Part shown: one piece after another, positions 1-64,000 of the stretch
How the letters are laid out: every line of letters begins with the position of its first letter
How positions within the stretch are numbered: the first letter of the stretch is position 1
Assembly (NCBI GenBank): GCA_030272585.1
Contig: BSYQ01000001.1
Coordinates: forward strand, 5,022,001 to 5,086,000
Length of the DNA stretch: 64,000 nucleotides
Direction of reading: 5' to 3'
Source of the DNA: Bryopsis sp. KO-2023
Taxonomy: Eukaryota > Chlorophyta > Ulvophyceae > Bryopsidales > Bryopsidaceae
Translations under genes and position numbers: made by a program
Notes under the pieces: model-generated
What the model saw: only the letters and a program-made list of their open reading frames with translations
The model's database searches: none
Told to the model about the DNA's origin: nothing

Positions 1-232
1 AACACACACACAAGCGGGAACACACCAATCCCACGAATCCCGAGTTCTTACAAAGTAAAGTGAATAAGAATGAATGTCAAAACAACGAGTGGGCCTCTTA
101 AGTACCCCTAAGTGTAGTACACTGACGCATGCCCCAAACTCTGGGTCTAATCTGTCTTACTCGTGAACCCACATGCGTCAGCCACCCTCGGCTCTATCCC
201 AAACTACCTCGTATAGCGCTAAAAGACTAACA
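1..232 (-). repeat. 3' LTR of element A, partial
   Basis: This stretch matches 9696-9927 without a visible difference. It ends in ACTAACA, the complement of the LTR start TGTTAGT. About 197 bases of the LTR should lie left of position 1. It contains a CA microsatellite at its left edge. Confidence 0.93.
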
Positions 233-252
233 TACGCCCCCCCCGCAAAAAG
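233..252 (-). other. Polypurine tract of element A
   Basis: On the minus strand a G8-9 run preceded by A/G-rich sequence lies four bases before the LTR start TGTTAG. This is the expected plus-strand primer site of an LTR retrotransposon. The same arrangement is seen in copy D at about 52738-52756. Confidence 0.75.
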
Positions 253-427
253 TGGGCGCCCACGCACACCAAAACACAAAGAAAAACAAAAACACAAAAA
301 CACAAACACAAAACTCACCCACTCCCATACCCACACCCAACTGTCTTGGACCTGTCTCTTGCTCTGACGTCTCTGACAGCTGCTGCACGCACACACTTGG
401 TCGACGATAACTCCTTTTCCCTTCTCC

Positions 428-2242
428 TTAACGCTGTTCCTGCGCTTGCGCTTGCTGGATAGCACGCTGCTCCTGCGCATGCGCTTGCTGCACTGCACGA
501 TACCGGACACAGGGATCAAATGCGGCAGCCACCCTCTTGGACTTTAGGAATGGCAGATCCCTTGTGATGCCGGACACCTTGAGCTGCCGCTTCACACACA
601 TGTTGCAGTGTGGCAACTTCTCGTGCTCAGCCGGGAACGAAGGGATTTCTTCGAACGTCGAGCGTGTCAGCTTCAACATATGGGCAGGTAGAGAGAATGG
701 GGAGACGGTGGCGATGGACTTGTTGTCCACTTCCGCGACTTTTTGGACCGCCGTGACGATGCGCCCCAGCATCGAGTATGCCAACCAATGAGCATCACAC
801 ACGAGGTGATACCCACAAGGAAGGACGGAATACTTCTTCTGCGTCAGCCGCTGAGCACTTGCTTGCATTGGGCTTCTCCCGCACCAAATGCACATGGGCA
901 ACTCGTGAAAGTGCCGGTTGCCGCGATAATTTTGCAAGGCTCGGTCCCTGGGGTTAGTATATTGGACCTTCGGCCATTTCTCTGACGCAGTGATGGGGTT
1001 GCAAGCCTCCTCGATATCCTCCCGTGACAGGTTCACTTCGCTGGGTGCAGCATCCACTTTGTCTTGAGCAGCCGCCTTTAGTCTTCTGAGCTTAACCTTT
1101 TCTCGGAAAGCCCGAAGTGCTGCTTCTGTTGGAGCTAACTCCAACGGTGGATGGACCGCACGCTGAACCTCTGTCACCTGGCTTGGCCCTTCATCATTCC
1201 TTATTTCCCCGTCCTCCAGTTCAGAACTAGGACCTTCGAGCCTAGGAGGTGGACTGCCGAAGTCAATTTCTTCGTTAAAATCCAAGTCCAAAAGCTCCTC
1301 CTCTCTCATGTCGAATAAGTCCTCCCCCGGTGCTATTGCGGTAGCCTCATCTCCGGGAGTCTGAACTGTTGGTGCTGGTTGTGAGGGTGCTGGAGTTTTT
1401 AATGCGGCAGCCTTTAACTTGAGTAACAAGTTGGCTCTTGCTGCATCTCCAGGCATACGATCCCTCGGTGGCTCACCACCTTCATCGTCACCGTCCTCTC
1501 GCCTTCTCTTTCCGTGTGGATCTTCATCCCTACACGGCGAGCTTGGGCGTTTGTTTTTCCCTTTCCCCTTGCCCTTGCTTGAGCCTCCCGCATCATCGTC
1601 CTTGGACGGTTCCAGATCAAGTGTTGCGTTTGACAACAGAACTTGGACTTGGCGATCCAGTTCTTCGCGTACCCGTGGTGCTGGTACCGCCGGGTTCAAA
1701 CGCAGCATCTTGTCCGTTGTTTCGCTCTGCACTTGAAGTTTTCCAGAGCCGTCTCTGAGGGACTCTCCCAGCAAATCGATCTGCAGCTCTTGTTCTGCCA
1801 ATTCCTTCTCAAGGTTGTTGGCTGCTGCACTCCACGCGGTTGCTACAGCTCGCTGCAGCGTTTCCTCTACCGCGGTAAATCGATCCACCATTCCCCCGAG
1901 AGCTTGCTTGCGGAGGTCATTCTCACGATGGTTAGCCATCATGTGAGATTGGAACCGCTGCTTCTTCAGCTTCATGGCTTCCAATTTTTCTTCCAAGACC
2001 TTGGTCTTGTCCTCCGCTTCTTTCTTTTCCGCCTCCGCCTTTTCCTTGGCTTTCTCCGCTGCCTCCTTCGCAGCCTCAGCTGCTTTCGTCCGGTCACTCA
2101 ACTCTGCGAGCTGCCGGGTTAAGGCCTCATTGTTCTGCAGCACCTCCTCTGCGGTCGACGTAAAGTGCTGCAGCTCCTCTTCTTTTTGAGCTACCTCCGC
2201 TTCCAACCTCGCAATAATTGCGGCGGGTGTATCGGCAGCCAT
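428..2242 (-). CDS. Third ORF of chromovirus A: coiled-coil protein with RING-like zinc motif (ORF3)
   Basis: A 604-residue protein encoded between pol and the 3' LTR, the position of an envelope gene in retroviruses, but with no signal peptide or membrane segment. I start it at the ATG at 2242 (MAADTP), which is shared with copy D. Residues about 8-110 are a charged heptad-rich coiled coil. The middle is acidic and proline-rich with a KGKGKGK basic patch. The C-terminal part has CIWC, then 21 residues, C-x2-H-x2-C-x2-H-W, and about 65 residues later CNMC. That spacing resembles a RING finger with His at the sixth ligand. The extreme C-terminus repeats QQAQAQEQR. Element family B has a protein with the same architecture at the same place. 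Function unknown; ubiquitin-ligase-like or nucleic-acid-binding roles are only guesses. Confidence 0.85.
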   Translation of the reverse strand: MAADTPAAIIARLEAEVAQKEEELQHFTSTAEEVLQNNEALTRQLAELSDRTKAAEAAKEAAEKAKEKAEAEKKEAEDKTKVLEEKLEAMKLKKQRFQSHMMANHRENDLRKQALGGMVDRFTAVEETLQRAVATAWSAAANNLEKELAEQELQIDLLGESLRDGSGKLQVQSETTDKMLRLNPAVPAPRVREELDRQVQVLLSNATLDLEPSKDDDAGGSSKGKGKGKNKRPSSPCRDEDPHGKRRREDGDDEGGEPPRDRMPGDAARANLLLKLKAAALKTPAPSQPAPTVQTPGDEATAIAPGEDLFDMREEELLDLDFNEEIDFGSPPPRLEGPSSELEDGEIRNDEGPSQVTEVQRAVHPPLELAPTEAALRAFREKVKLRRLKAAAQDKVDAAPSEVNLSREDIEEACNPITASEKWPKVQYTNPRDRALQNYRGNRHFHELPMCIWCGRSPMQASAQRLTQKKYSVLPCGYHLVCDAHWLAYSMLGRIVTAVQKVAEVDNKSIATVSPFSLPAHMLKLTRSTFEEIPSFPAEHEKLPHCNMCVKRQLKVSGITRDLPFLKSKRVAAAFDPCVRYRAVQQAHAQEQRAIQQAQAQEQR

Positions 2243-2690
2243 TATGTTTGTCGGAAAGAAAGATATAACAACGGTTTGTGCGTCTTTAGACTCTTTTTCA
2301 CTCAGGAGCTCGCTCCGTTTACACAACACTAGGGCAAAATGGTTCGAGGGCTGCGCTTATAAGGCTGGGTGACTCGTACACTTTCCTCGTTGAGTTATTG
2401 GGGTGAGACACCAACGTTTCACTCGGTTGGAGTCTCGTCAAGACCACCTCAACACGTCACTTGATAGGGGTTTTCTCGGAACAACCACACTATCTCGAAT
2501 GTGACATCGTTTGCCCGGTTTCTAAAGTACTACTGAAGCTACACTTACTGCGCCAGCCAAATAACTTAGGCACCTAACGCATTAAAGTTAAAGAGTTGGT
2601 TTGGAAGTCGACAGAGTTTTTCTAAGGTATCCTTTTTCGCGCCCCCTTGCAATAAGGAGTTCCACCTTAGCCATCAAACACTCTGTTTCC
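2243..2690 (-). promoter_or_regulatory. pol-ORF3 intergenic region with TATA-like box
   Basis: About 450 bases separate pol from ORF3. On the minus strand a CTTATAAG motif (2356-2363) lies about 115 bases before the ORF3 ATG, followed by a pyrimidine-rich stretch close to the ATG. It is conserved in copy D (50625-50632). This may be an internal promoter for ORF3; a spliced or reinitiated mRNA is the alternative. No other coding potential is seen here. Confidence 0.4.
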
Positions 2691-5600
2691 CTATTCTCTT
2701 CCTTTCTGCAACTCTTTTCTTTCTTTCTCTTTAAATGCGCGAAGTATATCTGGTGCGTTAACCAGATTAGCTTCAGGTTCCCAAGTAGCGTCAAGTAGAT
2801 CGTATCCTTTCCACAGCACTAGGTATTCGCGATTGCGTTTACCTCTAGCCCTTAGGATATTTTCGACCTCATACTCTACTTCGCTACCAATCAACTCTCC
2901 TTCTGGAGGTTGTATTTGCCTGCTGTTATCACTCGAGGCGTGATAACGCTTGAACTTAGAAACATGAAACACTGGGTGAATGAGCCATGTTTCCGGAAGT
3001 TGAACTCTGTAAGCCACCTTTGATATTTTCTCCACAATTTCAAAGGGACCCACAAATCGACGGCGCAGTTTGGGACTCACTTTGTTCAAAGCAGCCAACG
3101 GAATAAAACGGCTTTTTATCAGGACTTTATCCCCTTTCTCAAAAGCAATATCTTTCCTCTTCTTGTTTGCACTCACACACATTCTGTGTTGTGCTCTAGA
3201 GTAATATGCTTTTGCGGTATCTAAGTCCTGTGCCATCCGTGCTACCATAGTCTTAACTGCTTCCACTTGAAATTGCGTTGCCGTCCCACCAATGTTTGGT
3301 GTTTCTGGATGGTACCCATACATCAAATATGCAGGTGCGAACCCTGTACTCGCATTCACTGCATTGTTTGCTGCAAACTCTGCTGTAGGTAAATACTCAA
3401 CCCACTTATGGGGATACCTCTCAGCATATGGCCTTAGAAAATTTTCCAGAGTACGTATGGTAACCTCACTCTGCCCATCCGTCTGAGGGTGGTAAGCTGT
3501 ACTCATACGAATCTCTGTACCCAGAGCTTTAAAAAGCGTCTGCCAGAACTTGCTGGTAAAGCGAGGGTCTCTATCAGACACAATCACTTTAGGTAGGCCA
3601 TGGTTGCGGTAAACATGTTCGATAAAAAGTTGGGCGTATCCTGCAGCGGTAATCTCTTTAGTACATGGGGCGAAATGCACAAACTTGGTAAGTCTATCGA
3701 CAAAGACAGCTACAGCACTAAACCCATTGGATGCTGGTAGATCTGTCACCAAGTCAGTGGTAATCTGCTCCCACTTCCGCTCAGGTATTGGCAGGGGTTG
3801 AAGTAAGCCCATAGGCTTCTGTGTGTCAGCCTTTATTTGTTGGCACACAGGGCATTCGCGCACAAATGCCTTCAACTCATTCATCCACCCCTTCCACCAA
3901 TATCGCCGCGCTAGGATTTCTCCTGTTCGCGCTGGTCCTGTATGGCCTGCTGAAGGTGTCTCATGGCACTCCTTCATAATCTTATTGCGCTGGCCTTTAG
4001 GAACCACCACTTTCTCGACTAATCCTCTCTTTGGGACCGTCCAGAGTATTCCCTCTCTGAGGAAATATCCCTCAACTTCCTCGCCACTCTCAAGCTTCCG
4101 CAATATCTTCACCAAGGAGTTATCAGCTTGGAGGGCTTGTTTCCACTCATCTTGGCTTGCTTGATGCACTTGCCAAGTGGAAATGTTCATCGCAGTTTCC
4201 ACGGGCTTAGGAACACTGCGGGAGAGAGCATCTGCTAACACATTAGCCTTGCCTTTTATGTAGGAGATCTTGGGGTTGATCGAAGTCAGGTACCCCGCCT
4301 CAAGCCATCTTGCTTGGGTTCTAGAAAGGTTCCTCTGCGACAGAATATGCGTCAGAGGTTGGTGGTCAGTGAACACTGTTACTCCACCCGCACAACCTTC
4401 TAGATAATGTCTCCACTGCACCATCGCATAACATATTGCACACAACTCTTTGTCGTATGGTGCATAGTTAAGCTCGGCAGGCTTGAATCTACGTGAGAGG
4501 TAAGCTATTGGCTGTAGCCCCTCTCCGTGATCCTGTGTTAACACGGCACCGATGGCCTCATTCGACGCATCAGTGATCACAGTGTAAGGCAGTGACGCAT
4601 CTGGAAAAATAAGGACGGGAGCTTGACTTAGACGCTTTTTCAGTTCATTGAATGCGCCACGCTCAACCTGTCCCCATCTCCAGGGATGGTCTTTTTTCAC
4701 TAAGTCATGGAGTGGTCCAGCAACATGTGCAAACTGGGGAATGAATTTCCTGTAGTATGAAACCATTCCAAGGAAACTACGTACATCGCTAACACTCTGT
4801 AGTTCCTTCCACTCCTTCACTGCCTTCACTTTTTGTTCCTGTGGTTTTAACCCACTTCCGCTAATGCGGTAGCCAAGATAGTCTACTGTTGCGACAGCCA
4901 GCTCACTTTTACTTGCCTTAGCAAAAAGCTGATATTCTGCTAGTCGCGACAGAACTTTCTCTAAGTGTTCGGCATGCTGTTCCATGTTTTCAGAGAAGAT
5001 GAGTATGTCATCGATAAAGACAACAACAAAATCATCTAAAAACTCTGCGAGTAGGTCTTGCACTAGAGTTTGGAATTGCGCTGGGCAATTGGTTAGCCCA
5101 AAAGGCGCTACCAAAAACTCAAAGTGACCGTATCTCGTGCGGAACGCTGTTTTATCTGTATCAGATGGCCTTACTGGAAATTGCCAATAGCCTGATCGCA
5201 GATCTAACTTTGAGAACACTTTGGCTTTGAACACTCTATCCATCAATTCTTCTGGCAGGGGTAAAGGATACCGGTTTTTCACCGTCACCTTATTGATCCA
5301 CCTGTAATCCACACACATCCTTAAGCCTCCGTCCTTTTTCGGTACAAATAGGATTGGCGCGCCCCAAGGGGACTCGGATGGTTTGATTTTCTTCTGTTCC
5401 AGAAGGTAATCCACTTGTGCTTTCACTTCATCCAGCTCTGCTGGTGAAAGCTTGTATATTGGACGATGGATAGGTGTTGGATCCTCCAGGTCTATCTTAA
5501 ACTCATGACCTTTTCTCTTCGGAGGGATCCCTGGGGGTAAATCACGAGGGAACACACCACGGTGTGTTTCTACCACCTTTTTAATTTCGGCAGGGGTGTC

Positions 5601-6698
5601 TGAACGAATAAGTTTGCCAATCTCATCCTCAGTGTTGAATGGCTGTGTTCGCTCTATTGCGTCAGGCAATTCATGTTGGCCTAAAGCTTTCTCTTCAGAC
5701 TCTTGCACTACAACCATGAATGCTGTCTCTGTTTTGAGATGACGCATCATTCGTTTAGCTGAACACTCAGTCACTGGCACTTCTTGCAGTATCGACTGTA
5801 CTTTTCGTTCAGGTTCAATACTCTCTTGGGTTGGATGACGCAACGGGAGATGAAACACTTGGCTGTTTTTGCAAACTGAAATCTCATTTTGCTGAAAGTC
5901 TATGCGGGGGTTTTCTTTCTGCAACCAAGGCATGCCCAATATTAGGTCATAACCAAGGTCTGGGAACAGATCCGCTTTCATTTTGCACTTCAGCCCTCCT
6001 ATCTTTACTCGGAGGTTGTTACAGCTGCCAGCCAGTTCTTTAATATCTCCGTTTGCCAACATTGCTCTCTTTGAGCTTGGTGTAATCGACAACCCGAGAT
6101 CACGCGCTACCTTATCATTGATATAGTTTGCTGTACTTCCACAATCAATGAATGCATAAAGGTCCGTGGTCTTGATCCGTGCTTTTACTTCGTACCCTCT
6201 CACAGGCACTTCTTGAATTTTTAACAGAGGGCATGTGTCACCCTTGGTTGACGAAGTTGATCGAACTTCTGACACATTAACTCGCTCTGTGGTAGACCGC
6301 TGGGTTGTTTCTGACCCACTATCGTCTACGTCTGCAGGCAGGGACTCCTGTAGACTACTCTGCGACTCCAATGAGCCCACAGATTCACTAACAGAGGGAA
6401 GAGATGCAGATGACGCATGAGGCGCGTCCATCTCATCCGGTGTGCTTTCCTTCTGTTCATTTTTCCAATCGCAGTTGTCATGTGCCGATTGGGTAGATGT
6501 GGAGAGTGTCTCTGTTCTCTCTTCACGCGGTGTACTAGTCCGCTCCTCAGGTTTTCCGCTGTGAGTACTTTTAACCTTTTTCGAGGCACCTACTTTTGAT
6601 CTATGCTTCCTACGCCGCCTACGAACTCTGTTTCGCTTACGACGTTTGCGTCGGCCAGGCTCAGACGAAGCAGTTTCCTGCCTGGCAGTCAGTTTAAC
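2691..6698 (-). CDS. pol: Pol of chromovirus A (protease, RT, RNase H, integrase, chromodomain)
   Basis: The frame is open from the gag end to 2691. The first ATG is at 6431 (1246 residues from there), but expression as a Gag-Pol fusion by -1 frameshifting at 6692-6698 is likely because the frame is open across the junction. Numbering from that ATG: aspartic protease with D96-C-G (the usual D-S/T-G is replaced by DCG), then RT with FIDDIL, RNase H beginning at TDASNEAIGAV, an integrase HHCC zinc domain, the D-D-E core (TTDLV, VSDRDPRF, GQSEVTIRTLENF) and a C-terminal chromodomain (YEVENIL, LVLWKGY, TWEPE). The chromodomain normally guides integration into heterochromatin. No stop or frameshift interrupts it, unlike copies in family B. 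Confidence 0.95.
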   Translation of the reverse strand, partial: VKLTARQETASSEPGRRKRRKRNRVRRRRRKHRSKVGASKKVKSTHSGKPEERTSTPREERTETLSTSTQSAHDNCDWKNEQKESTPDEMDAPHASSASLPSVSESVGSLESQSSLQESLPADVDDSGSETTQRSTTERVNVSEVRSTSSTKGDTCPLLKIQEVPVRGYEVKARIKTTDLYAFIDCGSTANYINDKVARDLGLSITPSSKRAMLANGDIKELAGSCNNLRVKIGGLKCKMKADLFPDLGYDLILGMPWLQKENPRIDFQQNEISVCKNSQVFHLPLRHPTQESIEPERKVQSILQEVPVTECSAKRMMRHLKTETAFMVVVQESEEKALGQHELPDAIERTQPFNTEDEIGKLIRSDTPAEIKKVVETHRGVFPRDLPPGIPPKRKGHEFKIDLEDPTPIHRPIYKLSPAELDEVKAQVDYLLEQKKIKPSESPWGAPILFVPKKDGGLRMCVDYRWINKVTVKNRYPLPLPEELMDRVFKAKVFSKLDLRSGYWQFPVRPSDTDKTAFRTRYGHFEFLVAPFGLTNCPAQFQTLVQDLLAEFLDDFVVVFIDDILIFSENMEQHAEHLEKVLSRLAEYQLFAKASKSELAVATVDYLGYRISGSGLKPQEQKVKAVKEWKELQSVSDVRSFLGMVSYYRKFIPQFAHVAGPLHDLVKKDHPWRWGQVERGAFNELKKRLSQAPVLIFPDASLPYTVITDASNEAIGAVLTQDHGEGLQPIAYLSRRFKPAELNYAPYDKELCAICYAMVQWRHYLEGCAGGVTVFTDHQPLTHILSQRNLSRTQARWLEAGYLTSINPKISYIKGKANVLADALSRSVPKPVETAMNISTWQVHQASQDEWKQALQADNSLVKILRKLESGEEVEGYFLREGILWTVPKRGLVEKVVVPKGQRNKIMKECHETPSAGHTGPARTGEILARRYWWKGWMNELKAFVRECPVCQQIKADTQKPMGLLQPLPIPERKWEQITTDLVTDLPASNGFSAVAVFVDRLTKFVHFAPCTKEITAAGYAQLFIEHVYRNHGLPKVIVSDRDPRFTSKFWQTLFKALGTEIRMSTAYHPQTDGQSEVTIRTLENFLRPYAERYPHKWVEYLPTAEFAANNAVNASTGFAPAYLMYGYHPETPNIGGTATQFQVEAVKTMVARMAQDLDTAKAYYSRAQHRMCVSANKKRKDIAFEKGDKVLIKSRFIPLAALNKVSPKLRRRFVGPFEIVEKISKVAYRVQLPETWLIHPVFHVSKFKRYHASSDNSRQIQPPEGELIGSEVEYEVENILRARGKRNREYLVLWKGYDLLDATWEPEANLVNAPDILRAFKEKERKELQKGRE

Positions 6699-9352
6699 AT
6701 TTTTTTTACATCGGGGAGGTTTTTCACCTCCTCCAATCTAGGACATTGCCTCACAGGGTGACCCTTCTTTCCACAAAGATAACAATGATATCCCCCTCCC
6801 CCCTGGGGGTTCTGTCTTCCCTGATTGGCTTGTCCTCTTCCACGGTTACCACCACCGCGTCCACGTCCACCACCACCACGTCCTCCTCCTCGTCCTTGTT
6901 GCTGTTGCTGCTGCTGTTGCACTCCTGCGGCAGCTTGTGGTGGTGCTTGGGCTGGTGGTGTAGGGTTCTGCTGCTGCTGACCCTGATTCTGGCCTTTTTT
7001 CTTTCTTCCACCACGCCAGACTCCTTTCTTTTTCTGATTGGTCTGCCCTCCTTGGCCTTGTGTTCCAACTCCAAGGGCTTCCAATCGTTCGGCGGATATG
7101 ATGGCGGCCTCGACATCTCGAGGTACCGTTGCTGCGACTAACTTCTGAACTTCACTCTTAAGTCCATCCACGAAGAGCAAATACTGGTGATCCTCTTCGA
7201 GGTCTGGAATCCTCAAGACTAACCGCTGAAACTCTTTAACGAACTGTTTCACGGTTCCAGTCTGCTTGAGTTTGTGGAGGTCACGCCACGCTTCATCTCG
7301 ATCACTAGAGAATTCGAAAGCTGTAGCTAAGCCATCCATGAAGTCCATCCAGTCACGGAAGGGTGGTCTTTCACCTCGGTGAATTTTCAACTCTTGCATC
7401 GTTAACCAATCCGAGGCAGCTCCATAAAGGTTAGTGGCCATAATCGATTGCCACTGTGCTTCATGCACTCCGCAGGTTCTCAAGTACCGCGTCATGAGCA
7501 CTTGCCATTTACGGGCTTTTGGTTCTCCACTTCCGTTAAATGCGCGAGGCATTTGCAACTTGACGGTGCTAGGCAACCACTGTCCTTGCCTAGGAGGTCC
7601 TGGGCCTGCTGGTCCAGCGCCACCTCCACCTCCACCTCCACCAGGAGGTCCACCGGGAGGTCCACCGGGAGGTCCACCGCCTCCACCATCTCCACCGCCG
7701 CCACCACCTCCTCCGCCATCAGGCGCACCTGGTATGCGGGAAGGTGGGCGGTTTCGTCTGTCGCGGTAATCATCACCGCCATCATCATCTGGGTCGTCAT
7801 CACCAGGGTCTCCAAAGTTACCTCGCATGCGAGGAACTCGACTGGGTCCACCAGTAGACTCATATGAACCAAGTGCAGCAAAGGGATTATTTTCTACCCT
7901 TGCTCCCAAAGCACTTAACCCAAGTCCCAATCTTCCAGTACGTGTGGGGATCTGCATGGGTTCTTTTCCCTTCTCTTCTCTGACCTGTGCCTTAGCACGC
8001 TCAAGGTCAATTTGATATAACACTTCTGCTGAGGAGAGAACTCTTGGGTTAGTTCGTGTGGGTCTACGTGATCCATCGGCAGAGTCGGGTTCTGAGATGC
8101 GTACTCCAGGCTGAGCTCTTGTACTTGGAGGTATCAATTGAGGGAATGTGAAATCAGCGTCTGGTGCGCTGTCCACTGCAGTGCATGGTGGTGCTTCTGC
8201 AGCAACAATTTCACCCTCCTCGACCTGTACTGCTGGAGGAGCCGGTATTGTTGAGGTTCCTGCCCCAACCATTCCTACCGCGAAGCTCTGGTCTAGTGGC
8301 GGCCATGATGCAGCCAACTGCTTTACTGATTTCTTCGGCAGCGGCATTCCAAAGGCTGAGTCCTCAGGCTCAGGGGAAGTTGATTCTTCACGCTCTGGTG
8401 ATACTGCTCGAGCATCACTTCCACTTTGGGCACTCTGACTTCCGCCACTCACATCCTCCATGCTTCGTTCCAGGCCAGATAATCTCAAGGCAACCACATC
8501 AGCTGCATCTTGCTGCTGATCCCAGGTTTTGGATGCCTTTTTCTCCAAGGCAATCAAATCTTTTTGAATTGCTACTCTTGAGCTCTGCAAACGCTTCACC
8601 TCAGCACCTTGTTTATGCAAGGACTCCCGAAACAATTCTAGAGTCCGTTCGACTTTTTCGTTGGAATCCGCAACAGTTCCTAATAAGCCTTCAATTCTCC
8701 GCCCTTGAACAAGGGATAACTCGGAGAGTTGTTTTAGCTGAAGTGCTGATGCTTCAGTTGCTTCCTTTAGGTCAGCAAAACGAGAGTCCGCTAGAATGTC
8801 TGCGGCATCCATTCTCCTCGTTATTGCATCCACAGAAGCTTTGATCTCGGCTCTTTCTTTCCTATGGTCGATATCTTGGCGTAATAGCCTCTGCTCGTAT
8901 CGACTATGTTGAGCCGCTACTGAATCCAGCTTCTGCTGTTGCGACACCACCGCATGCTGTGTGGCCTCAACCTGTTGCGCATGCTGGTGCTGTGTTTCCA
9001 GCGCCTGCCCGATCACCTCTGATGCGCCAGCCAGTTGGTTCGACACAGAGGCCTCAGCATGGGCTAGCCTCTGCCCCAGTGTCTGGTCAACTTGCTGCAG
9101 GTGACCCCTTAGCCCGTGGGCTAAATCGTCCACACGGTCATGGACCGCATCCACATCCTCTCTTAAGGCTTCCGCATCAGCTCCCATGTCTATGTCGACA
9201 GCTGCTTGCTGGACATTGTGGATGTTCTGGACGTTTATTTGTTGGTACACAACATTGGGTGCGTCAGGCAATTCCTCATCGAACTCAGGTTCAATCCCTG
9301 GCTCTTCAACTTGAGGCTCGCGCACTGCCAATGCGTGTTCACGGTCAGCCAT
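6689..9352 (-). CDS. gag: Gag of chromovirus A
   Basis: An 887-residue capsid/nucleocapsid precursor beginning at an ATG in a good context (gaccATGgc). The first half is helical and coiled-coil-like with many His/Gln residues. A Gly/Pro-rich linker follows at about residues 540-580, then a retrotransposon Gag domain (about 590-760, from LPSTVKLQMPRAF to AERLEALG), a poly-Gln/RGG tail and a CCHC zinc knuckle (CYLCGKKGHPVRQC) close to the C-terminus. The protein ends MLN just after a GTTAAAC heptamer. Copy D encodes an 883-residue version differing mainly in the length of the Gly/Pro run. Confidence 0.93.
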   Translation of the reverse strand: MADREHALAVREPQVEEPGIEPEFDEELPDAPNVVYQQINVQNIHNVQQAAVDIDMGADAEALREDVDAVHDRVDDLAHGLRGHLQQVDQTLGQRLAHAEASVSNQLAGASEVIGQALETQHQHAQQVEATQHAVVSQQQKLDSVAAQHSRYEQRLLRQDIDHRKERAEIKASVDAITRRMDAADILADSRFADLKEATEASALQLKQLSELSLVQGRRIEGLLGTVADSNEKVERTLELFRESLHKQGAEVKRLQSSRVAIQKDLIALEKKASKTWDQQQDAADVVALRLSGLERSMEDVSGGSQSAQSGSDARAVSPEREESTSPEPEDSAFGMPLPKKSVKQLAASWPPLDQSFAVGMVGAGTSTIPAPPAVQVEEGEIVAAEAPPCTAVDSAPDADFTFPQLIPPSTRAQPGVRISEPDSADGSRRPTRTNPRVLSSAEVLYQIDLERAKAQVREEKGKEPMQIPTRTGRLGLGLSALGARVENNPFAALGSYESTGGPSRVPRMRGNFGDPGDDDPDDDGGDDYRDRRNRPPSRIPGAPDGGGGGGGGGDGGGGGPPGGPPGGPPGGGGGGGGAGPAGPGPPRQGQWLPSTVKLQMPRAFNGSGEPKARKWQVLMTRYLRTCGVHEAQWQSIMATNLYGAASDWLTMQELKIHRGERPPFRDWMDFMDGLATAFEFSSDRDEAWRDLHKLKQTGTVKQFVKEFQRLVLRIPDLEEDHQYLLFVDGLKSEVQKLVAATVPRDVEAAIISAERLEALGVGTQGQGGQTNQKKKGVWRGGRKKKGQNQGQQQQNPTPPAQAPPQAAAGVQQQQQQQQGRGGGRGGGGRGRGGGNRGRGQANQGRQNPQGGGGYHCYLCGKKGHPVRQCPRLEEVKNLPDVKKMLN
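6692..6698 (-). promoter_or_regulatory. Candidate -1 ribosomal frameshift site, Gag to Pol
   Basis: In the gag frame the heptamer reads G-TTA-AAC immediately before the TGA stop. It has the X-XXY-YYZ-type second half used by viral -1 sites. An A-AAA-AAA run lies just upstream. The pol frame is -1 and opens only a few tens of bases upstream, so a shift must occur here. Copy D has T-TTA-AAC and family B has G-TTA-AAC at the equivalent place. Confidence 0.7.
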
Positions 9353-9483
9353 GGTCTCTCAGCCACTATTTGGGAGTACTCAACAACCACGGTTGGAGTT
9401 TCTCTCTACCAAACAAACAAACAAAAACGTTTGTTGCGCCACGTTCACAAGTTTCGATCTCAAGAACTTAAAGTTCTTGCCCA

Positions 9484-9495
9484 GCTCCGAAACCA
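9484..9495 (-). other. Primer binding site of element A
   Basis: On the minus strand TGGTTTCGGAGC follows the LTR end (CACTATCA) after a two-base spacer. The TGG start is complementary to a tRNA CCA end. Copy D and the decayed element C carry the same 12-mer. I cannot name the tRNA. Confidence 0.8.
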
Positions 9496-9497
9496 AT

Positions 9498-9927
9498 TGA
9501 TAGTGAAGCTTGTGGGTGACGCAATAGTGGTCGGCTGTGTTGATTGGATTCGTGATAACTTGCTGGCTAACGCAAGTATACTTGTGGGGTTTGTTGGTTT
9601 AGACAACTCTCTAGCTAGCGCGGTTGTGAACGCTACTAGAGCACTTGGGTTGGGAAGTGATTGCGTCAGGCAAACACTTAACACACACACACACAAACAC
9701 ACACACAAGCGGGAACACACCAATCCCACGAATCCCGAGTTCTTACAAAGTAAAGTGAATAAGAATGAATGTCAAAACAACGAGTGGGCCTCTTAAGTAC
9801 CCCTAAGTGTAGTACACTGACGCATGCCCCAAACTCTGGGTCTAATCTGTCTTACTCGTGAACCCACATGCGTCAGCCACCCTCGGCTCTATCCCAAACT
9901 ACCTCGTATAGCGCTAAAAGACTAACA
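9498..9927 (-). repeat. 5' LTR of element A
   Basis: A 430-bp LTR, TGTTAG...CTATCA on the minus strand. It is nearly identical to the 423-bp LTRs of copy D and contains a (CA)n run of slightly different length. Confidence 0.93.
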
Positions 9928-10458
9928 GATGATCCTGTTATCACTCGGTATCTGTGGGGATCGGACCAGTTCCATGAATTCAAATCTCGGTGGTCTCGGT
10001 GCGATCTGTGGGTGAATGATGTGCTAGAGGAGTGCAACAAGCTCATAATGTGCATCAAAGAGAGACCGGATCAGGAGGCAGGAGCAGATGCATGCGGCAC
10101 CTTCAGAGGACCAGAAAAAAGCCCGGTGCATTCCACGTATGACTGGCTCACAGTTGTCCATCCATCAGGGGATCCAACCGATTCAGGAACAGATGAGTGG
10201 GAACGGTACTGTGCAGTGAGGGCAACCCCCCTCACATCTGTACTGACTTCAGGTCTGGAGTGGTGGCGGTTAAATCAGGCTCTGTACCCAGCTGTAGCAG
10301 TTCTGGCAGCCGAGTATTTGTGCATACCAGCGTCCAGTGCATCTGTGGAACGGATGTTCAGTATTAACGGGCATCAGTTGAATAAGCGCAGGAGGCGGAT
10401 TCAGGTTTCCAAGGTGCGGGATCTGACACTGATACGGGACAATCTGGATATGATTTAG
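9928..10458 (+). pseudogene. hAT transposase, C-terminal fragment (P-hAT)
   Basis: The open frame runs out of the LTR of element A and ends at 10458, so the N-terminal coding part was separated by that insertion. The last 70 residues are the hAT dimerisation domain: an aromatic WW start, YPAVAVLAAEYL, IPASSASVERMFS, and the RRRRIQ basic patch. The domain mediates transposase dimerisation and contains the last acidic catalytic position (the E of SVERMFS). The upstream part includes an acidic linker. Family assignment is secure; activity in this allele is not expected. Confidence 0.88.
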
Positions 10459-10481
10459 TGTGGTTCCCTTCTTTTTTTCTG

Positions 10482-10735
10482 CAACCTGGATCTGAATCTG
10501 TTTCTGATGCAAATTGGATCTGTTCCAGATTCCATGGTTTGGCAGGGGTTTTTGTGGAGGGTTCAGTCTTGGTTTTTCCGTTTTTTAATAGGCAGTTTTT
10601 TAACATGCAACCTGGATCTGTTCCAGATTCCATGGTTTGGCAGGGGTTTTTGTGGAGGGTTCAGTCTTGGTTTTTCCGTTTTTTAACAGGCAGTTTTTCA
10701 ACATGCAACCTGGATCTGTTCCAGTTTTCCGTAGT
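10482..10735. repeat. 98-bp tandem repeat, about 2.3 copies
   Basis: A unit starting GCAACCTGGATCTG recurs at 10482, 10607 and 10705. The first copy carries a 27-base extra piece. It lies between two convergent genes, just after the transposase stop. The remaining sequence to 11041 is CT/CA-rich with further imperfect copies of CATCCAC and CTGATCCTG and no gene. Confidence 0.8.
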
Positions 10736-11041
10736 CTCCCTCGGGGTGAACATCATCCACAAACGGTTTTACATTTCACTGAGTCCGGAAACCGTTCATC
10801 ATCATCCACTGAGTCACTGATCCACTGAGTCCTGATCCTGATCCCAATACTGCTTCCTGAAAACTCGATATCCTCCACCAGAGCAGTGTACCATTTCGTT
10901 CTTTCATCCACATCCACTCAGTCATCACAAATCATCACATTCCTACCCAGCAAAGCTGATCCTGATCCTGCTCCTCTACAAAATCGATTTCTCCCACCAG
11001 TGCACCATTCCATTGTCAAACTCTGGACAATCATCACATTC

Positions 11042-12584
11042 CTACCCTTCAAACCCACCCCCATGGTGCTGCTGATCCTGGTCCTGCTCCTGCTCCTCTA
11101 CAACATCGATTTCTTCCACCAGTGCATCATTCCATTCTCTAACGCTGAACACTGTGCCCGAGTTCCCTGAATGACGCCTGAAACCGTCCAACCCCCCTCT
11201 TCCGGTTCTCCTGTAAACTTTAGTGTCTGATATGACAATGCCATGGATATATAATGCTTCCTTTATTCTGTGGAGAATCCACGAGTTTTCCAGGGCCACG
11301 TTTTGGAGGAACTGTACCAGGTGGACCATCGACCGGAAGCTGATGGGGAATTGGATTTTATAATCTCCGTTGAAGGTGTACCTGGTCCTGAGCTCCATGT
11401 CCTCCAACCGCAGCTGAACCCGCTCCTCATCCGATAATTGGATCTGGTCCTGTTGTACTGGGCACCTTCTGGGCACGGCTCTACCGCGCTGATCCGTTTG
11501 ACAGGAGAAGCCATCAAAATCTCTCGGGAACGGGGTTTCTACTGGGTACCTCTGGGGCTGCCTCTGGGGCTCACTCTGGTCCTGCCTGTGTGCGTGCATC
11601 TGGGCCCGCATCTGTTCAAAGTTAGGTTGGGGACCCCTGCCACCACTTCTGAGAGGTTCGTTTCCGAATCCTGATCCAGGCCTTGATCCTGACCCAAGTC
11701 CTGACCCCGATCCAAACCCTGATCCAAACCCCGATCCATATCCTGAATCTGGGTACTCTCCATCTTCATATTCCGCACAGGATCCACGCCCTGGTTGAGG
11801 TCGGAACTCCCCAATCAGCTCCACTTCGCTGTCATCGTCTCCCCAGTGTTCCACAGGCTCCACCTTGATGAATGAGCCAGGTCCTGATGGGGCCGGTTCA
11901 TACGATGCTGCTGGTGGTGCCATTCCTGACCCTGATCCAACCGGTGGTGCTGCTGCTGGCGCTGAGGATCCTGATCCAGATGGCATGGGTGGTGCTGCTG
12001 GTGGTGCTGCTGGTGCTGGTGCTGGTGCTGGTGCTGGTGCTGGTGCTGGTGCTGGTGCTGGTGCTGGTGGTAATGGAATCGAGAAGTCTGCAGCAATCTG
12101 ATCCGAGATTACTATCATATTCTGGACCTCAACTTCTAGCTGAGCCAGGTTCTGTTCCAGGCAATATCCTGTGAGCACTCCTGCTCCATACACAACAACT
12201 TGTTACCCTAACAGGAAAAAAACAATAAAACAACCGCAGCATCAGATATTCAACTGATTTAACTCACCTGTTTTAACCGATATCACCCGATGCGTATCCG
12301 AAGCCAGGTTCTGGTAACCCTCTCTCACGATTCCGGGTGGGCCTTGCTCCAGGTACACCAGCAAACGGTCCACGAGTCTGGGCAGGTACGGGTCGTTGTT
12401 CATCGCAGCTTGCAGATAACCGGATCCGAGAGTACTGCAAACCTTCAGGAACGGAACCTACACAACCAAGCGAACAAGAAATCTGTTTCCGGACAGACAC
12501 CAACAGCAGCACCAACAGAAACCGCGACAACGATAGTTACCCGTTCCAATCCGAAAAACCGACGCAGGGACCGGACGCAGCCAT
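11042..12584 (-). CDS. Second gene of P-hAT: proline/alanine- and Gly/Ser-rich protein of unknown function
   Basis: I do not recognise this protein. The long exon (about 12198-11042) encodes an (Ala-Pro)n tract, a Gly-Ser-rich low-complexity stretch, an acidic patch (WGDDDSEVELIGE), a (GSGFGS)-type repeat and a conserved-looking C-terminal segment (FRSMVHLVQFLQNVALENSW). Two upstream exons are plausible: 12584-12541 from an ATG, and 12434-12268. They join by GT/AG sites (introns 12540-12435 and 12267-12199) and keep one frame. The acceptor at 12199 was chosen because the nearer AG would give a stop. It converges on the transposase gene and its start faces the transposon end, as expected for an accessory gene carried by the transposon. 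The exon structure is tentative. Confidence 0.5.
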
Positions 12585-13332
12585 AGATTCTCTGCCGCGC
12601 GTCGGCAGGTTCTTTTCCCACCGCGGGAGGAATCGCGCCACCGAGGCTGTTAAGCTCCCGGGCGTACCGAATAGCAGGGAACGCGTCGACCATTTCAGAA
12701 ACCGAGAGAAAAAAAACAGGACCTGGGGTAAAGGGACCGAAACCGGGACAAAAACAGGGACCGAAACAGGGACCGCAATATGCAAACAGAGACAAGTCCA
12801 AGCATAACACGAGAAAAGAAGGTGGCCCAAACGCCTCGAGGCTCGACATATATTGGAGGCAGTTTTGCGCTGGACGTCACATCTGAGTCATCGGTGTGTC
12901 AGTGAACACGGGTAGTCGGATCGCAAGTCGGCATCAGACCCACACAACCGATTTTGAATGATGTGACCGACATTGCGCCTTTCACACCGATCATGATCGG
13001 CACACCCCGATCACTGTACCGATCAAAGAAAACACGCCGACTTTGATCGGCCGACTATTCCGATCACAGCTCCACGCCTTGATCGGATCGGGATCGTGAT
13101 CGGCCGATGACGTTTTGTGATCGGATCGGTCGCCGATCCCGATTAATCGGTCCGATCAAAACACCGATCACCGATGATCGACGCCGATCATGATCGGTTT
13201 TGAAAAAAAAAAAAAAAACCGACTTTTTTTGTATCACTCCAAAACACACGTTCGTGAAAACCAGAGTCCGATCCGACCCCGTTTAGACCTGTTTACAGCA
13301 GGCCGATTATTACCTATCATATCCCTAGTATG
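12585..13332. repeat. Subterminal region of P-hAT
   Basis: No gene is seen. From about 12890 the sequence is filled with GATCGG/CCGATC hexamers in both orientations, plus an A16 run near 13204, and it ends at the TIR. These hexamers are the same as those packing the P-type MITEs, and such subterminal repeats are typical transposase binding sites in hAT elements. Confidence 0.65.
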
Positions 13333-13524
13333 GTGCCGGCTGCGATGATGGTGCACCAGACTGTTGCGAAGGGCCACCAGCCTGTTGAGAAGGGCCAACC
13401 ACTTCCACATCCATGGTCTCTGCCGTGCCCTCTCCCTGCAGATCACACAACACTTGTCACCTCACAGACATGCATTGAAATCGATTGGAACACAACATGT
13501 CAATGATAGTGAAAATTTGTTCGA

Positions 13525-13702
13525 CCGTAAAAAACCGTAAAAAACCGTAAACACCGTAAAACACCGTAAACACCGTAAACACCGTAAAAAAACCGTAAAA
13601 AACCGTAAAAAACCCGTAAAACACCCGTAAAACACCCGTAAAAAACCGTAAAACACCGTAAAACACCGTAAAAAACCGTAAAAAACCGTAAAAAACCGGA
13701 AC
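13525..13702. repeat. ACCGTAAAA satellite inside intron 4 of the Q-hAT transposase
   Basis: About 18 copies of ACCGTAA(A)n or ACCGTAAAC in one orientation occupy most of the intron. The core ACCGTAA is the same motif as the TTACGGT repeats at the transposon end and in Q1. Confidence 0.85.
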
Positions 13703-13763
13703 CGGACCAAAATTTTGGAAAAAAAAATACAACTCAATAATCACCTGTGATGTCAGATCTTCC

Positions 13764-13807
<44 letters not shown>

Positions 13808-14839
13808 TGCAGCAATATCATCAAGATCCTGACTGGTGGGACCCTGCAGCCAAACAACACCCAAAACAAGCCATTTAGATGTCAGAAAAAATTCAACTTA
13901 TAACAAGAAGCAAGCAGCAACACAGAAAAAGGGAAGTGAATGGAAGCAACAGAAAATAAAGGAGAGTTTATCCACCTGTGGCGCCATATCCTGTGCATCC
14001 TCCAGCGAGTCCTCGCTTTCCTCCTCCCCGAGGTCCGCCGGCATGTACTCCACCTCCCCCCCCTCCCCCCCTTCCCCCCCTTCCCCCCTTTCCCACATCT
14101 CTACCTGAGCCTGACTGAACTTAGTTTTAAAAGTAGAGGAGCGCCGTACATGGGCTGCTACCCCTTTCAACACATCTATTGCCTCTAGTAGTAAGGCCGT
14201 GTGTTTATTGACCCTCCCAATAACGCCTATATGCCCTAAGCCCAGCTGCACCACATTGTGGAGCATGTGCAAGGAGCACCTGAGCCAGTCAAATTCTAAT
14301 TCTTCTTGAAGGGCCTTCCTAATATTCGATCCACAATCTGAAATTATGGTCGGCCTCATTTCTCCTAACTGAGCTGACCCCCCAAAGTACCCCTGAAGCA
14401 GTTTTGGAATTTCCACCGAAAGAACCTCTGCGGTTATGCTTGTATACTCTAACCTATGCGATCCTAATGTCCTAGTCTGCAAAACCCACTCTGTATCTAC
14501 CCAGCTGCATGTGAATGTTATATATTCACATGAAGTCCTACTCTTCCACAGGTCGGTCGTAAAAGCGGTTACCTTCCATGGGACGGACCTCGTCAACCTT
14601 TCCATCTCGCTCTTGTAGACAGAACTGATCTCGCGCTTTATGGTTTTGGGATCCACTTTTGGGCATTTGGGTTCAAGCACCCTGGCGAACTCGAGGAAGG
14701 CTGGAGTGCATGGAGTCCCAAAAGGAAGGGAGTCCCTCGCCACCCACTTTGCCGCTTCCCTGACGAACCTCTTGTATCCGGCACTGCCGGCTTGGTAGCG
14801 CACATTCTGTACATCACACATGCACATCAGCACCACATG

Positions 14840-15007
14840 CAGTCCCCCAAAATTCAGGCTGGAAATTCCAGCATCCAGCAACACAACAACACATGCAGTC
14901 CCCCAAAATTCAGGCTGGAAATTCCAGCATCCAGCAACACAACAACACATGCAGTCCCCCAAAATTCAGGCTGGAAATTCCAGCATCCAGCAACACAACA
15001 ACACATG
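14840..15007. repeat. Three perfect 56-bp tandem repeats in intron 2 of Q-hAT
   Basis: Units at 14840, 14896 and 14952 are identical by eye. They lie between donor 15037 and acceptor 14807 on the minus strand, so they are intronic. The apparent protein reading through them is not real. Confidence 0.9.
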
Positions 15008-15566
15008 CATTAACATCACAAGCAATCACAAACCTACCCGGTGTAGAGACTTGGATATCAGCGTCTCGGATGGGTCCTCGCTTGACTTCCCCCCCTTTCC
15101 TGGCTTCAAATGGCCTGCTGCTGCCATTTTCGACGTCCATTCTGCTAGTGGGAAGTCCTTCCCATCCTTCGCAGCATCATCGATCCACCCCTTGGCAGTG
15201 GTGAGGACATCATGGTCTTTCACACCATGCCTCCCAGAGCAGTGGGACTTGATGCCACTGTAGGACCCCTTGGCTGCAGACATCCACACCAAAATAAAAA
15301 ACTACTCCAGAAATATTAACCCAGAAAAAGAAAAAAAAAAAAAATACAAAATACTTACACCAAGAGCACATGTGTCCGCACAGCAAACACTTCAGCTTGA
15401 CCAGCCTGTCCTCTTTTTTCTTCCCCTTTTCTCCTTTTACATAGGCCTCCCACGAGCCGTCGTCGAGCTGCACCACCAGGGTCGCCAGCGGTGCGTAGTC
15501 GACAGGACGCAACCCCGCATCCTTTCTGACCTCGCCCATCAACTGAACATCCGACGTCGCCGACAT

Positions 15567-16030
15567 ACTGAACACACTCCGGAAAAAAACGAAAACACAC
15601 CGCGAGACAGTAGAAAACCAAAGGAGAAACTAGCGATGGGAGAGTGGCTAGGTTATAAGGGAGGTTGCGTACGACGGGACAGCTTCCCACCGTAACTCCT
15701 CTTTACGGTGGAACGGACTCCGGTTTGCGGTTTACGGTGTTACGGTCACGTGATTACGGCGCTACGGTGGATGATTTACGGTGCTACGGTTGTTGATTTA
15801 CGGTGAGTTTACGGCATGCTCCGGTGTACGGTGATAACCGAACCGTAAATCCGTCATTTCATGCTCCGGACCGCCGTAATGACGCCGTAGTACTACGGAT
15901 AACATTTACGGTGGTCCGGTTCCGAGCACGAAAACCACTCCGGTCCGGACCGGAGTGACCGTAACCGTAAGTGACCGGAGTGAGGTTACGGTACGGTTTA
16001 CGGTACCGTAACCGTAAAGTCCTACCACTG
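15567..16030. repeat. Q-hAT 5' flank and subterminal repeats
   Basis: After the transposase start the first 120 bases are probably its promoter. From about 15690 there are some 25 TTACGGT/ACCGTAA or GGTCCGG-type motifs in both orientations, ending in the TIR. No gene is seen. Confidence 0.7.
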
Positions 16031-18783
16031 CTCCTGAGGAGGAAGAGGTGGTGGATAACCAACTTATTCCCGTGGTCTATCCAGATGTGGTGCACCCACC
16101 AGCGCAGCAAATACAAGATTTGCAGTGGGACAGACATGTACCCGACCAGGTTGAGGAACCGGACGCAGACTTAGACTCTGAACAAGAGTCGGAAGAGTCC
16201 GGGGACGAGGAGTATGATGAGGATATGGAGGACGTCCCGACAATAGAGGTCACCAACATCCTTCACCATGAACACCAGCACATAAACGTCCACCAGCAGG
16301 AGGTGCACGTTCATGGTGTGGACGAGGGACAACTTAGGGACACAGCTGAGCATGTGTATGCCGCTGTCTCCTCGAATGTGCAAGAGGTCGCACAAAACCT
16401 GGAAGGACAAGTTCACGAGCAGGTTCAGCGTGCAGAGTCGACCTTAAAAGGCGACCTGAAAGAGGAATATGAGCAGTTCGTGCTCTATGTCAGGAAGGAG
16501 GCCCAGAAGCTGGTCAAACACAATACTGAGTCTATAGAAAGACAACAGAAATTGTTAGACCACCAGCACAAATTGCTGGAACAGAATATAAAGTCCACAG
16601 AGCGGATCGACAGAAATCTGTTGGGTAAGTATGATAACGAGGCTATTCTGCAAGAGCGACTCGATCGGATGCAGGAATCAGCCCGTACCCAAGCTGAAGC
16701 TGTTGATCAGACCAATGCGCTCAGGGAGAAACAAATTCTGTCTCTGCAAGCCTCTCTGACAAAAGTTGCTGAAGGTATGCGCCTACAGCAGACAACGCTG
16801 GATAACCTTGCTAGGACTACTGATGAGTCTCGGTGCGAGCAAGTCGACCACCAAGGCCAGCGAGATACACTCTCAGGCCTGGTAAGCCAGAGCCTAAAAG
16901 TGTTGCGGGACTTACACCAAGCCGAAGAACAACGCAAACAAAGAAGAGCGGAACGAGGCAGTGTGAGTTCTGATGACACTGCAGGAGGACACAGGTCGAT
17001 GCAACTGATGGAGAAATTTCTATCAGACGCGACAGAGAAACAGCAGACTTTGGAAAGTAACCTATCCAAGTATGTTGATTCTAAGTTCAAAGAAACACTG
17101 AGTGCGTGGAAAAAACGGGAGAAAGTTCGAGTCCCGGCTCAGGACCCAGTTGTAGTGGGTATGATGGGAACAGGAACTGGCACGGTTACTTTGCCGGCCA
17201 CGACAGCTGCAGCCACAAGCGTTCCTTTTGTGTCATCCACTCCTCTTACCAGTATCCCATTTCCGGTACCACCTGTTCCGGATCTGAGTACTTTTACTGG
17301 TCTAACTACGTTAGGAGGATTGGGTGGTCGCAGCCCATCAACAACTGTCGCAGACTCCGTAGGGGGAGGTTCTCCCTCTTCCTGGGGATTATTCACATCC
17401 CCAAGAACATGGACTGCACGGAGTCCCGCGCCGCCACAAACTATGGCAATGGGCGCACCATTCGGCCAAGCGGGTCAACTTGGCACAGCCAGACCCATAC
17501 TCAGTGCCCCTGTAACGAGTGTGTTACCACCAACGACATCCATGTTAACACAACCACTGACGACAGTTCCGCTGTCTGTCTTCTATCCAATCCCGGCTCT
17601 TAACACCCAACCTGGTACCCAACCAGGGATCCAACCAGGTAACCAACCAGGCACCCAACCAAGTTTGGGACAATCCGTAAACCAATACGGAGCACCTTCC
17701 GCGAGTAACCCGTATTACGGGTGGGGTTCTTATCCCTCAACTCCATCAAGCCAGCCACAGGGTGGAAATCGATCTGGTGGTGGTGGAGGGGGACCCGGAG
17801 GTGGGCCTGGGGGTGGAGGCGGAGGCGGAGGAGGACCACCTGGAAGTGGAGGGGGATCTTTCCTTTCCGGACCAGGTGGAGGTGGGGGTCCTCCAGACCC
17901 TAACCAAGGCTTTGCTGCTCCGCAAGATTGCCACGGACGGATTCCGTCATCCGTTCGTATTCCTTTCCCAAAGGCCTTCTCAGGTGATGGTCAGCGATGG
18001 ATCAGAGATTGGCAACTAGAAATGACGGTTTATTGCCAGACTTTGGACATCGATGAGAGCGTATGGTTCAGGCTCTTCCGCAGTAACCTGACCGGAGCTG
18101 CTGCTCAGTGGCGAAACGTCCAGGATCTGCGTACAAGGGAAGGAAAAAGACATCCAATCACAAATTGGATTGAGTTTGTTGAGGAACTGGTCCAAGCATT
18201 TGAACCCACCAGAATGTCTGATGTAGCCAGGCGCTCCTTACGGAACCTGAAACAGACTGGGTCAGTGCATCAGTACATTGTTGCTTTCCGAGAACAGGTA
18301 CTGAGGATTCCCAACATGACAGATGAAGAACAATACTTCTTCTTCGTGGACGGGTTAAAGTTCCATATCAAACAACAAACTGTGGCTCAAGTGCCGCACG
18401 GCATTGAGTTGGCGATCCAGACGGCGGCTCGTCTTGATGCTATTGCCTCATCCGGAGGAGGAAACTTTCGTGGCCGCGGACGGTGGCGCGGAGGTAAGGG
18501 CCGAGGCCAAAATAAAAAGCAAAACCAACCCCAGACTGATAAGGCAAACCAGATGGGTGGCCAACAGCAACCTCAGCCAGACCAGGCACAAAACATTGGC
18601 CAAGGTCGAGGTCGGGGAAGGGGTGGTGGCCGAGGTCGCGGACGAGGTGGTGGCAGGAATCAAGGACGTGGAGGTGGAGGCGCAAATCCCAAATGCTATA
18701 TGTGTGGAAAAACTGGACATATTCAAAGTAAATGTCCAGAGGGCGAAAAGTTCAAGAAATGGTTAAACGAAAAAGCCGGATGA
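16031..18783 (+). pseudogene. gag: Gag of chromovirus B1, N-terminus lost to Q-hAT
   Basis: The frame is open from the Q-hAT target copy (CTCCTGAG) to a TGA at 18781, about 915 residues. The true start lies upstream of the transposon. In order: an acidic N-part, a long coiled coil with His/Gln-rich stretches (about residues 60-340), a Pro/Thr-rich linker with (Q/N)PGTQPG repeats, a poly-Gly tract (about 575-620), a retrotransposon Gag domain (about 630-790), an RGG-rich tail and a CCHC knuckle (CYMCGKTGHIQSKC). Architecture matches the Gag of A/D but residues are diverged, so B is a separate chromovirus family. Only the transposon breaks it. Confidence 0.88.
18762..18768 (+). promoter_or_regulatory. 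Candidate -1 frameshift site of B1
   Basis: G-TTA-AAC in the gag frame, 12 bases before the gag stop. The pol frame (-1) is open here and its ATG at 18732 lies within gag. The same hexamer TTAAAC occurs at the gag end of A and D. Confidence 0.65.
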
Positions 18784-21099
18784 ACAGAGCCCAGACTCGT
18801 TCGGCGAAACGCAGAAGGGCACGCCGTCACAGATATAAGCAGCGCCAGAAACTTCTTAGAAAAGAAAGGTTAGCTCGAAATGCAGAAGTGAATAAAAGAG
18901 CACAAGGGGAAATAGAAAAGAATGCTACCCAAGGTGCAGAGGGATCGATTATGAGTGCTAAGTTGGAAACTCGATCCAGTAAGTGCAGCACGCTTACTAG
19001 GACAAGTTCAGAATCAAGTTCGGAACCTGTCGACTCTGTTCATGGAGACCTTGGTAGTCCTGAAGGAACTGAGAATTCGGTATCGTTCCCGCCTCAAGGA
19101 ACGAAACGAAGTCCGGAAGGAAGGGAACCCGCAAGGGAATCAAATAAGCCTGCCACTCGCTCACCACCAACTGACGAGTCAGCAGCCCCTGTTCAGGGAA
19201 CAGGTAGAGGGCAAAAAGTGGATGAAGGTCAGTATTCACCTTCTGAGCGTATGTTACCACTAGGAGGTCCTAACCATTTGAAATTTATGGGATATGAGAT
19301 CCGAGCCAGATTAGGAGGAGTACCGATCTCCGCCTATGTTGATTGTGGTGCAACGGAGAACTACATTACCAAGAAACTAGTCACGAGACTGAAACTCGAA
19401 ACAACCGAGTGCAAAAAGGGAGTCACTTTGGCGGACGGAACCCTATGTTCACTTGATCGGCGATGCGAAGACTTGCAGCTTAGGATGGGTACTTATACCA
19501 CAACCCTTTCCGCAGACGTCTTCCCAAACCTTTCATATGACATGATACTAGGGCTTCCTTGGTTGATGCAGACCAATCCCAAACTGGACTTTGCAACAGG
19601 CACGCTCAAAGTTCCAGTGGGTGCTGGATGGACAACTGTTTCTATGAAGGAACGACCATCAGACTACTTACAGCACCTAGCACCGGCTATTGATACAGTC
19701 TCAGCGAAGAAGTTATTCTCGCTCGTGAAGAACAGTCCAGAAATTGATCAGGCATACCTTGTGGTTGTGCGACCAACCACCCCGGACGATATGGCACACC
19801 TCATGCAGTATCCATATCCGGGAATTCCAGAAGAGCGTTTGAACGCTACTGGAACCACACCGGCTTATCTCCAGCCAGATGTGGAAAAGGTAATGCATTC
19901 GGGTCTCGACCCAAGGATCAAGGCTGTCCTCACAAGTTTCAAGGATGTGTTCCCGAAAGACTTACCACCCGGCGTTCCTCCAGTCAGAAAAGGCCACGAA
20001 TTTAAGGTGGACCTGGAGGACGAACAAATGACCCCAATCCACCGTCCCTTGTACAAACTCTCTCCAGCCGAGCTGGACGAAGTTAGGACATAGGTGGATT
20101 ACCTCCTCGAACAAAGGAAGATCCGACCCTCCGAGAGTCCCTGGGGCGCACCCATACTCTTTGTTCCCAAGAAAGACGGAGGGTTGAGAATGTGTGTGGA
20201 TTACCGTTGGATAAACAAGTTCACGGTAAAGAATAGATATCCACTCCCTCTTCCTGAGGAGTTAATGGATCGTCTCGCCCGAGCGAAGATCTATACGAAG
20301 ATCGACCTCCGCTCAGGCTACTGGCAGTTTCCCGTTCGACCCAAGGATACTCCCAAGACGGCATTCCGGACGAGATACGGACATTTCGAGTTTCTCGTGT
20401 GTCCGTTCGGAATGACCAACTGCCCAGCCCAGTTCCAGACCATGGTTCAGGATTTGCTGGGGGAGTTCCTTGACGAGTTTGTAGTGGTGTTTATCGACGA
20501 CATCCTGGTCTTTTCCAACTCGGTGGAAGAGCACGTCGAGCACCTAAAACTGGTCTTTGAACGGTTGCGGAAACACAAGTTGTACGCAAAAGCCAGTAAG
20601 TGCGAAGTAGGGGTAGCAGAGACGGACTACTTGGGGTATCATTTGTCGGAAAAAGGCCTTCAACCGATGCAGGATAAGGTTAAGGCTATTCAACAATGGA
20701 AGGAGTTAACTTCGGTCACTGATGTGCGAAGTTTCCTGGGAATGGTATCTTACTATCGTAAGTTCATTCCTGAGTTCGCTAGGATTGCGAGTCCCTTGAC
20801 AGATCTAACCAAGAAGGATACTGTCTGGGAATGGGGGCTGAACCAACGCAATGCCTACAACGAACTTAAGGATCGGATTAGCCGCGCACCGATTTTACTC
20901 CTTCCTGATCCGGCTAAGGAGTACACCGTAATAACGGATGCATCTGGAACTGCATATGGAGCGGTTCTTACCCAGGATCATGGGAAAGGTTTGCAACCAA
21001 TTGCATACCTTTCCAGACGATTGAAACCAGCTGAAACGCGATACTCCGCATATGAGCGGGAGCTGGGGGCAATAGCATATGCTTTAGCCCAGTGGCGAC

Positions 21100-22107
21100 C
21101 ATACTATGGATCCGATCACGATCTAATCGGTCGTGGATTGATCGGTCCGACCGATTAAATCGTGATCGGGTTTTTCCGATCAGATCGATCGCCGATCAAA
21201 TCGGTTTGGCCGATCATCGATGGAGATCGGCCGATCACCAATCTGATCGGCTGACCGATTTAATCGGCCAACTTTGATCGGCCGATCACGATCACACCGT
21301 CCAACATCGGCCGATCAAGCGCCGACAGGGCGAGGCGCTTGATCGTGATCGTGATCGGAGATGCCGATTAGATCGGATCATGATCGGTCAATTGATCGGT
21401 CCATCACAAATGCCGAGAAATCACCACCCGTAGGTGTTTCTGGGGTGCAAGGATTCGAACCTGGGACCTAACAGACTAGAGACAGACGCATTCACGCTTG
21501 GACCACTCGGAGCCACGGTTTGTAGGTCATCCGTGTCATCATATACCTCAGTTTGTCGGACTGACAGATCACGTATATAATGACACGGATGACCTACAAA
21601 CCGTGGCTCCGAGTGGTCCAAGTGTTAGTGAGTATGCTTCTAATCCGTTAGGTACCCGGTTCGAATCCTTCCACCTCAGAAACACCTGCGGGTGGTGACT
21701 TGTTGGCATTTTCGCGAGACCGATCAATTCATCGATCAAATGATCAATACCGATCATGATCGGATGCAGGTCCGATCACGATCGGCCGATCACGATCGGC
21801 CGATCACGATCACACCGATCAAGGTCAGCCGATGAAGTGCCGACAGGTCGCGGCGCTTGATCGTGATCGGGATCGTGATCGGCGAACCGATCACGATCAC
21901 GATCAACATGTGATCGGACGATCAAGAGCACGATCAACATTTGATCGGCCGATCACGATCACGATCACCGATCAGCCAAAAATGAAAAAAAAAAAAAAAA
22001 AAAACGATCATTGCTAAAATCGGTTCTAGGACGCAGTTATGATGTCGGATTATTGCTGTGACCTAATATTACCTTAGTTTTGGAAGATCGATCAGATCCA
22101 TAGTATG
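21100..22107. mobile_element. P1, non-autonomous hAT-like element with tRNA-like palindrome
   Basis: 1008 bp with TIR CATACTATGGATC / GATCCATAGTATG and target duplication GTGGCGAC (21092-21099 and 22108-22115). Dense GATCGG/CCGATC repeats flank a central palindrome. An A20-type run lies near 21985. No coding capacity. The 8-bp duplication and subterminal repeats fit hAT; the coding relative in the window is P-hAT. Confidence 0.9.
21412..21712. ncRNA. Head-to-head tRNA-like units in P1 (putative Pol III genes)
   Basis: Right unit (+): TATATAA near 21584, A-box-like TGGCTCCGAGTGG at 21604-21616, B box GGTTCGAATCC at 21658-21668, then a CACC-TGCG-GGTG hairpin and a T4 run at 21709-21712. Left unit (-): complementary boxes at 21503-21515 (A) and 21451-21461 (B). 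The arms are about 120 bp each. The cloverleaf is degenerate: I could not pair an acceptor stem. Transcription is inferred only. Confidence 0.6.
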
Positions 22108-22135
22108 GTGGCGACACTACCTTGAGGGATGCGAT

Positions 22136-23203
22136 CATACTATGGACGTGATCGGAAATGATCGGCCGTCCATTTTCGATGTCAGGACAGGTCGTTTCAC
22201 TGATCTGACCTGATACGATCTCGTTCCACATGATTCTAAAAATGATCGGTTTTTTTTTTTTTTTTTTTTACCGATCATGATCGATGATCGTGATCGTGAT
22301 CGGCCGATTAAAACCTGATCGATGATCGTGGTCGGCCGATCAAAGCTTGATCGTAATCGGGATCGGGCTTCCGATTATCGATCTAATCGGTTGCTCCGAT
22401 CACGATCCCGATCACGATCAAGCGTTGCGACATGCAGACGCCTAATCGGCCGATCAAGATCGGTGAAACGCCGATTAATCGGATGTTGATCCGATCACCT
22501 CCGACCATGATCGGCCATGGATCAATTGATCGGAATTTAATTTAAGATTCCGATCATGATCGGTCCCATGATCAATTGATCGGTCAATTGATCGGTCTTA
22601 CGAAAATGCCCACAAGTCACCACCCGAAGGTGTTTCTGGAGGTGTAAGGACTCGAACCTAGGACCTCACTGACTAGAATCAAGCAAATCAACGCTTGGAC
22701 CACTCTGAGCCACGATTAGAGTGTGCTCCGTGTCATTATATACCTGATCACTCAGTCCGACAAACTGAGGTATATAATAACACGGATGACTTAGTGATCG
22801 TGGCACAGAGTGGTCCAAGCGTTGATTTGCTTGATTCCAGTCAGTGAGGTCCTAGGTTCGAGTCCTTACACCTCCAGAAACACCTTCGGGTGGTGACTTG
22901 TGGGCATTTTCGTAAGACCGATCAATTGACCGATCAATTGATCATGGGACCGATCATGATCGGAATCAATTGATCATGATACCGATCTGATCGGCAGCTC
23001 CGATCCCGATCACGATCTCGATCAAGCGTCGCACCCTGTCGGCACCTGATCGGCAGTTTTTGATCGGCCGATCACGATCAGGCCGATCAAAAACTGCCGA
23101 TCAGGTTGGGCGACCGATCAGATCGATGATCGGCCGATCACGATCATGATCGGTCTCCCGGTTGATCGGAGACCGATCTGATCGTGATCGGATCCATAGT
23201 ATG
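22136..23203. mobile_element. P2, non-autonomous hAT-like element
   Basis: 1068 bp, TIR CATACTATGGA / CCATAGTATG, target duplication GATGCGAT (22128-22135 and 23204-23211). It belongs to the same subfamily as P3/P4 (left end CATACTATGGACGTGATCGG). It inserted 28 bases from P1 in the same pol gene. Confidence 0.9.
22603..22910. ncRNA. Head-to-head tRNA-like units in P2
   Basis: Right unit (+): A-box-like TGGCACAGAGTGG at 22801-22813, B box GGTTCGAGTCC at 22855-22865, CACC-TTCG-GGTG hairpin, T4 at 22907-22910. Left unit (-): A-box complement at 22700-22712, B-box complement at 22651-22661, A4 (T4 on the transcript) at 22603-22606. The two arms keep the same boxes with a few differences between them. 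Confidence 0.6.
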
Positions 23204-24942
23204 GATGCGATGGGGGTGTGAAGGTGTTGACGGACCACAAACCGATCACCCACTTCATGAACCAGAGCACGTTGTCGCGGACCCAAACCCGGTGGTTAAA
23301 CTCAGGGTTTTTCCAATCCATAGGTCCAAAAATCGTCTATATCCAGGGGAAAGCCAATGTCTTGGCTGATGCGTTATCCCGGAGCCTTCCTGGTCCGCCA
23401 GACCAGCTCAATAACCTCTCCACTTGGGAAGTGGCAGAGAAGGAGGCATGGAAAAAGGCTTTGAGAAGTGATGAACAACTCAAGCATATTTTTGAAAGGA
23501 TGGAACGAGGGGTTTCTCCGCAATACAAGCTGGACGACGGGTTCTTGTATTATACCAAGACAGACCCAGGTCCTAGTTTGCTTGTGGTCCCTGCTTCTTT
23601 CCAGAAACGGATTCTGGAAGAGCATCACGACGTTCCCAGTGCAGGTCATGTTGGAGCAGACCGCATGACCGAAGTACTTACCCGCAGTTACTGGTGGAAA
23701 GGCGTTGGGTTAGCCGTAAAGGCATACGTAAAAACGTGCCCAACTTGTCAACTAAACAAATCGGACTTGCAAAGACAGAAAGGTCTTTTGCAGCCGTTGC
23801 CTATCCCAGACCAGAAATGGGAACAGATCACGACGGACTTGGTTACCGACCTACCGTCTTCCCATGGCTTCACAGCAATCGCTGTCTTTGTAGACCGATT
23901 GACGAAGTATGCGAGGTTCGTACCCTGTAACAAAACTATCACGGCGCCAGAATACGCAAAGCTGTTCGTGGAGAACATATATAAGCACTACGGGCTGCCT
24001 AAAATCATAGTTTCGGATCGGGATCCAAGGTTCACAAGTTTGTTCTGGACCTCCCTTTTCAAACTTTTAGGTACCCAGCTCCGGATGAGCACTGCATACC
24101 ATCCTCAAACGGATGGGCAGTCGGAAGTCACCATCCGGGTGCTGGAGGATTTCCTGCGTCCGTATGTGGAACGGTACCCAGACCGTTGGGTGGATTATTT
24201 GCCAACCGCGGAATTTGCCGCAAATAATTCACGGAATGTCTCCACAGGCTACGCGCCAGCCCATCTTCTGTATGGCCAGAACATGGGGCAGATAGTTGTT
24301 GCCAGGAAGGGAGTTCGGACGGGCGATGAATCAGAAATGGCGGCTGAGATGGTACGTCGCATGGACGACCAAATGCGAAACGCTAAGGCGAAATACGCAG
24401 AGGCACAGAACCGCATGTGCACCTCAGCAAACAAACGTCGAAGGAAAGTGGATTTTCAGGTTGGCGATGAAGTGCTGGTACAGAGCAAGTATATTCCCCT
24501 TGCTTCACTTCAGAAAATTCCACCGAAAATCCGCCGGCGATTTGTTGGACCTTTCCGGGTGGCTAGCCGAATTGGGGCTGTCGCCTATCGTCTTGACCTT
24601 CCCGACCACTGGAAAATCCACCCAACTTTCCATGTGTCGAAACTGAAGGCTTACTCTCGGCTTGATGACGATCAGCGAGAGATAGACGCTCCAGAGGGGG
24701 AGCTAGTGGATGGAACCATCGAATTCGAGGTCGAGCGCATCCTCAGAGATCGGGGCACTACTCGCAAGGAGTATCTGATCCTTTGGAAGGGCTACGATTT
24801 GATGGAATCCACCTGGGAGCCAGAAAGCCACCTGGCCAATGCCCAGGACTTGCTTAAGGAGTACTTAGCCAACAAACCGGAGAATAAACAAGTGACCCAG
24901 TCTAAGAAAAAGACTCGGGCCCAACGCAGAACTCGAACCTAA

Positions 24943-25562
24943 ACAGGGATCATTACCACTCTGTTCACGCTCGACTTAATACTATCCTTCCAGCTGGGGG
25001 AAAAATATTAAGCCGAGAAAGTCGATTTGGAACGCTATCCAGATGGGATACCAAAAAGACTTAGGAAAAGAGCACCAAGTAGAACTCCCGGAAAAGCCTA
25101 GGGAAAGTTTCCATCTTTTCCTGGGGAAAGTTTCCATCTTTTCCGGCGAACGGGTTGCTATCTTTTCCCGTGACAGAACTGTGGACGGTTCGCAGGACGG
25201 GCTAGGGGTCAGTTTTCTTTCCGGGGAGGTTTACCTAACGCACAACTCACACGCTCATAGCGACTGACAACAGGTGATGGGGACATTGGATCAAGTGATG
25301 GGTTAATGTCCGACCTGGAGGTCACGTGATTGCGCCGCAGGTGGAACTGAGTTGACATAAGCAAGTTAGGGTAAAATCAAATAGGCACAAACCCGTGTGG
25401 TGACGGTGACCTCCATAGAGTGTCACGTTACCGAGGTACGTTAGCTAATACGCCTAGCGTATCTTAAAGCGGACTTGCGATCATTTTGTCCTGGTTATTC
25501 TCGGCGCGCATACAGAAAAGTCGGAGACTAGTCGGAGAACTAAGCGCAGCCAGAAAAAGAGA
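24943..25562 (+). other. pol-ORF3 intergenic region of B1
   Basis: 620 bases without a gene. It holds a repeated GGAAAGTTTCCATCTTTTCC motif (two copies near 25110-25145) able to form a hairpin. I see no clear TATA box. The same stretch in B2 (31898-32517) is virtually identical. Confidence 0.6.
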
Positions 25563-27332
25563 ATGCCAAAGCACAGCCCGATCATGTGGCGCAGCGGTGA
25601 TAAAGCGGTTGAGGGAAAGGAGTCGAGTGGAAAACAATTGGGTGGCAGCGGAAAAACAAAAAGCAGTGGCGGCGAGAAAGGCGGAAAAGCGCAGAGTGGA
25701 ACTCTCGCCGACGCTTGCCCACCCAGAGGGGAACCCAAACCACTTATCACACCACCTAAGGCGAAAATCATGAAAACTCTCCCAGCTCCTTCGGTGCTTT
25801 CGAAACTTCGGAACTTCGAAACGTCGTTGCTGAAAGGAACCTCCAAGATCGTAATTCGCCCACCGACAGAGTTGCCGGAAAAACTGCCGGAAAAACCTAG
25901 TTCCAGAACAGGAAAAACACTCGACCGTGACGCCGACCCAGCTACTCTCCAAGCTAGGTGTCAACGGTTACAAGACGATGTGTTGGAACTCCGGGCAGAA
26001 CGCGACGCACAACGCGCGCGGGCGGATCAAGCAGAGAAGCACTTGAAAAAGTTCGAGGGTGCAGCTCAAAGACTCTGCAATCAAGTGACCAAACTTGAAC
26101 ACGATCTGAAAATCGCTCAACAAGCGAGAGGAACAGCCGAACAGGAGTTGAGACAGCTTCAAAAGGAACTCGACACTGCGAACCAGACGCAGAAAAAGCT
26201 GCAATCGCAGCTGACGAAACAGCAGCCACACCTGACGTCCACAGACGAAAGGTCGGCCTGGCAAACGGCTGTGTACTCGTCCGAGGCACAGTCCGGTTTG
26301 ATGAGCCGGTTACTCCACAGCGTTCCCGCACGTTTGGGGGACTACGTGGAAAACCTTTGTCGGGCGACGATGGACGATATCATCGAGCAGGGTGCTGGAG
26401 CTGCTGCTGCGATCAGAGACGGAGAGGAGCCTGTCTACTACGGCAAAGGAAACGTTCCGGTTAACCACCGGCTAGCCGGGTATGACTATACGCAGGTGGA
26501 CAAAACGCTCGAGAGGATCAGAAATCGTGCAGCGGGGCACTTCGAAGTTCCCGACGTTGCAGACGATATGATCTCTGAGCCACAACCCAGGAGAATCCGC
26601 GACCTGACCGGGGGACAGACCGGGGGAAAGACCGACGAAAAGTCGGCGCCCAAGAAAAGGAAGGAGAGAGAGGAAGAGGAGGCGCTCGCCGACATGTCCA
26701 AGAGGTTCAAGGACAGGCGTGGGGAAAAGCCACCGATCTGTTTGTGGTGCTATTCGCCGCCGGCGCTGGCGGATAGCTACGTGATCACCACATGCACGAG
26801 CCACACGGTGTGCCGAACCCACTGGAATCTCATGATAATCCTCGTGCGCTTATACGGGGTGTGGCAGGAACAGCGAATCGACCCGCCACAGGTTCAGCTG
26901 AAGGACCTACGTTTGGACATGCGGGAGCCAGACTTCCAGCCACTCCTTCAGGCTCCACCCACGACCCAGACTCTCACCGAGTGCTATCAGTGCTTGAGAA
27001 GGGACATGGGCTTTCCGAAAGGCCTTGCCCTGAAGCGCTTGGGTCCGTTGGTGAAAAAGTGGGCGGAGGAGTATGAGAAGCAGGAAAAAGAGAGAACACC
27101 CGAACCAGAAACAAAAGGAGAACAAGACCCAAAACAGGACGAAGGAAAAAGTCCTTTCGTGTCAAGCAGGAGTCCATCCTCGGAGCCCTCGTCTTTGGGA
27201 CCTCTTCCTCCACCTGTGGATGAGGACTTCCCTCCTTTGGATTTGGACGAGGACGAGCCTCCGATCGACTTGGTGGAGGAGCCAGTCGATGACCCAGCTG
27301 ACGAACCAGCTGAACAACCAGCCGGCGGCTGA
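25563..27332 (+). CDS. Third ORF of chromovirus B1: coiled-coil protein with RING-like zinc motif (ORF3)
   Basis: 589 residues from an ATG at 25563. A basic N-terminus is followed by a coiled coil (about 120-225), a region rich in charged residues with a KKRKEREEEE patch, then CLWC, 14 residues, C-x2-H-x2-C-x2-H-W and about 65 residues later CYQC. The C-terminus is an acidic Pro-rich tail (PPIDLVEEP, repeated DDPADEPAEQP). The zinc-ligand order and the HW after the sixth ligand match the ORF3 of elements A and D, although the rest is hardly alignable. No membrane segment. Role unknown; it is open here while pol is broken, which may only reflect its recent duplication. Confidence 0.85.
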   Translation: MPKHSPIMWRSGDKAVEGKESSGKQLGGSGKTKSSGGEKGGKAQSGTLADACPPRGEPKPLITPPKAKIMKTLPAPSVLSKLRNFETSLLKGTSKIVIRPPTELPEKLPEKPSSRTGKTLDRDADPATLQARCQRLQDDVLELRAERDAQRARADQAEKHLKKFEGAAQRLCNQVTKLEHDLKIAQQARGTAEQELRQLQKELDTANQTQKKLQSQLTKQQPHLTSTDERSAWQTAVYSSEAQSGLMSRLLHSVPARLGDYVENLCRATMDDIIEQGAGAAAAIRDGEEPVYYGKGNVPVNHRLAGYDYTQVDKTLERIRNRAAGHFEVPDVADDMISEPQPRRIRDLTGGQTGGKTDEKSAPKKRKEREEEEALADMSKRFKDRRGEKPPICLWCYSPPALADSYVITTCTSHTVCRTHWNLMIILVRLYGVWQEQRIDPPQVQLKDLRLDMREPDFQPLLQAPPTTQTLTECYQCLRRDMGFPKGLALKRLGPLVKKWAEEYEKQEKERTPEPETKGEQDPKQDEGKSPFVSSRSPSSEPSSLGPLPPPVDEDFPPLDLDEDEPPIDLVEEPVDDPADEPAEQPAGG

Positions 27333-27615
27333 GATGGCTTCTGGAGTGACAACGAAAAGCAGACCAAGCCGGAGACCAAGCTACCGTCCAAGCCAGAGAC
27401 CACGCCTCAAGACAGAACGGGGTTTTTCTGTGGGTTGATCATGGGTTTGGTTTGGGATTTTTCATAGGTTTGTTTGGGGTTTAGTTTGACGTTTAGTTGG
27501 GGTTTTTGTTGTGGGTTTGTTTGGGGTTTCTTTCTCTTCTCGTTCGACCTTTTTCTTTCTTTCTTTCCAGGGTTGTGACGGGTGTGGACACCCTCTCGTG
27601 GGGGGGGGGACAAAT
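27333..27615 (+). other. 3' untranslated region and polypurine tract of B1
   Basis: GT-rich sequence with GGGGTTT-type repeats, then a G10 run at about 27600 directly followed by GACAAATTGATAG, the start of the LTR. No gene. Confidence 0.65.
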
Positions 27616-27720
27616 TGATAGTAGAACTCGGGTTTAGGGTTATGTTGTAGTACAATTGGGAGTACGACAGGGTTTATAGGGCAGGGGGCCCTCCTGTAAA
27701 AATTATCTTTCCCAGTGACA

Positions 27721-27755
<35 letters not shown>

Positions 27756-27784
27756 TGTGTGCTTGTGTCTCGGGGTCCTGTACC
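27616..27784 (+). repeat. Truncated 3' LTR of B1 with CT/GT microsatellite
   Basis: It starts TGATAGTAG after the polypurine tract and resembles the LTR start of B3 at 39907. It carries a (CT)n(GT)n microsatellite at about 27717-27762 and runs into target copy CCTGTACC of P3. Beyond P3 the sequence is pol coding, so the LTR is joined to a 5'-truncated element, with the junction left of or at the MITE. Confidence 0.65.
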
Positions 27785-28915
27785 CATACTATGGACGTGA
27801 TCGGAAATGATCGGCCGTCCATTTTCGATGTCAGGACAGGTCGTTTCACTGATCTGACCTGACACGATCTCGTTCCACATGATTCTAAAAATGATCGGTT
27901 TTTTTTTTTTTTTTTTTTACCGATCATGATCGATGATCGTGATCGTGATCGGCCGATTAAAACCTGATCGATGATCGTGATCGGCCGATCAAAGCCTGAT
28001 CGTGATCGGGATCGGGCTTCCGATTATCGATCTGATCGGCAGCTCCGATCACGACCACGATCACGATCAAGCGTCGCGACCTGTCGGCACGTGATCGGTC
28101 GATCAAGATCGGTGAAACGCCGATTGATCGGCCGTTGATCCGATCAGCTCCGACCATGATCGGCCATGGATCCATTGATCGGAATTTAATTTAAGATTCC
28201 GATCATGATCGGTCCCATAATCAATTGATCGGTCAAATGATCGATCTTACGAAAATGCCCACAAGTCACCACCCGAAGGTGTTTCTGGAGGTGTAAGGAT
28301 TCGAACCTAGGACCTCACTGACTGGAATCAAGCAAATCGACGCTTAGACCACTCTGAGCTACGGTAAGAGTGTGCTCCGTGTCATTATATACCTGATCAG
28401 TCAGTCCGACAAACTGAGGTATATAATAACACGGAGGACCTAGTGATCGTGGTTCAGGGTGGTCCAAGCGTTGATTTGCTTGATTCCAGTCAGTGAGGTC
28501 CTAGGTTCGAATCCTTACACCTCCAGAAACACCTTCGGGTGGTGACTTGTGGGCATTTGTGATGGACCGATCAATTGACCGATCAATTGATCATGGGACC
28601 GATCATGATCGGAATCAATTGATCATGATACCGATCTGATCGGCAGCTCCGATCCCGATCCCGATCTCGATCAAGCGTCGCACCCTGTCGGCACCTGATC
28701 GGCAGTTTTTGATCGGCCGATCACGATCAGGCCGATCAAAAACTGCCGATCAGGTTGGGCGACCGATCAGATCGGTGATCGGCCGATCGTGATCGATGAT
28801 CGGCCCTGCCAGACCTGATCGGCGACCGATCAGATCGGTGATCGGCCGATCACGATCATGATCGGTCTCCCGGTTGATCGGAGACCGATCTGATCGTGAT
28901 CGGATCCATAGTATG
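27785..28915. mobile_element. P3, non-autonomous hAT-like element
   Basis: 1131 bp, TIR CATACTATGGACGTGATCGG at left and CCATAGTATG at right, target duplication CCTGTACC (27777-27784 and 28916-28923). GATCGG repeats and a T18 run near 27900. It separates an LTR fragment from a truncated pol. Confidence 0.9.
28252..28560. ncRNA. Head-to-head tRNA-like units in P3
   Basis: Left unit (-): B-box complement GGATTCGAACC near 28297, A-box complement near 28350, T4 complement at 28252-28255. Right unit (+): box A eroded (TGGTTCAGGGTGG near 28450), B box GGTTCGAATCC at 28504-28514, CACC-TTCG-GGTG hairpin, but only three Ts at the end. The right unit is therefore more decayed than in P1 and P2. Confidence 0.5.
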
Positions 28916-31897
28916 CCTGTACCCCTATCAGAGAAGGTATTGCACCCGGGTATCGACCCAAGGATCAAGACTGTCCTCACAACTTTTCAGGATGTTTTCC
29001 CGAAAGACTTACCACCCGGAATCCCTCCAGTGCGGAAAGGCCACGAATTTAAGGTGGACCTGGAGGATGAGCAAATGACCCCAATCCACCGACCTTTGTA
29101 CAAACTTTCTCCGGCGGAGCTGGATGAAGTCAGGTCGCAAGTGGATTATCTCCTCGAACAAAGGAAAATCCGTCCCTCCGAGAGTCCCTGGGGTGCGCCC
29201 ATACTCTTTGTTCCAAAGAAAGACGGAGGACTTCGGATGTGTGTGGATTACCGTTGGATAAACAAGTTCACGGTTAAAAACAGATATCCACTGCCGCTTC
29301 CTGAGGAGTTAATGGACCGTCTCGCGAGGGCAAAGATCTATACGAAGATCGACCTTCGCTCGGGCTACTGGCAATTCCCCGTTCGACCCAAGGATACTCC
29401 CAAGACAGCATTCCGGACAAGATACGGACATTACGAGTTTCTCGTTTGCCCGTTCGGAATGACCAACTGTCCAGCCCAGTTCCAGACAATGGTTCAGGAT
29501 CTGTTGGGCGAGTTCCTTGACGACTTTGTTGTGGTGTTCATCGACGACATTCTGGTATTTTCCAACTCAGTGGAAGACCATGTCGAACACCTTAAATTGG
29601 TCTTTGAACGGTTGCGGAAACATAAGCTGTACGCGAAAGCCAGTAAGTGCGAAGTAGGAGTCTTAGAGACGGACTATTTGGGGTACCATTTGTCCGGGAA
29701 AGGCCTTCAACCGATGCAGGATAAGGTGGAGGCTATTCAACGTTGGAAGGAGTTAACTTCGGTAACTGATGTATGAAGTTTCCTGGGAATGGTTTCTTAC
29801 TATCGTAAGTTCATTCCTGAGTTCGCTAGGATTGCGAGTCCCTTGACAGATCTGACAAAGAAAGATACTGTTTGGGAATGGGGACAGAACCAGCGCAAAG
29901 CCTATAACGAACTTAAGGATCGGATTCGCCGTGCACCGATTCTACTCCTTCCTGATCCGGCGAAAGAATACACCGTGATAACGGATGCATCCGGAACTGC
30001 GTATGGAGCAGTTCTGACCCAGGACCACGGGAAAGGTTTGCAACCTATTGCTTACCTTTCTAGACGATTAAAACCAGCTGAAACGCGATACTCCGCATAC
30101 GAGCGGGAGCTGGGGGCGATAGCTTATGCTCTAGCCCAATGGCGACATTATCTCGAGGGATGCCATGGGGGTGTGACGGTGTTGACAGACCACAAACCCA
30201 TCACCCACTTCATGACCCAGGCAACTTTGTCGCGGACCCAAACCCGGTGGATGAGGTCAGGGTTTTTCGATTCCATAGGTCCAAAAATCGTCTACATCCA
30301 GGGAAAAGCCAACGTTTTGGCAGATGCATTATCCCGGAGCCTTCCAGGTCAGCCGGACCAAATAAAAAACCTCTCCACTTGGGAAGTGGCAGAGAAGGAC
30401 ACATGGAAAGAGGCTTTGAGAAGCGACACAAAACTCAAGCCTATTTTCGAGAAAATGGAACGAGGGGTTTCTCCGCAGTATCAACTTGAGGACGGTTTTC
30501 TGTATTATACCAGAACAGAAACAGGTCCAAGTTTACTTGTGGTCCCCGAGGACTTTCAAAAACGGATTTTGGATGAGCACCATGACGTGCCATGTGCCGG
30601 ACATGTTGGAGCAGACCGCATGACCGAGGTACTTACCCGCAACTACTGGTGGAAAGGCGTTGGGCTAGACATCAAGACATACGTGAAAACGTGTCCAACA
30701 TGTCAGCTTAACAAATCGGACTTGCAACGACAGAAAGGTCTTTTGCAGCCGTTGCCGATTCCAGACCAGAAATGGGAACAGATCACGACGGATCTCGTTA
30801 CCGACCTACCGTCTTCCCATGGCTTCACTGCAATCGCTGTCTTTGTAGACCGATTGACGAAGTATGCGAGGTTTGTACCCTGCAACAAGACTATCACGGC
30901 GCCGGAATACGCCAAGCTGTTCGTGGAGAACATATATAAGCACTACGGGCTGCCTAAAATCATAGTTTCGGATCGGGATCCAAGGTTCACAAGTTTGTTC
31001 TGGACCTCCCTTTTCAAACTTTTAGGTACCCAGCTCCGGATGAGCACTGCATACCATCCTCAAACGGATGGGCAGTCGGAAGTCACCATCCGGGTGCTGG
31101 AGGATTTCCTGCGTCCGTATGTGGAACGGTACCCAGACCGTTGGGTGGATTATTTGCCAACCGCGGAATTTGCCGCAAATAATTCACGGAATGTCTCCAC
31201 AGGCTACGCGCCAGCCCATCTTCTGTATGGCCAGAACATGGGGCAGATAGTTGTTGCCAGGAAGGGAGTTCGGACGGGCGATGAATCAGAAATGGCGGCT
31301 GAGATGGTACGTCGCATGGAAGACCAAATGCGAAACGCTAAGGCGAAATACGCAGAGGCACAGAACCGCATGTGCACCTCAGCAAACAAACGTCGAAGGA
31401 AAGTGGATTTTCAGGTTGGCGATGAAGTGCTGGTACATAGCAAGTATATTCCCCTTGCTTCACTTCAGAAAATTCCACCGAAAATCCGCCGGCGATTTGT
31501 TGGACCTTTCCGGGTGGCTAGCCGAATTGGGGCTGTCGCCTATCGTCTTGACCTTCCCGACCACTGGAAAATCCACCCAACTTTCCATGTGTCGAAACTG
31601 AAGGCTTACTCTCGGCTTGATGACGATCAGCGAGAGATAGACGCTCTAGAGGGGGAGCTAGTGGATGGAACCATCGAATTCGAGGTCGAGCGCATCCTCA
31701 GAGATCGGGGCACTACTCGCAAGGAGTATCTGATCCTTTGGAAGGGCTACGATTTGATGGAATCCACCTGGGAGCCAGAAAGCCACCTGGCCAATGCCCA
31801 GGACTTGCTTAAGGAGTACTTAGCCAACAAACCGGAGAATAAACAAGTGACCCAGTCTAAGAAAAAGACTCGGGCCCAACGCAGAACTCGAACCTAA
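28916..31897 (+). pseudogene. pol: Pol of B2 (5'-truncated hybrid)
   Basis: It begins inside pol just before RT (PVPLSEKVLHPG) with no gag or protease. RT (FIDDIL), RNase H, integrase and chromodomain follow. A TGA at 29774-29776 replaces the CGA present in B1 at the start of the conserved SFLGMVSYYRKF motif, a single C-to-T change at a CpG. The part before 30914-30936 matches B3 and the part after it matches B1, so this gene is a recombinant. Confidence 0.92.
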
Positions 31898-32517
31898 ACA
31901 GGGATCATTACCACTCTGTTCACGCTCGACTTAATACTATCCTTCCAGCTGGGGGAAAAATATTAAGCCGAGAAAGTCGATTTGGAACGCTATCCAGATG
32001 GGATACCAAAAAGACTTAGGAAAAGAGCACCAAGTAGAACTCCCGGAAAAGCCTAGGGAAAGTTTCCATCTTTTCCTGGGGAAAGTTTCCATCTTTTCCG
32101 GCGAACGGGTTGCTATCTTTTCCCGTGACAGAACTGTGGACGGTTCGCAGGACGGGCTAGGGGTCAGTTTTCTTTCCGGGGAGGTTTACCTAACGCACAA
32201 CTCACACGCTCATAGCGACTGACAACAGGTGATGGGGACATTGGATCAAGTGATGGGTTAATGTCCGACCTGGAGGTCACGTGATTGCGCCGCAGGTGGA
32301 ACTGAGTTGACATAAGCAAGTTAGGGTAAAATCAAATAGGCACAAACCCGTGTGGTGACGGTGACCTCCATAGAGTGTCACGTTACCGAGGTACGTTAGC
32401 TAATACGCCTAGCGTATCTTAAAGCGGACTTGCGATCATTTTGTCCTGGTTATTCTCGGCGCGCATACAGAAAAGTCGGAGACTAGTCGGAGAACTAAGC
32501 GCAGCCAGAAAAAGAGA

Positions 32518-34287
32518 ATGCCAAAGCACAGCCCGATCATGTGGCGCAGCGGTGATAAAGCGGTTGAGGGAAAGGAGTCGAGTGGAAAACAATTGGGTGG
32601 CAGCGGAAAAACAAAAAGCAGTGGCGGCGAGAAAGGCGGAAAAGCGCAGAGTGGAACTCTCGCCGACGCTTGCCCACCCAGAGGGGAACCCAAACCACTT
32701 ATCACACCACCTAAGGCGAAAATCATGAAAACTCTCCCAGCTCCTTCGGTGCTTTCGAAACTTCGGAACTTCGAAACGTCGTTGCTGAAAGGAACCTCCA
32801 AGATCGTAATTCGCCCACCGACAGAGTTGCCGGAAAAACTGCCGGAAAAACCTAGTTCCAGAACAGGAAAAACACTCGACCGTGACGCCGACCCAGCTAC
32901 TCTCCAAGCTAGGTGTCAACGGTTACAAGACGATGTGTTGGAACTCCGGGCAGAACGCGACGCACAACGCGCGCGGGCGGATCAAGCAGAGAAGCACTTG
33001 AAAAAGTTCGAGGGTGCAGCTCAAAGACTCTGCAATCAAGTGACCAAACTTGAACACGATCTGAAAATCGCTCAACAAGCGAGAGGAACAGCCGAACAGG
33101 AGTTGAGACAGCTTCAAAAGGAACTCGACACTGCGAACCAGACGCAGAAAAAGCTGCAATCGCAGCTGACGAAACAGCAGCCACACCTGACGTCCACAGA
33201 CGAAAGGTCGGCCTGGCAAACGGCTGTGTACTCGTCCGAGGCACAGTCCGGTTTGATGAGCCGGTTACTCCACAGCGTTCCCGCACGTTTGGGGGACTAC
33301 GTGGAAAACCTTTGTCGGGCGACGATGGACGATATCATCGAGCAGGGTGCTGGAGCTGCTGCTGCGATCAGAGACGGAGAGGAGCCTGTCTACTACGGCA
33401 AAGGAAACGTTCCGGTTAACCACCGGCTAGCCGGGTATGACTATACGCAGGTGGACAAAACGCTCGAGAGGATCAGAAATCGTGCAGCGGGGCACTTCGA
33501 AGTTCCCGACGTTGCAGACGATATGATCTCTGAGCCACAACCCAGGAGAATCCGCGACCTGACCGGGGGACAGACCGGGGGAAAGACCGACGAAAAGTCG
33601 GCGCCCAAGAAAAGGAAGGAGAGAGAGGAAGAGGAGGCGCTCGCCGACATGTCCAAGAGGTTCAAGGACAGGCGTGGGGAAAAGCCACCGATCTGTTTGT
33701 GGTGCTATTCGCCGCCGGCGCTGGCGGATAGCTACGTGATCACCACATGCACGAGCCACACGGTGTGCCGAACCCACTGGAATCTCATGATAATCCTCGT
33801 GCGCTTATACGGGGTGTGGCAGGAACAGCGAATCGACCCGCCACAGGTTCAGCTGAAGGACCTACGTTTGGACATGCGGGAGCCAGACTTCCAGCCACTC
33901 CTTCAGGCTCCACCCACGACCCAGACTCTCACCGAGTGCTATCAGTGCTTGAGAAGGGACATGGGCTTTCCGAAAGGCCTTGCCCTGAAGCGCTTGGGTC
34001 CGTTGGTGAAAAAGTGGGCGGAGGAGTATGAGAAGCAGGAAAAAGAGAGAACACCCGAACCAGAAACAAAAGGAGAACAAGACCCAAAACAGGACGAAGG
34101 AAAAAGTCCTTTCGTGTCAAGCAGGAGTCCATCCTCGGAGCCCTCGTCTTTGGGACCTCTTCCTCCACCTGTGGATGAGGACTTCCCTCCTTTGGATTTG
34201 GACGAGGACGAGCCTCCGATCGACTTGGTGGAGGAGCCAGTCGATGACCCAGCTGACGAACCAGCTGAACAACCAGCCGGCGGCTGA
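32518..34287 (+). CDS. ORF3 of B2 (coiled coil plus RING-like motif)
   Basis: A 589-residue copy of the B1 protein at 25563-27332, with an identical predicted translation. Same CLWC, C-x2-H-x2-C-x2-H-W and CYQC ligands. It belongs to the duplicated unit, so it is not independent evidence of conservation. Confidence 0.85.
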   Translation: MPKHSPIMWRSGDKAVEGKESSGKQLGGSGKTKSSGGEKGGKAQSGTLADACPPRGEPKPLITPPKAKIMKTLPAPSVLSKLRNFETSLLKGTSKIVIRPPTELPEKLPEKPSSRTGKTLDRDADPATLQARCQRLQDDVLELRAERDAQRARADQAEKHLKKFEGAAQRLCNQVTKLEHDLKIAQQARGTAEQELRQLQKELDTANQTQKKLQSQLTKQQPHLTSTDERSAWQTAVYSSEAQSGLMSRLLHSVPARLGDYVENLCRATMDDIIEQGAGAAAAIRDGEEPVYYGKGNVPVNHRLAGYDYTQVDKTLERIRNRAAGHFEVPDVADDMISEPQPRRIRDLTGGQTGGKTDEKSAPKKRKEREEEEALADMSKRFKDRRGEKPPICLWCYSPPALADSYVITTCTSHTVCRTHWNLMIILVRLYGVWQEQRIDPPQVQLKDLRLDMREPDFQPLLQAPPTTQTLTECYQCLRRDMGFPKGLALKRLGPLVKKWAEEYEKQEKERTPEPETKGEQDPKQDEGKSPFVSSRSPSSEPSSLGPLPPPVDEDFPPLDLDEDEPPIDLVEEPVDDPADEPAEQPAGG

Positions 34288-34570
34288 GATGGCTTCTGGA
34301 GTGACAACGAAAAGCAGACCAAGCCGGAGACCAAGCTACCGTCCAAGCCAGAGACCACGCCTCAAGACAGAACGGGGTTTTTCTGTGGGTTGATCATGGG
34401 TTTGGTTTGGGATTTTTCATAGGTTTGTTTGGGGTTTAGTTTGACGTTTAGTTGGGGTTTTTGTTGTGGGTTTGTTTGGGGTTTCTTTCTCTTCTCGTTC
34501 GACCTTTTTCTTTCTTTCTTTCCAGGGTTGTGACGGGTGTGGACACCCTCTCGTGGGGGGGGGGACAAAT

Positions 34571-34675
34571 TGATAGTAGAACTCGGGTTTAGGGTTATGT
34601 TGTAGTACAATTGGGAGTACGACAGGGTTTATAGGGCAGGGGGCCCTCCTGTAAAAATTATCTTTCCCAGTGACA

Positions 34676-34710
<35 letters not shown>

Positions 34711-34739
34711 TGTGTGCTTGTGTCTCGGGGTCCTGTACC
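34571..34739 (+). repeat. Truncated LTR of B2 with CT/GT microsatellite
   Basis: Duplicate of 27616-27784, again ending in CCTGTACC before a P MITE. Confidence 0.7.
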
Positions 34740-35812
34740 CATACTATGGACGTGATCGGAAATGATCGGCCGTCCATTTTCGATGTCAGGACAGGTCGTT
34801 TCACTGATCTGACCTGACACGATCTCGTTCCACATGATTCTAAAAATGATCGGTTTTTTTTTTTTTTTTTTTTACCGATCATGATCGATGATCGTGATCG
34901 TGATCGGCCGATTAAAACCTGATCGATGATCGTGATCGGCCGATCAAAGCCTGATCGTGATCGGGATCGGGCTTCCGATTATCGATCTGATCGGCAGCTC
35001 CGATCACGACCACGATCACGATCAAGCGTCGCGACCTGTCGGCACGTGATCGGTCGATCAAGATCGGTGAAACGCCGATTGATCGGCCGTTGATCCGATC
35101 AGCTCCGACCATGATCGGCCATGGATCCATTGATCGGAATTTAATTTAAGATTCCGATCATGATCGGTCCCATAATCAATTGATCGGTCAAATGATCGAT
35201 CTTACGAAAATGCCCACAAGTCACCACCCGAAGGTGTTTCTGGAGGTGTAAGGATTCGAACCTAGGACCTCACTGACTGGAATCAAGCAAATCGACGCTT
35301 AGACCACTCTGAGCTACGGTAAGAGTGTGCTCCGTGTCATTATATACCTGATCAGTCAGTCCGACAAACTGAGGTATATAATAACACGGAGGACCTAGTG
35401 ATCGTGGTTCAGGGTGGTCCAAGCGTTGATTTGCTTGATTCCAGTCAGTGAGGTCCTAGGTTCGAATCCTTACACCTCCAGAAACACCTTCGGGTGGTGA
35501 CTTGTGGGCATTTGTGATGGACCGATCAATTGACCGATCAATTGATCATGGGACCGATCATGATCGGAATCAATTGATCATGATACCGATCTGATCGGCA
35601 GCTCCGATCCCGATCACGATCTCGATCAAGCGTCGCACCCTGTCGGCACCTGATCGGCAGTTTTTGATCGGCCGATCACGATCAGGCCGATCAAAAACTG
35701 CCGATCAGGTTGGGCGACCGATCAGATCGGTGATCGGCCGATCGTGATCGATGATCGGCCCTGCCAGACCTGATCGGCGACCGATCAGATCGGTGATCGG
35801 ATCCATAGTATG
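34740..35812. mobile_element. P4, duplicated P element with internal deletion
   Basis: 1073 bp, same TIRs and target duplication CCTGTACC (34732-34739 and 35813-35820) as P3. It lacks 58 bp near its right end, where GATCGG-type repeats flank the lost piece. One further base differs (CCC versus CAC near 35605). Confidence 0.9.
35207..35515. ncRNA. Head-to-head tRNA-like units in P4
   Basis: Same as in P3 at an offset of 6955: good left unit on the minus strand, right unit with eroded A box, intact B box (35459-35469) and no T4 run. Confidence 0.5.
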
Positions 35813-38800
35813 CCTGTACCCCTATCAGAGAAGGTATTGCACCCGGGTATCGACCCAAGGATCAAGACTGTCCTCACAACTTTTCAGGATGTTTTCCCGA
35901 AAGACTTACCACCCGGAATCCCTCCAGTGCGGAAAGGCCACGAATTTAAGGTGGACCTGGAGGATGAGCAAATGACCCCAATCCACCGACCTTTGTACAA
36001 ACTTTCTCCGGCGGAGCTGGATGAAGTCAGGTCGCAAGTGGATTATCTCCTCGAACAAAGGAAAATCCGTCCCTCCGAGAGTCCCTGGGGTGCGCCCATA
36101 CTCTTTGTTCCAAAGAAAGACGGAGGACTTCGGATGTGTGTGGATTACCGTTGGATAAACAAGTTCACGGTTAAAAACAGATATCCACTGCCGCTTCCTG
36201 AGGAGTTAATGGACCGTCTCGCGAGGGCAAAGATCTATACGAAGATCGACCTTCGCTCGGGCTACTGGCAATTCCCCGTTCGACCCAAGGATACTCCCAA
36301 GACAGCATTCCGGACAAGATACGGACATTACGAGTTTCTCGTTTGCCCGTTCGGAATGACCAACTGTCCAGCCCAGTTCCAGACAATGGTTCAGGATCTG
36401 TTGGGCGAGTTCCTTGACGACTTTGTTGTGGTGTTCATCGACGACATTCTGGTATTTTCCAACTCAGTGGAAGACCATGTCGAACACCTTAAATTGGTCT
36501 TTGAACGGTTGCGGAAACATAAGCTGTACGCGAAAGCCAGTAAGTGCGAAGTAGGAGTCTTAGAGACGGACTATTTGGGGTACCATTTGTCCGGGAAAGG
36601 CCTTCAACCGATGCAGGATAAGGTGGAGGCTATTCAACGTTGGAAGGAGTTAACTTCGGTAACTGATGTATGAAGTTTCCTGGGAATGGTTTCTTACTAT
36701 CGTAAGTTCATTCCTGAGTTCGCTAGGATTGCGAGTCCCTTGACAGATCTGACAAAGAAAGATACTGTTTGGGAATGGGGACAGAACCAGCGCAAAGCCT
36801 ATAACGAACTTAAGGATCGGATTCGCCGTGCACCGATTCTACTCCTTCCTGATCCGGCGAAAGAATACACCGTGATAACGGATGCATCCGGAACTGCGTA
36901 TGGAGCAGTTCTGACCCAGGACCACGGGAAAGGTTTGCAACCTATTGCTTACCTTTCTAGACGATTAAAACCAGCTGAAACGCGATACTCCGCATACGAG
37001 CGGGAGCTGGGGGCGATAGCTTATGCTCTAGCCCAATGGCGACATTATCTCGAGGGATGCCATGGGGGTGTGACGGTGTTGACAGACCACAAACCCATCA
37101 CCCACTTCATGACCCAGGCAACTTTGTCGCGGACCCAAACCCGGTGGATGAGGTCAGGGTTTTTCGATTCCATAGGTCCAAAAATCGTCTACATCCAGGG
37201 AAAAGCCAACGTTTTGGCAGATGCATTATCCCGGAGCCTTCCAGGTCAGCCGGACCAAATAAAAAACCTCTCCACTTGGGAAGTGGCAGAGAAGGACACA
37301 TGGAAAGAGGCTTTGAGAAGCGACACAAAACTCAAGCCTATTTTCGAGAAAATGGAACGAGGGGTTTCTCCGCAGTATCAACTTGAGGACGGTTTTCTGT
37401 ATTATACCAGAACAGAAACAGGTCCAAGTTTACTTGTGGTCCCCGAGGACTTTCAAAAACGGATTTTGGATGAGCACCATGACGTGCCATGTGCCGGACA
37501 TGTTGGAGCAGACCGCATGACCGAGGTACTTACCCGCAACTACTGGTGGAAAGGCGTTGGGCTAGACATCAAGACATACGTGAAAACGTGTCCAACATGT
37601 CAGCTTAACAAATCGGACTTGCAACGACAGAAAGGTCTTTTGCAGCCGTTGCCGATTCCAGACCAGAAATGGGAACAGATCACGACGGATCTCGTTACCG
37701 ACCTACCGTCTTCCCATGGCTTCACTGCAATCGCTGTCTTTGTAGACCGATTGACGAAGTATGCGAGGTTTGTACCCTGCAACAAGACTATCACGGCGCC
37801 GGAATACGCCAAGCTGTTCGTGGAGAACATATACAAGCATTACGGACTACCTAAAGTAATAGTTTCGGATCGGGACCCAAGGTTCACAAGTCTTTTCTGG
37901 ACCTCCCTTTTCAAACTTTTAGGTACCCAACTCCGAATGAGTACTGCATACCATCCTCAGACGGATGGGCAGTCGGAAGTCACAATTCGGGTGTTGGAGG
38001 ATTTCTTACGTCCGTACGTGGAACGGTATCCAGACCGTTGGGTGGATTATTTGCCGACGGCTGAGTTTGCCGCAAATAATTCACGGAATGTCTCCACCGG
38101 CTACGCGCCAGCCCACTTGTTATATGGACAGAACATGGGGCAGATAGTTGTTGCAAGAAAAGGAGTTCGAACGGGAGAGCAATCGGAAATGGCGGCTGAG
38201 ATGGTTCGTAACATGAACGAACAAATGCGAATGGCGAAAGCTAAATACGCAGAAGCACAGACTCGTATGTGCAACTCAGCAAACAAACGTCGAAGGAAAG
38301 TGGATTTTCAGGTTGGGGATGAAGTGCTGGTTAAAAGCAAGTTTATTCCCCTTGCTTCACTTCAGAAAATTCCGCCGAAAATTCGCCGACGCTTTGTTGG
38401 ACCTTTCCGGGTGACAAGCCGTATTGGGGCTGTTGCCTACCGACTCGAACTACCGGAGCACTGGACAATCCACTCGACTTTTCACGTGTCGAAGTTGAAG
38501 GCTTACTCTCGACTTCGTGACGATCAGCGAGAGATAGAAGTTCCAGGGGGGGAACTAGTGGATGGAACCATCGAGTTCGAGGTCGAACGCATCCTCAGAG
38601 ACCGGGGCACTACTCGAAAGGAGTACCTGGTTTTGTGGAAGGGTTACGACTTGATGGAAGCCACCTGGGAGCCAGAGAGCCACCTGGCCAATGCTCAGGA
38701 CTTGCTCAAGGAATACTTAGCCAACAAACCGGAGAACAGACAGAGGACCCAGTCTAAGGAAAAGACTACGGAAAAGACTAAGAAAAAGACTAAGACCCAA

Positions 38801-38818
38801 CGGAGAACCCGAACCTAA
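35813..38818 (+). pseudogene. pol: Pol of B3 (5'-truncated)
   Basis: It starts in the same pol position as B2 and has the same TGA (36671-36673). After about 37833 it diverges from B2 at many positions, with an extended Lys/Thr-rich C-terminus (repeated EKTTEKTKKKTK). RT, RNase H, integrase and chromodomain are otherwise recognisable. No gag or protease. Confidence 0.92.
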
Positions 38819-39906
38819 GTAGGGGTCATGTCCACTCTAGTTAGTCTTTGCTTGATACTATCTTTCTCGCGAGAAGAGACATATTAAGTAAAGGAAGTCT
38901 ACTTGGAGAACTATCCACAAAGGGATACCAAGCTGACTTGAGATAAAAACTGCCAAGCAGAACTTGTGGAAAAATCTGGAACAGATCCCAGTCTTTTCCT
39001 ACGAACGGGTAGTACTTTTATCTATTGACCAGAACTACGACGGTTCGCAGAACGGGTCTAGGGTCAGTTCTACCTCCGGGGAGGCTCACTCAAAATACAG
39101 GCCAAAACGCTTTTAGCGACCGATATCAAGGGATGGCGACATTGGATCAAGTGTTGGGTTAATGTCGACCTTGATTGTGAGGGACCTGGATTGCGAGTGG
39201 GACTGAGAGGATTTGAGCAAGGGAGAGTAAAATCAAACGGGCACAAACCCGCGAGTGAGGGCGATCCCAATAGGGCATTCCCTTCACTAAGGCGCAGAGC
39301 TCATACGCCTAACCGCTGGTACCCACAGCACTTGACAGGAGCACATGTATCATGGCCGTGGAGATGAACATGCCTGTGCCCTACCTTCCGGCAGAGTTGC
39401 CGGACGAACACTAGAACAGACATGGAGAAAAGACTGGAGCCAAGTCTAACGAAAAGACTAAAGAAACGTCCATGGAAAAGACTAACGACAGTCTATGGAC
39501 CAGACGAGCGAAACGTCTCAAGACAAAATTGGAGACACGTCTGAAGGAAAAACTGGAGAAAAGTATGGGAACCGAATGGAGAAAAGCCAAGGAACAGAAC
39601 AAGAGAAAGAACTGCCAACGGATGTGCAGTCCAAACTCGTGCCAGGAGCTGTCCGAGTTGCCAGCCAAACCAGAGACCAAGACCAAGACCAAGATCAAGA
39701 CAAATAGGAGGTTTTGTTTGGAGTTTTTCCTCGGGATTTGTTTGGGGTTTTTCATGGGGTTTGTTTGGGGTTTTGTTCCGGGTTTATTTTAGTTTTAGTT
39801 TCCTTTCTAGTTTGATATTTCTTTTCTTCTTTTCTTTCCTTTTCTTTCTTTTCTTTTCTATGTTCGTCACGGGTGTGGACACCCTCTCGAGGGGGGGGGG
39901 ACAAGT
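38819..39906 (+). other. Degenerate 3' region of B3, ORF3 missing
   Basis: The start resembles the B1/B2 pol-ORF3 spacer, but the ORF3 itself is absent. Only a short remnant with PAELPDEH (compare PTELPEKLPEK in ORF3) followed by a stop is visible near 39400, then TCTAAAGAAAAGACT-like repeats and the polypurine tract (G9 at about 39892-39900). Confidence 0.65.
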
Positions 39907-40072
39907 TGATAGTAGTGGGCGTGGGTTTGATGGGATATAGTACGATTAAGGGTAATGTGTACGACAGGGTTTAGAGGGCTAGGGCCCTTCCTGTAAAAAT
40001 TATTCTTGCTAGTAACCTGTAGCTTCCCTAAGGGGGAGCGCCTGTGTTTCGAAGGCCTTAGGGCCTATATCA
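39907..40072 (+). repeat. 3' LTR of B3, right boundary uncertain
   Basis: Starts TGATAGTAG after the polypurine tract and shares scattered blocks with the B1 LTR (GTACGACAGGGTTTA, CCTGTAAAAATTAT). The end at a TATATCA is a guess. Sequence beyond it belongs to element E or its promoter: a TATAAATG lies at about 40084. Confidence 0.5.
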
Positions 40073-40182
40073 GTTGGTGCTGTATAAATGGGAGATTTAG
40101 TAGGACATGGAAACAAGTGACAGGGAGTCTCAGGGAGTGGTGGAGCGCACCCAGTGCGATCTGGAGTGAGAGTGTGGGAAGG

Positions 40183-41457
40183 ATGCAAGGAGTGGAGGGG
40201 ATACTCAAGGGAGGACTGTGGGTTGGAGTGGTGTTAGTACTGAATCTGAGCCTTTGGATGGCGTACGAGTTGGCACATATAGTGAAGGTAATGGGAAAAC
40301 TGCCAATGTTCCGTTTATTGGGAGACCTGTGGAATTTTCTGAACACTATGTTCGGGAACCTGACAAAAGGAGGAGCTCTGGAAGAGAGAAGGGGGAAAGA
40401 AGAGAGCAAACTATTGGAGGAGATTAAGGAATTAAAGGCTGGGTTAAAGGTGCAAGAGTTGAGAATGGAAGCTGAGAGATTGAAGACTCAGGGGGAGAAA
40501 CTGTTGGATCTAGGGGAGGTAAAAGAGTCAGGGCAGAAAAGGGGGGAGGAGGAGAGACAGGGGCCTGTTTTGGGGGGGTGGAAATGCGCGCAAAGTGCGT
40601 TGGAGAGCAGGGGAAATGTGGGGCAGCCAGGGTGGAGGGGGAGATCTAGGAGCCCTGCAAGAAGCGTAGGAGCACCCGGCAGAATTCTGGAGGTCCCAAG
40701 GGAAGCGGCACGTGACAGGGGGCGTTCTATGTCACCACTACGTGGTAGGTGGAGTGAGGAGACAAGTGGTGATACAACAGGGCATTTGTTGTGCAGAAAT
40801 TGTGGAAGGCGAGGACACAGCCTGATGGATTGTACCGAGAGGAAAAGGTGCACGTGGTGTGGGAGATTTGGGCACATCATACGGGAATGTAGGAAAAAAC
40901 AGGCGGGAGAACCCAATACTTGGACCCCGCTGGCGAGTGTAGTGGTGGAAGGAGAGTACAGCCCAAGGACGGAAATCTCGGGACCGTTGGAGGGGGGCAG
41001 TGATACTGAAATCGATTTGGCTCCCAGAAAAAAATTGATGTATACTCCGCTGAAGGTAAATGGAATACAACTGAAACATTGCTTGGTAGATACAGGAGCA
41101 GAAGTTAATTTGTTACCCACTTCAGAGTGCGTGAGATATGGGCTAGCATATGATAGGAGTGGGGGTGAGGACAGTGGGGACATCTTCGGATTTAATGGGG
41201 CAGTTAGTAAGGTGTTAGGGAAAACAACGCTTAACACCGTCATGGGACCAGTGGTCGAGGGGAAAGATTTGGAATACTTGGTCACCGCAGATGTGCAGAC
41301 GCCGGTGATAGGAATAACGGGACTGAGTACTTTGGGGTTGACAGTGGATTGTGTTCGAGGGGAACTGAAGGAGAAAAGTAGTGGCCGGTGTGTGAAATGC
41401 AGCATGGTGAACATGGGATCAAACAATGCTAAGAACCGAGAAAGCCGGTTGGGGTAG
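40183..41457 (+). CDS. gag: Gag-protease polyprotein of element E
   Basis: Start chosen at the ATG at 40183 (424 residues); the frame stays open further upstream without another clear ATG. Residues about 10-28 are a hydrophobic segment (LWVGVVLVLNLSLWMAYEL) that could span or bind a membrane. A coiled coil follows (about 65-115), then an Arg/Ser-rich stretch, two adjacent CCHC knuckles (CRNCGRRGHSLMDC and CTWCGRFGHIIREC) and an aspartic protease with LVDTGAEVNLLP. Protease thus lies in the gag frame. The RT frame is -1 with an overlap of only about 25 bases. The coding strand is strongly G-rich. The element family is not A, B or C. Confidence 0.8.
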   Translation: MQGVEGILKGGLWVGVVLVLNLSLWMAYELAHIVKVMGKLPMFRLLGDLWNFLNTMFGNLTKGGALEERRGKEESKLLEEIKELKAGLKVQELRMEAERLKTQGEKLLDLGEVKESGQKRGEEERQGPVLGGWKCAQSALESRGNVGQPGWRGRSRSPARSVGAPGRILEVPREAARDRGRSMSPLRGRWSEETSGDTTGHLLCRNCGRRGHSLMDCTERKRCTWCGRFGHIIRECRKKQAGEPNTWTPLASVVVEGEYSPRTEISGPLEGGSDTEIDLAPRKKLMYTPLKVNGIQLKHCLVDTGAEVNLLPTSECVRYGLAYDRSGGEDSGDIFGFNGAVSKVLGKTTLNTVMGPVVEGKDLEYLVTADVQTPVIGITGLSTLGLTVDCVRGELKEKSSGRCVKCSMVNMGSNNAKNRESRLG

Positions 41458-42606
41458 GCAGAAATGTGATAGAACTGGAACAACTCTGGGAGGTGGATGT
41501 TAGGCCTGGTGTGGTTCGAGAAAGTGATCAGAGTTATGCAATCAGGGCTGGTAAGCCAAAGGTAATAGGTCCATTGCAGTGGACAAGGATTTTTCTGCCA
41601 TATAAGATAAGAGTGGGTGAGTCGTGTACAGTTGTGTGTGCACTACAAAGAAAAGGTTTGGTAACGGGGGTATCGGTAACCAAACAGGGTGGGATTAGAG
41701 TGGAAATTTGGAATTCGTCAAGGACTGCGGTCAGTCTTACTTCAAAAACAGTGTTAGTGCGAGTTTTGGGGAAGGGGGACATGTGGCTAAAACAGTATGG
41801 AAAAACCAGGAGGATACAATGTGTTCAGCAAGACGTAGAGGGAATGTCAGAACAAGGTTTTGCTAAGTGGATTAGTGCAAAAGTCAGGAGCAAGTTCAAG
41901 GAAGTTGGAGATTTGAGCAAACATCCCCTAAATAGCAAGATGAGCGAATTAACGGTGAGACGGGATGAGGTAAAAGTGATAGAGCCAGAAGGGGGGGGAG
42001 GTCAAACAGAGTATAAGATGGAAGAGGTGGCCGATAGGGGAAAGGTGGATGATTTACTTCGACAATATTTAAGGATGGGTTACATCAGGAGGGCGTCGGT
42101 AGGTGAAAAACTGTTTTTGAGCCCTATTTTACCTATCAAAAAGGAATCGGGTGACTATCGGATCACCAATGATTATAGGGTGTTGAATTCTTATTTTGAC
42201 ACCAGTAACACAGTGCAAGTGGACACGTGGCGCAAGATAACGCAGGTTAGACGCGAGTGGAAGTTTTACACAAAAATAGATCTCAAAGATGCGTTTTTTT
42301 CAGTGGGGATAGATAGGGATCTGCAGAGGTATTTTGGTTTTACTTGGGGTGAGGAGAGATTTGCCTGGACCAGGCTCCCACAGGGGTGGGCCTGGTCCAG
42401 TATATTTTTTTCAGAAAGGGTAGCACAAGTGGTAAGGGGGCTGGGGTGGATACAGTATGCAGACGATTTAATCATAGGGGCTACATCAAAAAGGGATCTA
42501 GCTGTGAAGATATTGCAATTATTCAGTAGGTTGCAACAATTTGGGATGAAAGTAAACACAGAAAAGATAAATTGGTGCTCCACTGAAACGAAGTTTATTG
42601 GGTATG
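41433..42606 (+). pseudogene. pol: Pol of element E, first part (reverse transcriptase)
   Basis: RT motifs: DYRVLNSYFD, KIDLKDAFFS, FAWTRLPQGWAWSS and the catalytic YADDLIIG (not FIDDIL as in A and B). The frame is -1 to gag. It is cut by element D at 42602-42606 within KFIGY. Removing D with one GTATG copy joins it in frame to 53180-55343. Order RT, RNase H, integrase rules out copia-type elements. Confidence 0.85.
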
Positions 42607-43029
42607 TGTTAGTCTTTTAGCGCTATACGAGGTAGTTTGGGATAGAGCCGAGGGTGGCTGACGCATGTGGGTTCACGAGTAAGACAGATTAGACCCAGAG
42701 TTTGGGGCATGCGTCAGCGTACTACACTTAGGGGTACTTAAGAGGCCCACTCGTTGTTTTGACACTCATAGTTACTTTGTAAGAACTCGGGATTCGTGGG
42801 ATTGGTGTGTTCCCGCTTGTGTGTGTGTTTGTGTGTGTGTGTGTGTTAAGTGTTTGCCTGACGCAATCACTTCCCAACCTAAGTGCTCTAGTAGCGTTCA
42901 CAACCGCGCTAGCTAGAGAGTTGTCTAAAGCAACAAATCCCACAAGTATACTTGCGTTAGCCAACAAGTTATCACGAATCCAACCAACACAGCCGACCAC
43001 TATTGCGTCACCCACAAGCTTCACTATCA
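42607..43029 (+). repeat. 5' LTR of D
   Basis: TGTTAG...CTATCA, 423 bp; matches 52757-53179 and, apart from a (GT)n length change and scattered differences, the LTR of A. Confidence 0.95.
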
Positions 43030-43031
43030 AT

Positions 43032-43043
43032 TGGTTTCGGAGC
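43032..43043 (+). other. Primer binding site of D
   Basis: TGGTTTCGGAGC two bases after the LTR end, as in A. Confidence 0.8.
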
Positions 43044-43174
43044 GAGGCAAGAACTTTAAGTTCTTGAGATCGAAACTTGTGAACGTGGCGCAACAAACGT
43101 TTTTGTTTGTTTGTTTGGTAGAGAGAAACTCCAACCGTGGTTGTTGAGTACTCCCAAATAGTGGCTGAGAGACC

Positions 43175-45826
43175 ATGGCTGACCGTGAACACGCATTGGC
43201 AGTGCGCGAGCCTCAAGTTGAAGAGCCAGGGATTGAACCTGAGTTCGATGAGGAATTGCCTGACGCACCCAATGTTGTGTATCAACAAATAAACGTCCAG
43301 AACATCCACAATGTCCAGCAAGCAGCTGTCGACATAGACATGGGAGCTGATGCGGAAGCCTTAAGAGAGGATGTGGATGCGGTCCATGACCGTGTGGACG
43401 ATTTAGCCCACGGGCTAAGGGGTCACCTGCAGCAAGTTGACCAGACACTGGGGCAGAGGCTAGCCCATACTGAGGCCTCTGTGTCGAACCAACTGGCTGG
43501 CGCATCAGAGGTGATCGGGCAGGCGCTGGAAACACAGCACCAGCATGCGCAACAGGTTGAGGCCACACAGCATGCGGTGGTGTCGCAACAGGAGAAGCTG
43601 GATTCAGTAGCGGCTCAACATAGTCGATACGAGCAGAGGCTATTACGCCAAGATATCGACCATAGAAAAGAAAGAGCCGAGATCAAAGCTTTTGTGGATG
43701 CAATAACGAGGAGAATGGATGCCGCAGACATTCTAGCGGACTCTCGTTTTGCTGACCTAAAAGAAACGGCTGAAGCATCAGCACTTCAGTTAAAACAACT
43801 CTCCGAGTTATCCCTTGTCCAAGGGCGGAGAATTGAAGGCTTATTAGGAACTGTTGCGGATTCCAACGAAAAAGTCGAACGGACTCTAGAATTGTTTCGG
43901 GAGTCCTTGCACAAACAAGGTGCTGAGGTGAAGCGTTTGCAGAGCTCAAGAGTAGCAATTCAAAAAGATTTGATTGCCTTGGAGAAAAAGGCATCCAAAA
44001 CCTGGGATCAGCAGCAAGATGCAGCTGATGTGGTTGCCTTAAGATTATCTGGCCTGGAACGAAGCATGGAGGATGTGAGTGGCGGAAGTCAGAGTGCCCA
44101 AAGTGGAAGTGATGCTCGTGCAGTATCACCAGAGCGTGAAGAATCAACTTCCCCTGAGCCTGAGGACTCAGCCTTTGGGATGCCACTGCCGAAGAAATCA
44201 GTAAAGCAGTTGGCTGCATCATGGCCGCCACTAGACCAGAGCTTCGCGGTAGGAATGGTTGGGGCAGGAACCTCAACAATACCGGCTCCTCCAGCAGTAC
44301 AGGCCGAGGAGGGTGAAATTGTTGCAGCAGAAGCACCACCATGCACTGCAGTGGACAGCGCACCAGACGCTGATTTCACATTCCCTCAGTTGATACCTCC
44401 AAGTACAAGAGCTCAGCCTGGAGTACGCATCTCAGAACCCGACTCTGCCGATGGATCACGTAGACCCACACGAACTAACCCAAGAGTTCTCTCCTCAGCA
44501 GAAGTGTTATATCAAATTGACCTTGAGCGTGCTAAGGCACAGGTCAGAGAAGAGAAAGGAAAAGAACCCATGCAGATCCCCACACGTACTGGAAGATTGG
44601 GACTTGGGTTAAGTGCTTTGGGAGCAAGGGTAGAAAATAATCCCTTTGCTGCACTTGGTTCATATGAGTCTACTGGTGGACCCAGTCGAGTTCCGCGTAT
44701 GCGTGGAAACTTTGGAGACCCTGGTGATGACGACCCAGATGATGATGGCGGTGATGATTACCGCGACAGACGAAACCGCCCACCTTCCCGCATTCCAGGT
44801 GCGCCTGATGGCGGTGGAGGTGGTGGCGGCGGTGGAGATGGTGGAGGCGGTGGACCTCCCGGTGGACCTCCTGGTGGAGGTGGAGGTGGAGGTGGCGCTG
44901 GACCAGCAGGCCCAGGACCTCCTAGGCAAGGACAGTGGTTGCCTAGCACCGTCAAGTTGCAAATGCCTCGCGCATTTAACGGAAGTGGAGAACCAAAAGC
45001 CCGTAAATGGCAAGTGCTCATGACGCGGTACTTGAGAACCTGCGGAGTGCATGAAGCACAGTGGCAATCGATTATGGCCACTAACCTTTATGGGGCTGCC
45101 TCGGATTGGTTAACGATGCAAGAATTAAAAATTCACCGAGGTGAAAGACCACCCTTCCGTGACTGGATGGACTTCATGGATGGCTTAGCTACAGCTTTCG
45201 AATTCTCTAGTGATCGAGACGAAGCGTGGCGTGACCTCCACAAACTCAAGCAGACTGGAACAGTGAAACAGTTTGTAAAAGAGTTTCAGCGTTTGGTCTT
45301 GAGAATTCCAGACCTCGAAGAGGATCACCAGTATTTGCTCTTCGTTGATGGACTCAAGAGTGAAGTTCAGAAGCTGGTCGCTGCAACGGTACCTCGAGAT
45401 GTCGAGGCTGCCATCATATCCGCCGAACGATTGGAAGCCCTTGGAGTTGGAACACAAGGCCAAGGAGGGCAAACCAATCAGAAAAAGAAAGGAGTCTGGC
45501 GTGGTGGAAGAAAGAAGAAAGGCCAGAATCAGGGTCAGCAGCAGCAGAACCCTACACCACCAGCCCAAGCACCACCACAAGCTGCCGCAGGAGTACAACA
45601 GCAGCAGCAACAGCAACAAGGTAGAGGAGGAGGACGTGGTGGTGGTGGACGTGGACGCGGTGGTGGTAACCGTGGAAGAGGACAAGCCAATCAGGGAAGA
45701 CAGAACCCCCAGGGGGGAGGGGGATATAATTGTTATCTTTGTGGAAAGAAGGGTCACCCGGTGAGGCAATGTCCTAGATTGGAGGAGGTGAAAAACCTCC
45801 CCGATGTAAAAAAAATTTTAAACTGA
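43175..45826 (+). CDS. gag: Gag of chromovirus D
   Basis: 883 residues from an ATG in the context gaccATGgc. Same domain order as in A: helical N-half, Gly/Pro tract, Gag domain (LPSTVKLQMPRAF onward), poly-Gln and RGG tail, CCHC knuckle (CYLCGKKGHPVRQC). It differs from A by a shorter Gly/Pro run and a few substitutions. Ends KKILN directly at the slippery site. Confidence 0.93.
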   Translation: MADREHALAVREPQVEEPGIEPEFDEELPDAPNVVYQQINVQNIHNVQQAAVDIDMGADAEALREDVDAVHDRVDDLAHGLRGHLQQVDQTLGQRLAHTEASVSNQLAGASEVIGQALETQHQHAQQVEATQHAVVSQQEKLDSVAAQHSRYEQRLLRQDIDHRKERAEIKAFVDAITRRMDAADILADSRFADLKETAEASALQLKQLSELSLVQGRRIEGLLGTVADSNEKVERTLELFRESLHKQGAEVKRLQSSRVAIQKDLIALEKKASKTWDQQQDAADVVALRLSGLERSMEDVSGGSQSAQSGSDARAVSPEREESTSPEPEDSAFGMPLPKKSVKQLAASWPPLDQSFAVGMVGAGTSTIPAPPAVQAEEGEIVAAEAPPCTAVDSAPDADFTFPQLIPPSTRAQPGVRISEPDSADGSRRPTRTNPRVLSSAEVLYQIDLERAKAQVREEKGKEPMQIPTRTGRLGLGLSALGARVENNPFAALGSYESTGGPSRVPRMRGNFGDPGDDDPDDDGGDDYRDRRNRPPSRIPGAPDGGGGGGGGGDGGGGGPPGGPPGGGGGGGGAGPAGPGPPRQGQWLPSTVKLQMPRAFNGSGEPKARKWQVLMTRYLRTCGVHEAQWQSIMATNLYGAASDWLTMQELKIHRGERPPFRDWMDFMDGLATAFEFSSDRDEAWRDLHKLKQTGTVKQFVKEFQRLVLRIPDLEEDHQYLLFVDGLKSEVQKLVAATVPRDVEAAIISAERLEALGVGTQGQGGQTNQKKKGVWRGGRKKKGQNQGQQQQNPTPPAQAPPQAAAGVQQQQQQQQGRGGGRGGGGRGRGGGNRGRGQANQGRQNPQGGGGYNCYLCGKKGHPVRQCPRLEEVKNLPDVKKILN
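45817..45823 (+). promoter_or_regulatory. Candidate -1 frameshift site of D
   Basis: T-TTA-AAC in the gag frame, directly followed by the TGA stop, with an A-AAA-AAA run seven bases earlier. The -1 (pol) frame has a stop at about 45775 and is open afterwards into the protease, so the shift window is about 50 bases. Confidence 0.75.
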
Positions 45827-46998
45827 CCGCCAGGCAGGAAACTGCTTCGTCTGAGCCTGGCCGACGCAAACGTCGTAAGCGAAACAGAGTTCGTAGGCGG
45901 CGTAGGAAGCATAGATCAAAAGTAGGTGCCTCGAAAAAGGTTAAAAGTACTCACAGCGGAAAACCTGAGGAGCGGACTAGTACACCGCGTGAAGAGAGAA
46001 CAGAGACACTCTCCACATCTACCCAATCGGCACATGACAACTGCGATTGGAAAAATGAACAGAAGGAAAGCACACCGGATGAGATGGACGCGCCTCATGC
46101 GTCATCTGCATCTCTTCCCTCTGTTAGTGAATCTGTGGGCTCATTGGAGTCACAGAGTAGTCTACAGGAGTCCCTGCCTGCAGACGTAGACGATAGTGGG
46201 TCAGAAACAACCCAGCGGTCTACCACAGAGCGAGTTAATGTGTCAGAAGTTCGATCAACTTCGTCAACCAAGGGTGACACATGCCCTCTGTTAAAAATTC
46301 AAGAAGTGCCTGTGAGAGGGTACGAAGTAAAAGCACGGATCAAGACCACGGACCTTTATGCATTCATGGATTGTGGAAGTACCGCAAACTATATCAATGA
46401 CAAGGTAGCGCGTGATCTCGGGTTGTCGATTACACCAAGCTCAAAGAGAGCAATGTTGGCAAACGGAGATATTAAAGAACTGGCTGGCAGCTGTAACAAC
46501 CTCCGAGTAAAGATAGGAGGGCTGAAGTGCAAAATGAAAGCGGATCTGTTTCCAGACCTTGGTTATGACCTAATATTGGGCATGCCTTGGTTGCAGAAAG
46601 AAAACCCCCGCATAGACTTTCAGCAAAATGAGATTTCAGTTTGCAAAAACAGCCAAGTATTTCATCTTCCGTTGCGTCATCCAACCCAAGAGAGTATTGA
46701 ACCTGAACGAAAAGTACAGTCGATACTGCAAGAAGTGCCAGTGACTGAGTGTTCAGCTAAACGAATGATGCGTCATCTCAAAACAGAGACAGCATTCATG
46801 GTTGTAGTGCAAGAGACTGAAGAGAAAGCTTTAGGCCAACATGAATTGCCTGACGCTATAGAGCGAACACAGCCATTCAACACTGAGGATGAGATTGGCA
46901 AACTTATTCGTTCAGACACCCCTGCCGAAATTAAAAAGGTGGTAGAAACACACCGTGGTGTGTTCCCTCGTGATTTACCCCCAGGGATCCCTCCGAAG

Positions 46999-47463
46999 CA
47001 GAGATAGGACTTGGGCCAAATTTTTGGTCCGACTCCGGTCCGGTCCGGTTACGGTCGGGTTACGGTCACCGTACTACGGCCGTAACTCCGTACCGTAACC
47101 GGAGTAATATGTTGTTTTTACGGTACGGAACAGGTACGGTATAACTACGGTAGGCCCTAAATCACCGTGAAGTAGCGTGGTTCAGTGCTAAAGCGTTAGG
47201 CTGCAGTCAGTAGGGTCGCGGGTTCGAATCCCCCTGGGTTCCTTTGGAATCGCGGGACCCTGCGGGGGTCACTTTCTACGGTTTACGGTTGTTACGGCCG
47301 TTACGGTCGTTACGGTCCGGTACGGAGCGGTACGGAGTGGTACGGTGCTACGGTTACGGCCGTAAAAGTACGATTTTCTGACGAAAATTGTACTCCGGTT
47401 ACGGTCCGGTTACGGTGGTTACGGTCCGGTTACGGTGACCGTAACCGTAAAGTCCTATCTCTG
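46999..47463. mobile_element. Q1, non-autonomous hAT-like element
   Basis: 465 bp, TIR CAGAGATAGGACTT / AAGTCCTATCTCTG, target duplication CTCCGAAG (46991-46998 and 47464-47471). Filled with TTACGGT, GGTCCGG and their complements, like the end of Q-hAT. It holds one tRNA-like unit and has no coding capacity. Confidence 0.92.
47168..47275 (+). ncRNA. tRNA-like unit in Q1
   Basis: It reads GCGTGGTTCAGTGCTAAAG, then GCAGTCAGTAGGGTCG, B box GGTTCGAATCC (47221-47231) and a GGACCC-TGCG-GGGGTC hairpin followed by ACTTTC. It aligns with the units of the P elements (AAGCGTT, CAGTCAGTGAGGTCC, the TGCG hairpin and GGTGACTT). It resembles a degenerate tRNA with Pol III internal boxes; no T4 run follows closely and expression is unproven. 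Confidence 0.55.
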
Positions 47464-50400
47464 CTCCGAAGAGAAAAGGTCATGAGTTTAAGATAGACCT
47501 GGAGGATCCAACACCTATCCATCGTCCAATATACAAGCTTTCACCAGCAGAGCTGGATGAAGTGAAAGCACAAGTGGACTACCTTCTGGAACAGAAGAAA
47601 ATCAAACCATCCGAGTCCCCTTGGGGCGCGCCAATCCTATTTGTACCGAAAAAGGATGGAGGCTTAAGGATGTGTGTGGATTACAGGTGGATCAACAAGG
47701 TGACGGTGAAAAACCGATATCCTTTACCCCTGCCAGAAGAATTGATGGATAGAGTGTTCAAAGCCAAAGTGTTCTCGAAGTTAGATCTGCGATCAGGCTA
47801 TTGGCAATTTCCAGTAAGGCCATCTGATATAGATAAAACAGCGTTCCGCACGAGATACGGTCACTTTGAGTTTTTGGTAGCGCCTTTTGGGCTAACCAAT
47901 TGCCCCGCGCAATTCCAAACTCTAGTGCAAGACCTACTCACAGAGTTTTTAGATGATTTTGTTGTTGTCTTTATTGATGACATACTCATCTTCTCTGAAA
48001 ACATGGAACAGCATGCCGAACACTTAGAGAAAGTCCTGTCGCGACTAGCAGAATATCAGCTTTTTGCTAAGGCAAGTAAAAGTGAGCTGGCTGTCGCAAC
48101 AGTAGACTATCTTGGCTACCGCATTAGCGGAAGTGGGTTAGAACCACAGGAACAAAAAGTGAAGGCAGTGAAGGAGTGGAAGGAACTACAGAGTGTTAGC
48201 GATGTACGTAGTTTCCTTGGAATGGTTTCATACTACAGGAAATTCATTCCCCAGTTTGCACATGTTGCTGGACCACTCCATGACTTAGTGAAAAAAGACC
48301 ATCCCTGGAGATGGGGACAGGTTGAGCGTGGCGCATTCAATGAACTGAAAAAGCGTTTAAGTCAAGCTCCCGTCCTTATTTTTCCAGATGCGTCCCTGCC
48401 TTACACTGTGATCACTGATGCGTCGAATGAGGCCATCGGTGCCGTGTTAACACAGGATCACGGAGAGGGGCTACAGCCAATAGCTTACCTCTCACGTAGA
48501 TTCAAGCCTGCCGAGCTTAACTATGCACCATACGACAAAGAGTTGTGTGCAATATGTTATGCGATGGTGCAGTGGAGACATTATCTAGAAGGTTGTGCGG
48601 GTGGAGTAACAGTGTTCACTGACCACCAACCTCTGACGCATATTCTGTCGCAGAGGAACCTTTCTAGAACCCAAGCAAGATGGCTTGAGGCGGGGTACCT
48701 GACTTCGATCAACCCCAAGATCTCCTACATAAAAGGCAAGGCTAATGTGTTAGCAGATGCTCTCTCCCGCAGTGTTCCTAAGCCCGTGGAAACTGCGATG
48801 AACATTTCCACTTGGCAAGTGCATCAAGCAAGCCAAGACGAGTGGAAACAAGCCCTCCAAGCTGATAACTCCTTGGTGAAGATATTGCGGAAGCTTGAGA
48901 GTGGCGAGGAAGTTGAGGGATATTTCCTCAGAGAGGGAATACTCTGGACGGTCCCAAAGAGAGGATTAGTCGAGAAAGTGGTGGTTCCTAAAGGCCAGCG
49001 CAATAAGATTATGAAGGAGTGCCATGAGACACCTTCAGCAGGCCATACAGGACCAGCGCGAACAGGAGAAATCCTAGCGCGGCGATATTGGTGGAAGGGG
49101 TGGATGAATGAGTTGAAGGCATTTGTGCGCGAATGCCCTGTGTGCCAACAAATAAAGGCTGACACACAGAAGCCTATGGGCTTACTTCAACCCCTGCCAA
49201 TACCTGAGCGGAAGTGGGAGCAAATTACCACTGACTTGGTGACAGATCTACCAGCATCCAATGGGTTTACTGCTGTAGCTGTCTTTGTCGATAGACTTAC
49301 CAAGTTTGTGCATTTCGCCCCATGTACTAAAGAGATTACCGCTGCAGGATACGCCCAACTTTTTATCGAACATGTTTACCGCAACCATGGCCTACCTAAA
49401 GTGATTGTGTCTGATAGAGACCCTCGCTTTACCAGCAAGTTCTGGCAGACGCTTTTTAAAGCTCTGGGTACAGAGATTCGTATGAGTACAGCTTACCACC
49501 CTCAGACGGATGGGCAGAGTGAGGTTACCATACGTACTCTGGAAAATTTCCTGAGGCCATATGCTGAGAGGTATCCCCATAAGTGGGTTGAGTATTTACC
49601 TACAGCAGAGTTTGCAGCAAACAATGCAGTGAATGCGAGTACAGGGTTCGCACCTGCATACTTGATGTATGGGTACCATCCAGAAACACCAAACATTGGT
49701 GGGACGGCAACGCAATTTCAAGTGGAAGCAGTTAAGACAATGGTAGCACGGATGGCACAGGACTTAGATACCGCAAAAGCATATTACGCTAGAGCACAAC
49801 ACAGAATGTGTGTGAGTGCAAACAAGAAGAGGAAAGATATTGCGTTTGAGAAAGGGGATAAAGTCCTGATAAAAAGCCGTTTTATTCCGTTGGCTGCTTT
49901 GAACAAAGTGAGTCCAAAACTGCGCCGTCGATTTGTGGGTCCCTTTGAAATTGTGGAGAAAATATCAAAGGTGGCTTACAGAGTTCAACTTCCGGAAACA
50001 TGGCTCATTCACCCAGTGTTTCATGTTTCTAAGTTCAAGCGTTATCACGCCTCGAGTGATAACAGCAGGCAGATACAACCTCCAGAAGGAGAGTTGATTG
50101 GTAGCGAAGTAGAGTATGAGGTCGAAAATATCCTAAGGGCTAGAGGTAAACGCAATCGTGAATACCTAGTGCTGTGGAAAGGATACGATCTACTTGACGC
50201 TACTTGGGAACCTGAAGCTAATCTGGTTAACGCACCAGATATACTTCGCGCATTTAAAGAGAAAGAAAGAAAAGAGTTGCAGAAAGGAAGAGAATAGGGA
50301 AACAGAGTGTTTGATGGCTAAGGTGGAACTCCTTATAGCAAGGGGACGCGAAAAAGGATACCTTAGAAAAACTCTGTCGACTTCCAAACCAACTCTTTAA

Positions 50401-50624
50401 CTTTAATGCGTTAGGTGCCTAAGTTATTTGGCTGGCGCAGTAAGTGTAGCTTCAGTAGTACTTTAGAAACCGGGCAAACGATGTCACATTCGAGATAGTG
50501 TGGTTGTTCCGAGAAAACCCCTATCAAGTGACGTGTTGAGGTGGTCTTGACGAGACTCCAACCGAGCGAAACGTTGGTGTCTCACCCCAATAACCCAACG
50601 AGGAAAGTGTACGAGTCACCCAGC

Positions 50625-50632
50625 CTTATAAG
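50625..50632 (+). promoter_or_regulatory. TATA-like box before ORF3 of D
   Basis: CTTATAAG about 115 bases upstream of the ORF3 ATG, conserved in A. A pyrimidine-rich stretch (TTATATCTTTCTTTCC) lies just before the ATG. The region 50298-50747 holds no other gene. Confidence 0.4.
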
Positions 50633-50747
50633 CGCAGCCCTCGAACCATTTTGCCCTAGTGTTTGTGTGAACGGAGCGAGCTCCTGAGTGAAAAAGAGTC
50701 TAAAGACGCACAAACCGTTGTTTATATCTTTCTTTCCGACAAACATA

Positions 50748-52562
50748 ATGGCTGCCGATACACCCGCCGCAATTATTGCGAGATTGGAAGCGGAGGTAGC
50801 TAAAAAGGAAGAGGAGCTGCAGCACTTTACGTCGACCGCAGAGGAAGTGCTGCAGAACAATGAGGCCTTAACCCGGCAGCTCTCAGAGTTGAGTGACCGG
50901 ACGAAAGCAGCTGAGGCTGCGAAGGAGGCAGCGGAGAAAGCCAAGGATAAGGCGGAGGCGGAAAAGAAAGAAGCGGAGGACAAGACCAAGGTCTTGGAAG
51001 AAAAATTGGAAGCCATGAAGTTGAAAAAGCAAAGGTTCCAATCTCACATGATGGCTAACCATCGTGAGAATGACCTCCGTAAACAAGCTCTCGGGGGAAT
51101 AGTGGATCGATTTACCGCGGTAGAGGAAACGCTGCAGCGAGCTGTAGCAACCGCGTGGAGTGCAGCAGCCAACAACCTTAAGAAGGAATTGGCAGAACAA
51201 GAGCTGCAGATCGATTTGCTGGGAGAGTCCCTCAGAGACGGCTCTGAAAAACTTCAAGTGCAGAGCGAAACAACGGACAAGATGCTGCGTTTGAACCCGG
51301 CGGTACCAGCACCACGGGTACGCGAAGAACTGGATCGCCAAGTCCAAGTTCTGTTGTCAAACGCAACACTTGATCTGGAACCGTCCAAGGACGATGATGC
51401 GGGAGGCTCAAGCAAGGGCAAGGGGAAAGGGAAAAACAAACGCCCAAGCTCGCCGTGTAGGGATGCAGATCCACACGGAAAGAGAAGGCGAGAGGACGGT
51501 GACGATGAAGGTGGTGAGCCACCGAGGGAGCGTATGCCTGGAGATGCAGCAAGAGCCAACTTGTTACTCAAGTTAAAGGCTGCCGCATTAAAGACTCCAG
51601 CACCCTCACAACCAGCACCAACAGTTCAGACTCCCGGAGATGAGGCTACCGCAATAGCACCGGGGGAGGACTTATTCGACATGAGAGAGGAGGAGCTTTT
51701 GGACTTGGATTTTAACGAAGAAATTGACTTCGGCAGTCCACCTCCTAGGCTCGAAGGTCCTAGTTCTGAACTGGAGGACGGGGAAATAAGGAATGATGAA
51801 GGGCCAAGCCAGGTGACAGAGGTTCAGCGTGCGGTCCATCCACCGTTGGAGTTAGCTCCAACAGAAGCAGCACTTCGGGCTTTCCGAGAAAAGGTTAAGC
51901 TCAGGAGATTAAGGGCGGCTGCTCAGGACAAAGTGGATGCTGCACCCAGCGAAGTGAACCTGTCACGGGAGGATATCGAGGAGGCTTGCAACCCCATCAC
52001 TGCGTCAGAGAAATGGCCGAAGGTCCAATATACTAACCCCAGGGACCGAGCCTTGCAAAATTACCGCGGCAACCGGCACTTTCACGAGTTGCCCATGTGC
52101 ATTTGGTGCGGGAGAAGCCCAATGCAGGCAAGTGCTCAGCGGCTGACGCAGAAGAAGTATTCCGTCCTTCCTTGTGGGTATCACCTCGTGTGTGATGCTC
52201 ATTGGTTGGCATACTCGATGCTGGGGCGCATCGTCACGGCGGTCCAAAAAGTCGCGGAAGTGGACAACAAGTCCATCGCCACCGTCTCCCCATTCTCTCT
52301 ACCTGCCCATATGTTGAAGCTGACACGCTCGACGTTCGAAGAAATCCCTCCGTTCCCGGCTGAGCACGAGAAGTTGCCACACTGCAACATGTGTGTGAAG
52401 CGGCAGCTCAAGGTGTCCGGCATCACAAGGGATCTGCCATTCCTTAAATCCAAGAGGGTGGCTGCCGCATTTGATCCCTGTGTCCGGTATCGTGCAGTGC
52501 AGCAAGCGCATGCGCAGGAGCAGCGTGCTATCCAGCAAGCGCAAGCGCAGGAACAGCGTTAA
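50748..52562 (+). CDS. ORF3 of chromovirus D (coiled coil plus RING-like motif)
   Basis: 604 residues, same length as in A. The ATG at 50748 is preferred over upstream in-frame starts because it is the shared start with A. Coiled coil (about 8-110), acidic Pro-rich middle, then CIWC, C-x2-H-x2-C-x2-H-W and CNMC. Substitutions from A are few and mostly conservative, and the ligands are unchanged. An intact copy in two separate insertions supports it being a functional gene of this family. Confidence 0.87.
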   Translation: MAADTPAAIIARLEAEVAKKEEELQHFTSTAEEVLQNNEALTRQLSELSDRTKAAEAAKEAAEKAKDKAEAEKKEAEDKTKVLEEKLEAMKLKKQRFQSHMMANHRENDLRKQALGGIVDRFTAVEETLQRAVATAWSAAANNLKKELAEQELQIDLLGESLRDGSEKLQVQSETTDKMLRLNPAVPAPRVREELDRQVQVLLSNATLDLEPSKDDDAGGSSKGKGKGKNKRPSSPCRDADPHGKRRREDGDDEGGEPPRERMPGDAARANLLLKLKAAALKTPAPSQPAPTVQTPGDEATAIAPGEDLFDMREEELLDLDFNEEIDFGSPPPRLEGPSSELEDGEIRNDEGPSQVTEVQRAVHPPLELAPTEAALRAFREKVKLRRLRAAAQDKVDAAPSEVNLSREDIEEACNPITASEKWPKVQYTNPRDRALQNYRGNRHFHELPMCIWCGRSPMQASAQRLTQKKYSVLPCGYHLVCDAHWLAYSMLGRIVTAVQKVAEVDNKSIATVSPFSLPAHMLKLTRSTFEEIPPFPAEHEKLPHCNMCVKRQLKVSGITRDLPFLKSKRVAAAFDPCVRYRAVQQAHAQEQRAIQQAQAQEQR

Positions 52563-52756
52563 GGAGGAGGGAAAAGGAGTTATCGTCGACCAAGTGTGTG
52601 CGTGCAGCAGCTGTCAGAGACGTCAGAGCAAGAGACAGGTCCAAGACAGTTGGGTGTGGGTATGGGAGTGGGTGAGTTTTGTGTTTGTGTTTTTGTGTTT
52701 TTGTTTTTTTTGTGTTTTGGTGTGCGTGGGCGCCCACTTTTTGCGGGGGGGGCGTA
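52563..52756 (+). other. 3' untranslated region and polypurine tract of D
   Basis: GT-rich sequence ending in a G8 run and CGTA before the LTR. Confidence 0.7.
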
Positions 52757-53179
52757 TGTTAGTCTTTTAGCGCTATACGAGGTAGTTTGGGATAGAGCCG
52801 AGGGTGGCTGACGCATGTGGGTTCACGAGTAAGACAGATTAGACCCAGAGTTTGGGGCATGCGTCAGCGTACTACACTTAGGGGTACTTAAGAGGCCCAC
52901 TCGTTGTTTTGACACTCATAGTTACTTTGTAAGAACTCGGGATTCGTGGGATTGGTGTGTTCCCGCTTGTGTGTGTGTTTGTGTGTGTGTGTGTGTTAAG
53001 TGTTTGCCTGACGCAATCACTTCCCAACCTAAGTGCTCTAGTAGCGTTCACAACCGCGCTAGCTAGAGAGTTGTCTAAAGCAACAAATCCCACAAGTATA
53101 CTTGCGTTAGCCAGCAAGTTATCACGAATCCAACCAACACAGCCGACCACTATTGCGTCACCCACAAGCTTCACTATCA
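52757..53179 (+). repeat. 3' LTR of D
   Basis: TGTTAG...CTATCA, 423 bp, directly followed by target copy GTATG. Confidence 0.95.
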
Positions 53180-55343
53180 GTATGAGATAAGTTCGGGGCA
53201 TTGGTCATTGAGGAAGTACCTGCAAACACGGTTGAATGAGTTGGGACGAGTGGAAAAATGCAGGGATTTAGAAAGAATAGTGGGTATTATAGCGTATGCG
53301 CGGCGTGCCATACCGAATGTGGAGAGGTATTTATCCCCTCTCAGGAGTGCATTAAAGATGGCCAAAAAAGGAGAGGTGTGTTGGGGGCGAGTGAATACCC
53401 TGGTAAAAGAGGTAGTAGCAGTGGTGGTGAGTATGCAGAGGAAGATATCGTTGGCAGGGATGGACACAGCGGGTTATTTGTTGGAGACTGATTGGTCGGG
53501 ATCACATGGTGGGTATATGTTATATGCGAGGTGTGGGGAGAAATTTTATCTTATTGACATGGGCAGTTGTGTGGTAAGGGAGGAAACGTCGTCGTTTCTC
53601 GGAGAGATGAGGACTCTGTGTTGGGCGTTGAGGAGGACAAAGGGAATGCGAGGCGATATGCATACGGTAGTGAAATCCGATAATGCAGCGATAGTAGAGA
53701 GCCTACGCGAGGGAAAGATTGGCAGGCCTGATAAACGTGTGGTGAGGATACTCGGGTGGATATGGTCTAATGAGACAGAAATAGAGTATAGCTTTGTGCC
53801 AGGCGAGCAAAATGTGGGTGCAGACCTATTGTCTCGCCCAGCAAATGAAAAAAAGGAAAGGAGGAAAAAAAGGGGTGCCGGCAGAAAGGGGGCAGGAGTG
53901 TTGATGGCGAGCATGGGGGCGGAGGAGGAACAACGACGTGGGGATTTAATATGGAGGACGCATGGGCGCGGGCATTGGGGGGCCGATAAAGTATATTGGG
54001 AGCTCCGAGAGAAGGGGCACATGGTAACAATGAGAGAGGTGAGGGAGTTGGTTAGGAAATGTCCAGTGTGTGCGAGATACAGGGACAGGGTACCTCGAGT
54101 GCCATTACGACAACCCCCGGTAGCAAATACACCGGGGGAGGTATTATATTTAGATGCAGTGGGGCCAGTCCGTGTTGGACGAGGGGGGCTGAAACATATC
54201 ATTTCAGTGATTGATTCGATCACTAGGATGACGTTGGCAGTGCCATGTAGGGATGTGAATGGTGAAAAGATCGTGAAGACATTAAACAAGTGGGTTGGGG
54301 AGTTTGGCAGGCCAAAAAAAATAGTGACAGATGGGGCCAGTTATATGGTGGGGGTCAGTCATGGGCTGCACAGGACAGACCCCTGTCCTGTGCGCCGCAC
54401 AGGACAGGGTTCTGTGCAGGTTCTGTGCACCCTGTGCTGTCCTGTCCTGTTTTCGAAAATCCAGGACAGATGTGCACAGGGTCAGATCTGTGCTGCACAG
54501 GCGCACAGACTGCACAGCACAGCACAGAATCTGCACAGAACTGCACAGACTCTGCACAGACTCTGGACAGAATTTGCACAAACTCTGCACAGAATCCGCA
54601 CAGACTCTGCACAGAACTGCACAGGCCCTGCACAGACTTTGCACAGACCTGCACAGACCTGCACAGACCCTGCACAGACCCGGTCTGTGCTGTGCTGTGC
54701 AGGTCTGTGCACCTGTGCAGCACAGGTTAAACCCTGTGCACAGAACAGACAGTCTGTTCTGTCCTGTCCTGTGCACAGGGGTCTCAGCCCATGTCTGGTG
54801 GGGGTTTGTGTGAGTGATTGGTGCGAGGGACATCAGGTGGAACATGTGGTAATAGCCCCGCATAGGCATGAAAGTGTGGGAATAGTCGAACGGATGCAAA
54901 GGACACTCGTGGACAGGTTGAGGAAAATCACGTGGCACAGGGGGGGATCATGGACAGATCATGTTGAGACCGCAATACAGGAGATGCGGAATAGCAGGAA
55001 TGCGGTGACAGGGTGGAGTCCAGTGCGGTTATGGAACGAAGGCACTGAGGCAGATTTCCAGAAGGTCCGAGAGAAAGGGGTACGGCTACGAGAGTATCAT
55101 AATTCAAGAAGGAAGGTGGTCCATCAGGATATTAAGGTAGGGGCCTGGGCGTGGGCGTTTGATGCAGTCGCAGCCACTGGGAAGGAGAATAGGTGGCAGC
55201 CCAAGTGGAAGGGGCCAGTCCGAGTATGTGAGCAGGTGAGCGACACGCTATGGCGTGTGGAAGAAGAAGTACCTCGAGTAGGACGAGGACGGAGGCCTAC
55301 TTTGGTGTACCACAGGGATCATTTGCAAGTTGTGCGTGTTTAG
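53180..55343 (+). pseudogene. pol: Pol of element E, second part (RNase H and integrase) with in-frame R1
   Basis: Continues E from KFIGYE onward: RT connection, RNase H (LETDWSGSHGGYML; VKSDNAA), an integrase zinc domain (H...H...CPVC) and the D-D-E core (LYLDAVGP, IVTDGASY, GIVERMQ). MITE R1 lies between the second D and the E. Without R1 the spacing is D-x35-E, as in active integrases; with it 150 residues are added. The frame stays open across R1 to the stop at 55341. No matching LTR was found on either side of E. Confidence 0.85.
54356..54797. mobile_element. R1, non-autonomous hAT-like element of CTGTGCAGA repeats
   Basis: 442 bp, TIR CAGTCATGGGCTG / CAGCCCATGTCTG, target duplication GTGGGGGT (54348-54355 and 54798-54805). 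The interior is mostly CTGCACAGA repeats (complement TCTGTGCAG) with CAGGACAG blocks near the ends. Confidence 0.9.
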
Positions 55344-55564
55344 TGGAGGGTAGGATATGTGGCAGGTTACGTTGGGGTGGGACACAAATCTATTTCGTGT
55401 TTAGTGACACAGTGGAAACAGGTGGGCCCATGTAAACGGATGAGGGCTGAGGGTAGGTTGAGTATACTGTAATAAGAGACGAGTCGGGATGAGGGTGGAG
55501 GGAAGGTTGACTGTATGTTTGCGAGAGTCGGGAAAAGGGGTTTGTGGTTTTTGTTTGGTTAGAC
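55344..55564. other. 3' flank of element E
   Basis: G-rich sequence after the E stop, with no gene. I could not find an LTR or polypurine-LTR boundary here. The junction with element C is near 55565. Confidence 0.4.
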
Positions 55565-56394
55565 TTTTTAGCACGCTGTAAGAAAATGTTGAAAAGTTTA
55601 CAAATGATAAGGATATGTAGTTCTCCCAGCTGCATGAGTCCACATAGGCCCATGCTTTATGTCCCTTGATTGTTACCTCTAGCTCAAATCCTCTGAAGAT
55701 GGTTTTGTTGTTGGTCAAGCCCGTTTTACCCAAGAACTCGCTTTCTCCTTGATCATCCCGGTCCACCCCTGTGGTCCCGGTACTACTCACTGAACTTTGT
55801 TGTTGGCTCTACCCAGCCTGGGACACAGCAGGATTGTGTCCCTGTGCATTCTCCCCTCGAGATGTTGTAAGTAAATTCCCCCCTTGGAATTCCCTGTTAT
55901 GAGAGCCCATACTCTCATCACTCTCCGTATACCGGTCGTTTACCGATCCGACGTTCTTCGCTGGAATCGTCCCTTGATCTCCAGACCCATTACCTGCTGT
56001 GGGACTAAGAATGGGTAAATCGCCGGTCCCCTTAGTCTTATCTCTGGGCTCACCCCTCAGGCCCGTGTTATTCCCTTCCTCGTCCTCTTCGCTCCATCTT
56101 TCTATGCAGAGTTGTGCCGACGTCGTTTTTGCGACAACGACAACGGCCGTTAACGGCGTTAACGGTTAACGGCCGTTGTCGTTGTCGCAAAAACGACGTC
56201 GGCACGACTCTGATACATTTTCCAATAATTAATCATTTTTTCAAAATCTCAAACGCACGATTGTCGACGAGCTGATTGGCGGTTGGGAGCGTCCCCTGGA
56301 GCCAGAGTTGTGCGCCGTTGCAACGGCGCACAACTCTGTTTCTATGCCACCCCGTTCTTCTCTAGAGGCCGGTGGCTCGCCTCGGTCATCTAGT
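55565..56394 (-). pseudogene. Protease remnant of element C
   Basis: On the minus strand a protease-like segment reads VTIKGHKAWAYVDS-C-SWENYIS. This is the family pattern around the active Asp, but the catalytic triplet has become DSC instead of D-S/T-G. The rest of pol is absent, ending where E begins. MITE S1 (56107-56338) interrupts the stretch. Confidence 0.6.
56107..56338. mobile_element. S1, composite palindromic hAT-like element
   Basis: 232 bp, ends CAGAGTTGTG / CACAACTCTG, target duplication TTTCTATG (56099-56106 and 56339-56346). The left half (56107-56212) is itself a near-perfect palindrome ending in CGACTCTG, with a GTTAACGG-rich centre. The right end (56303-56338) is a second hairpin. 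Confidence 0.85.
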
Positions 56395-57967
56395 TTAAAG
56401 AATGGCGTGCTCTGTCCAGTCCTGGACAGTTGCGGACTCCGTGATTACCATTACACAAATAGCATTTGAGTCCTGGTGGTCCTCCTGCTGGTCGCTGTCC
56501 ACCTCCTCGCCCTTTCCTCGTCCTGGGCCACGGCCGCGACCTCGGCCTCGTCCTCGGCCTCGTCCTCGGCCACGTCCTTGATCACGTCGTTGACCATCGC
56601 GTTGATGATTGTTGATGTTGTTCATGCGGTCCGGCTCCTCGAGAATACCTCCCAATGCATTGACTCTGTCTGGTCTCTGCCTCCACCTGCGTCGTGGTCC
56701 GCGTGCATTCCCAGCTTGTAAGGCTCTAACACTGTCCAATCTCTCGGACATTTCGATCGCTTCTTGTATTGAGCCTCTGACGAAGCCGGCGACGTAAGTC
56801 TTGATAGGCTCTTTTAGGCCTGATATGAATGCAGAATATTGTTCCTCATTGATCATGGAGGGTATACGGAAACAAATTCCAGGGAATTTGTTCACATATT
56901 CCCTCACGGACCCGACCTGACGTAACGTGCGTAACTCGGTTCTAGCACTCTCAGCCGTTGTGGTGGGTTCAAACTGAGTCCTCAGTTCCTGGGTTAGCTC
57001 GAACCAGTCCGCGAATGGGGCCTTGATTCCCTGACTGACATGTAACTCATGTAAATTCATCCAGCGCGAAGCTGCACCGGACAAGTGTGTGGCAAAGACA
57101 CGGTCCCAGTGGTATTCAGCAGGTCATAAGCTCGCAACCAACGGCTCATCTCCATAACCCATACTGAGACTTCTCCCTGGCCCGTGAACGCCTTTGGCAT
57201 GTTGAGTTTCAATTGGCGCAAGACGTTGGCTCCAGGTCCGGCGTTGCCATCCGGTACCAGTGGTGGTCCGTGTGGTCCGTGTGGTCCGCCTGGCCCACTG
57301 GGTCCTTGGCCTCTCGGGTCTCGTGGATTTCTTGGTGGCCCTCGCCCGTTTCCGTCATCATCTCCTCCTGGGTCTCTTGGTCCCCCACCACCACGTCCTC
57401 CCATGGCGTGCTGTCTGCTAGACCCCGCTTGTCCCTGGCCCGGTCCCTGTTGCTGGACTGACGCATAGGACCCCATACCAGCAAAAGGGTCTGTCGGTAG
57501 GAATCCTGACGCTGCTGCTGAGGACTGGCCTATTCCCGGAATTCGCACGCCATCAGTCGGTCTGGGTAGACGCTGCGGTGGTGGTACCAGGGCTGGTGGA
57601 ATTTGTGGTTCATCTGCTTCTCCGCCTCAACCTGGGCCGCGTGTGGTTCTTGGACCACAGTGTTCACTGGCCATGCTTCCACGTTCTGGGGCGGAATATG
57701 CTTCGGTATCTTGCTGATTTTGTGGACCAAGTCCTCCACCGTGGTCTTCGTTTCCACTTCTCCTAGTTCCACCTTGCGCTCGAAACGGTCCGCGCGGTCC
57801 ACTAAATGTTCGGCTTCTCGGTCCATTCTCTCAGTGAGCCTCTCATGGGCCTGCAGGACGCGTTCTTCGATTCGAAGAGCTTGGTCACGGGTATTCTCAC
57901 GGTGCCATCTCCTCCAGTAGACTCTGTCGTAACTCTTCAAGCCTGAGAACATTATCCTAAGCTCCAT
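56395..57967 (-). pseudogene. gag: Gag of element C, frameshifted
   Basis: Three overlapping pieces in different frames: a coiled-coil part (57967-57530), a Gly/Pro-rich linker with the start of the Gag domain (57548-57057) and the rest of the Gag domain with an RG-repeat tail (57084-56395). The CCHC knuckle (CYLCNGNHGVRNC) is found only in a neighbouring frame near 56470-56430. At least three frameshifts are needed to read it through, so it is an old, dead copy of a third Ty3/gypsy family. Confidence 0.8.
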
Positions 57968-58101
57968 TAGTTTGAGTAGTCCGTACCCACTAGCGTATTT
58001 CTTCCAAGGCCGCTGTTACTTCGGCCTCAGTCCGCGTCGCCCACTCGTGAGGGTCGCCCCCTAGCCTATGCACTTCTTCCGCGCTCTGGTCTGGTATTTC
58101 C

Positions 58102-59072
58102 CATACTATGGATCTGATCGATCTGCTAGAACCAAGGTAATATTAGGTCGGACTAGTGATCCGACCTGATAACCACGTCCCAGAACCGATATTAGTAATG
58201 ATCGGTTTTTTTTTGTTTTTTTTGTTTTTTGGCTGATCGGTGATCGTTATCGTGATCGGTCGATCAAATGTTGATCGTGATCGGGATCGGTCGACCGATC
58301 ACCGATCAGATCGGCTGCTCCGATCACGATCACCGATCACGATCAAGCGCCGCGACCTGTCGGCACTTGATCGACTGACTCTGATCGGTGTGATCGTGAT
58401 CGGATGCAGGTCCGATCATGATCGGTATTGATAATTTGATCGATCAATTGATCGGTCTAGCGAAAATGTTTACAAGTCACCACCCGCAGGTGTTTCTGGG
58501 GTAAAGGGATTCGAACCGGGTACCTAACGGACTAGAAGAAGCTATACTAACGCTTGGACCACTCGGAGCCACGATCACTAGGTCATCCGTGTCATTATAT
58601 ACGTGATCTGTCAGTCCGACAAACTGAGGTATATAATGACACGGATGACCTAGTGATCGTGGCTCCGAGTGGTCCAAGCGTTAGTGTATCTGCTTCCAGT
58701 CCGTTAGGTACCCGGTTCGAATCCCTCTACCCCAGAAACACCTGCGGGTGGTGATTTGTTGGCATTTCCGATCATGATCGGGCGCGAGCCGATCATGATC
58801 GGCGACACCGATCCCGATCACGATCTCGATCAAGCGCCGCAACCTGTCGGCACTTGATCGGCCGACTCTGATCGGTGTGATCGTGATCGGCCGATCAAAG
58901 TCGACCGATTTGATCGGTCAGTCGATTTGATCGGTGATCGGCCGATCTCGATCGATGATCGGCCGGATGGATTTGATCGGCGACCGATCTAATCGGAAAA
59001 AGCCGATCACGATTTAATCGGTCGGGCCGATTAATCGGCGATCGATCAAATCGTGATCGGATCCACAGTATG
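58102..59072. mobile_element. P5, non-autonomous hAT-like element
   Basis: 971 bp, TIR CATACTATGGATC / GATCCACAGTATG, target duplication GTATTTCC (58094-58101 and 59073-59080). Its left end matches the right end of P1, so it lies in the opposite orientation. It interrupts the N-terminal gag region of C. Confidence 0.9.
58463..58770. ncRNA. Head-to-head tRNA-like units in P5
   Basis: Right unit (+): TATATAATGAC from 58631, A-box-like TGGCTCCGAGTGG at 58660-58672, B box GGTTCGAATCC at 58714-58724, CACC-TGCG-GGTG hairpin. Left unit (-): A-box complement at 58559-58571, B-box complement at 58507-58517, T4 complement at 58463-58466. The right unit ends in TTT only. The two units differ mainly in the anticodon-arm-like region. 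Confidence 0.6.
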
Positions 59073-59080
59073 GTATTTCC

Positions 59081-59368
59081 TGGTGCTGGTTGTTGATCTC
59101 GACTTGGTGGTGATTGTTTAGAACGTTGTTCTAAACATTCACCGGAACTGGTAGTGGTTCCTCCATAGGGGGATCCTCCTAGTACTCCTCCCCCTCGGAT
59201 ATAGACATCCGGTCGGACTTGGCTTGGTGTGGTATCAACTGTCGGTCGATCTGTAGACCCGACGCTTTCTGCGTAGTCTCCGCGAGTCCCGGATGCGGCA
59301 CAGACTGCTTGGTAGTAGTATGCCCAAAACTTTGCGGTAGGCTGGTCGGTAGTCTGTGCATGGTCCAT
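59081..59368 (-). pseudogene. N-terminal gag part of element C
   Basis: An open frame on the minus strand (start MDHAQTTDQ) reads into the P5 junction. The continuation on the other side (57968-58093) is in another frame and meets a TAG. A Gag N-terminus is inferred from position only, between the primer site and the recognisable Gag. Confidence 0.45.
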
Positions 59369-59400
59369 GCACGGTGCGTAGTCGAATAGAGAAGAGTTTC

Positions 59401-59412
59401 GCTCCGAAACCA
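59401..59412 (-). other. Primer binding site of element C
   Basis: TGGTTTCGGAGC on the minus strand, identical to A and D, two bases inside the presumed LTR end (CGTAACA). Confidence 0.65.
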
Positions 59413-59414
59413 GT

Positions 59415-60342
59415 TGTTACGTGTGGGAAGTTTAGATCACGTTTGGAAAAGGTTCAAGGGAGTTAGAGTGCCACGTGGGGGTTTGTGACCACGTGTAATA
59501 GGTAGCTTCTTGATGGGAGTGAGTTCTGAGAAGCTCCTGGAACTTAGAACCCAAGTTCACGGTGAATTTACAAGGTTCTAGCTTCCAGGCAGACATGGGC
59601 TGAGACCTCTGTGCACAGGACAGGACAGAACAGACTGTCTGTTCTGTGCACAGGGTCAGACCTGTGCTGCACAGGTGCACAGACCTGTACAGCACAGCAC
59701 AGACAGGGTCTGTGCAAAATCTGTGCAGTTTCTGTGCAGTTCTGTGCAGATTCTGTGCAAAATCTGTGCAGATTCTGTGCAGTTCTGTGCAGATTCTGTG
59801 CAGTTCTGTGCTGTGCTGTGCAAGTCTGTGCACCTGTGCAGCACAGGTCTGACCCTGTGCACAGAACAGACAGTCTGTTCTGTCCTGGCCTGTGCAATTC
59901 CGCTGCACAGGACAGGACAGCACAGGGTGCACAGAACCTGCACAGAACCCTGTCCTGTGCGATGCACAGGACAGGGGTCTGTCCTGTGCAGCCCATGACT
60001 GCTTCCAGGCACAATCCAATTCGCAGTCTTTTTGTGGATAAAAAGGCGTTGTATTCTGAACTACTTGTAACTTCTGGTTCGTCCTTTTCCTCCTGTAACA
60101 CCAGTTGATATGGTGATTCTGAGAAGGACTAGTTCCTGAATATAACCGGGGTAGTCCACAACTGTGGACTCGGGTTCTTATAGTCTGCTGGGCTAGTCCC
60201 GCGGGCAGAATCGTGGTTAACCGCATTCCAGGTCATCCGGACTTGGGTCCGTGCATGACCACACATGTGTGAAGGTACAAGGCTGGTATACCAAGGGGAT
60301 CGGAATGGGGTCCTGTGTTACGGTGTCTCTCTAAGCGCTACA
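59415..60342 (-). repeat. Presumed 5' LTR of element C, carrying R2
   Basis: On the minus strand it would start TGTAGCGC and end CGTAACA before the primer site. Without R2 it is about 508 bp. No second LTR is in the window to confirm the borders. Confidence 0.45.
59590..60001. mobile_element. R2, second R-family element
   Basis: 412 bp, TIR CAGACATGGGCTG / CAGCCCATGACTG, target duplication CTTCCAGG (59582-59589 and 60002-60009). TCTGTGCAG repeats on the plus strand, so it is inverted relative to R1. Confidence 0.9.
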
Positions 60343-60484
60343 TCCTGACTGGACGCGGTCCACAGCTGGCACCATTTCAGGTTGTTCCAGTCAGGCTGAT
60401 TCTGCTGCAGGGAATAGTCCATGGCTATTTTGCTGCTGGGACTACCGTAACTATTGATTCCGGTATCAACAACTGCGTACTAGG

Positions 60485-60800
60485 CGTCACACCTGTCCAG
60501 ACCGGTCAGCCCAGTAAGACCTTTCGAAAGTGTAGTCTGACAGGTCTGACGCCTTTATTAGACAGGCGAATATCGGTCTGGACAGGTCAGACCAGTGTGG
60601 ATAGGAAACAATTTGAAGGGAAGAAAAGGAAATCCGATCTAGACAGGTACAACCCGGTCCAATAAAGGTTCCCCTTTAATGGACCGGATTTAACCTTTAT
60701 TAGACAAGTGTTAGACCTGTCCGGACCGGTCTTTAACTTGTCCAATAAAGGTCAAAACCGGTCCATTAAAGGGTCACCGGTACTGTCCGGACTTGTCCAC
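60485..60800. repeat. Region of short inverted and direct repeats (possible MITE)
   Basis: Many copies of ACCGGTC, CTGTCC and CCAATAAAGG or their complements, in the style of the P, Q and R subterminal repeats. I could not find a clear TIR or target duplication. Confidence 0.45.
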
Positions 60801-63408
60801 CAGATCGGCGCCCAGGTCTGTTCGCCACGAGTATTTTTCTGACTCACAAGGCTTGTAAGGACCGTCAAGACCACTTGGGCCACACGGTGGACAGAGTGAC
60901 GGAAGTTTTCGGGGACTCACACTCAAATGGTTGAAAGTTTTTTCGATATTAGTTTATGGCGAAGCTCAGTTTTGGTCATATTTGGCTAGCACCCCTTTCA
61001 GTGAGCCCCTGACAAAAACGTTGTTGGTTGAGTTCTTTGCTGGCAAAGTATTATCTTTTTACGAAGGGTTACCCATTGTTTTAACCACGGATGAGGTGTT
61101 GGAACAGATCGTGAGTTTGGTTCGCCCCTCCAAGGTGACTTTGTGTCAGAAGACAAAAGCGGGGAGGTGCGAAGGGAGCACGAAGAGCTCTTTTCTAATA
61201 TTTGTTATGAGGCGAAGCCAATAGCCGGTGCAAACGACGACATTTTATGGAAAAAGATGAAGTGATATGGGGATTGCTCCACGCGACTTCCACGGAACGC
61301 CCTCCCGCCTTGAATGAGCAGATAGGTGCTCTTGAAAAAGGACGTTGTAAACCACGTCGCAAGGGTGGGACTTACTCTCAAGGCATTCGCTTGCAGTCCC
61401 TCAAATAACGTGGGAGGGACCGAGCTCTTTTTGAGGTCGTCAAAAATTTGGTCGCCCGGTTTGAGCGTCACATTCTAGGTGTGAATATAGGACATATCCT
61501 ATGTTTGACCAACAGAGGCACAAATTAGATGACCACGAAGTTGAGTATAGGAAAGACCTTACTTCACAAGAAGCAAGTGAATTGCTAAGAAATTGAGGAA
61601 AAGAAAGTTTATTGAAGCGGTAGAAAGAAAGAATACAAATGACTTGAGGAAACTTATGAAAGAAACCTAGATGTAAGGGCAAGAATACCTTCATTCAGAC
61701 AATTTGCTCTTCCACAAGTGATAGAGGCAAGTTACTTGGGCCAAGTTGGTGTGACCTGAGTAGTGTGATGGAGAGGACACTACCTTTTGTATTTCTTCTG
61801 TAGGCAAAGTTGGCAACGCAAACCCTCAAGTATTAGCGCTAATCATCATATCTAGTCGTGTAGTGATTTTTTCGTTTTATCAGGCAACTGTGACATCTTA
61901 AGCGTCAATTGAACTTAGTCATTATAAGGGTGGCAGCGAGGACTCTGTGGGGCGTGTGGTGGTGGAGCTAATTCATAGCAGAAGGAACTTTTTAACATCA
62001 TATTTCTTGGCTGAGCACTATTTGAAAACAAGAGCTCTACATGAGCCCTCAAAATTTTGAAAAAAGCGTATTCTTCATGGTCACAAACCTACAGTTGCAA
62101 TTCATTGTTACAAATCTATAATTGCAAGTGCTCTTACAATTCGCATTAGGGGTTTAATTTTCCTTATCGAGCTTCTTCGGGTGGTCTGCTTCAGTGTTCA
62201 ACATTCAACACCATAGAAAACTCGAAATCCAATCCAAAAATGCCATATCCTTACAAACACCAAAAATTTAAACACAGAAGACGGCCCATACATTCAATGA
62301 CCACCTGGCTCATCGAGTTGACCAATATCGCCGCCGCGTCCTTGAGCGCCACCATGACTTCCACCGCCGAAAGTATGGTGTGAAAAAAGACGTTGGTATG
62401 ATTGCATATGCGAACAGGGGAAACAGGCATGTATGGTTTCAGGCTTCGTTCAACAAGGCTGACACTGTCGGCCCAACACCTTGTTTCCCTTTTTTCCCAG
62501 TTTCGCAGTCACTTCGGCCTCCAAATTTTGCGACGATGGAATTATCAAAAGAAAAAAAAGGGGGAAATGAGCAGGTCGGGGGAAGGAGAATCAAATCACG
62601 CAACTTACTTATCCGTGATCATCCGCGTGATAGTTGCTCGGCTGATTTTGTACATTATTCTTCTACAATATCAAGTGTACATCACTGTACGTTACCAATT
62701 TTTACCCCAAAAGCGTCGCCAAGTCTTGTTTCTATTTTCCCCACATTCTTCCCTCGTTCTTGCTTCCCTCATTCTTACTTGTTTCATTAGTCTCAGGAGT
62801 GATGATATGTTGCCTATGTACCTGTTGTAAACGACTATATCGCTCATTCTCAGACCAGTTTTCGGTGCTGTCGACTGACCGGATTACCCACCCCGTATGT
62901 CTATGGCTCGAAGAGAAAATATGAATCAAAGAGACCGATATTATCAGCAAGACGGATCAGGGCAACGGTGAATACTTCACATCCGATGAGAAGAAGAGGA
63001 CTATCTTGCTGAAGGACAAGAGTACCGCAACTATGGAGAAGTTCTTAGCCGCAACGATATTTGGTTCATTGACACCGGTGGATTAGGGAGGTGATGGAGA
63101 TATGGTGTACGTTGATCACATTGGCCTTCCAAATCATGAGTTGTGGATTACACCTACACTCGATGAGATAAGAACGATACGGATGGACAAAACCAACCAC
63201 GATGGATGATGTTGTAATAGAGTGCCGAATCAATGTAAGTAGAGAACATCAAAGCAGGAACACCTCCAGATAAAGCAACGATGGAGGATTCACGACACAA
63301 GGTTCCGTTTATAGTGTCAACTATCTTTGTTGTGGCATACCTAAGGATATCATTGGCCACGTTGTGTATGCCTTGAAATACATTTTTCGCGTCAAGATAA
63401 TTACTGAT
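60801..63408. other. No recognisable gene
   Basis: AT-richer than the rest. A 97-codon frame (60931-61224) begins MKVFSILVYGE; I do not recognise it and see no support for it being real. Stops are frequent in all frames elsewhere. Confidence 0.5.
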
Positions 63409-63590
63409 CAGAGTTGTGCGCCGTTGCAACGGCTCCGTTAATAACGGCGCCGTTAACGGTAACGGGCCGTTGCCGTTCCGTTGTCGCGAGCGTTGTGCAA
63501 ACCCGTTGAAACCCGTTAATTGACCGTTAACGATCACACAGCCGTTATTAACGGCACCTGCCGTTGCCATCGATTACAACGGTCAATGTT
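63409..63590. mobile_element. S2, truncated S-family element
   Basis: Starts CAGAGTTGTGCGCCGTTGCA, the same as the right hairpin of S1. GTTAACGG and CCGTTA repeats follow. The other end is not recognisable. Confidence 0.6.
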
Positions 63591-63707
63591 ACTAAACTAA
63601 GAGTAATGGAATGAACAATCCACCCCGTCCCGTTCCTATCTCGCTCGTTTCGCGGGCGAGGAAAGTAGTGAACCCGTTTGGGGATAAAACCAAACGAAAG
63701 ATGAGAA

Positions 63708-63854
63708 CTTTTCGAGCACGACGCACTTTATCGCGTGCGAAACGAGCAAGAAACGAGGGAGATATCCCAGTTTCTGTGGAAAATACAGAAACTGGGATAT
63801 CTCCCTCGTTTCTTGCTCGTTTCGCACGCGACAAAGTGCGTCGTGCTCGGAAAA
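63708..63854. repeat. Long perfect-type hairpin (foldback element)
   Basis: Arms 63708-63777 and 63785-63854 are inverted copies with one or two mismatches and a 7-base loop. Apparent reading frames on both strands are the palindrome reading itself. No target duplication was identified. Confidence 0.8.
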
Positions 63855-64000
63855 CGTTTTTCTATAGTCTTGTCACGTTCACACGTCAAAAACGACCTCT
63901 TGGAAGGGAAGTTCCGGTTCTGTAAGTCGAGATCTAATAAGATCTATTTTTAGGGTTATGGATAGTTCCGTCGTTGTGCTTTCTAGTTCCGCCAAAGTTC

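Follow-up and report, generated by a model that had tools for sequence, protein, structure and literature searches.

Retroelements need a promoter for their own RNA, and the capture of Pol III promoters is therefore expected in them. MITEs, which move by cut and paste, can do without any RNA of their own, and the persistence of tRNA-derived promoter parts in two MITE families therefore raises the question of what a promoter does for the mobility of such elements. The question arises at 58463-58770 of the 64-kb stretch of DNA analysed here (the window), a unit which the initial annotation had read as two divergent tRNA-like genes and which forms the centre of W1, a 971-bp hAT MITE of the P family (58102-59072). 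All motifs of the twin, outward-facing Pol III-type promoter layout proposed for the P centres lie where they had been placed, as given here for W1 and its flanks:

58094..58101 (no strand): left target-site copy GTATTTCC, 8 bp
58102..58114 (+): left terminal inverted repeat (TIR), the 13-mer CATACTATGGATC
58102..58426 (no strand): left end common to W1 and long hAT elements, ~76% identity (W1 1-325 against L109, L110 and L111)
58427..58767 (no strand): twin tRNA-like cassette, ~340 bp, missing from the three long hAT copies examined
58463..58466 (-): T4 run 3' of the left arm
58481..58492 (-): left-arm hairpin CACC-TGCG-GGTG
58507..58517 (-): left-arm B box GGTTCGAATCC
58559..58571 (-): left-arm A-box-like motif TGGCTCCGAGTGG
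58595..58601 (-): left-arm TATATAA
58602..58629 (no strand): centre separating the two TATATAA boxes, 28 bp
58630..58636 (+): right-arm TATATAA
58660..58672 (+): right-arm A-box-like motif TGGCTCCGAGTGG
58714..58724 (+): right-arm B box GGTTCGAATCC
58739..58750 (+): right-arm hairpin CACC-TGCG-GGTG, without a T4 run afterwards
58768..59072 (no strand): right end common to W1 and long hAT elements, ~85% identity (W1 667-971)
59060..59072 (-): right TIR GATCCACAGTATG
59073..59080 (no strand): right target-site copy GTATTTCC, 8 bp

In the centre two divergent arms point outward from the 28-bp core, and in each arm TATATAA is followed after 30 nt by the start of the A box, after a further 54 nt by the start of the B box and then by the CACC-TGCG-GGTG hairpin. 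The Pol III-type promoter layout is real; factor binding, transcription and a benefit to mobility are what we infer from it.

The P family in the window and in the genome

Four further P elements with both arms are present in the window:

21100..22107 (no strand): W2, target copy GTGGCGAC
22136..23203 (no strand): W3, target copy GATGCGAT
27785..28915 (no strand): W4, target copy CCTGTACC
34740..35812 (no strand): W5, target copy CCTGTACC

All five window elements have inverted ends and identical 8-bp flanks, and with four different target sequences among them the proposal that independent insertions retain both arms holds. As W4 and W5 are both flanked by CCTGTACC and fall within two near-identical gypsy stretches in succession (25563-38818), they are probably one insertion that was duplicated afterwards. 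Strict B boxes (GGTTCRANTCC) number 11 in the window, where 50 mononucleotide shuffles average 0.18; ten lie in P arms and one, at 47221, in an element of a second family, Q. Genome-wide, the strict pattern has 3677 sites, a total that includes true tRNA genes, and the reversed pattern 187, and some of the B-box-like sites in the genome sit on transposons. Separately, seven strict B boxes were seen on one strand within 1.7 kb, close to a contig end (G000 C1:4642-6333).

The TIR 13-mer occurs 381 times in the 91-Mb genome and its control not once. For motif counts, conservation and fold we used 45 P elements (90 arms), the five from the window and 40 chosen among similarity-ranked matches to queries that covered both arms, a choice that favours intact twins and affects all three; perfect 8-bp target copies flank 37 of the 45. 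This bias is sidestepped by a free-spacing pattern, in which TATATAA, part of the D arm and the B box are demanded and both gaps may vary over 31 lengths, and by a TIR-defined sample of 24 exact-TIR pairs lying 0.5-2.6 kb apart, paired by hand among the first 100 of the 381 places listed. Two strict arms were found in 15 of these 24 elements, one in 8 and none in a single element, L113.

Relation to long hAT elements

Three long elements bounded by the P TIR (L109, L110 and L111; 6.85-7.34 kb) are flanked by perfect target copies. Their ends are 76-85% identical to those of W1, whereas the central ~340 bp of W1 match nothing in them, and by this comparison P elements are non-autonomous hAT MITEs carrying an added cassette. 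The centre of L070, a related P copy, gave a single 44-nt match to the long elements, which is to a Q insert within L109; this Q element (about 1694-2160 of L109) breaks the hAT transposase frame there. In L110 an uninterrupted ORF of 839 aa (stop to stop) contains the hAT dimerisation domain (Dimer_Tnp_hAT, E=7.8e-16), and the L110 hAT transposase is a candidate helper for P elements.

A second ORF of the long element (L110:3998-5140, minus strand) had no Pfam match. A relative of this ORF, with 40% over 133 aa, is the window ORF 11042-12193 (minus strand), so that the region around 11-12 kb of the window may hold a related long element. The ORF 13898-14962, considered as a hAT transposase, was rejected as such, with neither a Pfam match nor a match to the L110 transposase. 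Pfam was run on seven window ORFs, which describes the surroundings of the cassette only; by eye, the ORFs 53208-55343 and 59432-60226 each have a repetitive Gln-, His-, Cys- and Thr-rich stretch, and the two stretches are similar.

L113, the only TIR-defined element lacking a strict arm, is 515 bp long and cassette-free, and as a query it found itself as the sole full-length match among 40 scored of 339 candidates. We rejected it as an ancestral empty site: it is a single copy within that search and its junction lies inside overlapping repeat DNA, so that a later deletion of the cassette is as likely an origin.

Resemblance to tRNA-Leu

The arms were compared with a panel of 77 distinct tRNAs from fetched loci, an incomplete set, and with 100 controls each in which the boxes were kept and the stretch between them was shuffled. 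For the right arm of W1 (W1p) the best partner was tRNA-Leu(AAG) with a score of 70, reached by none of the 100 controls (all at or below 63). The observed score was reached by 1 of 100 controls for L070A, 0 for L070B and 1 for L108p, and the diverged arms fit less clearly, with 5 of 100 for W4p and 10 of 100 for W4m. Best partners of the other P arms were Leu(AAG) or other Leu isoacceptors, L108p tying with an ARAGORN SeC call. The A and B boxes are 54 nt apart in P arms and, by hand count, 56 nt apart in the genome's own tRNA-Leu(TAA). Judged from these alignments, the least diverged arms have good support for an ancestry in tRNA-Leu and those of W4 weak support, and Leu(AAG) is a provisional parent isoacceptor because the panel is incomplete. 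A search for the parent gene by an anticodon-arm motif returned 90 matches, and all among those listed read like P arms.

Two further features of the genome's tRNA genes were seen in passing: at about 2.78-3.77 Mb of G000 C5 they occur every ~3 kb, as if in tandem arrays, and locus L019 has several of them together with one 5S rRNA gene.

That the arms are themselves RNA genes, as the term 'tRNA-like genes' had implied, was not borne out. ARAGORN called no tRNA gene in the 64-kb window, and the covariance-model check with Rfam gave no tRNA match for window or cassette, with zero tRNA hits in the window at the gathering score and no tRNA among the matches listed for 58440-58790 in permissive mode (E<=10); over the P and Q modules, the permissive mode returned only weak matches, below every cut-off. 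No conserved RNA fold was found in the alignment either (alifold z -0.39; an equally good fold arose in 71 of 200 column shuffles). A pair of true tRNA genes was rejected, the cloverleaf being absent, and so was a pair of SINEs: a tRNA-derived head is present, most clearly in W1p, but P lacks the marks of retroposition and has fixed 8-bp target copies and inverted ends instead. As P has lost the cloverleaf and conserves no RNA fold, the cassette is to be read as promoter parts rather than as a tRNA, and it looks as if promoter-like parts persist in P, not an RNA.

Conservation of motifs and spacing

The motifs are present in most arms: TATATAA in 88 of 90, always 30 nt ahead of the A box, a match to the B-box consensus in 81 and a hairpin with a UNCG-type loop in 83. 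The A box is more varied. TGGCTCCGAGTGG, described before as its best form, is that of the major subfamily (44 of 90 arms) and departs from the consensus used for scoring, TRGYNNARNNNGG, at the conserved A; the 41 of 90 arms that agree with the consensus all belong to the subfamily other than the TGGCTCCGAGTGG-type. Mean pairwise identities were as follows:

17 representatives (<95% identity): TATATAA 1.00, A box 0.86, B box 0.94, hairpin 0.92, A-B interval 0.71
9 representatives (<90% identity): TATATAA 1.00, A box 0.89, B box 0.96, hairpin 0.90, A-B interval 0.70

When the four features were taken jointly and set against circular shifts, only 273 and 309 of 20000 reached the observed conservation, whereas the A and B boxes alone showed no clear excess over block pairs drawn at random, of which 2835 and 996 of 20000 did as well. 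The suggested check, whether boxes, hairpin and T4 are conserved beyond the rest of the element, had a mixed outcome: TATA, B box and hairpin exceed the A-B interval and the four features together exceed chance, and the A and B boxes by themselves do so weakly.

Spacing was examined with the free-spacing pattern, which found 261 arms in the genome and none in the control. The arm span is exactly 95 nt in all 100 arms listed of the 261; 84 of these 100 pair into 42 twins at one offset, and no twin occurs at another. Among nine chosen elements, cut into fixed-length slices, gap openings per substitution were 0.03-0.04 from TATATAA to the B box against 0.40-0.66 beyond the B box. The 28-bp centre is likewise constant in length, the outer parts of P are GATC-rich repeats prone to slippage, and the constant spacing may come partly from few master copies and a low indel rate.

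It is here that the main rival to a working promoter has to be weighed, namely that the cassette is a passive passenger. A successful MITE would have picked up, as filler, a tRNA-Leu pseudogene duplicated into an inverted repeat and spread it with its own copies; the motifs would seem conserved because these copies are young and go back to a small number of masters. The constant length of the 28-bp centre and the failure of the A and B boxes alone to stand clearly above random blocks fit this explanation, as do the T4 runs missing from most B arms (see below) and the consensus A missing from many A boxes. It accounts less well for the conservation of TATA, B box and hairpin next to an A-B interval that drops to 0.70-0.71 identity between lineages, for the retention of at least one strict arm by 23 of the 24 TIR-defined MITEs and for the occurrence of the module in a second MITE family, Q. 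We regard it as a serious contender, though one with less than an even chance.

TATA box, U6 genes and terminators

A TATATAA within 70 nt upstream was found in none of 103 distinct tRNA genes of this genome in the fetched loci. In U6 genes, which are Pol III genes, it lies 29 nt upstream of the RNA start in both of the two read, of five found (hand count), and the P cassette accordingly joins a U6-like TATA to tRNA-like boxes. Because TATA and A box lie 30 nt apart, a start placed as in U6 would coincide with the A box, nearer than expected for a tRNA-type promoter, and this distance counts against a simple Pol III reading.

A T4 run had been reported for most arms. It is present in 6 of the 10 window arms and in 49 of the 90 arms of the 45 elements. 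Almost all of these runs belong to a single arm type, and T4 as a general feature is not supported: 42 of 45 A arms have it at 105-106 nt from the start of the A box, and just 7 of 45 B arms have one within 150 nt. No T4 precedes the end of the element in 23 of 37 measurable B arms. Between the A and B boxes there is none in any of the 90 arms. For comparison, 67 of the 103 own tRNA genes have a T4 within 60 nt.

These data also bear on a reading of the TATATAA pair as a divergent Pol II core promoter, with A and B boxes as tRNA remains of no importance. TATATAA is the most conserved part, at a fixed distance of 30 nt ahead of the A box, which together with the lack of a comparable TATA in the 103 own tRNA genes and the 23 of 37 B arms without a T4 before the element end would suit Pol II; the retention of the B box by 81 of 90 arms, the absence of T4 between A and B in all 90 and the same TATA in two U6 genes speak against it, and we consider it improbable.

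A second family with a single module

The eleventh strict B box of the window led to the second family, Q, with these features:

46999..47463 (+): Q element, hAT-like MITE with one tRNA-like module, 465 bp, target copy CTCCGAAG
47178: A-box-like motif of the module, TGGTTCAGTGC
47221-47231: B box of the module
47256-47270: hairpin of the module, GACCC-TGCGG-GGGTC, downstream of the B box

This copy is inserted between parts of a gypsy reading frame. From its ends (CAGAGATAGGACTT / AAGTCCTATCTCTG) and the length of its target copy, on which the label rests, Q may be called a hAT-like MITE. A genome search found it in at least 40 places with 100% identity over 465 bp (40 scored of 554 candidates). 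Six copies were extracted from fetched loci, four with perfect 8-bp target copies, one cut by the end of the locus and one without, and their insertion sites include the hAT transposase frame of L109, a P arm (L112) and a tRNA-Leu(AAG) gene (L019). The best tRNA in the panel for the Q module was again Leu(AAG), with a score of 62 against a control maximum of 59, and Rfam at E<=5 listed no tRNA match for the module.

The single module of Q also matters for a further explanation of the P centre, in which the palindrome itself is what counts: a transcript across the inverted arms would fold back and feed small RNAs. The arms are indeed inverted copies of each other, but those of one element differ between the boxes and the arm types stay distinct across copies, so that arm-arm pairing is not maintained there. 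With Q having only one module in addition, we hold this explanation to be very improbable.

Proposed role of the cassette

The reading we prefer, and to which we would give about an even chance, is that the cassette is a divergent pair of Pol III promoters on a hAT MITE that aids mobility through its occupancy. Both ends of a 7-kb hAT element would have been kept and its inside replaced by two divergent promoters derived from tRNA-Leu, and a hAT transposase would mobilise the resulting P elements, as their shared ends suggest. TFIIIC would bind the A and B boxes and TFIIIB the TATATAA, and Pol III would make short outward-running non-coding RNAs that terminate at T4 chiefly on one side. The open, boundary-like centre, bound by TFIIIC and Pol III, could leave both ends within reach of the transposase and resist silencing. 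As no fold is conserved, the RNA of the cassette is probably not what matters.

For a Pol III function speak the resemblance to tRNA-Leu beyond the boxes, the identical spacing of TATA, A and B (100 arms listed of 261) and the second family Q; against it stand the A and B boxes that alone show no clear excess, an A box without the consensus A in the major subfamily and the B arms, mostly without T4. There are hints that tRNA-type promoters may help such elements persist. With rather more doubt than belief, we would extend the proposal to the lineage as a whole, in which cut-and-paste transposons would time and again take up Pol III promoters of tRNA origin for their own selfish ends, occupancy raising transposition or evading silencing and the twin being the bidirectional form. 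The system is testable, as a candidate transposase, many cassette-bearing copies and the cassette-free L113 coexist in one genome.

Comparison with known systems

SINEs are the classical elements bearing tRNA promoters and are moved through RNA. Those derived from tRNAs share with P the internal tRNA-derived A and B boxes and the many short copies; they are retrotransposed, whereas P has TIRs, fixed 8-bp target copies and hAT ends. In its inverted ends, its 8-bp target copies and the ends held in common with a transposase-bearing element, P resembles hAT MITEs, but we know of no description of ordinary MITEs as carriers of tRNA-derived promoter modules, and a literature search whose scope left out most subscription journals found no DNA-transposon counterpart. 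A possible mode of action is suggested by reports on TFIIIC sites and SINEs as chromatin boundaries (PMC8136502, PMC11346459); by analogy, P might offer a B-box platform that limits the spread of silencing, in its case with two divergent A-B units and TATATAA.

Helenus / TRIMp3 and Ajax are reported to be short LTR elements with small-RNA-derived sequence in which promoter boxes persist and RNA structure is lost (PMC10886601). As described there, Helenus / TRIMp3 is like P in being short and non-autonomous, with captured tRNA-derived sequence, in its case in the LTRs, and conservation around boxes A and B, and differs as an LTR retrotransposon copied through RNA with 4-5-bp target copies (PMC10886601). 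P belongs to the cut-and-paste hAT MITEs and has inverted ends, target copies of 8 bp and a pair of divergent modules. Dada DNA transposons are linked to tRNA genes in another way, reportedly inserting into small-RNA genes (PMC8869645). P instead carries tRNA-derived sequence. One Q copy lies inside a tRNA-Leu gene (L019), but P and Q also insert elsewhere.

Cassandra, Helenus and SINEs are the closest precedents for the P cassette, and if the wider proposal is true, P with two modules and Q with one would be instances of a DNA-transposon counterpart of SINEs and TRIMp3.
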